Shown here: positions 1 to 64,000 of the stretch, in pieces
Position numbering within the stretch: position 1 is the first letter of the stretch
How the letters are laid out: each line of letters begins with the position of its first letter
DNA from: Bolinopsis microptera
Lineage: Eukaryota > Ctenophora > Tentaculata > Lobata > Bolinopsidae
DNA: 64,000 nt
Reading direction: 5' to 3'
NCBI RefSeq assembly: GCF_026151205.1
Contig: NC_087073.1
Span: 19,992,837 to 20,056,836, forward strand
The notes under the pieces: model-generated
Database searches by the model: none
The model's input: only the letters and a program-made list of their open reading frames with translations
What the model was told of the DNA's origin: nothing
Program-made: the position numbers and the translations under genes

Positions 1-3000
1 CAAATATATATTTTACAAACTTTATACTGTACACTTTATTGTACTATAATCATGACGCTAAAAATTATTAACTACTCAAATTACAGATTTCAAACAGAAA
101 TTAAAGCTTTTTAAAAAGTATTACAAAGCTAATCCACTACAGATTCCCTTATTTGTGAACTAAGAACGAAAGTAATACGTTTATAGCGTTTCAAAACAAT
201 ATCAACTCGTAGTACAGAGCTCTGCCAATTGTATTTGAATCCCACGAAAATGAGGAGAAGATAAGAACTTCAGCAACTGTTGATATGAAGTACAATCAAG
301 AAAGTAATGCCAGCATGATAAGGGTGGTTTGCAGCAAATCCGAAGCAAGATGAAGTTACTTGATAAGTGATGGCGTTGAGAAACATTTTAGAAACATTTA
401 TGTGCATACAAAATAAAAGCAAGAGAGGACCAAATAATGTTTCCAATTCGTGTGGATTGAAGATTTATGCAATTAGATTGAATGCAGGCGATAAGCTTTC
501 TCAAATAAATTAATTCACTTGTACACAGCTGGTATGTCGTATTATGCTGAGTACTGTAACTTTACTATAAAAATTAAACTAAGGGATTACGGCAGTTAAA
601 AGTTTCAAATGAATATGACCATCACTGCGACCTAAGTGCCGACCTATACACTATGGCACCGCTGATCGTAATCATGTGAAAGTTTTAGTTTGCGGTAATT
701 CTTGAGTTTATTTTGTATAAATTCACTTGTATGACGTATGTGTTGTACAATTATTATAGATGTGGCCAATTAACCGCCAACACATATCGAGCTGAGATGG
801 GAAACTTACGACGTAAGAAAGTTTCATCGTGAAATGAAATGTTCGAAAACAATATTTTACGTTTTACAAGACTCAAGTTGAAGTAAAATGCAATTTAATT
901 TTGTGGTAGTTAGAAAGAAAGCAAAAACGCATGTTCGTAATAAAGAAATGTGCCCAGGCGACTCAATAATCTTAAAAGATTATTTTCAACACCAGCAGAT
1001 TTAAAAGGTAAAACAGATTTATAAATGCTTGAAATCAGTAAGAGTATCATATTCATAATGTTATCGAGCAACTGACAGCCAAGAAAAAGAATCCGTTAGT
1101 ACCGCACGAATGGTTGCCATGATAAAGAGTTAACGTTGACAATTTTGAAGGAGTAATACAGAACATTAAATATATAGTAAAGTAGAAATAGAGAGCATCT
1201 TTTACAGTCTCACTTGCAGATGAAATAATTCAAAATTCAATAAGCAATTCTAATTTCAGACTGGTACAGTTAAAACAGGATGAAAGCAATATACATTAAC
1301 TGGAATTGTAAGCGATACTTGTTACGATTGGTCCAGACATCAGCTCGGAGGAGTACATGATTGGCTCTTTACTTCTCACACGTGGCGAAGCAATAAATTG
1401 TAAAGGAACAAATGCTCCACAAAACAATGTCTAACACGACACGTGACCAGTGCATGACTTAGGAGGGGACACGCTCACCAGTCACCTGCGAAACACATGA
1501 CTTTAAACAGATAGCACTTTTCACATGCACTCTCGTTTATTGAAAACGGTAAGCGGTCAGCAGGACGGGGCACTCAATACAGGGACAAATGTGACTTTAA
1601 GTAAATACTCCTGGTCTGGCTTCACGGTTAATACATGTTGTGTCATGTGACCAGCTTGTTTACAAACAATCATGTATCAAATCACACCACACGAGGTTGC
1701 CGTTACTGAAACAACACGTGAATTGGATAGATACCGCGATTATAGTTTACAAGTTACAGCGCAGTTTGTTCCAGATCAATATTCAAGTTTATCACTTTAA
1801 CCGCATCTTTTAAAGAATATTTTCCATTTTAAAACATAAGTGACAGCGTAGTTGATCAGGGCACAAAATAACAAACATTTATTCAGAATATTGTTATGAC
1901 TTTATAGGTCACCCGCTATTTAATTTTAAACTTTTTAAATGCCCAGCACCACTATATTTAGTGTATTTATGAATGCTTTCTGGAACGATATTCCAACAAT
2001 TGTTCTGTGATCGTGAGTAAGTGAATAGACTAATAGAAGACAATTAACACCACCACTAATAGAATTCATTCTCATCCTTTTAAAATCTTTAAACTAAAAT
2101 TTTGTGAATCATAGTTATTTACATGCCTGATTTTCATGACTGTCAGGTCACAACTAATTCTGTTTGATACACAATACACATGGTATCGACCCCATGACTT
2201 CTAGCTTCTATAAGACTAGTCAACAAATCTACTAACCATGTCCTCGACCCGTCATGTGAGAGATAATCTTCAGTCATCACGCGTCAAACTGAAGCATGAC
2301 AGGACACCTGAAAAAGATAATTTAGAGAGCTATCTTTAGAGCTGCAATCTTAAACCGTCTAGAGTAATCTGTAAAGATAGGTTCCCAAGAATTAATTACA
2401 GAAGGGTGCGACGAAGCAGCACTGCTCTCTACCCTGCACATCCTGTACAGTGGTGTCATGTCTCTAACCAGTTAAACGAGCGCTAATATAAAATACTCAA
2501 ATACTGCCCCCTTTACTGACGCACTTTTCTTTTAACCTGGTTGGAGTGAGCTGAGGAAAGCCGGCAGTCTGGAGTCGAGGGAGGGAGGGAGGGAGGCGGG
2601 GGATAATTTGAACAGATGTTGGTCACGCCTTCTAGACTGTGCTTTATTGTGGTCTGGTTGCTCGATCTGAATACAGAACGAGTAAGGTGTAGTGGTTCAT
2701 ATTACGCATTGAGTTTTAAAGTGAGGAGATAATCCGTCAATAACAGAACGAGAAGGCTACTGGCGATCCTGACGTTTTATAGCCAGAGTTTATTTAATGT
2801 TGCAGTTACTTATTAATTAATTTGAATTATTCCAAATATAAATTGTTCAAAGTTCGGATGAACTTGGTTAAAATTGTATGTCAGTTCTAAAAAGCAATAG
2901 TGATTAATGATTACTGATTACAGGGACAGTAATATAAAATCCACTTCGTGATTACCTTCCAATGTTCCATCTCAATTTTATAGATTTTAGATCAGCTATT

Positions 3001-4300
3001 AATCTCTGTGAACAAGACTCACCGAGAAATGAGAACTGAGACAGTTGTCAATGTCGGATCAGAGGTTGGTTTTCAAATTATTTAGGAGCAAAAGTTTCAT
3101 AAAGGCAAACTTAAATTTGCAAATTGTGTTCATTACATAAAGTAAAACTAGCATGAAGTTTAAAAGGCGTTTAGGCTGAAATCACACAGATAACAGCCGA
3201 TGTCCTGAGTTTGGTTATACGTAGCGTAATATCGCCATTACAATTTCATCGGGGATAAATATTCCCCGTACTAAATAATCCAATACCTTACTCATTCAAC
3301 GTCTCAATCCTCAGTTCAATAAGTCGACATGAATACAACTTATTCATTTTGTCAGCATGAGTGGTCAAAAACGGTAAAATTCTTTTATTAGAAACGTGAC
3401 GAATATAAACGTCTTGCGAATACCACAGTTTAATGCTTGTCATAGTTATAAATACGTTAATAACTATGTTTTACTGAATAGCATAAACAAATCAAGTATA
3501 GTTTCATGTCTGCATAGCATTATCATAGAATTTCTAATTGGAGGATATAACTCTGACTCAGATATGATATTGAGATTATTTAAAATTTGATAGCCTTGAT
3601 TACCTTGCAGCGTGGCGTTATGACTTTATGACCTGCAGGAATTGCTTAAGGACCTGCAGGAAACTTAGAGACTTGCAGGCTACAGGAATAATTTTGTGCA
3701 ATATCTGGCGGGGAAATTCTATTTTAAGAACTCCTGGCAACCAGACACTATAGACTTATAGAGGATAAAAACATCTGTCTCCTTGGACATGATTGCTCTG
3801 TCCTATATGTATACCACGTGATCTGAAATCCTTATGTAGTGACCATGACTTCTGGGACTCCTCTGGCAATTGCTCGGTAGGCCTTTTGTACGACAATTCT
3901 TGCACAACTCCGCTTGTAACGATTGAGTAATCCAGTTACCTAAAGCAACAGCAATTGCAAAACGATGTCACGTGCAACCCGGTGACGCGCAGCAACTGGT
4001 CAGAAAACATCACGTGATCAAAACCAGGGCATCTGAATGGTTCCCACGGGGGAGGGGTGGGTTGTACGTAACAGAGATGTGAACCACACCATTGAGTGAG
4101 TGGTGTGATGTCTGTAAACGCTATCTACCTAGAGTAGGGGCCGATTAGATAGCTAGTTGTGGGTTGTTCGTGACAGTTGTCTTCTTTTCGTGTGTACTCA
4201 GTTTGAGAATCGTTGTTCAAGGTCCTTGTTTTAAACCACCCTGAAAGAGACCCTAAACCAGCGGTTAACTCCACCTAAAAACACCCTCCCAGTCCATTGA
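1..4300. other. Intergenic, no gene recognised
   Basis: AT-rich sequence in which I see no reading frame with coding character and no recognisable RNA gene. It holds a short GGGA/GGGAGG purine run near 2578-2597, three nearby copies of a CCTGCAGG-like motif at about 3630-3680, and scattered CACGTG-type E-box words. The last few hundred bases are presumably the promoter and 5' leader of the phosphoesterase gene at 4301, but no clear TATA box was found. Confidence 0.6.
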
Positions 4301-7300
4301 ATGTCTCGTATCTTTGCTATATCTGATCTGCACACGGACTATGAAGCTAATATGGAGTTTGTCGAAAGTCTCCCCCCACACCCAGAGGATGTGCTGATTG
4401 TGGCCGGGGATGTAAGCGACGATATTCCAAGGTATGCTACAGGGGAGAGTTATTTTCTATTTTATAATTATTATTATGACCTCTATATTTCTAACTCTGA
4501 AGTAACCAAAATACGGATTGGATTTTATAGCTGTATAGTGGATAGTACATATGAATATGTCAAGTATAATACGTAGTAACTTATTACAGCCTTCCTGTTG
4601 CTATACCAATGATGAAACAGTACTCTATTGATCGAACCTTGGTCATGAAATTTTATTAAACCATTAGAGGTTATTACAGCCAATTGCACTAGCACTAGCA
4701 ACCATTTGTCATTTTACCTTGATATGTAATGTCGTAGAAAGCCATGACTATAATAAATCCCTGCATCACCACTCGACAATGGTTTTATTTACAACCATTA
4801 AATATAGTCAAACGTCAAAGGTTACTCAAGGAATCTCTCATATCAAAAGTACAATATGATGGTCCATGGCGTTGACTTGGCAATGGATTAGCGCGATCAT
4901 GTACTTACATACTTACTTACGTAGATCAAAGGTATCTTACTATAATAAATACCTGCAAGAGCTTTTTTATCGTAATCGATTACAGATTCTTTAGCCATTT
5001 AATCATCACTGTAATTGAACTTCGCCTTGGCATCCCCGAATTCTAGATGTCATGCATTAATAAATAATTCCTGCTTACCAACTTGAAAACACCTGCAAAT
5101 GCAAACCTGCCTTGAACTTCATTCTAACGGGCTTATTGATAAAACGATAAAACAAGAAATTCTCAAGAAACATTTCCCCTAGATTGATCGAGACACTGAG
5201 TATCCTGAAAGCGAAGTACAAGGATGTTTACTTTATCCCGGGGAATCACGAGTTATGGATTAACAAATCAGACATCTCCCCAAACTCGTTGGTTAAACTA
5301 TTCGAGATTGTCCGGCACTGTACCGTCATTGGTAAGTAAATATATTCACACCATCGTAGATATTTCTTAGCTGATTTTTGTTAGTCGCATAATTACTGAT
5401 CTTATGTAACACTTTAAATACATTTTCTTTTTGTTGCAAGTGTTAATGACAATGAAGAAGCTAGGTGCTTTAAAAAGCTGCGAGCGTTTGCTGTCTTGCA
5501 ATGTCCATGTCCCATGATCACTATAATAAACCACGATAAATTTAATAATTCGTAGATGCGGAATTAGTTTTAAATTAATCCCACATCTACGAATTACTTG
5601 TTTTAAACTAACTTTACATCTACAAATAGTTACATTTACATGTATTGCTATGTTGTACGTGGTCAGGATGTCCAAATTAAAACTTTTGTAGTTTTTAAAG
5701 TATCTCTAATCTATTAACATTACACATGCAGCAAAAAAAGACAGAGAAATTTAAAGAAATACATAGGATCAGTTCAGTTGAGACTCTGCACTGGTCTCTT
5801 TTCGCAGTTCAACTCAGAACCATTCATTTGTTAACAAATACACTCCCGGCAGGCGTGCAGACAGAGCCAGGTAAAGTGAGGTGTTTGGACGGCAATGATG
5901 TCTGGATAGTACCTCTCTACTCTTGGTACGCTGGCCCTGATGATGATCCTAAGAATACCCTCTACATCCCGGAGGTCTGACCTCGTGGAAAGACCTCACT
6001 CTTAAGGAGATGGGCTGGAGTGATGCTTACTTTTGCAAGGTGAGCTGCTTTGGGATCATTACATCAAAATATCCAATACCCGGAGATTAGAGCTGATAAA
6101 AAACATTTGCGATTGAAATATTTCTGGATTTAAAAAAGCCAATTTTAAGCAATAATAACCATCATTTTAATCTCTCAGTGGCCAGCTCTAAAACGAAGAG
6201 CTTCAGGAAGCTGCCCGAGTTTAGCTCAACTGTTTGCAGACATGAACACGGAACGGTTAACAAATGACTATGATGCCCCAGTTATAACCTTCTCTCATTT
6301 TGTGCCGCGACCCGAACTGATGAGAGCTAGCATTCAGGACGAATCTGAGATTGCACTCGAGAGGAACATCATGGTCAGTGAACTGCACTCATAACACTTC
6401 AATCATGCATTATTCCGACTCCTGACCGCACTTCCATCCAAATCACATATTACGCAAGTTTTTCTTGGTCAATCTAATATACAACTCGCTGACACGTGTT
6501 AAGAAAACGTTTGTTCTTTGTCAAATCAGATAATATTATACCTTTAAATCGATTTGTTTAACACTTTCTTTTTTAGGGGCTGCCTTCACCGGACTGGAAA
6601 GAAAAGGAGTTTGGAACTAGGTTCAACTTCAGTAGAGTGGCTGGAAGTAACATCTTAGACAGACAGCTCAGAAAAATAGGATCTATGGTGAGAAGCCATT
6701 TATTTCCCTTTTATTATGTCAATACGTCCTTTCCATTTTCACGGTCCAGCAAATAATAACCGCTACACTACCATGGTTATTTCCATGTTGTGCTAAATTC
6801 AAGTGAGTATTTCTCAGACTGTTAAATCCGACACAGTTTGCTTGTAAATCACTCACATTAAGCTCCTGAGTGTTGATATAATCCCTCAAATGAAGCTCCT
6901 GAGTGTTGATATAATCCCTCAAATGAAGCTCCTGATTGCTAATATAATACCTCACATTAAGCTCCTGCGTGTTGATATAATCACTCACATTAAGCTCCTG
7001 AGTGTTGATATAATACCTCACATTAAGCTCCTGAGTGTTGATATAATCCCTCAAATGAAACTCCTGAGTGTTGATATAATTCCTCAAATGAAGCTCCTGA
7101 GTGTTGATATAATCCCTAAAATGAAACTCCTGAGTGTTGATATAATCACTCACATTAAGCTCCTGATTGCTAATATAATACCTCACATTAAGCTCCTGAG
7201 TGTTGATATAATCCCTAAAATGAAACTCCTGAGTGTTGATATAATTCCTCAAATGAAGCTCCTGAGTGTTGATATAATCCCTCAAATGAAGCTCCTGAGT

Positions 7301-9360
7301 GTTGATATAATCCCTCAAATGAAGCTCCTGATTGCTAATATAATACCTCACATTAAGCTCCTGCGTGTTGATATAATCACTCACATTAAGCTCCTGAGTG
7401 TTGATATAATACCTCACATTAAGCTCCTGAATGTTGATATAATCCCTCAAATGAAACTCCTGAGTGTTGATATAATCCCTCACATTAAGCTCCTGAGTGT
7501 TGATATAATTCCTCAAATGAAGCTCCTGAGTGTTGATATAATCCCTAAAATGAAACTCCTGAGTGTTGATATAATCACTCACATTAAGCTCCTGATTGCT
7601 AATATAATACCTCACATTAAGCTCCTGAGTGTTGATATAATCCCTAAAATGAAACTCCTGAGTGTTGATATAATTCCTCAAATGAAGCTCCTGAGTGTTG
7701 ATATAATCCCTCAAATGAAGCTCCTGAGTGTTGATATAATCCCTAAAATGAAACTCCTGAGTGTTGATATAATCCCTAAAATGAAACTCCTGAGTGTTGA
7801 TATAATCACTCACATTAAGCTCCTGATTGCTAATATAATACCTCACATTAAGCTCCTGAGTGTTGATATAATCCCTAAAATGAAACTCCTGAGTGTTGAT
7901 ATAATTCCTCAAATGAAGCTCCTGAGTGTTGATATAATCACTCACATTAAGCTCCTGATTGCTAATATAATACCTCACATTAAGCTCCTGATCTAAGATG
8001 AGAAGTACGGACTCGTTTAGGGGGAAAAGTACGTACTTGTACGCAACTTTGAAAAGTCCGACTCATACGACGTACGATTAAGATAGATTTTTTTGCTTTT
8101 GAATTATTATCATCAGGGCCGTTGTAAAATGTAAATGTAATTGTTTGCCGATGTTAGAGAAAATATGCCGTTCGCGAACAAATTAAACGCACAATTCTTA
8201 GATCAGGCAGGCATTTAAATTTAAAAGTAAAACAAAAATTACTAGACAATTTACTTATTCAAACAGCTTGTTTAAAAGCTGTTTTGAAAACGCTCAATAT
8301 AAGTCCGTAACTTGCGATTTAGAACTCTTCCATTAATTTCTAGAAGGAGAACTTTTCAGTAGAATTGAAAAGTACGTACGATACGAGTAAATTGAAAAGT
8401 CCGACTCATTCGTACTTCTCATCTTAGCTCCTGAGTGTTGATATAATCCCTAAAATGAAACTCCTGAGTGTTGATATAATCACTCACATTAAGCTCCTGA
8501 TTGCTAATATAATACCTCACATTAAGCTCCTGCGTGTTGATATAATCACTCACATTAAGCTCCTGAGTGTTGATATAATCCCTCAAATGAAGCTCCTGAT
8601 TGCTAATATAATACCTCACATTAAGCTCCTGAGTGTTGATATAATCACTCACATTAAGCTCCTGAGTGTTGATATAATCTCTCAAATGAAGCTCCTGAGT
8701 GTTGATATAATCCCTCAAATAAAGCTGCTGAGTGTTGATATAATTCCTCAAATGAAGCTCCTGAGTGTTGATATAATCCCTAAAATGAAGCTCCTGAGTG
8801 TTGATATAATCCCTCAAATAAAGCTCCTGAGTGTTGATATAATTCCTCAAATGAAGCTCCTGAGTGTTGATATAATCCCTCAAATGAAGCTCCTGAGTGT
8901 TGATATAATACCTCACATTAAGCTCCTGAGTGTTGATATAATCACTCACATTAAGCTCCTGAGTGTTGATATAATCCCTCAAATGAAGCTCCTGATTGCT
9001 AATATAATACCTCACATTAAGCTCCTGAGTGTTGATATAATCCCTCAAATGAAGCTCCTGATTGCTAATATAATACCTCACATTAAGCTCCTGAGTGTTG
9101 ATATAATCCCTCAAATAAAGCTCCTGAGTGTTGATATAATCCCTCAAATGAAGCTCCTGAGTGTTGAAGTATGATAGTCTAACTCTTTCTCTCTCCAACA
9201 GATCCACGTGTACGGACACCAGCACAGGAACAGAGACAGAACGATACGGCGTGTAAGATACGTGTCCCACTGTCTGGGGAACCCCCGGGAGCACGGGGAG
9301 GGGATCACTTGGGGGATATCAACCTGGGCCGGCCCCAAACTTATACACGGACATTGTTAG
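4301..9360 (+). CDS. Calcineurin-like metallophosphoesterase, six exons, with a frameshift in exon 3
   Basis: Seen: exons 4301-4431, 5183-5331, 5853-6039, 6179-6373, 6577-6687 and 9202-9360, all with GT/AG junctions. Metallophosphoesterase metal-binding motifs occur in order: DLH (residues 9-11), GD (36-37), GNHE (64-67), SH in FSHFVPRPE (about 195) and GHQH in the last exon. Full length would be about 310 residues; no signal peptide, so probably cytosolic. Family members hydrolyse phosphate mono- or diesters at a two-metal centre; the substrate is not predictable here. Odd: exon 3 reaches an in-frame TGA at 5978-5980. The frame resumes one base over at 5980 (TSWKDL...), and the phase of exon 4 fits only if one base is missing near 5973-5979. 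This is either a sequencing deletion or a real disabling allele. Intron 5 (2.5 kb) is mostly minisatellite. Confidence 0.85.
6843..7992. repeat. 33-bp minisatellite, first block (about 35 units)
   Basis: Tandem units of exactly 33 bp inside intron 5 of the phosphoesterase gene. Each contains CTCCTGAGTGTTGATATAAT followed by a variable CCCTCAAATGAAG-type segment. Variants include TGCTAATATAATAC and CACATTAAG. Because the period is divisible by three and contains no stops, 11-residue repeat frames stay open on both strands for over 1 kb; I treat these as by-products of the period, not genes. Groups of variants recur, for example around 7168, 7588 and 7828, so the array has grown by duplication of multi-unit blocks. 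Confidence 0.95.
7993..8427. mobile_element. MITE inserted in the minisatellite (hAT-like)
   Basis: A 435-bp non-coding segment interrupts the minisatellite. Its ends are perfect 17-bp inverted repeats: CTAAGATGAGAAGTACG at 7993-8009 and the complement at 8411-8427. Subterminal words GAAAAGTCCGACTCAT and GAAAAGTACGTAC occur near both ends, which is typical of hAT elements. The flanks are CTCCTGAT and CTCCTGAG, which could be an 8-bp target duplication with one change, but the flanking minisatellite contains this word anyway, so the duplication is not proven. Confidence 0.8.
8428..9168. repeat. 33-bp minisatellite, second block (about 22 units)
   Basis: Continuation of the same 33-bp array on the far side of the inserted MITE, with the same unit and variant set. 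It ends about 30 bp before the acceptor of the last phosphoesterase exon at 9202, so array growth here could affect the branch point or polypyrimidine tract. Confidence 0.95.
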
Positions 9361-9521
9361 CTTGTTCTCTCTCTCTCTTTTAGGATACAGTCATGCAGGG
9401 GACAATTTGTAGTGTTGTTGGTCTTTGCAAATCACGTGTCAGGATTCAATGGTGTTTATTGACAATAATATTTGATTATCAACTTTACGGAACTTTGGCA
9501 GTTTAATATTGTTTGATTGTA

Positions 9522-9583
9522 AGGTGATTAGTGAGGTGATTAGTGAGGTGATTAGTGAGGTGATTAGTGAGGTGATTAGTGAT
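9522..9583. repeat. 12-bp tandem repeat, about five copies
   Basis: AGGTGATTAGTG is repeated about five times without interruption, some 160 bp past the stop codon of the phosphoesterase gene. It may lie in its 3' UTR. Confidence 0.9.
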
Positions 9584-10398
9584 TGATTTTCGATTTTGGG
9601 GTTTAAATAATGAAATATTTTGACATTTAGCAAATATTTGAAACCTTTTCAGTATCCAGGACTCCGCATAGCATTTAAGCTATTTAATTAATAATATATT
9701 TATAGACGCAGCCGTGCAGAACTTTTACTCTCATTGAATTATCTTGAATCTTGGATTTTTTTCTAATCACTCGACGTGACCTCTTCTATTCAGTAATATT
9801 TTGTTTCCTTACTCGAGTCTGATCAGAAGACATCAGATATTTTGAATACAAAATCACACATTTGTTTTAATCCCAGCCCAATGCATTGATTTTCTTAATC
9901 ATTTTTGTAGACCATTTCTGTTTGAAACATTGTGTTTAATATTCAAAACTGATCTACAATTAAAGAATAAGATATAATCTGGTAAAGACGACAAAACAGT
10001 TTCGAACAGGGAATGGTTTATGGTATGAACAGGGGTGTAGGAATAAATTTCTTCGTGCGGGGTGGGGGGGGGGGGGGGGGGGGCCAAAATTATAGAGATT
10101 TTAAAATGTTGCACGCTGTGCGCCTGAAAGTGAATGTCAAAACAGCGAAACATTCAGTGTCAACCATACCTGTAAAAAGTTTAAAGTTTAAACTTTATGA
10201 CAGGACCGCCGAGAGCAGCATCCTGTACAATATTAATGGAGAACATTTCGCCGTGCAAAAGGCCTAGCTGGGAAATTTGGCATTGGAGATCATTTTCAAA
10301 CACAGTTTTAAGAACGATTAAAATATTACAATTTTAAATGTATTTTATAGCCTGCCAGCAGCTCTTGTTAAATAAATATGGTTTGAAAAAGGTGCATA

Positions 10399-10817
10399 GG
10401 GAGCGTTCACATATAACATCAGCAAGATTTTAGCCAATTTTACCCCCCCCCCCCCCCCCCCCCTATTGACGTCAGCATTCGCCAGACCCCCTTGCCTTCT
10501 TAACCACCTTACTTAGTACTTACCCCCTTCCGTCAGCCAGCGAGGGGGTATAGAAATGCTGACGGGTGTATGCAGGGAAAATAAGTATGCGACTGATATA
10601 AACAGTTGGTTCAACAGAGTTAAGTTCACTGAAGTACTAATATTAAGAAAGTTAGCGAAGTTTTATTGTTAATAATTTTGCCAAAATTCACGTTACATTT
10701 CTGCAAGGCTCAGACCCCCCCCCCCCCCCCCCCCCCGGCCCCCCGTTCAGCATTTCCAAATTCCAAACCATCTCTTTCCCCTCACGGCTGTTGACGTCAT
10801 AATATGTGAACGCTCCC
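10399..10817. mobile_element. MITE with 15-bp terminal inverted repeats
   Basis: GGGAGCGTTCACATA at 10399-10413 is exactly complementary to 10803-10817. Both ends are flanked by ATA, a possible 3-bp target duplication. TGACGTCA-like words follow the ends inside, and two poly(C) runs lie within. No coding frame. GGG-starting ends with a 3-bp duplication would fit a PIF/Harbinger relative, but this is inference. Confidence 0.75.
10548..10683. repeat. Dispersed repeat, copy 1
   Basis: This segment, inside the element at 10399-10817, closely matches 11390-11530: both run from TATAGAAATGCTGACGGGTG through AGTATGCGACTGAT and ACAGAGTT to TTTTATTGTT. Confidence 0.8.
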
Positions 10818-11389
10818 ATACCCACAACTAAATTGTTCAATATTCCAGCTCGAACTTTTGAAGCTATCAATATAACTATAAGTGTAGACTGTCCCTCATC
10901 ACGTCGAGACCAATGGAATGGATATAATAGTTATTGCATAATTAGTGCACAATAATACTAATGGTGGTATGTCAACTAACTCCGCCCTAGTGACCCTATA
11001 ATAGTACTAATTATAGTACCCTATTATAATAGTACTATATATTATGACTAGGTGGTATTAGGAGTCCTAATTTAGGACATGATGTGATGAGGTAAAGTAT
11101 AGACTGACTCCGAAAAACAAAGACGTAAAACTAAAAGTTATTAAGAGTTTACGGGTACAAAACCAACAGAGATAAAACTTTGAAGGAGAGCCAAGTTTGA
11201 GCTATAATATGAAACAATTGCACTGTCACACTTGAAATTTGTATCTGATGAGGGCGGTAGTAAACTGACCACAGCTATACTTATACCATATCATTTCCAA
11301 TTTATTACTAAACTTTGAACTTATTTTCGATTTTTCACGTTTTGAGTACCTACGCCTTGAGTTGATCAGTACGATTAGTAAGTTTTCGT

Positions 11390-11530
11390 ATAGAAATGCT
11401 GACGGGTGTAAGGAGGAAAAATTAGTATGCGACTGATTTAAACAGTTGGTCAACAGAGTTCAGTTCACCGAGGTACTAATATTTATGATTAAGGAAATTA
11501 GAAAAGTTTTATTGTTGATAAAATTGCAAA
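11390..11530. repeat. Dispersed repeat, copy 2
   Basis: Second copy of the segment at 10548-10683 in the same orientation, with small indels. The terminal inverted repeats of the element at 10399-10817 are not seen around it, so it is a fragment or part of a related element. Confidence 0.8.
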
Positions 11531-14500
11531 GAGGGAGAATCTGCAATTTTGTTGGACAATTTGCTGAAAGGAAGGAATTTTAGCAATGAGGAATGTAAAT
11601 TTGGACTACACTTTGTCTTTAGCAGTAAGGCAATTTGGATAATGAAATGGCGGATTGGCCAAATGAGCCTAAAAATGTTGGCCCCTTTCCGCCCCTTGCC
11701 AAGATTTTATATGGGGGCGGTCGCCCCCTGCCCCCCCCCCCCCTCTTCCTACACCCTTGGGCATGAATAATGATAATAAAATCGCTGTACGGTGGTTAAA
11801 AAGTCCTAATTCCAATATTTAAGTATATAGAACATAGCTATCATAAACTGCGAAATTTCGCTATCTTTCCTCGAACGCTTCTACTCGAGGCAATTATAGC
11901 GTGTCACCAATAGTACACATGGTGGAACCAGGATCTGAGCACAAATTAATTGGATCAACGTGTTCTGTCCCTTTTGTTTCTTTTGTCCCATTTGCTCCCT
12001 TTGTAACGAAGCCACAGATTTAGGCGATTATATTTCTGAACTGCAAACGAACTGACGATTTTTTTCAATCACTTAATTAAAGTAATGTTGTCGATGGAAC
12101 TCATACACACATCTAACGACATTACCTAATTACTCTCACCCAGGCCATGCAAATCAGGGGGAGGATTTTGTAGAAGCCGCGGTAAATTATTTTCTGGGCA
12201 AAATGTTCCAGGAGAAGACTCAGTCTACATTCGCATTGTTTATAGATGTGGATTCTTGTGGGGAGGTGAGGTACATTTGTTTAATTTAATAGTAATTAAT
12301 ACTTGCACAGCAGAGGAGAGGTAGTGCACATTTTGTATTATGGAACGCTTGTAACGCTTGTAACTCCTTCTTGTTACCCCCAGCCTCCCGCCCCCCCCCC
12401 CCCCCCCCCCCCTTTGAAGGTCCCGAATTATTTTCTGAACGAATACCTTAGCGGAGAGATGAAAGACTATCGTGGTAACTCGTACTCTGTTTTAAAGATC
12501 TAGATTGTAGAGTACGTTATATAAATATCTACCACATACCACACTTTATATTATGAATTATCACAATCGACTAGTTACCGAGTACCGCTCTAGAGATTTG
12601 ACTGCTGAACCGGAAACAGTCGGATATCAATCTATTGTCCTGACTGCTAGACCAGAACCGAGTGGCAAACAGGAGAATTAAAACTATATTGAAAGATTCT
12701 GGAATTTCTAACCGCTGGTTCCTTATAGATGTCAGAAAATTGTTTTATCTGCCATTGAACCCTCTGATCCTATGATCTTTCATATCTGCGCAAATAAAAT
12801 GACTAGGCAGGATTGGCGATTAATTTTTGCAGGAATCAGATTAAGGCTTTAAATTGATTACCAGCCTTACTGCAAAACCTGCCATATTAGATGGCAGGAT
12901 ACGCCCTTGCATTTCGACCTTTCGTGACGTGTAGAAGGAGGTGCAAGGCCAGACATTTTATATTGGAAACAGTTTGTCCCAGCATAAATGGATTAAATTG
13001 AAACACAGATCGCCAAAGCATTTCAGCCGTAAATAAATCCCATGACCCGTTTAGTAATCCACTTTCAGTGTTTACCGCAATATTGCAGTAATAATGGGGT
13101 AAAAGAATCATTGTCTGAAAATATCAAGTGCTGTGGTTTTACTTTTATTGATCAGAGCTGCCCTAGGGGACCAGGATTCCCACATATTGTTTAATTACTG
13201 ACTTGAACATGAAGCTAAGATTTATGAATGCAGGCAAAATGGATCCGATCACAGACCGAAATTTTCGACGACCCCTATAACTCACTTACTTGACTCTGTA
13301 GGAGCGATTGAACTGCGAGGGAAATGTTTGGGTTTTTACAAAGACATTAAAGTCATTCACCAGCTCGTCGACGACAGTTATACTGTGAACTGTCGCAGTA
13401 CCGTCGCAGTAATGCCATCCCTGTGTTATAATAATAATAGGATAAAATGAACTGCTGTGAACTGTGGCAATGAACCTTATATTACGGCCCGACCAGTACA
13501 CTACACGGGAAGCTGGGTAGATTTAGTTTCCATGTAGTCTCATCAAGCAGGTGCTAAGAGCTGGTAAGTTGTCGTGAAGTCATTAAACAGTTCAAGTTGT
13601 TTTCAGGAGAAGAGATGAGTTTGTTAGAAACTTTTGATAACCTCATTTCACCCTCAATTAACTCAAAAGCTTTTTCTGTGACAATCTGCTGTCCGAACAT
13701 TCCTAATGATCAGGGTCCTAATGATCAGGGTCAACACGACTTCTGTCGAAATTAAGGTCAATTTTTGGTTAGGGTTTCTTATTCGTACAAGAGTCGTGTC
13801 CGGACAAGATTCACCGCCCATTTATGATTTGAGGGGAATTTACCAACAGTTTCTTGGGAATGTTTGATGTGAAAACTCTTCACAATTGTTGAGCTATTGT
13901 ATTCATCCTGTATCTCTACTATAATTCAAAGAATTATTTCTGTACGACCGCCCACGTGCAAATCAGATGAGAAATAGGAAGTTGCAAAGTAACCATGGTA
14001 ACGGGGGTTATTGCACGCACGTGCACGTGCAAAGATTGTTTTTAACGTCATTTTTATCGGTTTTGTTTCAATATTACGTTGCGAGCAACATTTTAATCGG
14101 CTGTATCTTCGGTTGTGTAGGATATTTTGACGCGATTTAAACTTACTAACAAAAAAATACTATTAGCAATTCCTCCCTGTGACCACGGGTTTTCTAGTTA
14201 TACATAATAATAATATCTACGTCAATGTCGATGTTATGTATATTATTAAAATATAATTCCTAAGATTGGATTTGAGATTGACGTCGATATGAAAAAGTGT
14301 TTTTTGTAAGCAAGTGACACTTTGGAATATTCTCGAGAAGACTTAGACACTTTTTGATGAATGACCTGCAATCACTGCCTAAGCCACATCTGACATCATT
14401 GTAAAAATTTCATAATTGAATACTACGCCCTCGGATCGTCGAAAGTAACCGATTTTTTCTTGACAGAAAATAGAGCAATTAGGCACTCTCGCCGTATTAT

Positions 14501-15079
14501 TTTCTAAATTGACGCAGCTGGTATCATTCGATTCCAAACTTCGAACGAACGAAGATGTCAACTTGCTCGCTAACTCAATTGCCTTGGACACCAGTAATTC
14601 CCATTGAGGGGTAGTTAGAATGGATTGTTTGGTTATAAACATTGACCGAGACCCCGTTTTCATTTAGGGAAGCTCATTATTTCATACGTACTTCAATTAG
14701 AGTAATTACTGATTGGGGAATATAAACGACTTCAGTGGTTAAATGGTGTTAGATTTACCGTTTCTCTTCTCTGAAGATCAACTATTTAATGTCCAAACCC
14801 TTTTGCCAGACCAGACTGACCCTAATAATCTAATGCAGAAGCTGTAAGCAGTAGGTGAAGGTTCTTAAGTTTAGCGTGGCCGCATGAAACTTTAAGTTTA
14901 TCGTAATTTGTATTCCTTGAGAGTGGATGGTGTTTCATGTTTAAGTTGGAGTAATTTTTGGCTGTTAAGACTATATAACCCGATGTGGCGATGTAATGAT
15001 GTATTAGTCCCTCAATCTCCGTCAGTGGCGATTGGCGAACCGACCGCGCCCCCGGCCGCTATATCCCCGCTTTGCGGAA

Positions 15080-15094
15080 GGGGGGGGGGGGGGG
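15080..15094. repeat. Poly(G) run of 15
   Basis: Uninterrupted G run just upstream of the telomere-word MITE at 15175. Confidence 0.9.
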
Positions 15095-15174
15095 CATTTA
15101 TCCGAATTTAAGTTCTTTTTCAAAGCAAAATCGCCCAATTTTTGTATTATCCCGTCCAATTCGGATGATGATTA

Positions 15175-15538
15175 ATTACTCTACACTCGACTGTTACGTG
15201 ACATTTTAACACGTCCTCTAGCAGGTGGCTCTGAATGACTATTCGAAACCCTAATCCTCTAATCTGATCCCAACCCTAACCCTAACCCAATCCCTAAATG
15301 AAGCATATGCTGAAACCCTAACCCTAACGAGAAATTATACCAACTTTCTTATATGGTAATATCACGTGATCTGATCGATACAGTTTTTTGCCGATATCTC
15401 GCTAGTATAGGGGAGCATTTTAACCCTATGTCATCATGTGGGGTAATTCGGAATCAGCGTCCGAAAATACATCGAATCAGGTGGATTTCAACTGTCAGGG
15501 GCCTTTAGAAAAATCTCGAAGATCGACTGTAGAGTGAT
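15175..15538. mobile_element. MITE with telomere-like CCCTAA words, copy 1
   Basis: Ends are inverted repeats ATTACTCTACACTCGA (15175-15190) and TCGACTGTAGAGTGAT (15523-15538). The interior has several CCCTAA words and the segment GGAATCAGCGTCCGAAA. It is homologous, in the same orientation, to 49533-49810, whose ends are perfect. The CCCTAA words therefore belong to the element and do not mark a chromosome end. Confidence 0.85.
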
Positions 15539-16583
15539 TTAGCACGCTCGGTCCAATTCAATGTTCGGTCGAAGTGAATAAATATTTGGGGTACTTTTTG
15601 CTTCGGGGGGAGGGGAGGGGGCGGCAAAAAAAGGAGGCCAGGTACGTTTGGCCACTGATCTCCGTGCTTATGTATTTATACTTCCACTGTCCTGTGAAAA
15701 GTTTACTCGTTTGCTCTGATCCCACTTAAAATCAAGCAAGATCTTAACCTTGGTAAAATATGTTCAAAAAACAAAAATTAACAACTATAACGCATTTTTC
15801 ACAGAAAAGTTACAAATTTTTGGCTAAGATATTTATGCAATTCCAGCGGGTTCAATATCTTCAGGGGAGGCTTAAAGTAGTGTCGTTTCAATACTGAAAC
15901 GTTGATCACTATTTTTCGTTGCAATCGGTCAGATCTATTGTTAGAAAAGGCAAGAATTGTAGCCATTGGATGTGACAGTTCGATATACGGGATAAACGGT
16001 CGACTGCTTCAGAGGTGTCCCGAGACACAATAACGGCCTACAATTATTCAAATCATGAGAGCAGCTGAATCGGAGTATTCGGTATCAATATTCATGGAAT
16101 GCGCAAAAACAAATTTCCCTAAAAATGAGATTCTGTCGCAAATTAAGAAGGCTTTGTCGAAAGGGAGGCTTCGTAGGAGAGGAGCACGTCAATCGGGCAC
16201 TACAAAAAGGAAGGTTCAATCGTTGGTTGTCACTGTTGAGTCCGAGGTTTACATTGTGGTGGTATCCATCTTCGGCACAGCTGGTCAGGAGTCATGGATC
16301 GAGAAAAACTTAATTCTACTTTCTGATGTTTTTTAATGTTACGTTTGACATTTGACCCTAACCATTGTTAGGGTCAACTAACCTTAACTAATCTTAACTA
16401 GGGCAAATAACATCGAAAATTTTTTTCCAAATCGACAAATATTTCCCTTCATTTTTCCACTAACAAAACTGCCACAGGTTTTATGGAGGAATAGTCCACT
16501 GAAGAACCTGCAGAACAAAGCCACCGAACAAAGTGAAGTGCGCAAACTCCAGACTAAATAGCAGACCAGTTATAAACCACAGC

Positions 16584-16811
16584 ATGAGGTCTACCAAGAT
16601 GATAATTCTACTGACCCTCGTTGCGCTAATAGCTTCCAGAACCCTCGAAGAAAATGGTCAGACTATTGGATGGGGCCGGAAAATAGCCGCGGCAGAAGAG
16701 GTTGTTGGAGATCGTGACACAATTGCAGATGGAAGGCTCGTTTTAGGGATGGCAGAAGAGGAGCAAAGCCTCGGACTAGGTTACGGGGAAGAACGACAAA
16801 TTTTAGAATAA
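16584..16811 (+). CDS. Small secreted acidic peptide, QxxGxG family, member 1
   Basis: Uninterrupted 75-residue frame; I chose the ATG at 16584 because the hydrophobic core MIILLTLVALIAS follows directly as a signal peptide. The predicted mature part is acidic and has no cysteine. It carries two related motifs: QTIGWGRK about eight residues after the likely cleavage site, and EEEQSLGLG near the C-terminus. Trp-Gly-Arg-Lys resembles an amidation plus dibasic cleavage site, so a short amidated peptide is possible (inference). An AATAAA lies 138 bp past the stop. The CCACAG near 16474-16479 could be the acceptor of a 5' UTR intron. It is the first of four frames spaced about 1.0-1.2 kb apart. 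I recognise no known family. Confidence 0.75.
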   Translation: MRSTKMIILLTLVALIASRTLEENGQTIGWGRKIAAAEEVVGDRDTIADGRLVLGMAEEEQSLGLGYGEERQILE

Positions 16812-16948
16812 GTGAAGTACATCACCTGATGAGAGGGCCTATGTCATGGCCCAACTTTACGGCCCTTTCTTTCAAGGAATGGCCGGGAACTTAAGTCACG
16901 CAGCATAAACTGTGATCTTGTTATTTTCATTGCTTGCGTTTACCAAGG

Positions 16949-16954
16949 AATAAA
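16949..16954 (+). promoter_or_regulatory. Poly(A) signal AATAAA
   Basis: Canonical hexamer 138 bp past the stop of peptide member 1; the spacing suits its 3' end. Confidence 0.5.
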
Positions 16955-17325
16955 TGATTTCACGGTCTTAAATTGATTCTGAGATTTTTTTTAACCGCAA
17001 GTCGGTATTTGGGATTTTGTTATAATCATGATACTAGATTACGCATTTTGAAAATAAAGCATTATTACTCTAATCAACCAAGGATGTGAAGTGTGAACAC
17101 TATGATCTCACCTTATAAATCCGTAAAAATTAATTGCATATCAACTGGATCATTACTGTACGTAAATCTGCTTGAAAACAACATTTATTTTTACAAATAG
17201 TAGATGCCACTTGTAGCTTTGTTGGGCAGCCAGATAATTTCAAAATTTTCTTTGAAAAATTGCATGTTTGATCAGTGTATGCACATTGTTCAAAGATGGT
17301 ACATTATATTTATAAAAATTATAAA

Positions 17326-17450
17326 AGATCTTTGAAGTTTAATTAATTTAGCAATAATTTTCGTTGGTCGAAATTTAGAAATTATAGTTGATCTTTGTAG
17401 TTTAAATTTAGTATATGATCGGCGATCATTTTTGTTGGTCGAAGTTCAAA
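17326..17450. repeat. Imperfect tandem duplication of about 62 bp
   Basis: Two adjacent diverged copies of a segment running from GATCTTTG through AGTTTAA to TTGGTCGAA, between peptide members 1 and 2. Confidence 0.6.
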
Positions 17451-17660
17451 ATTTTTAAAGGCTTCGTACTTGTAGAAGCATTTTGAGGCTTACATAAGGT
17501 TTTCGGCAGGCTACAGCACCTCTTCAAATCTGTACAAACATTTTATGCTTATTTAGTGTTGTTGATTTTACGTATGTCAGCAAATTTATTCAGTCAATAT
17601 ATTTACATGAATTACATCTATTATAATATGCTGATTCGAACCATTTTTCCACCAGTGTGG

Positions 17661-17667
17661 TATAAAA
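17661..17667 (+). promoter_or_regulatory. TATA box of peptide member 2
   Basis: TATAAAA lies 94 bp upstream of the ATG at 17755. That distance leaves room for a short 5' UTR and suggests an unspliced transcript. Confidence 0.5.
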
Positions 17668-17754
17668 AACTAACAGAATCACAGCAGGATTAGGAGAAAG
17701 TTGTGACTGAAGCAAAGAGGAAATTCCAATAAACAACAAGACCTATTTTACGTC

Positions 17755-17982
17755 ATGCCACTCACCAAGATGATCATTTGCTTTAGCCTTCTGTTAGTGG
17801 TGACCTCCACAACCTTCGAAGACGATGGACAGACCTTTGGATTGGGGCACAAGGTTCTCTGGGCTGATGCACTTGCAGAGGAAAACCTTGAAAAGGAGGT
17901 GCCACTCAAAGCAGGCGGGTTAGAATCTACAGAAGAAGAACAGCACTTTGGTGTTGGAAAGCGTGCTGACGAGAGTACCTAG
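17755..17982 (+). CDS. Small secreted acidic peptide, QxxGxG family, member 2
   Basis: Frame of 75 residues, the same length as member 1. The signal peptide MIICFSLLLVVTS is followed by TTFEDDGQTFGLGHK, and the C-terminus has EEEQHFGVGKRADEST. The GKR here is a canonical amidation plus dibasic processing site, giving a possible QHFGV-amide; this is inference. There is no cysteine after the signal peptide. At the DNA level it shares the AAGATGAT-A/C-ATT start and the GG-x-CAGAC-x-TTGGAT core with member 1, so the two are tandem duplicates. A TATAAAA lies 94 bp upstream. No known homologue recognised. Confidence 0.75.
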   Translation: MPLTKMIICFSLLLVVTSTTFEDDGQTFGLGHKVLWADALAEENLEKEVPLKAGGLESTEEEQHFGVGKRADEST

Positions 17983-18755
17983 ACAGTGGTAGCTTGGTCT
18001 GGAGCAAGATGTGGCTGGATGTTCATGTCATCTGAACACCGCCTCCATATCTAGACTGGGAGTAAAGGGGGTCCGCCGCCTTTTGATGCCACTTTGCACT
18101 GTACAAACGGCAAAATTTGGTTTAATCTGCTTCTTCCCTTGGCTTTAGTATCAAACAATAACCGACGAAAGAAAAATATGTGCATATTTGGCTATTTTGA
18201 AGTTTAAGACATCCTTTGCTACTGCCATACTTATATTTATATATTGCTGTAAAGGTTTGGTGATTTAAGATGAGCATCTGAATCCCTCACCCCACCCCCT
18301 AAAACATTTCAATCTCTGCTGATATGGCACAATACAAGCGATTCATAATATTTGCCATTTTTACTTTATATTAATTTAGCGTTAACGATCATGGGGGTGA
18401 TTGAAGTAAACTGGTATAGAGGATAAATGACAATATCCATGGATCGCAAAGATTATTATTGATATGTTTTTTGATACAATTGTTTCGTATCTATCGGCCT
18501 AAAGCCAGGCATGTATTATAACTGTATACTATTACGTTTGTATGCTAAAATAACGTGTGTTCACTGCAAGTCTAATTAAACAGAATTACTGATAAATTAC
18601 CATAAATTTAAAAGATCTATAATTTTAGATTTTGGATTAAGGGTTCTTCCAGTTGAAATTGGCTATTTTTAATTGATCGGAATTTCAGTATTTAAGAGTA
18701 GCTACAAATGTTTAAAATGTGTTTCTCTTCAGGATCCCACAGGAACACAGCAACA

Positions 18756-18959
18756 ATGGGAAAAACGAAGCTACTTTTAAATTTAACAGCGTGTTTTACG
18801 GCTTCGCTGGTTTTAAAAAACGTACAAGAGAGTGAAGAGCTTAGAAAGCCCGAGTTGCTGATTGGTTTGAAGACCTTTTCGAAGTGGAAACGCACATGTT
18901 CGGACGGTAGCGAAGCACTACAACTAAAACTGATCCTTGCCGAACATGATATTGATTAA
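18756..18959 (+). CDS. Putative diverged member of the secreted peptide cluster
   Basis: A 67-residue frame starting MGKTKLLLNLTACFTASLVL, which looks like a signal peptide. It sits about 1.0 kb after member 2 and 1.14 kb before member 4, just where the spacing predicts another copy. The rest is rich in charged residues but lacks clear QxxGxG motifs; only ELLIGLK recalls them weakly. It could be a decayed copy, a fast-evolving gene, or a chance frame. A TTCAG before 18733 could be an acceptor. Confidence 0.35.
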   Translation: MGKTKLLLNLTACFTASLVLKNVQESEELRKPELLIGLKTFSKWKRTCSDGSEALQLKLILAEHDID

Positions 18960-19050
18960 ACAAGTGGCTCACAGTGGATTATGGAAGTGGACATTTTTCA
19001 TAAATATAAGTAGAACTGATTTTAACTTTCATGATTTATAGTGTTTAGAT

Positions 19051-19431
19051 CAGGCTTGTCTGCCGCCACCGAATGCCGCCTGGTTATTTGGCCACGCCGA
19101 ACGTCGTCGATACAACCGGCCTGGCGTAAAGCGGCTTGCTTCTTTTGATTTTTCGAAATTTTCAAATCTTTCAAATATTTACTTTAAATACGCTGCCATG
19201 CACTATACTGCTCCAAACATAACGATTTTCTGTAAAAGAAAATGTAATACTAATTGGACTCACTGCACCTTTTATTTTATTTTAAAGTTTGAAAATCAAT
19301 TTTGTTTTCAAACACAGCAATTACTGAATAGCACTAACATTTACTTTAACTTGATTTCACTCCGGCACCGGTGTTACTGTTATTTTGGTCAACGCCGCCA
19401 CCGATCACTTGAACCACGGCGGACAAGCCTG
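19051..19431. mobile_element. hAT MITE with 8-bp target duplication
   Basis: A 381-bp element starting CAGGCTTGTCTGCCG and ending with the near-complement CGGCGGACAAGCCTG. It is flanked by identical 8-bp repeats GTTTAGAT (19043-19050 and 19432-19439). CAGG-type ends with an 8-bp duplication are diagnostic for the hAT superfamily. It has no coding capacity and lies between the third and fourth members of the peptide cluster. Confidence 0.9.
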
Positions 19432-19892
19432 GTTTAGATCTCGGATCGTCATCCGAATAGCTTTGATGATGCAATTTTTCGAAAATATATATATGTTTTG
19501 GGCACAATTGTTAGGGCAAATTCGACCTGTCGCGTCGAAGGGAAATCTCCCATTAAAACATTAAGATCAATAACAGTATCAGATTGTTTGTATCATGACT
19601 GTCGATGAATTTTAATTGTCAATTCAACCACGACCCACGATTTGACAAAATTGAATAATTCCGCTGTTATTTCCATCTATTTATATATTAAATTTATCAT
19701 ATTCCACGATTTTTATTGAATGAAAAGTCAGCTCCATTTCCAAAATTGTTGTCCTCTGTGTCTCTGAGATAATATATCGGTTATTGAATATAGTTTTACT
19801 GGTGTATTTGATTTATATTAATCCAATTTAAAAAACAAACCACACTCGTCTAGGGATGAAAAGAAGATAAGACTTTACAAAAAGATAAGAAC

Positions 19893-20111
19893 ATGTGCAA
19901 AGGAATCCTCTGCTTAACCCTCCTTGCTCTGGTCACCTCCTCGACAATAGATGATAACGACCAGGCCTTCGGATTAGGAGTTAAAACTGGCTTGTCTGGG
20001 GAACTTTCTGGAGATGCAGACTCGATATTTGGGGGAGTAATCTTGGAGATGGAGGAGGAGCAGGGGTTTGGATTTGGCAATAAAGAAGAAATTCTCATTG
20101 ATCTGACGTGA
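19893..20111 (+). CDS. Small secreted acidic peptide, QxxGxG family, member 4
   Basis: A 72-residue frame. The signal peptide MCKGILCLTLLALVTSS is followed by TIDDNDQAFGLGVK and, near the C-terminus, by EEEQGFGFGNKEE. Both motif copies are recognisable, but the basic residue after the first is displaced (GVK) and the second reads GNK, so amidation sites are less convincing than in members 1 and 2. The mature part is acidic and lacks cysteine. No TATA or poly(A) signal could be assigned with confidence; the nearest AATAAA is about 360 bp downstream. Confidence 0.7.
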   Translation: MCKGILCLTLLALVTSSTIDDNDQAFGLGVKTGLSGELSGDADSIFGGVILEMEEEQGFGFGNKEEILIDLT

Positions 20112-20892
20112 CCGTGTTATTTTATGAATTTTACTAAGCATATAAACAGGACACTGCACATTTGTCTTTAATAATCGAAGGAGTATCTTACTCCTCGATA
20201 CTTTTTTGGGAAAAACGTTTATTGAATTGTTTAATGTGTTATTTTTGATGATATTTCCTGCATTAAAAGAATTGTTCTTATTTGCTTACCGCATAAATGT
20301 ACAAATTAGAAATCAATTTGGTTTTGAAATAGTAATAAATGATGAGATCATAATTACAAGGGGGGGGGGGGGGGGGGGGGGGTGGGGGGCAAAAGTCAGT
20401 ACCCATACGTTGGCCTTAATAGCTCAGTCACTGTCACTGAGTGCCCAATTGAAATTACAATTGAATTCCATGCAATAAATAAAACACACATTATTTGGAG
20501 ATAGGCCAAGAAATAAGTTTACTCTCGCAGGAAACAAAAACTCGCACACAGTAGACTATAGACTTATAGAGTGTAGAACATGTTGTATGCTAAGAAAATA
20601 TGCCCTCAAAAATAAAATAAAACAAAAAGAAATTGTTTAAAGATTTACGTATTGGACGAAATCGCAAACCCAAAAACATAAAATTAATTTAATTTAAAGA
20701 TTTGATTTTTTAATTAGTTTCACCAAATTCAAATAAAAAATATCTTCTAATGAATTTATCACTAATTCAATGTTCCTTCATTTTATATTTAATCTAAATG
20801 TAGCTTTAAAAAATCTTTTAGTTCGAAGGGCCTAAAAATTGATTCGAAATTGTCCGGTCCATCGCTGCTCAAACATATAACTTTAAATGTCC
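20112..20892. other. Intergenic
   Basis: AT-rich sequence with no gene seen, between the peptide cluster (+) and the tentative 3' end of the lectin/sushi gene (-). It contains the poly(G) run at 20360 and AATAAA words near 20475. Confidence 0.5.
20360..20382. repeat. Poly(G) run of 23
   Basis: Uninterrupted 23-G run followed by T and six more G, about 250 bp past the stop of peptide member 4. Confidence 0.9.
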
Positions 20893-21048
20893 TTTAGTTT
20901 CGCTAGCTCATCATGAAGTGCCTCATTAGCTTATTGCTTTTTGGAATATGCAGTCTTTTCACAGTAGTTGATGTTCTTTGTTACTCAACTATAAGCGTCC
21001 TGAAATTATCAATGTAAAAATATGTTCCAGTACAACAAAACAATTATT
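20893..21048. repeat. Local duplication, copy 1
   Basis: This segment matches 22247-22378 in the same orientation, sharing TCGCTAGCTCATCAT, CAGTCTTTTCACAG-like sequence and the stretch ending GTTCCAGTACAACAAAA. On the minus strand both copies start with the same AG acceptor context (GATAATTTCAG), so the duplication may include the terminal exon of the lectin/sushi gene. Confidence 0.75.
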
Positions 21049-24000
21049 TCAACATTGATCACCAGTGTCACAACTCACAAAGTTAATTACCAGTGTCGCA
21101 AAGTTAATTACCAGTGTCACAAAGTTAATTACCAGTGTTACAAAGTTAATTAATTATATAATAACTTAAATACTATTTTCTGCTGATTTCAATCCTGTTT
21201 CCACCCAAATGTCATTCTGTAAGTGTAATCACTGTGCTCAAGATTCTCCATAAAGATTTAAAGTAGTTGGATTCTAAATAATATTGGATCATGAGCAGTT
21301 CAATTTGAGAAGAAGATTTTCTTTGTCTTACCTTGTGTGGAAGAAGGAACAGCTCCTTCCTGCGGTGTCTGTATGATACATTAGGATCGTTTACAACAAT
21401 AAACCTGCAAATTTCCTTGTTAAATGTGACATTAAACCATACCCTGGATTGTTGAGAGATATCAATGTTAGAATTTCGTCTCTCCCTCAGAAAAGCCAGT
21501 TTAAATTCAAAATCACAGATTAGCTAAGATGAAGGTACTTTAAAGAATCAATTCTTATGTTTGAGAATTATTGTGAACAAACTCGGAAAGAGCAGAAAAA
21601 TTCCCCAACATTAAATTGTCAGTGACACAAGGCTAATAGTAATAGTTAAGTACTATAAAACGCACAATCATTCGATCAAAAGCTTGTGTGTCTTACCATT
21701 AACTTACACTTAATAGGTCCGTGTTAGTACGCTTGTTATCGTCGAAAAGAATCTGATCCGCTTCATGACGAGAGTTGCTAATAAGCTCCGAGAAATCTCT
21801 TCAGCTTTTATCTTTTTATGATATAAGGAGTCTACGTCCTGTGATGGTGAATTGTTGCGAATTTTTACTCGACCATGTGGAGAAATATCTGATAGCAAGA
21901 AAAACGCAAGAAAACGATAGCTAAACAAGGAAAAACATTAAAATTGTATTATGAGCTGCAAAAGGAATACGACGTGATACTACGCCAACATAAATTTCCT
22001 TCGTTCAATATTCCGTTGACTTACGTTTTCATGTTCTTAACTTATGTCGCCATCTTAATCTAGGATCGTACGCTTCTTTTTTACTGGGTTAACTGCATCT
22101 TGGAAAGAGTTGAACATTTGCATGTTACACTAATAAGTTTTTATGAATGTCAAATATCGACTTAAGTCTAGAAATATTTTACGACAAGATCTTAACAAGT
22201 AAATAAACAATGTTTTTAGGTAACTTACTTTATTGAATCTGGTGACTTAGTCTCGCTAGCTCATCATTGTACCTCATTGCTTTAGGAATGCAGCCTTTTC
22301 ACAGTTGTTCTTTTTTACTTAGTTATAAGCGCCTGAAATTATCAATGTACAATTTTGTTCCAGTACAACAAAAACTTATTTGCAATGAACTTGGTGTACT
22401 GAATTTTGAAGAGAATCGAATTATATTATACTAATGCAGTTTTTTCAATGTTAATCTTAAATTTACGTCTAAAGAAATGTTTTCGGAAGATTTCAAGAAG
22501 TAGGAAACAAATTTTTCTGGTCGCTAACTTACTTTATGGATTATGGTCACTGCAACAATATAATTCCATATTTTCTTGCGTCCCGGTTATAGTGGTCTGG
22601 TACTACTCCAGGGATCTTCGTGTGATCAGTCGAATAGTTAGCAGATTTCTTCATGACTCCATCTATTAGTTATCCTGAAAAGCAGATCAGTTGAACTTAA
22701 AGCACCGCGATCTTCAGCTATATAGGAGCTGATCATTATAACAGTCAATCAAATATTGATAATCGCTATTTAATTTCAAGAGCTTAAAAAATGTATGCCT
22801 TTATATTAAAAATTAATTTTTGATACGGCTCTTTTATTCTTTTTTAACGGTGCTGTATAGTCCCTAATATTTAGGCACGTACCGTGGTATTTGTTGGAGC
22901 TGAAATGTTCTTACTTGAGTCCGCACTATTTAGCTAAAATATAACTGATTAGAATTAATTTGGATTGATATCATGAAGTACCACTATTACGATATCGTAA
23001 TAGTGCTAATAATTATAGTGGTACTACCCGTATTGAAACTAAAAAACCAGTTCTATCAATTTCATATTTGAGATTGGGGACGGATCTCAAATGCAAACAT
23101 AAATATAATTGTAAATTGATTGTTTAGATTCTGAAGTGGTACCTGTTGAGTGTTGAAATTTTATGATTTCCTCCGTGTAACCTTCCTTCATTCTGTTTTG
23201 CAGTTTACCAACTGTCCCTGCAGAGAGTAATGTGTTATTCAATTAAAATAAGCTGAGTTTCACAATATCACTGAATTAGAATATTAATAATTGACCTCAT
23301 CAGACTATTAAATATTTGCCATTATCGAGAGTTTATTTCCTGAAACTATTTGATGCCCGCGAAAATTATTTCATATTACGTTATCGTTTCTGATCTTATT
23401 AGTGCTTACCGCCTGCAAGATTAAGGTCATCTTTCTTTCCGTGAGTAGAACCCCTTCAAGTTTCTTCGCTCTACTTTTTTTCTGAAATTTTAAACAGCTT
23501 CATGATTGCCTTATTAACCATTTTATACCAAGCATGATGTACATTTTCACAAAGAATTTGTTTATTTATCTAGAAACATGATTACTTGATCAATATTGTA
23601 CAGGATTTATGTTTCTAAATAACACTTACCTGGGGACCCCAGGCTATTATGTTCATGAACGAATAGAGATTCGGCGGAATGACAGGATGAGCGCCGCCCA
23701 GTAAAATAACACAACATTTATTGAAAATTGTATTCACTGATGACTGATCGCCACCATACTACTGCTAAAATTATATTTGTCGGTTCGTATGATATCTTTG
23801 GTAAGGAAAATATCTAAAATATAAACCTAAACCTATTCCAAAATTATTGAGGTGTTTTAATGTTCCAGATTTCGCGCCATGGCCTAGCCCATATATGTTC
23901 ATCAGGTTCTGTTGGCCAGACAGAACTAAAGTGTAAAATGTTTGTAGCGCCTAATCAGTCATCACGATCTCGAAATTTTTATTTTGCTCTGCGGTCTATA

Positions 24001-25224
24001 GTTTCCAAAGTAACTCGCACTAATAACGTGAAGCTCGCAGCATCTGTTTCTCGTGCATATAATATATTATAAGTATATATGTTTTACGACATAAATATTA
24101 ATTTAAATGTTTAAATGTTAATCATTAACTTAATAAGCTATCTTAATAAGCAGGTTAAACATACTTATGATTTCACAAAGTGGCGCATCATGGACAAGAC
24201 CAACTATCTCCCCATCCAGACACGTCACTTTTCCCCCTCTGTTGATGAACCCTGTTTCGCAATGTACCGTCATCAGGGTTCTATGTGCTACAGGAAGTCC
24301 AGGCTCCGTTGATGACACGTTCTTCAGGCTCAGTTCCTTGCAACCTTCGGTAGATATTGTAATTTTAGAATGTCATATTTTCGCGCAACTAGTAAATTGT
24401 CGTGAAATTTTGTCTAATGACGCTTTAAAAATATAGCTAATAGTATAACTCATGAAGCTATGACATGATATAATTTGACAGTTTCTGAATAATATATCTG
24501 GAGAAGCAACTTAAGATTAATGAGTTCAATAGACTACCTAATTGTGCGATGATCACTATTTCAAACACACCGATGAAATTCGACCCACTTATTTCTACAG
24601 TGTCTCCAAGTTTACATCCGGAGGGGACATAATCTCCAGGGATTGTGTTTTCATGGTACACTGTGAGGGGATAATTATCACAAGTATAACTTCCCTCACA
24701 GATACACGTGTCTCTAGAACAGGTGTACTGCGTGTTCTTTTCCTGTGTATAATAATGCACCACCTGCTTAATGCAGTGTTCCTTATCTAGGGACGCTCTA
24801 AACCAGGCCTTATTAAACCCTCCTGGTTTTGCAGAAGAAAGGGTGCTCAGATCCCTGTCTATAGCATTGTCTGCTCCACTCTTAGCCACGTTATCTTCCC
24901 AAGTCGCAGACTGAGACACAGAGGCAGGTGTTATCTCACCTGGTTCCTCTGGTCTTAGTGCACCTGAAGTAGTGAAAACTTCACATTATGATCATACTGT
25001 TTTCAATTAGTCAACTTAGGGAAATAGTGTGGATTTGAGTTGATTACAACTAAAATGTTATAAATATTGAGTAATCAATCGAAGGATTAACTTAAATCTA
25101 CCGCTACTATTAGCTATTATTTAAAGCACTGATATAATCACTAATTCGAGTGTATCACCAATTCACTTTTACCTTTGAGGCGTTGCCAGAGCAAAGCCGT
25201 AATGATGATTAAGGTTGCTTTCAT
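20985..25224 (-). CDS. Secreted fucolectin/discoidin-like plus sushi-domain protein, 3' part uncertain
   Basis: Well-supported minus-strand exons, 5' to 3': 25224-25173 (signal peptide MKATLIIITALLWQRLK), 24963-24538, 24344-24165 and 23217-23143; all their introns are phase 1, the usual pattern for extracellular modules. Exon 2 opens with VSQSATWEDNVAKSGADNAI and continues AWFRASLDKEHCIKQV, resembling fucolectin/F5-8C-type sugar-binding domains. Exon 3 encodes a short sushi (CCP)-like domain: CKELSLKN, VHCETGF, KVTCLDG, PLCE. Such proteins usually act in recognition or adhesion outside the cell. Tentative further exons are 21888-21710, 21404-21332 and 20999-20985; the first of these has an in-frame TAA at 21712-21710, so the gene may end there. 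No transmembrane segment was found. The overall span depends on these uncertain exons. Confidence 0.6.
21061..21153. repeat. 21-bp tandem repeat, about four copies
   Basis: Units of CAAAGTTAATTACCAGTGTCA with minor changes. It lies in the putative last intron of the lectin/sushi gene. Confidence 0.85.
22247..22378. repeat. Local duplication, copy 2
   Basis: Homologous to 20893-21048. The neighbouring segments 22190-22260 and 22485-22560 are also alike on the minus strand (both end with AAA followed by the donor-like GTAAGTTA), so this intron has undergone several small duplications. Confidence 0.7.
23625..23699 (-). repeat. Dispersed repeat, inverted relative to 33201-33289
   Basis: Read on the minus strand it runs GGGCGGCGCTCATCCTGTCA ... 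AGCCTGGGGTCCCCAGGTAA, matching the + strand at 33201-33289 with moderate divergence. It includes the palindrome CTGGGGTCCCCAG. Probably a fragment of an unclassified transposon. Confidence 0.7.
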
Positions 25225-26456
25225 GTTCGGGTTCCTTATGTCCTAATTTCTTAATATATGAAGAACAAGGGTATTATTTAATTTAATAAACAAATTATTC
25301 ACAAAAAAATAATGCATCGATGTTTATTGTTTAATGAGTAATTGGTATTTTAACATTAGAGATTTCGGTTCGACTATGTTCTCATTCTGCTGTTCTGTGA
25401 AAAAGGATGTATGTCAAGTTGATGTCTTTTGGGAAAATTGGACTAACATGTTGTTTGACCAATTATAGGGTCTGTCAGCTAACAAACTAACAAATGTGCA
25501 GGGTATCTTAAACATCCGCTACAGCTTAGCAACGAGGCAAGTGAGGAAAGCAAGTACTACTACTGTATACAAATGTGCTAAAAAGCTTAACCATAAACTG
25601 GTCTCCCGCACACTCAGATGCTGATTATGTTTGGCCCAATTGTATTTATATTTTGTCAACGTACTCGCATTACAATTAAAATATGCAGCAAAACCGACAA
25701 AAAAGGCTATAAAGCTATAAAATCTGACTATAGCACTAGCAAAGAAGACTACTTATAGCTTTCTTTCTGTGACGACAGGCTTTCTTATATTCAACGAATA
25801 TACTCCTCGAAATTAACACAACTCTACGATAGTGAATAGTGATGGGTGGTTATATTGGTTACCCCCCCCCCCCCCCCCCCCCCCATCATCACTCATCAGT
25901 GGCTATAAATCTGGATATGGCTAGGCTGAATAATTCTTCAAGTAGTACTCGATCGTAGCCTTTAAATAGTGTCTTATAGAGTATAGACGCTATGTCTTTG
26001 CAAAACTGATTAGGGAGGAAAATCATGAATAACAACTGATGAAGCTTTGTTAGCAAATTGCCGACGGTTTTTTCAAAGTACCTCAAGAATAAATTACTAT
26101 TAGACAGGCAAATTAGGTTTTTTTCTTCCTTTCAAAATATCACTAGAATAACCTGTTATGCCAAATAAATATATAGGCTTAGACTAGGGTCCGTCAGTTA
26201 ACAATGCTTTATCAATTATCATTCATGATGCTCCCCTTAAACGATAATTGGCTAATCAGTTTAAAAAATTGCATACAGTATACTACAGTATACTTTTAAC
26301 TTCTTGAAGACGCCTTTACCAGTGGTTAGGGGTACCGATGCGAATCGGTAATTTTAACGACATAACGGACACTTTAAGTTTATGCACAATTTACACTTAA
26401 CGCACGGATAACACAGGGGTAACCATATGTATACGAGTTATGGCTATTATCTTAAC
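25225..26456. other. Intergenic
   Basis: No gene seen. It holds the presumed promoter of the lectin/sushi gene (minus strand), a poly(C) run at 25862-25884, and a pair of TAGGGTC(T/C)GTCAG words at about 25467 and 26185. Confidence 0.5.
25862..25884. repeat. Poly(C) run of 23
   Basis: Uninterrupted C run. It is the last of eight long G/C runs, all in the first 26 kb of the window. Confidence 0.9.
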
Positions 26457-26601
26457 TAGGAACCGACCGGAAATCCGGCTGAATCCGGTTCCGGCCGGAT
26501 ATCCGGCTTCAAAATCCGGTTCCGGTTCCGGCTCCGGCTGGAAAAAAAATTGCCGGATTTTTGCCGGATTTCAGTTTTTTTACCGAAAAAAAAATCAAAA
26601 A

Positions 26602-27660
26602 AATATTTTCGGCTAATAATGAACAGGGTAGCCTGAATCGTGGAAAAAAAGTGGTTTTCAGAAAAACTTTTTAAAAATGTTGACTTAGAAGTTTTTCGGT
26701 CCGAGTCGTTCTCGAGACGTACCTCCTGTATCGAGAGCTCCCGCTTCCGAGCTCGTGTTGCAAAGGGGAGGCCTGCCTTCCAAGATCACATTACCGGGGG
26801 GAAACCTCGAGTCCAGAATTGTGTATCGATGGGTAGGTGCGGACTTCGAAAAACCGAAAAAATATTTTCGGCTAATAATGAACAGGGCCGGGTAGCCTGA
26901 ATCGTGGAAAAAAGTGGTTTTCAGAAAAACTTTGAAAAATTTTGACTGAGAAGTTTTTCGGTCCGAGTCGTTCTCGAGACGTACCTCCTGTATCGAGAGC
27001 TCCCGCTTCCGAGCTCGTATTGCAAAGGGGAGGCCTGCCTTTCGAGATCACATTACCAGGGGAAACCTCGAGTCCAGAATTGTGTATCGAGGGGTAGGTG
27101 GGGACTTCGAAAAACCGAAAAAATATTTTCGGCTAATAATGAACAGGGTAGCCTGAATCGTGGAAAAAAGTGGTTTTCAGAAAAACTTCGAAAAATTTTA
27201 ACTTAAGTTTTCGGTCCGAGTCGTTCTCGAGACGTACAGCTCCTGTATCGAGAGCTCCCGCTTCCGAGCTCGTGTTGCAAAGGGGAGGCCTGCCTTCTGT
27301 GATCACATTACCAGGGGAAACCTCGAGTCCAGAATTGTGTATCGAGGGGTAGGTGGGGACTTCGAAAAACCGAAAAAATATTTTCGGCTAATAATGAACA
27401 GGGTAGCCTGAATCGTGGAAAAAAGTGGTTTTCAGAAAAACTTCGAAAAATTTTAACTTAAAAGTTTTCGGTCCGAGTCGTTCTCGAGACGTACCTCCTG
27501 AGTCCTGTATCGAGAGCTCCCGCTTCCGAGCTCGTGTTGCAAAGGGGAGGCCTGCCTTCCGAGATCGCATTACCGGGGGGAACCTTGAGTCCAGAATACA
27601 GAATAGTGTATCGAGGGGTAGGTGCGGACTTAGAAAAAACCGGAAAATATTTTGGGCCAC
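26602..27660. repeat. Four internal ~258-bp tandem repeats of the hAT element
   Basis: Units start with AATATTTTCGGCTAATAATG at 26602, 26861, 27122 and 27377 (spacings 259, 261 and 255), and a fifth partial start lies near 27646. Each includes TCGTTCTCGAGACGTAC, GCTCCCGCTTCCGAGCTCGT and AAAGGGGAGGCCTGCCTT. Reading frames of 60-90 codons in the units differ between copies and are not conserved proteins. Confidence 0.92.
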
Positions 27661-28062
27661 CTCCCTGGGCTAGCCCCCGGCTATAATCGCAAAATTTGCA
27701 GTATTAAATCTTCTGATTATGAAATACGAAATATGAAGGTCACGTGTTCAGGGTCTGGGTAGCTACTTAATTAGCTCATTACTGCAATCATGTGACTCAG
27801 CTCTAGACGCCAGACGGTGATTAGTACTGTACTAGACAGTGCCTGCTTACGAACAACCTTATTAAGCACCTCTGGTTGTAAGTCACGTGACCCAATGATA
27901 CTCAGACTTGCATGAAAAAAAGGGAATTCGCACAAACGCGCTCAATCAGGGGTCTGGCAGCATATGCCAATTAGATATCATTTCTGATTATTACTCGTCT
28001 AGTGTCGTGACTCGTGTCTACTCGTGTTACATTGTGTCTGCTACGTACTGCTTGTTTAAGCA

Positions 28063-28310
28063 ATGTCTAGTATAGTAGATAGGAAGATTTGTAAAAAAAC
28101 TATATCTGTTCGGACGTTGAAGCCGCCCTAAGTCGAGTCGAGTAGTAGTAAATCTAAAACATCGTCCGTCTGGTTGTTCTACTCAGAAAAAAATGGGATC
28201 CCTTATGCAAGCTGCAAGAAGTGCTCGATGAAGATTAGGCGTGGAAAGGAAGGAAATTTTCCGGCAACATCCGGCTGCCTTTTATTTCACTCTGAAACCA
28301 CCGGTTCCGG
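28063..28310 (+). pseudogene. Relic of BED zinc-finger hAT transposase N-terminus
   Basis: From the ATG at 28063 the frame gives MSSIVDRKICKKTISVRTLK, then a TAA at 28129, then runs in the same frame into SSVWLFYSEKNGIPYASC, KKCSMKIRRGKEG and a final LLFH. The W, C-x2-C and H pattern matches a BED-type zinc finger, the usual N-terminal DNA-binding domain of hAT transposases. The frame then enters the terminal CCGG-rich region, so the catalytic part is deleted. Identification rests on the motif pattern only. Confidence 0.6.
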
Positions 28311-28418
28311 TCCGGCAAAATCCGGCTTGCCGGATTTGAGATCCAAATCCGGCTGAATCCGGTCCGGCAGCCAAAACCCCAATCCGGTCGGTTCCTAATC
28401 TTAACTAAAGTACATCAT

Positions 28419-28605
28419 TTGACTAAAGAAGAAGCTAAACCCAACCTTGGCCTTGGCCAACTGGAGCGAGGAGGATGATGAGTTTGAGGAGTTCCCGGTA
28501 GAAGAGTGGAAGCAGGAGGATACTGACCAGGCTGACTTGCCGTCCTCTGATTATCAATTACAGCTAGATTCCAACGGAATTGCCGGATTTGACCATGGAT
28601 CATGA
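28419..28605 (+). pseudogene. DSS1/SEM1-like pseudogene fragment
   Basis: From TTG at 28419 (where ATG is expected) the frame reads TKEEAKPNLGLGQLE. An extra C at 28467 shifts it, and the next frame continues EEDDEFEEFPVEEW. Together these match the start of DSS1/SEM1, the small acidic proteasome-lid and BRCA2-binding protein, whose hallmark is LGLLEEDDEFEEFP. The second acidic half (WEDNWDD) is absent; other sequence follows to the TGA at 28603-28605. Lost start, one-base shift, truncation and lack of an intron suggest a decayed processed copy. It begins 13 bp past the right target repeat of the hAT element. Confidence 0.6.
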
Positions 28606-28759
28606 GCAGTTTAATTTGAGAAAGCGCTCGTTGTTAGTACTTGAATAATCATGTTTTAGGGTGCGGTATTAAAAATGTTTATTTTTTGATTTTCGATTTT
28701 GACCAAGAAACGATGAAAATAATTATACCCATTTTTCCAGCTATTATAATTGGACCTTA

Positions 28760-28829
28760 GGATTCGAACCAAAGGACCCAGTATGCAACCTAATAACCTA
28801 ACATCAGATCTAGAAACCTACCACTCTAT
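28760..28829 (-). other. tRNA-like pol III promoter remnant
   Basis: On the minus strand an exact B-box GGTTCGAATCC (28770-28760) is preceded by an A-box-like TAGAGTGGTAGG (28829-28818). I could not fold a convincing cloverleaf, and the spacing is longer than in most tRNAs, so a decayed tRNA or tRNA-derived SINE is more likely than a working tRNA gene. Confidence 0.25.
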
Positions 28830-30979
28830 TAGTTAGTACCACTTGACCTTTAGATCCACTCCAAAAGACCTGGCATGTTACTTTACTATCCGAGATAGTT
28901 TCAATGGTAAGAAAAACAGGGAATGAGCAGACCATAAGTCAAAGTGAGTAACGGCCAATGCAACCCATCATACTGCGTCTCCTAAATACACAAAATCCAG
29001 GGCCAGGGGAGTCAGAAGGATGTCACTTTGAATGTTTTATTCATTAACCTGGTCGAATTGAGATGAGCAATTTAAATTTTAAGCCGTCAAGGATATCTTG
29101 AGTGGTAGGAAATTTTGACATAAATTGTAACTGGGGGAGGTTGCCCATCGCGTAATTGAATTATTCAGAATATCTATCCAATAAAACCTTATCACTGAAT
29201 CACGTGACTTGATTCCATGTCCGTTATTGGCCCTCAGGAGGCTGCGTACTATAATGCTCCATATTCACGTGACTTGATTCCATGTCCGTTATTGGCCCTC
29301 AGGAGGCTGAGTACTATGCTCCATATGCACGATAACCAGGTTTTGTGCGAGCAAATTTTATCCCGGAGAAACTTTGTGAGTTGACATAGTATTAGAGATT
29401 TGTTTAAAGAGCTCATCTTTGAGCACTTGTCTACTTGGCGACAAGTATTCAACTTCAAAGCAAAGGAGCTACTCCTTTAATATACGTACGGAGCCGAGAG
29501 GAAGTTTTTGCAGGGAAACCTTAAGTGTCACCAAAATATATGAATCTGCGTTAATTGCTCGGGGTAAATTGCAAGGACCTTTTAAAGTTATGCTCGGTAA
29601 ATTTCCTTTACTGAAACTATTAGTATTAAGTTGACAACCATGGATCATGGAGATATGTGTGGAAATTTATTGAAGTGTTTAGTCTTTTTTATGGGACATG
29701 TTTTTTACCCATATTCCTATTGTACAGTTTATGCATACCATTTATTGAACAACCAATTAATTAACGTGTAGTTTACGTCTTTTGGTCTGCCAAGTAAAGT
29801 ATTGCCGCAAAGTTAAAGTATCAGCAAGCCCGAGGGAAATACCATTTTATCACGATCAAGTCAAGATATTGTGGGACTTCCATATCCAGACCGACCATGT
29901 TAATAGTTAGGCCACGTGGTACCTACTCCTTTTTACTAAGTGTTTTACTCTTTTTCTGAACTCTAGAATGTGACTGAGGAGTGAATATATTTGTCCTAGT
30001 ATTTTTTTTAAAGCTTGACGGTGCCAGGCGGTTCTAATGACCAATTAAAACATACAAAACAATAGTGAATAATAATCCCTCTGTTCAGGGCACTGCACAC
30101 TATATGGGTCATGTATAGTATGAAATCACCCCAACACTTCAATAGCCTACAATGAAATCAAACCAAAATATTGCGAAAACTATGAAGTTTTGTGTGCTCA
30201 TATGGAACGAAAACAGAAAAAAACTAGTATACCAATAAACTAATATAGTAATCGGCTGCAAGTACACACATATCTATTATCTACGGACTACGCATATGTA
30301 GGGACACACACACACTAAAATTAATGGAAATAATTACCGGACTTTATTATTTACAGACCTTAATGCCACAGACATTATTTATACGGACGTATTCACTAAA
30401 GGTCTTCGGCGTGAAAGAAACATTCGTGATAATTATGACCGATAAGGTATGTCGTACTCTGCAGATAATGGGACTATAGGTAGGTAGTCAGTTGCTAAAT
30501 CAGGCATTGTAAGTGTAACTTTGTCTCCAGTCCCGAGTGAGTATCTCTAAATAATTTAAGTTAACTCCTTATATTTCTTAACAGTGAGACGGTAATGTAA
30601 TTGTTTCGGTGAATCTATTGCTAACTTCTATTCGTATTTTGGTTGTCCAAAATGAAATTAGGCTAGCGTACAACATAATTTCTTTAATAGTGAAGGTATT
30701 TTAGACCCTGGATCTAATTATCTGATTGGTGCTAATTGCACAAGAATGATCTGTGTCTTGAGGACTACATGTTATTTTGAAGTTTAATCAGATGAACAAC
30801 CTGATTAGCAAGTTGTAACAAAGGAAATGCTGCAGGTCGCACAACGAGACGAGAAAAGTAGGTCAGACTCGTCATTACGACGTGAGCAGTACAAATACAG
30901 CATACGAGATAGCGATCCTCACTTATATTTCCATTAAATCGTATCTTGCAGCAGCTCTCTTTATTCGCCAAACTACACC
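28830..30979. other. Intergenic
   Basis: No gene recognised apart from the 65-bp duplication. The last part holds the upstream region of peptide member 5; TCTTGCAG just before 30952 could be the acceptor of a 5' UTR intron. Confidence 0.5.
29201..29327. repeat. 65-bp tandem duplication
   Basis: Two adjacent nearly identical units, each starting CACGTGACTTGATTCCATGT and containing TTATTGGCCCTCAGGAGGCT. The second lacks three bases near its end. Confidence 0.95.
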
Positions 30980-31186
30980 ATGATGAAATTCACCAAGACT
31001 CTTATCTGCCTGACCCTTGTGGTCCTTGTCACTTGCAGAGCCCTCGAGGAGGACGACCAGACCATTGGTTGGGGCAGAGCAGAAGCAGCTGAGGGAAGTA
31101 TGGATCAGGGAGCTGTTGAGATGGAGCTTGCGGAGGAACTTGAGGATCAGCACCTTGGTCTCGGATCAGGAGAGGAAATATTTTAG
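30980..31186 (+). CDS. Small secreted acidic peptide, QxxGxG family, distant member 5
   Basis: A 68-residue frame. The signal peptide MMKFTKTLICLTLVVLVTC is followed by RALEEDDQTIGWGRAEAAEG, and the C-terminus has EDQHLGLGSGEEIF. The QTIGWGR motif is identical to member 1, so this copy, about 11 kb away, belongs to the same family and is closest to member 1. Gly-Arg after Trp could be an amidation plus monobasic cleavage site (inference). No cysteine after the signal peptide; the mature chain is strongly acidic. AATAAA at about 31478 may be its poly(A) signal. Confidence 0.75.
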   Translation: MMKFTKTLICLTLVVLVTCRALEEDDQTIGWGRAEAAEGSMDQGAVEMELAEELEDQHLGLGSGEEIF

Positions 31187-31498
31187 ATGATCTTAAGAGA
31201 CAGCTTCATGATTTTGAATCGATAGTCGAGAACATTGCATCTTTTATTTGACTTTTTGGTGACGATTTAGATTATCATAACTTTGTGTTTACGATATTGA
31301 GCCTAAAAGCTTAAAAAGGTGATAACTGATTTTAACCTGCATTTACTAAACGATCATGTATAACTTGATATGCTAATTCTGTATTGATTAATTGAATTTT
31401 GAAAATTGTGTTTTAGTTGTTAAACTCAAAATTAAAAATCAGAAGAATGGGAAAAGAGGATTGTGGATCAGCGTATCGAATAAAACGTTGTTGGGAAT

Positions 31499-31770
31499 TT
31501 GGTAATCTAGCTAGGCACACTCGAGGCACATTTAGGGCGCAAAACTGAAATTCCTGAGGCACAGTTGGGGCAAAAAGTTACTTGGGCACACTCGGGGGAT
31601 AGTCGGGGCACACTTGGGGCACAGTCGAGGCAAAAAATGACTAGAAGCACAGTTTAGGGAAATTAAACACACTTGGGACACCATTGCTGTACCCCAACTG
31701 TGCCCTAAGAGTAGGTGTCCCCCAAGGCCAAGTGTGCATAGCTAGATTTAAGATTACCAACTGGCCGCGT
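31499..31770. mobile_element. MITE-like element with imperfect inverted ends
   Basis: TTGGTAATCTAGCTAGGCAC at the left is mirrored by GTGTGCATAGCTAGATTTAAGATTACCAA at the right end (31742-31770), with an extra TTAAA. The interior is a degenerate run of GGGGCACA(C/G)T and GAGGCACA words in both orientations. No TSD can be defined. Confidence 0.6.
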
Positions 31771-31798
31771 TGTTACTATTTACTGTAACACAATTACC

Positions 31799-32001
31799 TA
31801 ATTGGACTTTATTCGACCGGACATCGCGTGAACAGACATAATTTTGAACGGACATTAGAATGAAAGCTCAAGCGGCCATCTACTTACTCAACTTAGGACG
31901 TCCGCCATGAAAATTGGAACGGATAGTGAAATTAACGGACATGAACGCTTGGGCCTCTAGCCTCAAATTAATGTCCGTTCAAAATCAAATAAAGTCCATT
32001 A
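31799..32001. mobile_element. Short inverted-repeat element
   Basis: TAATTGGACTTTATT at the left and AAATAAAGTCCATTA at the right are complementary apart from one base. The interior carries several ACGGACAT words in both orientations, including GAACGGACATTA and its complement. It directly follows the previous element. No coding content. Confidence 0.55.
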
Positions 32002-33200
32002 TAATGGACGTTATAACGTAGGTATAACGAAAAGAGGGTCTAGTAAATCCAAATTATTTTCTTGACAAAATAGATATTTTTAACAAGATTTTTAATAAAA
32101 TTGTTAATAAGTGTACTTATTTTCAAATTGTAAACAAACATCGATTTCAGGGTACATAGCGTACTAGATGCAGGTTGTAAAATTTTCATTCCAATTTTAT
32201 ACAACAATATGTTTTCACAGCAATTATCACGAATAGCATTAGTATATTATTTAATATTTAATTATCAGCGATGCTGCAAGAAATTTACAATTTCAATACT
32301 TATATAGAGGAGATTCATTTGTATTAAGTACAACTACAGGGTGTTACAAGACTCGTGTCTGAATTTGAAATTACAATTTTTCTATTTTACGATGGAGCAA
32401 ATTAGATGCAAACGGTTTAGGAATGTTTGTTAGGTCATCCATTTTAGTTATTTCTTGCAAAACGAATTTTTTCATAATCTTGCATTAGCTTTCAAAAAAT
32501 TCTTCGAAAAATTTCAAGATCTGCTATAAATATGAGAGTATAGTTGGTCAACGAAAGCTCATTTGGATCTTGAGCTACTTGTGTCTTGCTGCATGTACAG
32601 TTTCACAATTCACATGCATCCTCTCCGCCGAAACGGCTAGGCTACAATCATGAAGTGATGGGTCGGGCAGCGTCTCGCAAAAATCAGAAACAAATAACAA
32701 TTATAGTGCTGCTGAACAATGGGATGACGGCCTTCGGAACAATTGCTTTCAAAATGGAAATTTAACAATGTGAACTGATAATTCTTGCAAGAAATAAGAT
32801 ACATTGTAATTGTGCCAATTTTCCCCGATTCATGGCTTTTGAGGCGAAGCCTAAAAACAAAAGGTAAGAACGAGGGTTCAAAATCGAGATTATTTTACAT
32901 TTTAGTTTTTACGATATATCCTAAAATGTATATAATAACGATAAGCTAAACCAATGACCAAGTTTGCGTTCATTCGTACGAATGTATAATATTCGCGGTG
33001 ATCGTTTTGAATTTTTTTAATTATTACAACACTGCAAATCTATTGCTATGCATTTATTGATGACGTAACAAATGGATATAATGTAATGTAGTCCGAGGAG
33101 TCTTACATCCTACTCGCGTCTTAAAACATAAAATGGCGTTTTCCTCGCACTGTATCATATTCATTTATCATTAAAAAAATAATGTAGATAGTCGTTACTG

Positions 33201-33289
33201 AGCGGCGCTCAGCCTGTCACTCCGCCGCGTATCTTCATTTGGTGTTCATGGTGTTTATGAACACTAAAGCCTGGGGTCCCCAGGTAACG
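33201..33289 (+). repeat. Dispersed repeat, partner of 23625-23699
   Basis: Runs AGCGGCGCTCAGCCTGTCAC ... AGCCTGGGGTCCCCAGGTAA and matches the minus strand of 23625-23699. Confidence 0.7.
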
Positions 33290-34827
33290 CTCCTGAAGTT
33301 GCTATGGTAATACTAATATAAATATAATATTCGAAAAGTTAGTTTACACGACTTCCGGGATGAATCTCTGTCGTAAATACTAAATGCAAGACGCTTAACA
33401 GGGCAATAAAATCGCTACACGAATAAAATGTACGAAAGTACAAAATTGATCTCAGAAAAAAAGCAAATTCAAAATTCAGAGAAACATTTTTTGTTTTAAA
33501 AAGCAAATAATTGCCAATTCTGTTTTTTCATTCATTTTTTAAAATTCCAACATATGTGACCCGACCCGGGTCTAATTAAATCGACCTTATCAACAGCTTT
33601 CTAATTAGTGATCGGTGACGAAGCCTAGACACTAATTCACTGGCGTCAGATTGTGAATGTAATTGATTTACCGGGCCAATGATAAAGAGTGATTGCACAG
33701 GAAGTCAAAGTTTTGATAAAATGATCTACTCTCAAACGGAAGTTTTGTTTACTTCCGTGATCAACCTGTCTTCCGCACATTCCACGTTACACTTACTGAT
33801 CCGGGACACAGAGCTATACAAATCTGATAATGAAGTGAAGAAAAGAAGAGGTGTGAACCATATGAAGGAAAGGAGTGATCACTGATCGCTGACGACGATA
33901 CATGAAGTGGTGTGCACTACACAAGATTCCAGAGAGAGAGGGAGAGAGGGAGGGGGGCCTTATCAGTGTGGTGTCCTGCTGTCCCGGAGAGGTGGTAATC
34001 AGAGACCCCGTCTACCTCGCGTGATACCCGAGACCAGGTATTTACAGCAGGACCTAACTTGATTATCATACGGAGAAGGAGAGCATTCATCTATTATTTT
34101 ATTAATATATATTTATATATCTCTACACACCTTCCCCTCTTGTCTTTTGCCTGTTGACGAGTGGAACACGTTGCTTCACCGCAATTAGTGGGATATTCCT
34201 GGCCCGGTTGAGGTGTCCTGGTGCACTACTCCAACCATAATAATACTTAGCTACTCTCCGCTCGTTTGCATTGCGTTTAAATTAGAACCCATACAAGCTT
34301 TCTGATACACGCTGACAAGCCGCAATTATCTTGTTATAATACAGCCCGTTTTTAGCACATATTTTTTTAGCACATATTTCCACACTCAACTTTCTCAAGA
34401 ATTTGTTTTCAATGATCATTGTTGAAAGCTTTTCTGACTACTCATTATTTTAGCGGCATCATTGATCGCTGTTCAGATTGCTGTTCAGTTAAGCAGATAT
34501 TTTTGCATATTACGTAGTCTCTTCATCCGTAAATATAAACGGGTTTCTTATTTTACAGGCTATCAACTGTAACACATTTTAACTTCGTCTTTCTGCTTAG
34601 TTTGAGAACCAATTTGCAATGCAATATCTTTCGTCAACTTCCTCAACGATGTAGTTCGGTTAACTAAGGTAAGTGTTCAGTGTTTGTGTAACGATATAAA
34701 TAACATTGGGATAGGAAAACCTGGGGAATCAGTTCCTTGTCATGAAATACGGCTCAAAATATACTGCGAATCTCTCTATACCGGAACCTTGACATGCCGG
34801 GCCTCTCCTTTCCCGGCCCAAATGTTC

Positions 34828-34883
34828 AGTTAATTAGCTAGTTTTGTGCAAGAAATGTGATGTACAAAACTAGCTAATTAACT
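34828..34883. repeat. Perfect 20-bp inverted repeat (hairpin)
   Basis: AGTTAATTAGCTAGTTTTGT at 34828-34847 is exactly complementary to 34864-34883, with a 16-base loop. It is followed by TAACTAAC-type words and is intergenic. Confidence 0.9.
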
Positions 34884-36297
34884 AACTAACATTTGGCGGT
34901 GATTTTGGTATATTTTTACTTTTGAACCGTATTTCATGACAATGCGACACAATATGTGCATATAAGGCCACAGTGGGCTAATGGCTGATGGGGTATATGA
35001 GAAGGTTAACAGGTTATTTGAGAGGCTACAGATACTGAAGATTGGGATCATTTGAATCTCTCTATACTGGGTTTTTCTACCCCGTACACTTTTCGTTTCT
35101 CCTTTAGAGGTCCGGTATATAGAGGATTGAATGCACCAGTTTCCCTTCACATAAACTTATAATAAACATGACGCCAATCCCCAGTTTCTGTTAAGCGTCA
35201 AGTATATAATTAAGCATAAAGCTCCCAAAGCAATAAGTAGTTTGGTAGGTAACAAACATATATGAGCAGCAGTGTTTTAAATGTCATGCTCTGTAATATG
35301 TTCTGATGCAACATGTTTGATGCAATCAGTTATTAAAAAAACCAGAGTACCAATTGTCCATATCTTACCGAGTTCTGAATTGCATAATTTACCAAAAGTC
35401 TTTTTGTACTATTGTGCAAAAGAATCGAGCTGTAGAATTATGGCCAATTTGGGTGCTTAGTCCAGTAATTATACTAGAGCTCGATCTGTCGTTCTGCCTG
35501 CTGGTATATGATTGATACCCGACAAGTCTTTGAGACACTAGACAGTGGTTCAGGTTATTGGCCCCGTCTGACAATTATTTCATCTAATCTCGATTTACTT
35601 TGTGGTGTGAAGGTGTTATGATTAAAAGGGTTACAGACACCAAATTTGTCTGCAGCTGTTCTACCCAAAAGTCAGCTGGTTTGGGATTCTTAGTTTGGTG
35701 CTGGTGTAAAATCCTTTATCAGTTCTAGCAATAAGAGCCTCATCACTATGCAATTCTGTACGATAACCTCGCGAATGAGAGTGTAGTATCGGTAATTACT
35801 ACACGATCGTTATAGATATAATGTCCGATCGATAGCCCACTTTCGTAAGTGCCCGTAATTTTATCTCACCCGAGCTAGCAACACTTTGATAATTATAACC
35901 TTGATTTTTCAAGCTTTATTTCCTCCTTAACCAGTTGCATTGTGTTGCTGGCACGTACTGACAGACTCGACCATTAACATCTTCCCAACCTGAAAGAGAT
36001 TGTATTGCACTGGACTGAAGTGCGCATATTTCACTTCGATCCATTGATTTTATGAAAAAGCTGGTCGAGTCGTGGGATTGCATGTAAACAATTTTTCACC
36101 TCTCCCAAACTTTATTTGCTGTACTTACGAAAAGCACTAAATATATTATATTGTCAATTTGGGAAAGTGATTCGGGACAATATAAGGAGATCATATTGAC
36201 AATAAAAAAAATAATTCGTGAAATTTCTTCATACCACCATTATCTCTGTCAGGATCGAGAAGCGTGCAAAACACATTAGCCGATTAGAAGAAGGAAT

Positions 36298-39200
36298 ATG
36301 ACAAGTTGGATGGTATGGAGTTTGTTGGTGGTGATGTGCAGAGCGGCAGGGGGAGAGTCAGCTGAGGATCAAGTGGTAGAGTTTGAGGACAGCAATGATA
36401 CAGATCCTTTTGTGGATGACTTTGAGGATATTCCGTACAGGGGAAATATCCCGTCCTTCATCTCGGTTAGAACTTATTTTAATTGTTTGAAAAAACTAAA
36501 TAGTTTTCCATAATAAAATGGATTAAGCTAAAATTTTGATTTTTTTTGAAATTTGTAATTCAAACCATTTCTGAAATACATGATTGTATTTTTCAGCCGC
36601 TTCACTACGGTATAGTATTAAAAGCGAACCTGAGAGATTGGGTTTACTCCGGAAGGACGCACGTGCTTATAAACAGTAAGTTTAACACCATAAGAATGTT
36701 CCAAAACTGAAGAGATACAAGGCTGGTGCAGGGCCGGTGCAGGGCCGGTGCAGGGCCGGTGGCAAACCACACCATCAATCCGTGCAGCTGTATTCTGTAC
36801 CACAAAAACCTGCAATATTTAACTTTACGTTAACTGCAAAATTATATTGTTGCGTGCACACTTCCTCTCATTTAGAACATTTCCACTTCAATTTAAAATA
36901 TTACGTTAACCACGTCATGTGTTTGCCCTGCTTCCAGTACCATGACCCCTGTCACAATTTCAGTCACTGAGCCGTGCGACCAAGTGCCTATTCACTCTGC
37001 TGGATTAAACATCAGCGACGTTTTCATGGCGACATACGAGCCGGAGGGGCGAGGCAGGAGAGTTCCGATCATGCAAGTGGTAGAAGACAAAAACCAAGAA
37101 CTATTGCGGATTTATCCCCGTAGAATTCTTTATTCTGGAGTATATCAGCTGTTCATTGATTTCAAGAACGAGTTTGTTTCTGATTTGTTTTGGGGGTTTT
37201 ATCAGAGCAGTTGGACGGATGAAAAGGGCTGGAAGAACAAAATGGTGACCACCCAGTTTTCACCTTACTGGGCTCGACACGCCTGGCCCTGCTACGATGA
37301 ACCTAAATATAAGGCAACGTTAGTAAAAAATCAATCCTGTAATAGTTTTAGCGTTTGAGTAATGCAAGGTAGACAAGGTGAAAATGTGAACTTCAGAAAG
37401 CTCATTTCAAAACTCAAAATTATCAAATGACCACTTTATTGGTGTCATGCTTTGTTAGAAAAGAACAACATTCTCAATTTCAGGTTTAAGTTTTTCGTTG
37501 ATCACGAGTCACAGTACTATGCCCTGAGCAACGGTGCTCAAGAGTCCAGAGAACCGATACGGTCGGGCTGGGTGCGGACCACTTTCGAAAGGACCCCTGA
37601 AATGAGCACCTACATTACTGCCATGATTATTACAAATTACAGGTACCATACCATTACCAACTACTCAACTACCACTATCACTACCAGCATGTATTTAAAT
37701 AGGATCTGACATGTTACTTTTGAGTTGACATGATATTTCTGACTAGGCAATGGGGGAGGGGACTGGTGAATGAACTTCTAAAATTCTGGGGAAGTCAGAT
37801 CACAATCTCATGTGGGGTATTCATTCATACTTTAAACTTAAAGAGCAACCATTTAAACTAAACACTAATTTAGCTGAGAAGTATAATTTATGACAGTATG
37901 ACTGTAGGGATATCAAGGGAACGACAAAATCTGGAATTCCTGTTAAACTGTACGGGAGTCATGAAAAGCTACAGACCAGTCGGAGGATGCTTGACACAAC
38001 TATAAAAACTATAGACTTCCTTGAAGAATACTTTGGGTAACGTTATATCTACTGTCTGCGTTTTACTTATTTTCTTGACAAATTAGCTAAAGAACGCATG
38101 ATTTGCGCCGTATTCCGTACAGCCTAACCTCATTAGCAGCCCTCAACCTCTGATTTTTACAATCTTCTCATCATCCTCTCTCTACTGATAACGTAACGAC
38201 CTCAAGGATATTTCAGGGTAGAGTACCCTATGAGCAAATTAGACGTGGTACCTGTACGGAGATTTGGGGTGGCTGCTATGGAAAACTGGGGTCTCATAAC
38301 AGGTAATTCCGAATCACACCACACACGGGCCACCGGGCTGGACCAGTTTCTGCAGAATTCTTGGCTGTAGCTGATCTGCCATGACAAATGATGATTTAAG
38401 GAAATTTTACCCTGGAGCCAAACTGTATCCTGGATTTCGATTCTCGTAATTAGAAAGGCGTGATACTCAACATCAGTCAATAAATATCGAACTTTTAACA
38501 CGTTCGACAAATTTTAACAAATTTGTCAAACTTTTGTCCAGTGGCCTGAACTTGTACAATCGAGCAGATTTGTTTTTTAAATCTCTCCATCAATGCAATG
38601 ATCAACTATATGATAATGGTCAACCATGAGTTGACAGTCAAATGATAAACTTGTACAATTTAAATGAGTTAACAAGTGTTATACGCCAAAAATCACAGAT
38701 AAGATTGGACTGACAGAACTATACTATTACAGTCCTTGATGTTTTTGATTTCATATTAAATTACCATTACTAGTTTGAAACGTACTGAAAAAAACGTATA
38801 ATTTTATCTTGATTGCAAGGATCTTCACAACTTATTGAAGTATTAACGAGATTTGGTTTTCACACGTTCGCGTTTGCAACTTTCCCGCTCTTTTTCCAGC
38901 CTGCACAGTGCACATATTGATACAGATAAAATATGTTGACAATAATGAATAATGTGCATGATTTAAGTTTTTCGAATGTTTGGATATCATATTACGCTTA
39001 TCTCATTGAGATTGTAGGAGAAAAATGTATTATAACCAGTAAAGCTAAGTACAAGAAATAAGATATTTCGATTATTGATTTGGATTTGGCGACAAAAGAA
39101 AACAGTAGGAGTATATTTTCTGAAATTCCAGAGTCGAAGACTTTCATGAGCTTCTAATTTTTCAATTTTTTTGAAAAGCAATAAATTAAATCAAGATTAA

Positions 39201-42200
39201 AACTCAAAGACAAAATGCTAACCTCTAAATTCTTCAAAAACTTTAAAGAATAGATCTGGTACATTTCCATCGATGTAATTCATGAAAAATTTTAGAGCCG
39301 GTTAGAAAGAGGGTTGCAATCTCGCGTTTCTTATTGTATTCTGGTCCTTAAGACGAGTATGGCCGTCAACATTTTTAAATTTTGCATTCTTTATAAACCC
39401 AAAAGACATACCTAGAATACCTAGCATATCAGTCACATCGATTGACTTGCGATTCTCGCGAATTCATTAACAAAGTTATTAAACTAAAAGGTTTCAGATT
39501 CAAATTTAACGGGGAAGCAATCTTGTGACAGAATAAATTAACTTTCTGCTCAGAAATTTGGCATTGACCCATTATATTCAAAGTTCGATCAAACCGACTT
39601 ATTTGCACTATCACCCTGAAAAACGTTCACTTTTTTAACAAAGTTTATGCTCTCAGCTCGGGAAGACATTGCGAACTTTGACCCAACGGTTCACAGCGCA
39701 CAGTGGGAACTCCAAGCAAGAGTCATCATGGCACATGAGGTCGCTCATATGTGGTTCGGTGATCTGGTTACACCGGTTAGTTTACTTTGATTAATAGCTT
39801 TGTTAACAGATTATTTTATAACTTTGTTCACAGATTTGTTTATACTTCTATAGCTTTGTTCACAGATTAACATGGTATGAAATATAAAGTATATGGTATA
39901 TCTTAACTGTAAAGTTTTAAAGTCTGTAAATTTCAGAAATGGTGGGACAACATCATTCTCAAAGAGTCGACTGTCTCGTGGTTCATGGTGTTTGCTGCTG
40001 ATGCAATCTTCGACGATTTTAACTTCAGTGACGAGTACATGGTCACGTACGAACTAATTGTGAGCATTATTGAAATTATACAAAGGTTAAAGCTTACATT
40101 TGTCGATTTCGACGAAAATGTTGAAAATTTGCAGGATATTAATCATAAATTTAGAGCTGGATATCAAACTCCAGCCATTCCTCCACTCAAAATAAGGAAT
40201 GTAGGATCTTTATAGAGTGTCCAAATTTCAGAGAGGTATGGATAAAGACTCTAGCGTGAACTCTAGACCTGCCATAGCGAACCCAGAATCGCAGGACGAG
40301 GTTTGCAGGCAGATCAAGATTTAGTTTAGATGTTTACTTTGCTCTTATTATTATATTATTATATACTTATATATAATGACTATATATAGTCATGAAATAC
40401 TAGCATATATATAATATATATATGTATATTATATATGTATATATAATATATGTATTATATAAATATTATATAATATATATATATATTATATATATATATT
40501 ATATATATATATAATATATGCTAGTATTTCATAACCTTGCTAATGCCAGACATTACTTCATTTCTCGTGAAGTCGAGATTTTATAGAACAGTCGATGAGC
40601 ACATGATTTTCAGATAATGAACTTGTTTGACGAGATAACGTATCAGCGAGGTGGTAATCTGTTCAGGATGATCTACCACATTATGGGTCCTGCGCCCTTC
40701 AAAGCTGCCATTCACAATTACTTATCAGAAAATGCGTTCAACACTGCTCAAATGACAGATTTGACTCAGGTACTGCAAATTTTTTCAGATTGTCTGTATT
40801 ATTTTGCCGCCCAAATTTTAAATCACTGCTCTCGGAGATATCAAGGTTATGTACATTTATCTTACCTATGGTTCGTATTTCAGAATTTGCAAGACGAAGC
40901 CCCAGAATATGATTTAAAATCCTTGATAGAAAGATACACATTGCAAAAGAACTTCCCTGTGGTAAGAGTAATTCTAATTGTAATCATTGCATTAACGAAA
41001 GCAGAAAAAATTACGTTACATTATAAAAAGCTTTTCAAATTCTGAGTTTATGTCTGTATGTGGTTTATAAAATCCATGGTTCCCGCTTGCGCGTGTCACA
41101 ACAAACTCCACACTTTTCAGTAAACTTATCAGTTATCCGAATTAAGACATTTTATTGTTGAAGTAATTTGATTATCTTGCACCTTATATTTGGTGGGTGT
41201 AGAGGTTCATGGGCACACGATACCGCAAAAACAGGAGTGGTGTAGGGTTTTAAAAGACATAATGATTACTGACATGCCGTACCACTTTATCTTTGGAATG
41301 AGAGGAGGGTTTATTTCCTCGGCCAGAATTTATCAAGAAGTTTCATAATAAGATTATCTGTACCTGCGGCCAGTTCAACTGTTAATATACCAGGTGGGAG
41401 GTGATGAACTTTAGTTATTTCGACACATAACAATATGGTGGTAGTTATTCAGGGCTTTGATTAATCAATTGGGTAATAATGAAAGCTGATTAATCGATAT
41501 CACGTGTCATAACAATTATGGTCTACCTTCCTACCAGCATCCAGATCTGTAACACCCTGTATAGTAGTACATTAACTTCCATTAACTGCCATCAATTTAC
41601 GGTTTACCCTTTGACGTACCATTATAATAGTAAGGTGTTATATTTCCTGGGTGGTCCAATATCTTAGTTCCGACAAGAAATGTTGCAACAGTTCTTCGCC
41701 GTTTGACAGCAGCATGCACGCTAATTTTAGTTCAACATTCCACATCAAATGTTAATCAACTCAAATTAGCATTCAATAAAATCGGCTAAAAATCAAAGAA
41801 CACTGTGAATTGAGTAAATTGTGAATTAAATTCACTTCATAAGTTCATTATGCGGACCAGTACTAAGTGCAATATTTAATGAGGTGTCAGCAAGCCTGAC
41901 AACTCACACCCAGCTGGTGGTGCAGCTCCATGTTCAGATATCTAAGTGGAACTCCTGACTCAGTAGTTCCACTTAGGTGCCTTGGAAGTCAGGGTTCGTG
42001 GACTCATGATGCATAAAAAACAATCCTATTAAATTCAAGTCACGTGTAAAATCTCATTATGTTATATAATATAGTTACACATTTCACTCGATTGCTCAAT
42101 AGAAGCTTGTATGTAATATAACTGCAGGGTCAAAAGGGACAATGCACTCCTCAATATTTGATCCCTGATAATTTAAAGAAAAGTTTTCTGAGTTAAGGAC

Positions 42201-45200
42201 AGAGACAGGATTCTAAATTTTGTTTAAAATAGAGGTTATGATTAGGTTGGAAATGATTTGGTTAGAGTAAGGTTCATGGTTTATCTTTAATTCTTTAAGT
42301 TATGGTGTCTTCGTTAGGATTTGTCATAACATATCACACCAAGAGAAGAACAACATTAAACAAGTACTTTTCACCACCTAACTCTGTCAGGTGCACGTAA
42401 AGATGCTGAATAGAACACACATACTAGTGACACAGGAGAGGTTCCTCTTCACTAACAAAGAAGCAGTGGATGACTCACCTTATAACTATACGTGGCATAT
42501 CCCCTTTACTTACACCACCGACGCAGAGCGGGTCGACAAGGTTTGTAGAGGCATTTTGTGTTCCTGGTTGAAGCCTCATTGAGTGCGCGGCGCGGCACAG
42601 TAACGCATCGCGCTACAACATTTTGTGTTCCTGGTTTGCGATTCATTTGTAGTTCGTTTAATCTTTAGTCAGTGATTAAGTATAAATTGCAGGGCAGGAC
42701 CAGAGAGTGGAACTGGAATATTAATTTTATTTATTCACCCGCATTTTCAGCTTCACCATTACGAAGAAAATGTTTTAACCCTTGCAAGGCTCACCCATGA
42801 GTCATGTCCCTTAATATGGTCAAACTTGACACTGTCAAGCGAATTTTAATTGCTGCTAAATAGCAAAAGTAACGCCCAGCCATTTTCCAACTCAACATCG
42901 GCGAAGGCCCATAATAGAACATAAATGTTTAAACACTTCCTCGATGCAATATTTGAATTTCAATCATAAACTAAAATTCATTTTTTCAGCTCAACAAAAT
43001 CTAAAAATTGAGGCGAATAATCTCTTAGTCAATGCAATGAATGCTGATTGGTTGCCTTAATAATTACCTAAGGCCACTCCTTCAGGTACAAATCCTCACG
43101 GAGAGGGAGAATATAGTGGAACTTTCCAAACCAGCGACCTGGATCAAAGTCAACAACGACTTCAGAATGTACTACATAACTAACTACGATTTAGTTGGCT
43201 GGAAGAAACTTTATCACCAGCTAGTTGAAGACCACACGGTCTTCACCACAACAGGTCAGTTGAAAGAAGAAACACTCATTAACTCAGATAATTGATATAA
43301 GCTGATGCCTGATGATTAAGCTAAATGTTTGAGGGGGGATGTTAGGTGAAGGAGGGTTTAAACTTAGGTATCTGGAAGAAAGTTCCATCTCTTTAACGTT
43401 CTTAATCTCCCCAAACCATTATTAACTGACGGCGCCCATTACATCAGATAGGATACAACTACTATCTGACCTGCTAAACCTGGTGACAGCTGACAAGCTA
43501 GATATCACCTTCCCTCTGCAGTTCCTGACCTACATGAAGAAGGAGACAGAGTTTGGGCCCTGGAAGCTGGCTACAGAGCATTGGAACCACCTCATTAACC
43601 GCATGTCACCCGCAGAAAAGTTCGCCGCCAAGGTAAAGGTAGGATGAGCATGGAGCGTATTGTGAGTTAAGTGTGAATATCCGAGCAGAGCACAACTTAC
43701 CGGAGGTGTCTTATATCTTTTATCATTAAACATTTTTATGGCATGCTCATAATGTTCACCATTTTGCCCTTTGACAATATTTTATCTATAAGAAATTGAC
43801 ATTTACCCCAACACGATTTTTCCAGATATATGCAAGAGATTTAATGGATGAAGCATTGAAGGAAGTGGTTAAATTAAATACCTCTTATAATAAACCAATC
43901 AAAGAAAGGTTGCTACAGTTTGTTTTGGTCGACACGGGGATGACAGTCGACCATCCTGTTGCTCACGAATTCATCGATAAGCTCGGGGAATTGTCAAGGT
44001 AATTGGGTTATGTATTTCTTGTTTTTATATTTATTATAACATCCGTTGAATTTCAGTAATCAAATCTCTCAGTTTTTCCTGATTTGAGCGACCTTACTGC
44101 CCACAGTTTAAATGGTCGGATTGTTCGATCATCATTACGCGACAAATAATGCGTAAAAATAATTTACTTGGACAAATGAGGACTTCGATACTTAATCATA
44201 AATTTTACCTATCAAATTATTATATTTATACTTTTACTATCTGCAGAGAGAGAACGTTTCCAATTTACTGGATAACCCGTAACCGACCCTATTTAAATTC
44301 TCATTAATATCCAAATCGACTCGTCTAGTTTACTGTTTATTAATAAATCGACACTCTCTTAATCTTTCAAATGATTAACGATAAATCACCGATATATTAT
44401 AAAATGCTCACTTCAGTATCCATTAGTAAATATATTAATTAGACAATATCCCTGTCTAGTCATCGACTACTGATATATATTATCTTCATTAGTAAACATT
44501 ATATATTAGTTAAGACTATAAATCTGTTCTTAAGAGAACTACAAATCACAATACCCACTTTTAAATAACGTGTTCTCAAGTAAATAAAACTAAAACTCCA
44601 ATACAGCCAGAGTTGGAATTTGATAACAAGCTATAAAATCGAAAAAATGCTCAGGTGCTTGGTTTATGGTTAGAATTACATGACAAACATTATATTTCTT
44701 GCCCCTTTCTGGAATCTTTTGACAACAAATCCTGAGTCGTTCCACAGTTTGTTAAAGTGAAGGGCGACAAATCCACGCCTTTCGAACACTCTGTATTTAT
44801 AACCTTGCTAACCTTTATCCCTAATCCCACCTTAACCTTCATTACATGCCCTGCCATAGCAGACATATATAGCTGTCAGTTACCGGTTACGAGCCATCAT
44901 TTAGACCTACGGACCGTCAAGTACAGCCACATAATATATCCTGCAAGTACATGATCACATTCTGCAGAAACTGTATGATTATATACTTAATTTCTTGTCA
45001 CATCTGTGTAGTATTCTAACAATCTATGCGGCGAACACTGACGTAGATTTTATTTTAAGTAACCGAGTAACGATTGTCGGCTATTTTAAGAAGTCTGTAG
45101 GTATACAGGTTATGTAATTTACGGTATGCGACAAGTAGATCAGGTCAAAGAACGGAGAGCCTTAGTAGAACTTAAGTTAACTGACAGGATTGCCTATATA

Positions 45201-48200
45201 GTATAATGATATCATTTGACGGTAGATAGATGGATAGATGGTAAGGTAGATGGATCGAGAGGGCTATTAAAATGAGATATTTATAATATTATATTCAAGT
45301 TGGAAATTCTCCAGTCAGATTTGTGCCGTGTGGGTTTACTGCCTTAAGAGAACATATAACGGAGAGAATTCTCAACTAATATTGACCATGATGGTACTTT
45401 GCGATGACTCTCTCAATCCAATTCAAAACAAAAATGTAGAAAATCACCCATGAGCTAAATCATATAGCGTACATGATATCAAGTTCATGATATCAAGATT
45501 GCGTATCCTTTGTTCATATTTATAATATTTTGCAAGAGATGGGACAGCTCCAGGAATACGAACCCTGGTGAGGACCGACCCACTGAGAAGAAAACGGTTC
45601 AACTTAAACTTGCTAGACATCAACCTACATTCGTACCATTGGGAAGGTAGACACAACAAGGGCCCGCAGAAGCAACTCCTGTTTAATATATCTGATGAGG
45701 AGGTCACTGGACCGACACAGGAGATGATAACAAAGAGCTCTGGGATATTTCCTTTTAACGACACTACACCGCCTTATCCCAACCCACAACCCCTTGACCC
45801 AGACTCTGGCTGGATCCCGGAGGAGAAGAATACGGAGGAAAGTATAGACTCGGAGCCAGCTACAAAACCGGGACCAGCTACGGATATGATCAGTTTTGAT
45901 TGGGACAATATGTCTGATTTAACCTCCCCCTCTTTCCAAGACCCTCTAGAGAGAGAAAAGCGATCTAGTAATAATAGAAGACACTCATCAAGACGGAGAT
46001 CGCAACAACAGTGAGGAATATGTGACATGATGCACGAGTAAGGGCTGAGTAATGCACGACAGTATTGCACACCTTAGTATTGCACCTTATTAGTGCACGT
46101 GCTAGTATTGCGCCTTATTATTGCACCTTATTAGTGTACGCTAGTATTACGCCTCAGTATTACGCCTTTGTATTGCACCTTAGTATTACACGATGGTATT
46201 GCACCTTATTATTGTACATTACTATTGTACGATAGTATTGCACGACAATATTGCACGACAGTACTGCACCTTAGTATTGCACGACAGTATTGCACGCTAG
46301 TTTTGAACGTCAATGATATTATGCGTCAAATGAATATTTATTTCATCTCATTCCTCTTAAATAAAATTCTTGCGACCGTAACAATTTTTGCATACACACA
46401 TTATGTCTTTCAAAGCTGCATTGCATGAACATCCATACCCATTCCTCATAATCCTTCTGTAGAGGAGGAGTTCGTCAAGGTTTGTATGATCACCACTACC
46501 ATGACCACAATCCACATAACCCATTAAAGAAAACATGAATTATCAATCGGATTTGCCTATATAAGTATATAAATTCAAATTTCAGATTATGCAATGAATG
46601 AGCATTTAAAATGAAGTATTTAACTATCTGTGATCTAATATGTGATATTGATCCACCTAGTTCACGTATAATGATGTAATGCATCGAATAGTTGGGATGA
46701 GTCACACCAAGAGTCAAGATAACGTAATTTGTACTCAGCTAGGCTTTACTCTAGAGGAGGATTGGCAAACGAAGGAAAAATAGCCAAAGTTTAGATTACG
46801 GTTGTATATTATTGCCCATTTCCCAGTACCTGCCCTAAATAAAGTCTTATTAACTCACAAATTATTTATAAATTTAATTGATGAACCAATCAGTGCGACA
46901 TCAGGAGAAGGAACAGAACCAGGGATAGTGTATCTACAGAAGCTCCGGAGAGCAAAGACAGATAAGAAGTATTGGACTGAACTGCTTCATACATTACCCA
47001 GTATGAAGAACCCTGATGATATCAGAGACACGTATTGGATATTGTGTGATACTAACAATGTGTGAGTTTTATTACTTACTTAAGTTATGAGTGATAGTTT
47101 GTAATAACTAAAGGTTGGGTATGTAGTCCCAGTAAGTTTGGGAGTAGTCAAGATCTAAACGCTGGAAAAGTAAGTGACAGATGGATGGTATTGAATATAG
47201 GACTATAAAAAATTCCAATTACCATTCCAATTACTCCAATATTTTTTGATGAGATACTCAATGTTACAAATCAAGTTAAAAGTGTTGTTTATTTCAGAAC
47301 GGCTTTGAAAGCTCTGTTAGAAAATTCCCTCCAAGGATCAGAAGACACCCAACAAGAAGCTCTAGACATTATCAGCAAAACCAAACCTGAGGTTGTCTGG
47401 AAGTTCTTCAAGAAAAACTACGATAGGTACTACCAGGTAAGATACAGTTTCATAATGTGATGAGGAATTTTTTTTCTTACTGTCATTCAAGTGCGGCTCG
47501 AGAGCAGGCAACTATTTACTCGCTTATACAAACTTCTTCCCCATTTTTAATTAAATTTATTCGTTTATCTTCCAGACGCCACTGAATGGTAATTATCAGA
47601 TTTGAAAATAAGCATAGAGTTATAAAATGCCGGGTCTAAGTAACAGGCCCACAATTTCCAAGATTAAAGTTATTTCTAATTGTACCTACTTAAGTACTTA
47701 GCATTGCATAACTACGAGACGTGCGTTGATCATCGGTTGAAAAGTCGCTTGAAACATTATCCTGATATCGAAATTCTGGATGGTTTAACCAAATTGCTAG
47801 CTTAAGTAAGCTTATCCTTAATATCCCTGTACTACAACATGTTTAAAGTTAGTATTCCCACTCACTGAGACTGTTATTATAATAATATAACCGTTAAAAT
47901 TATCGCTTTTGATTGGTCCAGAGCACATGTCCTCGACAGGATTACCGTCTTTAAAGTAATTAGTTGGGTAAAGCATGTGGTCAACTGAGTTTCGCAGGAA
48001 CCACCGAGTTTTTCCAAGAATTGTTCCAAGGGTTTAATTTTAACTGAAAACCTCTAATTTGTATACTATAATATATGTATAGTATTGTATAATAGTTTTA
48101 GGAGTAACCCTTGGTTAAAAGGATAATATCCGTTGAAATGAAGTAAATACACTAAGACAACTTCACTTGACAGGGTCACTGATATCGAGCATTTTTGTAA

Positions 48201-48907
48201 GATATTGTATAAATATAAAATATCTATACAGAACTGTTATAGTACATTTCCCCTTCTCCACATCCCATTATAGTGCAAAGTTTTTACCGCTTATATTTGT
48301 TTCAGCTGTATGGAAAGTCGCAGTTTACTATGGCGTACCTTATACAAATCGTGACCGAAATGCTTAACACAAGTGACATGAAAAATGATGTCAAGTCATT
48401 CTTTAAGTCAAACGATCCCGGCACCGGAGAACCTGTAAGTTAATATACTGATTAATTGAGTAATTAACCAATTCAAAAGTTAAAATCAATCATGAAATTA
48501 ATTATTATATTAGTCACTTTATGCACAGATTTTTGTCACAATGCAAGAACTATTGGATCATCTGAATCAATTTCTAGATCAAATTCGTTTGTCTACTTAC
48601 CGAGAAATTCAGAATCCAGTTTTCTCACTGGAAGTGGATGTAAAATAACCTGTCACAATATAGTATAGGTACCCTTAACCCAGTATTGGTATCAGAACTC
48701 CAAGGGCAACAATAAACTGCGACTTTGTAGCGTTTTCCTTCAATAATTTGACAGTAATTTGTGAACATAACTGCTTCCCCATCTCAGGGTATGATGGCAG
48801 GATTAGAGCAGATAGCAGAGAACATTAGATGGAAGAAGAATCACAGACACAAATGCAGAAACTTCTTCTTTACATACGCCAGGAAACATGCTAAGGGTAA
48901 AAATTAA
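36298..48907 (+). CDS. Secreted M1-family zinc aminopeptidase, 19 exons
   Basis: Exons: 36298-36465, 36597-36675, 36964-37318, 37484-37642, 37908-38036, 38217-38302, 39657-39775, 39937-40041, 40232-40300, 40614-40769, 40884-40961, 42391-42540, 43086-43254, 43448-43632, 43826-43998, 46894-47061, 47298-47436, 48306-48434, 48788-48907. Joined, they give 911 residues with no frame break. Residues 1-20 look like a signal peptide. PLHYGI and FERTPEMSTYI are M1 landmarks. The exopeptidase motif reads AAMEN (316-320) instead of GAMEN; zinc site HEVAH (352-356) plus E375, exactly 18 residues later; transition-state Tyr433 in FDEITYQRGG. The usual NEG around the third zinc ligand is KES here. C-terminal helical domain follows. 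The family removes N-terminal residues from peptides. No membrane anchor or GPI tail, so probably soluble and secreted. A short extra exon between exons 15 and 16 cannot be excluded. Confidence 0.9.
36724..36762. repeat. 12-bp tandem repeat, three copies
   Basis: GGTGCAGGGCCG-type units in tandem in intron 2 of the aminopeptidase gene. Confidence 0.85.
40392..40532. repeat. AT-rich foldback with 19-bp perfect arms
   Basis: ATGAAATACTAGCATATAT at 40392-40410 and its complement at 40514-40532 enclose about 100 bp of alternating TA, itself largely self-complementary. The whole 141 bp can form a long cruciform. It lies in the intron between the exons ending at 40300 and starting at 40614. Confidence 0.9.
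45537..46014 (+). CDS. Unassigned open frame, possible alternative last exon of the aminopeptidase
   Basis: Open frame of about 158 codons to TGA 46012-46014, within the long intron between aminopeptidase exons 15 and 16. Composition looks coding: LLDINLHSYHW, an acidic Pro/Ser/Thr-rich middle (PYPNPQPLDPDSGW, DMISFDWDNM) and a basic end (RRHSSRRRSQQQ). An AG at 45535-45536 (TTTTGCAAG) followed by one base matches the phase left by exon 15, so splicing there would give a truncated enzyme with a new tail instead of the helical C-terminus. Without an acceptor it could be a separate nested gene or part of one. I recognise no family. Confidence 0.35.
46048..46310. repeat. Degenerate short tandem repeat
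   Basis: About 20 variants of AGTATTGCACCTT / GTATTGCACGAC follow one another right after the unassigned frame. Period is roughly 12-14 bp and irregular. Confidence 0.75.
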
Positions 48908-49134
48908 AGAATTTTCGAAGATTTGTGCTTTGCGAATGTGAGCCCATGGATCTGGGCGCAAGTGGAATTTATGCATTATTTATCAGAAGCATAATAAATA
49001 TAATGGAAATGGAGGGATTGTGACATTTTTAAACTGTCGGTGATAAAACATTATAATATACTTAAACAGCTAAATTATTTCAGATTAGGTTTGAACTGAT
49101 TAAGATTTACTTTACAATAAATGAATATATTCAG

Positions 49135-49228
49135 TAAAACCCCGATTGACCGCGCCCCAATTTGCCGCAAACCCCAATTTACCGCGGGTGTTTCCTTTCC
49201 TCAAACTTTGCGGTAAATCGGGGTTTTA
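49135..49228. mobile_element. 94-bp foldback element
   Basis: TAAAACCCCGATTGACCGC at the left pairs with GCGGTAAATCGGGGTTTTA at the right (18 of 19 complementary). The left half contains two more related units (CCCCAATTTGCCGC, CCCCAATTTACCGC). The left end is preceded by CAG, so a CAGT start, as in pogo/Tigger ends, is possible; the right end does not match this. Confidence 0.7.
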
Positions 49229-49532
49229 TTAATATTGTATTTGCGAAATTTAATTATCTTGATGATACATCATTATATCAATTATTGCAATTACTATTGT
49301 ACATAACAGTAGTTTTAATTTATACACCAATTTGTACTGTTACTGTTACATGTTAGCCTATTCAAAGTGGCCGCGAGCATTTGGTTTTAGGGTTTTATAA
49401 TATTTGTTGCCTTTTTTAGGGGTTACTTTTATATTCAAATTGATTTTTATTCAGATTTTACCCTCCACATTTGATCCTTACAGTGATTAACAGGGTCGAT
49501 TACTGGGAGTGGATATATAAGGATGATGATTT

Positions 49533-49810
49533 ATCACTCTACACTCGACTGTCACGTGACTTTTTCAACCTGGCCCTGAACACTGAACTACATTTCGAAA
49601 CCCTAACCCTCTAATCTGATCCTAACCCTAACCCTAAGTCTAACAATAACATATGCTTAAACCCAAACGATAAATTAGACCAACTTCCTTCTACCGTCGA
49701 TAGTTTTTCCCAAATATCTCGCCAGGGGAGCACTTTAACCCCATGTCATGGGCCGGGTGATTCGGAATCAGCGTCCGAAAGAAAATCTCGAAGATCGAGT
49801 GTAGAGTGAT
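49533..49810. mobile_element. MITE with telomere-like CCCTAA words, copy 2
   Basis: Perfect 16-bp inverted ends ATCACTCTACACTCGA (49533-49548) and its complement (49795-49810), flanked by TT on both sides. The interior matches the copy at 15175-15538, including CCCTAACCCTAA and GGAATCAGCGTCCGAAA, but is 86 bp shorter. Confidence 0.9.
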
Positions 49811-50657
49811 TTAGCACGCTCGGATAAACATTAAACTGTTTTTATTTTCATATCATATCATACGTATACAAATTTGTTTTTATGTGCATGAAGGAAATAG
49901 GAAGATACAGCGAAGACGTTTTCGTTAATTTGACTTTATGGCAACTTTAAATTTCCTCCGTCATCCTAGACGCTTCAATTTCAAATTAAACAAACTAGTC
50001 CTTCAAAATTTAAACATGATTATGACTATATTTGGCGTTTTTTAGCCGTCGTTTTGTAGATGTTGCAACGCCCGTTACGCCCTGTTGCCTACCTTGAGTG
50101 AGGAACTAATCCGCAAATAAATGAAACAATAAAATATTATGAAATGAAAACAAAAATTAAACAAACTAGAAATCACAGCAAAACATAGATAACAAAACTC
50201 ATCTAAAGAAAATGAAGTTGAAAAATGTATTAAATTTCATTCTCCAACCACTCTCGAATCATGTAATTATTTTTATTTCAATAAATAACACAATAGAATG
50301 AAATATTGAAAATAAATAACGCACTTGATCTCATAACACCACACAATACACATGCAAGAAAATTAATATAGATTTACTAAATTACATTCCACTTCTCATC
50401 TCTTTATGCTATCTCTAGTTCTTTTATATACTCTACCAATGTATTTGATATCGTAACAGTACACGGTTGAACTTTTTATCTCATAAAAAAGCAAAAAAAT
50501 AAATAAAAAATACAAGTCTTTAGTCTTAAATCCTTATTCTGACAAGGATCATCCCCTGGTTTATCTGAGAGACTATTTCTGGGCGACCGAGAACTGCACA
50601 CTCGGCCGAGGATTGATTTATCAAAAGCATTGAAAAGCATGACGTAATCATGACTTG

Positions 50658-53399
50658 TCATGACGTCACGCTAGCAGTTGGCGCACCGCCAGAGACGTGA
50701 TTGTTCGTTTCTCGCTCAAACAACACCGGATTGTCTATGAGATACTGGGTGAAGCTGTTGATATTGTTGATGTCCGCGAGGGTAGTGATTGTGTGTCGGC
50801 TCCACGTTAGGTTTGGACCAATTACGATTGAGAGATTTTGTGACGTCATAAGGTTTTGCGAGGAGCTGCTTACTACCTGAAGAACAATATATTGTTACTT
50901 ATTATGGACATTCTATAATCACTAAAATAATAAAAGGTTGACATTTGAAACGGCTAAAACTTACGAAGAGGTAAAGGTTCTTAAACAAAGTAACTTAAGA
51001 ATTCTAGAGGCTAGTAAAGTATCATACTTGCGACGAGAATTAAAAATTTCAATCATTATAGGAATTTTGTTTTACAATAATCAGGAATATGACAAATTCT
51101 CATTTCCTTAACTCACCTTATTTAAAAAGAGCATGAGAGCTCGGACACAACAGTAGTGAACTGGAGGTATACTTTCTAACAGCTTCTTGCTCAGTAAAAG
51201 CTGGGTTTCAGCTGTAAACTCTGGAAATGGAAGTCGGATTAATTTCATTGCGATTATATAGAGTAAAAATTAGCGAACCTTGTTCAAATTAATAAATTTG
51301 ATGGATTAAAGTTAAACGTGGTCAGAAGCCCAATACAAGAAATTTGTGCAGTCTAAGCATGTTTTTAAATTGATAATGATAGTAAACAATAACCAAGCTC
51401 AGACAACATGCCACTCCAAAACTTTGAACATATCACGAGGAAATATGGACAGAACTGATACGAGATTGGGGACGGGTTCTATAAACAAACAAACAAAGAA
51501 TAACGTACCGTTCCATGAAGAGATAGTAGGGTACGCCTCGAATGTGAGTAAAGGGATAGAGAGCTCACGCAGATATGTCTTCAGTGCCGCAGCTGTAAGA
51601 ATGAGTAATGAGTAATAATGAGTAATGAATATTATGTACCTGTATTCATTTCTTAAACATCTTTAGGTTCTGGTTAAGGTAATCTAGAAGCACACAACTT
51701 TTGGTGACCTTGAAATAACTATAAAAGATTAAAGAAGATAACACTAACAGATTAAGTATAATCTAAAAGAACCCAGGTTATAGCTGTTGGTAACTATAAT
51801 AGGAGATAACAGATATCAGATTTAGTAGAAACCTACCAATAGTGTGGGGACAGTAGTTGTCGAGGTCTATACTCTGACCAGTATTGTAGCACTCTTTAAT
51901 AGCTTTCAACTCAGTCGCATTTCCGCATCTTCTGAACAATCCCTCCTCTGTGATGTTCTCTGGAGTGAAAACTGCGTTAGTTTCGAGCACCTATTGTGAC
52001 AAATCACAACTACAGACTAAACGCGTAATTAATAATATGGCTCTGCAGTCTGCAATCTAAGAGCCATGTTCGAAGTGATGAACCAAGAAAGAAATTTTAA
52101 ACCATTAAATGTAAATTAATCAAACAACTCACTGTCCAAAGAGAGAAGGTCAATACAGTCAGAAATAACTTGTGGCACCTCGTCAGTATCGAGCAGCGTG
52201 CCCCCAAACACTCTCATGTACCCCGGCTGAGAGAAAGCGTGGATGTCTGACAGCCCTTGATCGAACTTTCCACCACAGTTAGCAAGTCCTGTGGTGTTAG
52301 TCATGTTGTCTACTGACCGAGCTCGCAGGTTCTTATCGTGCCTGAAAAGATGGGCGTGTAAGTTATTGTGCTATTTGATTGGTACCTGAATTATTTGGTT
52401 AATGGATACAAAATTATAACTGATCTGCAGACTGCAACGAGGCAATAATAGACGGCGACTGTTAAAGATTTATCACAAGACCCACTGGCACTACAAGCTA
52501 AATATAGCCTAAATATTGATAAGATCAGACAGTGACTTCTAGTTCTACACCCCTCCCATCCACTGTAATAGTGAGACCCACCTTCTTCTTCTGTATTTCA
52601 TAAGTCTGCTACACAAAACATAGTATTTGCAGCACTTCGAGTCCAGGAGGATGGACACGATCTTGTTGTGCTTTAGTGCAATTGCTGCGGTCATGTTGCA
52701 CATATCTAAAATACAACGGGTAATTCTCACTGGACACGAAAAAGGAACACTCTGAATGCGTAGGATGATAGAATGTGAGCTTTATAGCACGGACAATGAA
52801 CATACAACGTAATGTCACGTGGTACAGGACGCAATGATTAAGTTGTCAGCTGGCGCCCTTGAACTTAAGGACGTATACGGTAATAAAGCAGAAAGCTTTC
52901 TAGTAAGACACAGTCAATAGTACGTCGAGGGGTAACCAGAGAGAGCATTTTAACCATATATAGATCTATTAAAAATAATGTGCCATCGCCCATTACTTTT
53001 AGTCTATCCGAGTGGGATTAAATCTAAATATAGTGCTATTCGAAAACTCGAAAGTTTTTGCAAGCAGCTGGTGTCGCGACAGAAGGTTTTAATTTCCACC
53101 TAAAATTCGTTAGGACATGAGCCTATTACGAGAGCGCTACAATTACCACAGCAATGAAATGGTAAAAGCAAAGGACTGAACAGTGCAAGTAAGCATAGAG
53201 TAAACACTCTTCAACGGTTGTAGCCTCCAGCCGTCACAAGTAAATACCACTTACAAATAGCGAGGTGTCGCGTGGGGTGGATAACTTGGCTCATGTCCAC
53301 CACCACGCGTAGTTGAGCGGGGGGTGGTGGTTTCTGGGCATGTTTGACAGATCTGGAGATGCCGTTATTTGTAAATTCCACGTTCAAATAAACCGTCAA
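50658..53399 (-). CDS. RhoGAP-domain protein, 3' exons (5' end not found)
   Basis: Minus-strand exons in order: one ending at 53255 (start unresolved, frame open to about 53399), 52705-52582, 52341-52133, 51971-51837, 51592-51509, 51220-51117 and 50876-50658, with matching phases. The last four and part of the third form a RhoGAP domain: YMRVFGGTLLD, EGLFRRCGN (the arginine finger), AAALKTYLRELSIPLLTF, MTSQNLSIVIGPNL, NNINSFTQYLIDNP. Such domains speed GTP hydrolysis by Rho/Rac/Cdc42. The GAP part most resembles p50RhoGAP (ARHGAP1), but the exons before it do not look like that protein's Sec14/BCH domain. The acceptor of the 51971 exon is ambiguous (51990 is possible but breaks phase). Upstream exons, if any, lie beyond the retroelement and satellite, or the gene is cut. 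Confidence 0.8.
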
Positions 53400-53588
53400 A
53401 TATCTCCGTTTATTGATTACCTAACTTGTCTTATCAAGATGTTAAATAGAGGATCAGACGAAGTCTGTAAACGTCATATCATCAGATAACTTCATCAAAT
53501 TATTTAATTTCGTATCTATGCCTTATGACACAACTTCGTTCATTGACATCATTGAACTAAACGGCTATAAAATTTACTTTGCATAGTA

Positions 53589-53802
53589 ACTGCATCAGTA
53601 ATACGTTGAGGAAGTGATATCATCATATCAATACAAAGTATTAAATTAATATTAGAATTCTTCAACCTTCAAGGCAGAATTGAAGTGACACTGACAAAGT
53701 GGTTTAGGAAGTCAATAATATAAGAAGTCAGTGGTGATCCTGACAAGACGGTCTTAACGGCTATAAAACTTATGGCTTCAAAATCAGGCTATATACTTAC
53801 TT
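53589..53802. repeat. Flank unit of the satellite duplication, diverged copy
   Basis: Starts like 54957 and 58506 (AACTGCATCA...GAGGAAGTGAT, TATTAAATTAATATTAGAAT), then has AAGTCAGTGGTGATCCTGAC and GGCTATAAAACTTATGGCTT, which recur at 58436-58504. The segment from about 53725 to 53802 is the left part of the first macro-unit, interrupted by the retrotransposon. Confidence 0.8.
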
Positions 53803-54957
53803 TGTTACTTTGTAGGGTTTCATAGAATCCTCTATCGGGCCATCGAAAAAGTCGACCCCCCCCCGGACAGTGTAGAAACTGTTTTATCACCACTCCAATC
53901 AAGCAAGGAGTTTCCATTCCGACGGCTGTATCCTGGAGCTGGAGGCTCGTCCGGAAATGACTTCACAAAGTTCGTTAAAGCTGCTTTGAATTGCATAGGA
54001 TCCTCGATGGTGTGCATATGTGTTGGGATTACATTCCATAATCGAGGTCCAGTGACTGCAAATGAGTTGTCGTGTAGTGCTTGATTACGTTGACTGCTGG
54101 ACTTAGCTATACTGGGCACAACTGCTTTTTGACCATGTCTGAGAGTCACCGAGAACTGGATACCAATATCATTAGGGCACTTGCAATGCAGAACTTTCCA
54201 CATGTTGATGATTAAATACCGTTCTCTTCTTCTTTGCAATGACATCAGATCTAGGGCCTTTAATCTCTGCCAGTAGTTGAGGTGCTGGGTGCCATCTATT
54301 TTCGATGTAAACTTACGCTGAATCCCTTCTAGCTGTTGGATGTCCTTGTTCTTAGAGCAATTCCACAGAGGACAGCAATACTCCAGATGGCTTCTAACGA
54401 GAGACTTGTACAGAGTCATCATGGTGGCTTTGTCTCTCGTTTTGAACGCACTTAGCACCCAAGAAGCAACTTTTCCTGCGCGTTCAGCTATCCTGTTGAC
54501 GTGTGGGGTCCAGGACAAATCAGCGGAAACTGTCACTCCTAGATCTTTCACCGTTTGAGTGGGGTACAGCATGTTTCCGTTAGACACTTCATATGTTTGA
54601 GCTTGGATGGCGAATGGATGATCAAACAAGGAATTCTTTGGACAATGCTTGTGAACAAGAAGCTCAAACTTATCCTCATGAAGGGCCATGTTGTTGCACT
54701 TAGCCCAATTAACAACAGAGTTGAGATCATCCTGCAGGACATCTTTGTCGGCCAAACTGTAGATATGCTTAAGAATCCTAGTGTCATCAGCAAAGAATCT
54801 GATGACAGACCCTTTAACACATAGCTTCATATCATTTATGAACAGAATGAATAACAGTGGCCCAAGAACGGTGCCTTGTGGAACTCCACTGAGGATTGCG
54901 GCAGCAAACGATGATACACCATCTAACACAACACATTGCTTCCTTTCAGTCAGGATG
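53803..54957 (-). mobile_element. 5'-truncated CR1/jockey-like non-LTR retrotransposon
   Basis: Minus-strand frame from about 54957 to 53832, some 375 residues, contains the C-terminal half of a reverse transcriptase: TERKQCVV, SGVPQGTVLGPLLFILFIND, the catalytic FADD variant of YADD, then the LGVTV-DLSWTPHVN and YKSLVRSHLEYCCPLWN blocks usual in jockey/CR1 elements. The endonuclease and RT N-terminus are missing. The 3' end has no poly(A) but an AAAGTAAC/AAAGTAAG microsatellite, as in CR1/L2-type elements. The second macro-unit carries the empty site near 58505, which fixes both ends within a few bases. Confidence 0.88.
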
Positions 54958-55200
54958 TAGCAACTGCATCAATAACGAGCGGAGGAAGTGATGATGATAT
55001 CGATACAAAGTATTAAATTAATATTAGAATTCTTAAATGCAGACTCTGACAAGGCGGTGTTTAAGATTAATTTGTGAGAAAATGTAATGGTTTTATGAAA
55101 AATTGGTAGTTAGGCTGACTTTACTGTTACAGTGCAGTTGAAAGGGTCTATGATTCGAACTTTGAAGTTAAAGAAAACTAAAAATACAAACCCAGTTGAC
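54958..55200. repeat. Flank unit before satellite array 1
   Basis: Matches 58506-58770 almost base for base, apart from a short AATAATAATA insertion and a few changes there. Both lead directly into the satellite through AAATACAAACCCAGT(T/C)GACTATGATCAG. Confidence 0.92.
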
Positions 55201-58200
55201 TATGATCAGACTAGCTGAATACTATTGGGCCCGGAGAGGGAGACTACGATCAGACTAGCTGAATACTATTGGGTCCGGAGAGGGAGACTACGATCAGACT
55301 AGCTGAATACTATTGGGCCCGGAGAGGGAGACTACGATCAGACTAGCTGAATACTATTGGGCCCGGAGAGGGAGACTACGATCAGACTAGCTGAGTACTA
55401 TTGGGCCCGGAGAGGGAGACTACGATCAGACTAGCTGAATACTATTGGGCCCGGAGAGGGAGACTACGATCAGACTAGCTGAATACTATTGGGTCCGGAG
55501 AGGGAGACTACGATCAGACTAGCTGAATACTATTGGGTCTGGAGAGGGAGACTACGATCAGACTAGCTGAATACTATTGGGCCCGGAGAGGGAGACTACA
55601 ATCAGACTAGCTGAATACTATTGGACCCGGAGAGGGAGACTACGATCAGACTAGCTGAATACTATTGGGTCTGGAGAGGGAGACTACAATCAGACTAGCT
55701 GAATACTATTGGGCCCGGAGAGGGAGACTACGATCAGACTAGCTGATTACTATTGGGCCCGGAGAGGGAGACTACGATCAGACTAGCTGAATACTATTGG
55801 ACCCGGAGAGGGAGACTACGATCAGACTAGCTTAATACTATTGGGCCCGGAGAGGGAGACTACGATCAGACTAGCTGAGTACTATTGGGTCCGGAGAGGG
55901 AGACTACGATCAGACTAGCTGAATACTATTGGACCCGGAGAGGGAGACTACGATCAGACTAGCTGAATACTATTGGACCCGGAGAGGGAGACTACGATCA
56001 GACTAGCTGAATACTATTGGGCCCGGAGAGGGAGACTACGATCAGACTAGCTGAATACTATTGGGCCCGGAGAGGGAGACTACGATCAGACTAGCTGAAT
56101 ACTATTGGGCCCGGAGAGGGAGACTACAATCAGACTAGCTGAATACTATTGGACCCGGAGAGGGAGACTACGATCAGACTAGCTGATTACTATTGGGCCC
56201 GGAGAGGGAGACTACGATCAGACTAGCTTAATACTATTGGGCCCGGAGAGGGAGACTACGATCAGACTAGCTGAATACTATTGGGCCCGGAGAGGGAGAC
56301 TACGATCAGACTAGCTGAATACTATTGGGTCTGGAGAGGGAGACTACGATCAGACTAGCTGAGTACTATTGGGCCCGGAGAGGGAGACTACGATCAGACT
56401 AGCTGAATACTATTGGGTCTGGAGAGGGAGACTACGATCAGACTAGCTGAGTACTATTGGGTCCGGAGAGGGAGACTACGATCAGACTAGCTGAGTACTA
56501 TTGGGCCCGGAGAGGGAGACTACGATCAGACTAGCTGAGTACTATTGGGTCCGGAGAGGGAGACTACGATCAGACTAGCTGAGTACTATTGGGCCCGGAG
56601 AGGGAGACTACGATCAGACTAGCTGAATACTATTGGGCCCGGAGAGGGAGACTACGATCAGACTAGCTGAATACTATTGGGTCTGGAGAGGGAGACTACG
56701 ATCAGACTAGCTGAGTACTATTGGGTCCGGAGAGGGAGACTACGATCAGACTAGCTGAGTACTATTGGGCCCGGAGAGGGAGACTACGATCAGACTAGCT
56801 GAATACTATTGGGCCCGGAGAGGGAGACTACGATCAGACTAGCTGATTACTATTGGGTCCGGAGAGGGAGACTACGATCAGACTAGCTGAATACTATTGG
56901 GCCCGGAGAGGGAGACTACGATCAGACTAGCTGAATACTATTGGGCCCGGAGAGGGAGGCTACGATCAGACTAGCTGAATACTATTGGACCCGGAGAGGG
57001 AGACTACGATCAGACTAGCTGAATACTATTGGACCCGGAGAGGGAGACTACGATCAGACTAGCTGAATACTATTGGGCCCGGAGAGGGAGACTACGATCA
57101 GACTAGCTGAATACTATTGGGTCCGGAGAGGGAGACTACGATCAGACTAGCTGAATACTATTGGGCCCGGAGAGGGAGACTACGATCACACTAGCTGAAT
57201 ACTATTGGGCCCGGAGAGGGAGACTACGATCAGACTAGCTGAATACTATTGGGCCCGGAGAGGGAGACTACGATCAGACTAGCTGAATACTATTGGGTCT
57301 GGAGAGGGAGACTACGATCAGACTAGCTGAATACTATTGGGCCCGGAGAGGGAGACTACGATCAGACTAGCTGATTACTATTGGGCCCGGAGAGGGAGAC
57401 TACGATCAGACTAGCTTAATACTATTGGGCCCGGAGAGGGAGACTACGATCAGACTAGCTGAATACTATTGGGTCTGGAGAGGGAGACTACGATCAGACT
57501 AGCTGAGTACTATTGGGCCCGGAGAGGGAGACTACGATCAGACTAGCTGAATACTATTGGGTCTGGAGAGGGAGACTACGATCAGACTAGCTGAGTACTA
57601 TTGGGTCCGGAGAGGGAGACTACGATCAGACTAGCTGAATACTATTGGACCCGGAGAGGGAGACTACGATCAGACTAGCTGATTACTATTGGGCCCGGAG
57701 AGGGAGACTACGATCAGACTAGCTGAATACTATTGGACCCGGAGAGGGAGACTACGATCAGACTAGCTGAATACTATTGGGCCCGGAGAGGGAGACTACG
57801 ATCAGACTAGCTGAGTACTATTGGGTCCGGAGAGGGAGACTACGATCAGACTAGCTGAGTACTATTGGGCCCGGAGAGGGAGACTACGATCAGACTAGCT
57901 GATTACTATTGGGCCCGGAGAGGGAGACTACGATCAGACTAGCTGAATACTATTGGACCCGGAGAGGGAGACTACGATCAGACTAGCTGAATACTATTGG
58001 GCCCGGAGAGGGAGACTACGATCAGACTAGCTGAATACTATTGGGTCCGGAGAGGGAGACTACGATCACACTAGCTGAATACTATTGGGCCCGGAGAGGG
58101 AGACTACGATCAGACTAGCTGAATACTATTGGGCCCGGAGAGGGAGACTACGATCAGACTAGCTGAATACTATTGGACCCGGAGAGGGAGACTACGATCA

Positions 58201-58424
58201 GACTAGCTGATTACTATTGGGCCCGGAGAGGGAGACTACGATCAGACTAGCTTAATACTATTGGGCCCGGAGAGGGAGACTACGATCAGACTAGCTGAAT
58301 ACTATTGGGCCCGGAGAGGGAGACTACGATCAGACTAGCTGAATACTATTGGGTCTGGAGAGGGAGACTACGATCAGACTAGCTGAGTACTATTGGGTCC
58401 GGAGAGGGAGACTACGATCAGACT
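55201..58424. repeat. 44-bp satellite, array 1 (about 73 units)
   Basis: Perfectly periodic 44-bp units: GACTACGATCAGACTAGCTG, then AATACTATTG, then GGCCCGGAGAGGGA. Variation is confined mostly to two sites: GAATAC/GAGTAC/GATTAC/TAATAC and GGGCCC/GGGTCC/GGGTCT/GGACCC. A variant block starting GATTAC-GGGCCC then TAATAC-GGGCCC recurs at 56185, 57373 and 58209, spaced exactly 27 and 19 units, so blocks of units have been duplicated. Stops occur in all frames; it is non-coding. Confidence 0.97.
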
Positions 58425-58770
58425 ACGATATAAGAAGTCAGTGGTGATCCTGACAAGACAGTCTTAACGGCTATAAAACTTATGGCTTCAAAATCAGGCT
58501 ATATGTAGCAACTGCATCAATAACGAGCGGCGGAAGTGATGATGATATCGATACAAATAAATAATAATAAAAGTATTAAATTAATATTAGAATTCTTAAA
58601 TGCAGACTCTGACAAGGCGGTGTTTAAGATTAATTTGTGAGAAAATGTCAGGGTTTTATGAAAAATTGGTAGTTAGGCTGACTTTACTGTTACAATGCAG
58701 TTGTAAGGCTGCGAAGGGTCTATGATTCGAACTTAGAAGTTAAAGAAAACTAAAAATACAAACCCAGTCG
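58425..58770. repeat. Flank unit between the arrays, with empty retrotransposon site
   Basis: Joins copies of 53725-53802 (AAGTCAGTGGTGATCCTGAC ... AATCAGGCTATAT) and 54958-55200 (GTAGCAACTGCATCAATAAC ...) directly at about 58504/58505. In the first macro-unit the retrotransposon sits at exactly this junction. Confidence 0.9.
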
Positions 58771-61700
58771 ACTATGATCAGACTAGCTGAATACTATTGG
58801 GTCCGGAGAGGGAGACTACGATCAGACTAGCTGAATACTATTGGGCCCGGAGAGGGAGACTACGATCAGACTAGCTGAATACTATTGGGTCCGGAGAGGG
58901 AGACTACGATCAGACTAGCTGAATACTATTGGGCCCGGAGAGGGAGACTACGATCAGACTAGCTGAATACTATTGGGTCCGGAGAGGGAGACTACGATCA
59001 GACTAGCTGAATACTATTGGGCCCGGAGAGGGAGACTACGATCAGACTAGCTGAATACTATTGGGTCCGGAGAGGGAGACTACGATCAGACTAGCTGAAT
59101 ACTATTGGGCCCGGAGAGGGAGACTACGATCAGACTAGCTGAATACTATTGGGCCCGGAGAGGGAGACTACGATCAGACTAGCTGAATACTATTGGGCCC
59201 GGAGAGGGAGACTACGATCAGACTAGCTGAATACTATTGGGCCCGGAGAGGGAGACTACGATCAGACTAGCTGAATACTATTGGGCCCGGAGAGGGAGAC
59301 TACGATCAGACTAGCTGAGTACTATTGGGCCCGGAGAGGGAGACTACGATCAGACTAGCTGAATACTATTGGGCCCGGAGAGGGAGACTACGATCAGACT
59401 AGCTGAATACTATTGGGCCCGGAGAGGGAGACTACGATCAGACTAGCTGATTACTATTGGGCCCGGAGAGGGAGACTACGATCAGACTAGCTGAATACTA
59501 TTGGGCCCGGAGAGGGAGACTACGATCAGACTAGCTGAATACTATTGGGCCCGGAGAGGGAGACTACGATCAGACTAGCTGAATACTATTGGACCCGGAG
59601 AGGGAGACTACGATCAGACTAGCTGAATACTATTGGGCCCGGAGAGGGAGACTACGATCAGACTAGCTGAATACTATTGGGCCCGGAGAGGGAGACTACG
59701 ATCAGACTAGCTGAGTACTATTGGGCCCGGAGAGGGAGACTATGATCAGACTAGCTGAATACTATTGGGCCCGGAGAGGGAGACTACGATCAGACTAGCT
59801 GAGTACTATTGGGCCCGGAGAGGGAGACTACGATCAGACTAGCTGAGTACTATTGGGCCCGGAGAGGGAGACTACGATCAGACTAGCTGAGTACTATTGG
59901 GTCCGGAGAGGGAGACTACGATCAGACTAGCTGAATACTATTGGGCCCGGAGAGGGAGACTACGATCAGACTAGCTGAATACTATTGGGCCCGGAGAGGG
60001 AGACTACGATCAGACTAGCTGAATACTATTGGGCCCGGAGAGGGAGACTACGATCAGACTAGCTGAATACTATTGGGTCCGGAGAGGGAGACTACGATCA
60101 GACTAGCTGAATGCTATTGGGTCCGGAGAGGGAGACTACGATCAGACTAGCTGAATACTATTGGGTCCGGAGAGGGAGACTACGATCAGACTAGCTGAAT
60201 ACTATTGGGCCCGGAGAGGGAGACTACGATCAGACTAGCTGAATACTATTGGGCCCGGAGAGGGAGACTACGATCAGACTAGCTGAATACTATTGGGTCC
60301 GGAGAGGGAGACTACGATCAGACTAGCTGAATACTATTGGGTCCGGAGAGGGAGACTACGATCAGACTAGCTGAATACTATTGGGTCCGGAGAGGGAGAC
60401 TACGATCAGACTAGCTGAATACTATTGGGCCCGGAGAGGGAGACTACGATCAGACTAGCTGAATACTATTGGGCCCGGAGAGGGAGACTACGATCAGACT
60501 AGCTGAATACTATTGGGTCCGGAGAGGGAGACTACGATCAGACTAGCTGAATACTATTGGGTCTGGAGAGGGAGACTACGATCAGACTAGCTGAATACTA
60601 TTGGGCCCGGAGAGGGAGACTACGATCAGACTAGCTGAATACTATTGGGCCCGGAGAGGGAGACTACGATCAGACTAGCTGAATACTATTGGGCCCGGAG
60701 AGGGAGACTACGATCAGACTAGCTGAGTACTATTGGGCCCGGAGAGGGAGACTACGATCAGACTAGCTGAATACTATTGGGCCCGGAGAGGGAGACTACG
60801 ATCAGACTAGCTGAATACTATTGGGCCCGGAGAGGGAGACTACGATCAGACTAGCTGAATACTATTGGGCCCGGAGAGGGAGACTACGATCAGACTAGCT
60901 GAATACTATTGGGCCCGGAGAGGGAGACTACGATCAGACTAGCTGAATACTATTGGGCCCGGAGAGGGAGACTACGATCAGACTAGCTGAGTACTATTGG
61001 GCCCGGAGAGGGAGACTACGATCAGACTAGCTGAATACTATTGGGCCCGGAGAGGGAGACTACGATCAGACTAGCTGAATACTATTGGGCCCGGAGAGGG
61101 AGACTACGATCAGACTAGCTGAGTACTATTGGGCCCGGAGAGGGAGACTACGATCAGACTAGCTGAATACTATTGGGCCCGGAGAGGGAGACTACGATCA
61201 GACTAGCTGAATACTATTGGGTCCGGAGAGGGAGACTACGATCAGACTAGCTGAATACTATTGGGCCCGGAGAGGGAGACTACGATCAGACTAGCTGAGT
61301 ACTATTGGGTCCGGAGAGGGAGACTACGATCAGACTAGCTGAATACTATTGGGCCCGGAGAGGGAGACTACGATCAGACTAGCTGAATACTATTTGGCCC
61401 GGAGAGGGAGACTACGATCAGACTAGCTGAATACTATTGGGCCCGGAGAGGGAGACTACGATCAGACTAGCTGAATACTATTGGGCCCGGAGAGGGAGAC
61501 TACGATCAGACTAGCTTAATACTATTGGGCCCGGAGAGGGAGACTACGATCAGACTAGCTGAATACTATTGGGCCCGGAGAGGGAGACTACGATCAGACT
61601 AGCTGAATACTATTGGGCCCGGAGAGGGAGACTATGATCAGACTAGCTGAATACTATTGGGCCCGGAGAGGGAGACTACGATCAGACTAGCTTAATACTA

Positions 61701-63523
61701 TTGGGCCCGGAGAGGGAGACTACGATCAGACTAGCTTAATACTATTGGGCCCGGAGAGGGAGACTACGATCAGACTAGCTGAATACTATTGGGCCCGGAG
61801 AGGGAGACTACGATCAGACTAGCTGAATACTATTGGACCCGGAGAGGGAGACTACGATCAGACTAGCTGAATACTATTGGGTCCGGAGAGGGAGACTACG
61901 ATCAGACTAGCTGAATACTATTGGGTCCGGAGAGGGAGACTACGATCAGACTAGCTGAATACTATTGGGCCCGGAGAGGGAGACTACGATCAGACTAGCT
62001 TAATACTATTGGGCCCGGAGAGGGAGACTACGATCAGACTAGCTGAATACTATTGGGTCCGGAGAGGGAGACTACGATCAGACTAGCTGAATACTATTGG
62101 GTCCGGAGAGGGAGACTACGATCAGACTAGCTGAATACTATTGGGCCCGGAGAGGGAGACTACGATCAGACTAGCTGAATACTATTGGGTCCGGAGAGGG
62201 AGACTACGATCAGACTAGCTGAATACTATTGGGTCCGGAGAGGGAGACTACGATCAGACTAGCTGAATACTATTGGGCCCGGAGAGGGAGACTACGATCA
62301 GACTAGCTGAATACTATTGGGCCCGGAGAGGGAGACTACGATCAGACTAGCTTAATACTATTGGGCCCGGAGAGGGAGACTACGATCAGACTAGCTGAAT
62401 ACTATTGGGCCCGGAGAGGGAGACTACGATCAGACTAGCTGAATACTATTGGGCCCGGAGAGGGAGACTACGATCAGACTAGCTGAATACTATTGGACCC
62501 GGAGAGGGAGACTACGATCAGACTAGCTGAATACTATTGGGTCCGGAGAGGGAGACTACGATCAGACTAGCTGAATACTATTGGGCCCGGAGAGGGAGAC
62601 TACGATCAGACTAGCTGAATACTATTGGGTCCGGAGAGGGAGACTACGATCAGACTAGCTGAATGCTATTGGGCCCGGAGAGGGAGACTACGATCAGACT
62701 AGCTGAATACTATTGGGTCCGGAGAGGGAGACTACGATCAGACTAGCTGAATACTATTGGGTCCGGAGAGGGAGACTACGATCAGACTAGCTGAATACTA
62801 TTGGGCCCGGAGAGGGAGACTACGATCAGACTAGCTGAATACTATTGGGCCCGGAGAGGGAGACTACGATCAGACTAGCTGAATACTATTGGGCCCGGAG
62901 AGGGAGACTACGATCAGACTAGCTGAATACTATTGGGTCCGGAGAGGGAGACTACGATCAGACTAGCTGAATACTATTGGACCCGGAGAGGGAGACTACG
63001 ATCAGACTAGCTGAATACTATTGGACCCGGAGAGGGAGACTACGATCAGACTAGCTGAATACTATTGGGTCCGGAGAGGGAGACTACGATCAGACTAGCT
63101 GAATACTATTGGACCCGGAGAGGGAGACTACGATCAGACTAGCTGAATACTATTGGGCCCGGAGAGGGAGACTACGATCAGACTAGCTGAATACTATTTG
63201 GCCCGGAGAGGGAGACTACGATCAGACTAGCTGAATACTATTGGGCCCGGAGAGGGAGACTACGATCAGACTAGCTGAATACTATTGGGTCCGGAGAGGG
63301 AGACTACGATCAGACTAGCTGAATACTATTGGGTCCGGAGAGGGAGACTACGATCAGACTAGCTGAATACTATTGGGCCCGGAGAGGGAGACTACGATCA
63401 GACTAGCTGAATACTATTGGGTCCGGAGAGGGAGACTACGATCAGACTAGCTGAATACTATTGGACCCGGAGAGGGAGACTACGATCAGACTAGCTGAAT
63501 ACTATTGGGTCCGGAGAGGGAGG
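58771..63523. repeat. 44-bp satellite, array 2 (about 108 units)
   Basis: Same unit as array 1, with the same first unit (TATGATCAG in place of TACGATCAG). It is more uniform: GAATAC-GGGCCC dominates, and GGGTCT and GATTAC variants are rare. It ends abruptly within a unit at GGAGAGGGAGG, followed by unrelated sequence. Confidence 0.97.
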
Positions 63524-64000
63524 CCTACTTTCTACAACATTACTGGAGTGAGGAAGAGCAAGTCGGGATCATACTGGCTGTAATAACCACAAATTTGAAC
63601 CTACACTAATGGTCTTATATCCTGAACCAAACAAACCACGGAAATTCAACGACTGCTGCTGCCGGAGTCCGGAGAAATAAAGGAAGCACAAGCTCAAAAT
63701 GAAGGTTATTGGTGTTGGTTATGCGCTCCTTGATCTGTGCAGAACTACTTGCTAACTACTAACTAGCTCTGATGCTGATGGTAACGCATCGTGGGTGAGA
63801 AGCAGATTTTGTTTGACAGTTTTAGTTTGGATAAAGTTAAGAAAATTGTACTAAGTACCTACTTCACTAGTTTAATTTAGACTTTCTGTGCGAAACTTCA
63901 CGTATCATAAAAATGTTCAATTATATATCGCATTTATCATAACCATTATATAACCCCAACATAATGCTTATAACGCTTGGTGCAATTGCTGGTTTATTGA
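63524..64000. other. Sequence past the satellite
   Basis: Single-copy sequence with no gene, RNA or repeat that I recognise; the window ends here. Confidence 0.5.

What the first reader, a model, noticed from the sequence alone, without database searches (positions are those of the whole stretch)
16584..31186. Apparently undescribed family of small secreted acidic peptides
Four single-exon frames (16584, 17755, 19893, 30980) of 68-75 residues share a signal peptide, an acidic cysteine-free chain and motif pair QTIGWG-type / EEQ-x-LGLG-type. Conservation of motifs against a diverged background indicates selection. I recognise no known family.
Basis: partly seen in the sequence, partly recalled or inferred. 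Interest (0 to 1): 0.85.

Follow-up and report, generated by a model that had tools for sequence, protein, structure and literature searches.

The report
Comb-jelly neuropeptide precursor gene cluster
Four neighbouring small genes in what is very probably a comb-jelly (Bolinopsis) genome look like precursors of tiny amidated signalling peptides; one carries the sequence of a published Bolinopsis peptide, FGLa, so this is an unusually clustered set of relatives of a known peptide rather than an unknown family.

Summary
Frames at 16584, 17755, 19893 and 30980 are homologous 68-75 aa secreted acidic proteins, each with two motifs Q-x-x-G-[LWVF]-G. Two further members lie outside the window (98 aa on C2, 187 aa on C5). 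Genome statistics fit the ctenophore Bolinopsis microptera apart from scaffold count, and a frame close to the Bolinopsis mikado NPWa peptide is present. The 19893 frame encodes D-QAFGL-G; QAFGLamide is the C-terminal sequence of FGLa, an amidated peptide found by mass spectrometry in B. mikado (PMC9525235), and [D/E]QAFGLG occurs once in this assembly. So these are most likely FGLa-kind neuropeptide precursors: signal peptide, acidic residues, Gln (pyroglutamate), four residues, Gly as amide donor. D against its relative E gives dN/dS near 0.25; no transposon or Pfam match. 'Undescribed family' is not supported for the family as a whole. The QTIGW-type paralogues are not named in the text I could read, but supplements could not be opened. 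Processing of the second motif and expression are untested. Checking discarded matches also turned up two other multi-copy precursor kinds elsewhere in this genome.

The parts
16584..16811 (+). Member A, 75 aa: signal peptide, then ...EENG-QTIGW-G-R..., second motif EEE-QSLGL-G-YGEE
   Evidence: frame; homology, motifs; genome search, QTIGWG pattern
17755..17982 (+). Member B, 75 aa: ...EDDG-QTFGL-G-HK..., second motif EEE-QHFGV-G-KR (the only second motif followed directly by a basic residue)
19893..20111 (+). Member C, 72 aa: ...DDND-QAFGL-G-VK..., second motif EEE-QGFGF-G-NK. Most likely the FGLa precursor of this species
   Evidence: the only [D/E]-Q-A-F-G-[L/F]-G place in the assembly; QAFGLamide as antibody peptide for B. 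mikado FGLa
30980..31186 (+). Member D, 68 aa: ...LEEDD-QTIGW-G-R..., second motif EED-QHLGL-G-SGEE. Closest to the two members outside the window; its flanks align with those of member E
19959..19979 (+). Codons for D-Q-A-F-G-L-G in member C, the stretch that matches the published FGLa C-terminus plus amide-donor glycine (genome place C2:20012795-20012814)

Best explanation
The four frames are single-exon coding regions of paralogous neuropeptide precursors of the ctenophore FGLa kind, in a genome that is most likely Bolinopsis microptera. Shown by sequence: an N-terminal hydrophobic signal, an acidic stretch, and one or more copies of Q-x-x-G-[L/W/V/F]-G. Inferred from published processing in Bolinopsis mikado and Nematostella: the precursor enters the secretory pathway, is cut next to acidic residues before Gln and at or near Lys/Arg (or acidic residues) after Gly, Gln becomes pyroglutamate, and Gly becomes a C-terminal amide, giving peptides such as pQAFGLa, pQTIGWa and pQTFGLa that are released from secretory or neuron-like cells and act on receptors. 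Member C would give FGLa itself (at least its C-terminal five residues; the exact N-terminus of FGLa was not readable). The second motif may give a second peptide; that is the weakest step.
For: Member C encodes DNDQAFGLGVK; QAFGLamide is listed as the C-terminal structure used for the B. mikado FGLa antibody, and FGLa is among the peptides identified by mass spectrometry. The antibody peptides except RWFa are identical in the distant ctenophore Vallicula, so QAFGL should be expected here. [D/E]QAFG[L/F]G has 1 match in the assembly, 0 of the reversed control. QTIGWG has 9 matches, 0 of the reversed control; 8 lie in A, D, E and F. Of 17 motifs in six members the residue before Q is Asp/Glu in 14 and Gly in 3; of 11 first-type motifs the residue after Gly is Lys/Arg in 9, and Lys comes one residue later in 2. 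Member E has QTIGWGK four times. Other precursors in this genome have the same unit grammar with acidic residues on both sides: EEQARPIG-LEDS and relatives, 13 and 9 QARPIG copies, only 5 of 13 and 1 of 9 directly followed by Arg/Lys, which makes a second motif without a basic residue less of an objection. Cu2_monooxygen (amidating-enzyme type) matches exist. A frame reading PGSDIKLAPGGGNPWGRK then stop is close to the B. mikado NPWa peptide. Genome statistics fit B. microptera. PMC9525235 reports basic and acidic cleavage sites and pyroglutamation in B. mikado. D-E dN 0.097, dS 0.388, one-sided Fisher p 0.001.
Against: No transcript or peptide evidence from this species. In member C a Val stands between the donor Gly and Lys, and in B a His, so cutting there is not the textbook Gly-Lys/Arg. 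Five of six second motifs lack a basic residue directly after Gly. The near-identical units of E are recent DNA-level repeats, and F amplified a different segment (AEGNMGGGAEL, ten copies), so repeat number alone does not show selection for peptide dose. Without the acidic residue the QAFGLG pattern has 4 matches, with 2 of the reversed control; one of the other three (C10, L039) reads QAFGLGKR, but in a 21-codon frame inside GGGTTT-like repeat DNA. The published precursor (B. mikado) and ML030511a could not be read, so orthology of member C is not tested by alignment. The paper's table gives 346 scaffolds, here 232 contigs. The NPWa match is weak by E-value (0.09) and the VWYa half of that query found nothing. 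Two of the three amidating-enzyme matches span stop codons, as exons across introns might. The authors of PMC9525235 saw FGLa only in cells without visible neurites and speak there of short amidated peptides with suggested neuroendocrine function.
Confidence: 0.85

Rival explanations
1. A family of secreted acidic proteins that act whole (for example mucus or structural proteins), the conserved motifs being binding segments and not peptides cut out of a precursor.
For: Second motifs of A, C, D, E and F lack a directly following basic residue, and acidic spacers are long; F has ten copies of a Gly-rich spacer.
Against: The Gly is fixed by the search pattern, but the basic residue after it in 9 of 11 first motifs and the acidic residue before Q in 14 of 17 are not required by the pattern; QAFGL agrees with a peptide found by mass spectrometry in the same genus.
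Confidence: 0.08
2. Neuropeptide precursors of an unrelated, new peptide family (QTIGWamide), with member C's QAFGL a coincidence.
For: Four of six members carry QTIGW, a string found in no paper of the held library.
Against: Member C aligns with A, B and D over its length; the QAFGLG place preceded by an acidic residue is unique in the assembly as searched.
Confidence: 0.05
3. Chance frames or fragments of a repeat family without function.
For: The window holds many short tandem repeats.
Against: Homology above shuffles for most pairs, reading frame kept in all six members, D-E changes fewer at nonsynonymous sites; family places are few.
Confidence: 0.02

Closest known systems
FGLa (QAFGLamide) of Bolinopsis mikado; Mnemiopsis gene ML030511a (PMC9525235: passages, sections 6 and 9 seen)
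   Same: Member C encodes the same five residues followed by the amide-donor Gly and preceded by Asp; same genus by genome statistics; same processing logic (acidic and basic sites, pyroglutamate, amidation).
   Different: Published precursor sequences were not readable here (figures and supplement). A, B, D, E and F encode altered peptides (QTIGW, QTFGL and others).
LRWamide precursors of sea anemones (PMC9545775: passages seen)
   Same: One W-amide peptide per precursor, directly after the signal sequence; pyroglutamate forms; one to four genes per species.
   Different: C-terminus is GW or GL here, not LRW; different phylum; no sequence relation tested.
PRWamide precursors of placozoans (PMC9545775: passages seen)
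   Same: Asp or Asn before Gln, Gly-Arg after the peptide, several copies as in member E.
   Different: QPPRW peptides; 11-15 copies after a long leader; different phylum.
QARPI / PRNSRF / NIAW multi-unit precursors on C8 of the same genome (found here; no literature search made)
   Same: Signal ending ...GRSLEE, then EEQ-xxxx-G units in acidic context; N-terminal 45 aa score above most shuffles against A, D and E (2, 4 and 1 of 1000 reach it).
   Different: Many units per precursor and other peptide sequences; against B, C and F 168, 127 and 25 of 1000 shuffles reach the score, so homology is not established.

Membership tests
Ctenophore FGLa precursor | Encodes QAFGL followed by Gly | tested here: met
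   Member C only; B encodes QTFGL-G, E and F encode QHFGL-G in the second motif
Ctenophore FGLa precursor | N-terminal signal peptide | tested here: met
   Hydrophobic 12-residue stretch near the start in 6 of 6 members; a hydropathy measure only, no SignalP
Ctenophore FGLa precursor | Cleavage context: acidic or basic residues on either side of the peptide | tested here: met
   Acidic before Q in 14 of 17; Lys/Arg directly after Gly in 9 of 11 first motifs but 1 of 6 second motifs
Ctenophore FGLa precursor | Sequence orthology with ML030511a and the B. mikado precursor | not testable with these tools
   Those sequences are in figures and supplements; the only held paper with the gene name is PMC9525235
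Ctenophore FGLa precursor | Mature amidated peptide in tissue; expression in apical organ and pharynx cells | not testable with these tools
   Reported for B. mikado; no data for this genome
Host is Bolinopsis microptera | 13 chromosomes, 265 Mb, largest 26.2 Mb, N50 20.8 Mb | tested here: met
   264.65 Mb; C1-C13 15.2-26.2 Mb (258.07 Mb together), C14-C23 below 0.2 Mb (C24-C232 not looked at); C1 26,206,493; N50 20,825,282 against Table 1 of PMC11797021 (passage). Scaffold count differs: 346 against 232
Anthozoan LRWamide family | C-terminal LRW (IRW, MRW) amide | tested here: not met
   No such motif in the six members (sequences)
Transposon-encoded frame | Many dispersed copies, mobile-element domain | tested here: not met
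   Six family places; Pfam: 0 of 4 window members match at E 0.1 or better, best 0.11

The most novel reading that the evidence does not exclude
A Bolinopsis-lineage expansion of the FGLa gene into at least six genes, three of them within about 3.5 kb, in which the last residue of the peptide has changed (Leu to Trp, Val or Phe) and most precursors release two different amidated pentapeptides, one beside the signal peptide and one near the C-terminus: a ligand family diversified by gene duplication in a phylum whose nervous system may have arisen on its own.
Probability: 0.5. Interest if true: 0.55.

Novelty: new member of a known kind. Interest (0 to 1): 0.4.

Why it matters
Ctenophore neuropeptides bear on the question whether nervous systems arose once or twice. 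A tandem family with several altered peptides would give concrete ligands (pQTIGWa, pQTFGLa, pQAFGLa and others) to test on ctenophore receptors, and it warns that an antibody against QAFGLamide may see several related peptides (my inference). The kind as such is not new.

Tried and rejected
Cnidarian origin was my first guess. An anthozoan RFamide repeat typed from recall found nothing, which shows nothing by itself; the chromosome count then pointed to Bolinopsis. A STING family search meant for species identification rang nowhere, controls included. An ionotropic glutamate receptor frame against PDB gave kainate-type receptor chains best among the 60 rows shown, so it did not confirm the phylum.

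Search with member E gave 29 rows; 8 are members A, B, D, E and F. The other 21 had been dropped as low-complexity, although 9 of them (8 on C3, 1 on C9) have E below 0.001. C10 (5 rows), C5:2154 (3 rows) and C8 (2 rows) are not family members but overlap or lie opposite other multi-copy peptide precursors (see Noticed in passing). QPPGLG there also fits the loose motif Q-x-x-G-L-G (22 and 17 six-frame hits), so that motif alone does not define the family.

Other QAFGLG places: L037 and L039 are frames of 23 and 21 codons; L040 is a longer frame with QAFGFG and, by eye, no signal peptide. The C88 QTIGWG match is an 8-aa frame.

E-F dN/dS over the whole alignment (0.091/0.405) and its Fisher test are not used: the repeat units are not aligned as true counterparts; outside them E and F differ by 6 synonymous and 3 other codons in 62, too few. 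For A, B and C synonymous sites are saturated or nearly so, so no ratio is given. Pooled pN/pS for A-D (first motif 0.22, second 0.36, signal 0.50, middle 0.71) rests on such sites. D and E flanks are 82% identical on both sides, less diverged than the synonymous sites (pS 0.30), so the selection signal is moderate.

No structure prediction was run: I did not expect short acidic precursors to fold.
Full report
Observation. Among 551 stop-to-stop frames of 40 aa or more in window 1-55000 they find only each other at E up to 1 (1.6e-15 to 3.9e-8). With the first 22 residues removed, 4 of 6 pairs exceed all 1000 shuffles; B-D and C-D are reached by 14 and 9. Four of the 551 frames have two Q-x-x-G-[LWVFI]-G motifs, these four; one other has one.

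Family size. Genome searches with A, C, B and the outside member E give six family places. E lies at C2:9994735-9995031 (98 aa, L001) and F at C5:22459047-22459610 (187 aa, L002). E has QTIGWGK four times in EEDDQTIGWGKA-type units; F has QTIGWGK twice, QTSGWGR once and a Gly-rich spacer unit ten times. The DNA of the E units is nearly identical, so that amplification is recent.

What the motifs look like. Six members hold 17 motifs. The residue before Gln is Asp or Glu in 14 and Gly in 3. After the fixed Gly, Lys or Arg follows at once in 9 of the 11 motifs near the signal peptide, and Lys one residue later in the other two (B: Gly-His-Lys; C: Gly-Val-Lys). Of the six second motifs a basic residue follows at once only in B. 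Gln that can become pyroglutamate, Gly as amide donor, and acidic and basic cutting sites are the pattern described for Nematostella and Bolinopsis mikado peptides (PMC6756747, passages; PMC9525235, section 6).

Which organism. G000 has 264,652,675 bases; C1-C13 are 15.2-26.2 Mb and C14-C23 under 0.2 Mb. Table 1 of PMC11797021 (passage) gives Bolinopsis microptera 265 Mb, 13 chromosomes, largest 26.2 Mb, N50 20.8 Mb; here C1 is 26,206,493 and the N50 is 20,825,282. The table's scaffold count (346) differs from 232. As a further check, a frame on C13 reads PGSDIKLAPGGGNPWGRK then stop, close to the B. mikado NPWa peptide printed in PMC9525235 (section 9); the search E-value was weak (0.09) and the VWYa half of the query found nothing.

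Identity with a known peptide. PMC9525235 reports amidated peptides of B. mikado found by mass spectrometry, among them FGLa (Mnemiopsis gene ML030511a), and lists Cys-QAFGLamide as a C-terminal structure used for antibodies. Member C encodes Asp-QAFGL-Gly. The pattern for [D/E]-Q-A-F-G-[L/F]-G has one match in the assembly, at member C, and none of the reversed control. Dropping the acidic residue gives four matches, and two of the reversed control; the three others are not in plausible precursors, although one reads QAFGLGKR in a 21-codon frame in repeat DNA. PMC10826244 states that the antibody peptides except RWFa are identical in Vallicula (passage). So member C is most likely the FGLa precursor of this species. 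FGLa was seen by antibody in apical-organ and pharynx cells without visible neurites in B. mikado and in distal body tissue of Vallicula.

Selection. D against E: 62 codons, dN 0.097, dS 0.388, one-sided Fisher p 0.001; D against F is similar (0.103, 0.468; p 0.0002) and not independent. D-E flanks are 82% identical on both sides; D-F flanks 68% upstream and 81% downstream. This supports constraint on the protein, moderately. Among A-D, pooled pN/pS is lowest in the first motif (0.22) and highest in the middle (0.71), on nearly saturated sites. Pfam has no match better than E 0.11 for A-D; the A-D profile has no PDB match better than E 1.5.

Other precursors in the same genome. Two C8 frames (L048, 323 codons; L049, 164 codons) start with a signal-like MKIWAMLIPAM...GRSLEE and then hold EEQARPIG 13 and 9 times, followed mostly by L/V-E-D/N-S, with EEQPRNSRFG-DS and EEQNIAWG-LEES units in L048. 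Their N-terminal 45 residues score above most shuffles against A, D and E but not against B and C, so kinship is open. They matter here because units bounded by acidic residues on both sides seem usual in this genome, which helps the second motif. C10 and C5 hold frames with MTKV(L/F)CFLLVLGLIALTQC followed by QPPGLGRRSAEP repeats, and further frames with QQNGEPFVDFGKR repeats.

Mechanism. Shown: signal-like N-terminus, motifs, flanks, gene clustering, an amidating-enzyme-type domain in the genome (PF01082, 3 matches at E 2.3e-5 to 3.2e-5, two of them across stop codons). Inferred: secretion, cleavage, cyclisation of Gln, amidation, receptor action. Least sure: whether the second motif is cut out.

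Known or new. The kind is known: ctenophore short amidated peptides, FGLa in particular. QTIGWG and QTIGW occur in no paper of the held library. A search for GWamide-type names listed 4 papers, none on ctenophores by title and none opened for this. Searches on ctenophore neuropeptides (12 listed; 25 of 723 listed; 7 listed) showed no title about paralogous FGLa genes; most of those papers were not opened. Supplementary tables could not be opened, and B. mikado had 13 precursors, of which I count 10 by name in the text, so QTIGW-type genes may already be listed there. I therefore file this as new members of a known kind.

Noticed in passing
L048:947-1915 (C8:9612446 on) and L049:1024-1515 (C8:15651023 on), + strand: Two multi-unit secreted frames: EEQARPIG 13 and 9 times, with EEQPRNSRFG and EEQNIAWG units in the first, in acidic context, 5 of 13 and 1 of 9 QARPIG directly followed by Arg/Lys. 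They look like neuropeptide precursors (pQARPIa, pQPRNSRFa, pQNIAWa).
   Followed up: partly
L050:2125 on and 2543 on (C10), L051:1878 on and 3218 on (C5), + strand: Frames with signal-like start MTKVLCFLLVLGLIALTQC then QPPGLGRRSAEP repeats (9 + 13 and 10 + 7 copies in the two frames of each locus) and QQNGEPFVDFGKR repeats (31 and 21): dibasic multi-copy neuropeptide-like precursors, each locus split over two frames. 'PPGL' is not in the main text of PMC9525235.
   Followed up: partly
window 55198-63522: Satellite array of a 44-bp unit, about 189 copies, 94% matches.
   Followed up: no
window 6847-9167: 33-bp minisatellite, about 70 copies, which opens long frames on both strands (382 and 447 codons).
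   Followed up: no
window 36897-37355 and 40599-41042, +: Exons of an M1-family aminopeptidase (PF17900, PF01433), about 6 kb downstream of member D.
   Followed up: partly
window 53832-54968, -: Reverse-transcriptase frame (RVT_1), LINE-like by my reading, beside the 44-bp satellite.
   Followed up: no
L002:4048-4611: Member F has amplified a spacer unit (AEGNMGGGAEL) ten times while member E amplified the peptide unit: two different repeat expansions in sister genes.
   Followed up: partly
L041, about base 1531 of the minus strand (C13:11682731-11682793): Short frame ending PGSDIKLAPGGGNPWGRK then stop, the likely last exon of the NPWa neuropeptide precursor.
   Followed up: partly
G000 C3:15860547-15936263 and C12:11782391-11809362: Clusters of ionotropic glutamate receptor frames (part of 32 PF10613 matches).
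   Followed up: no
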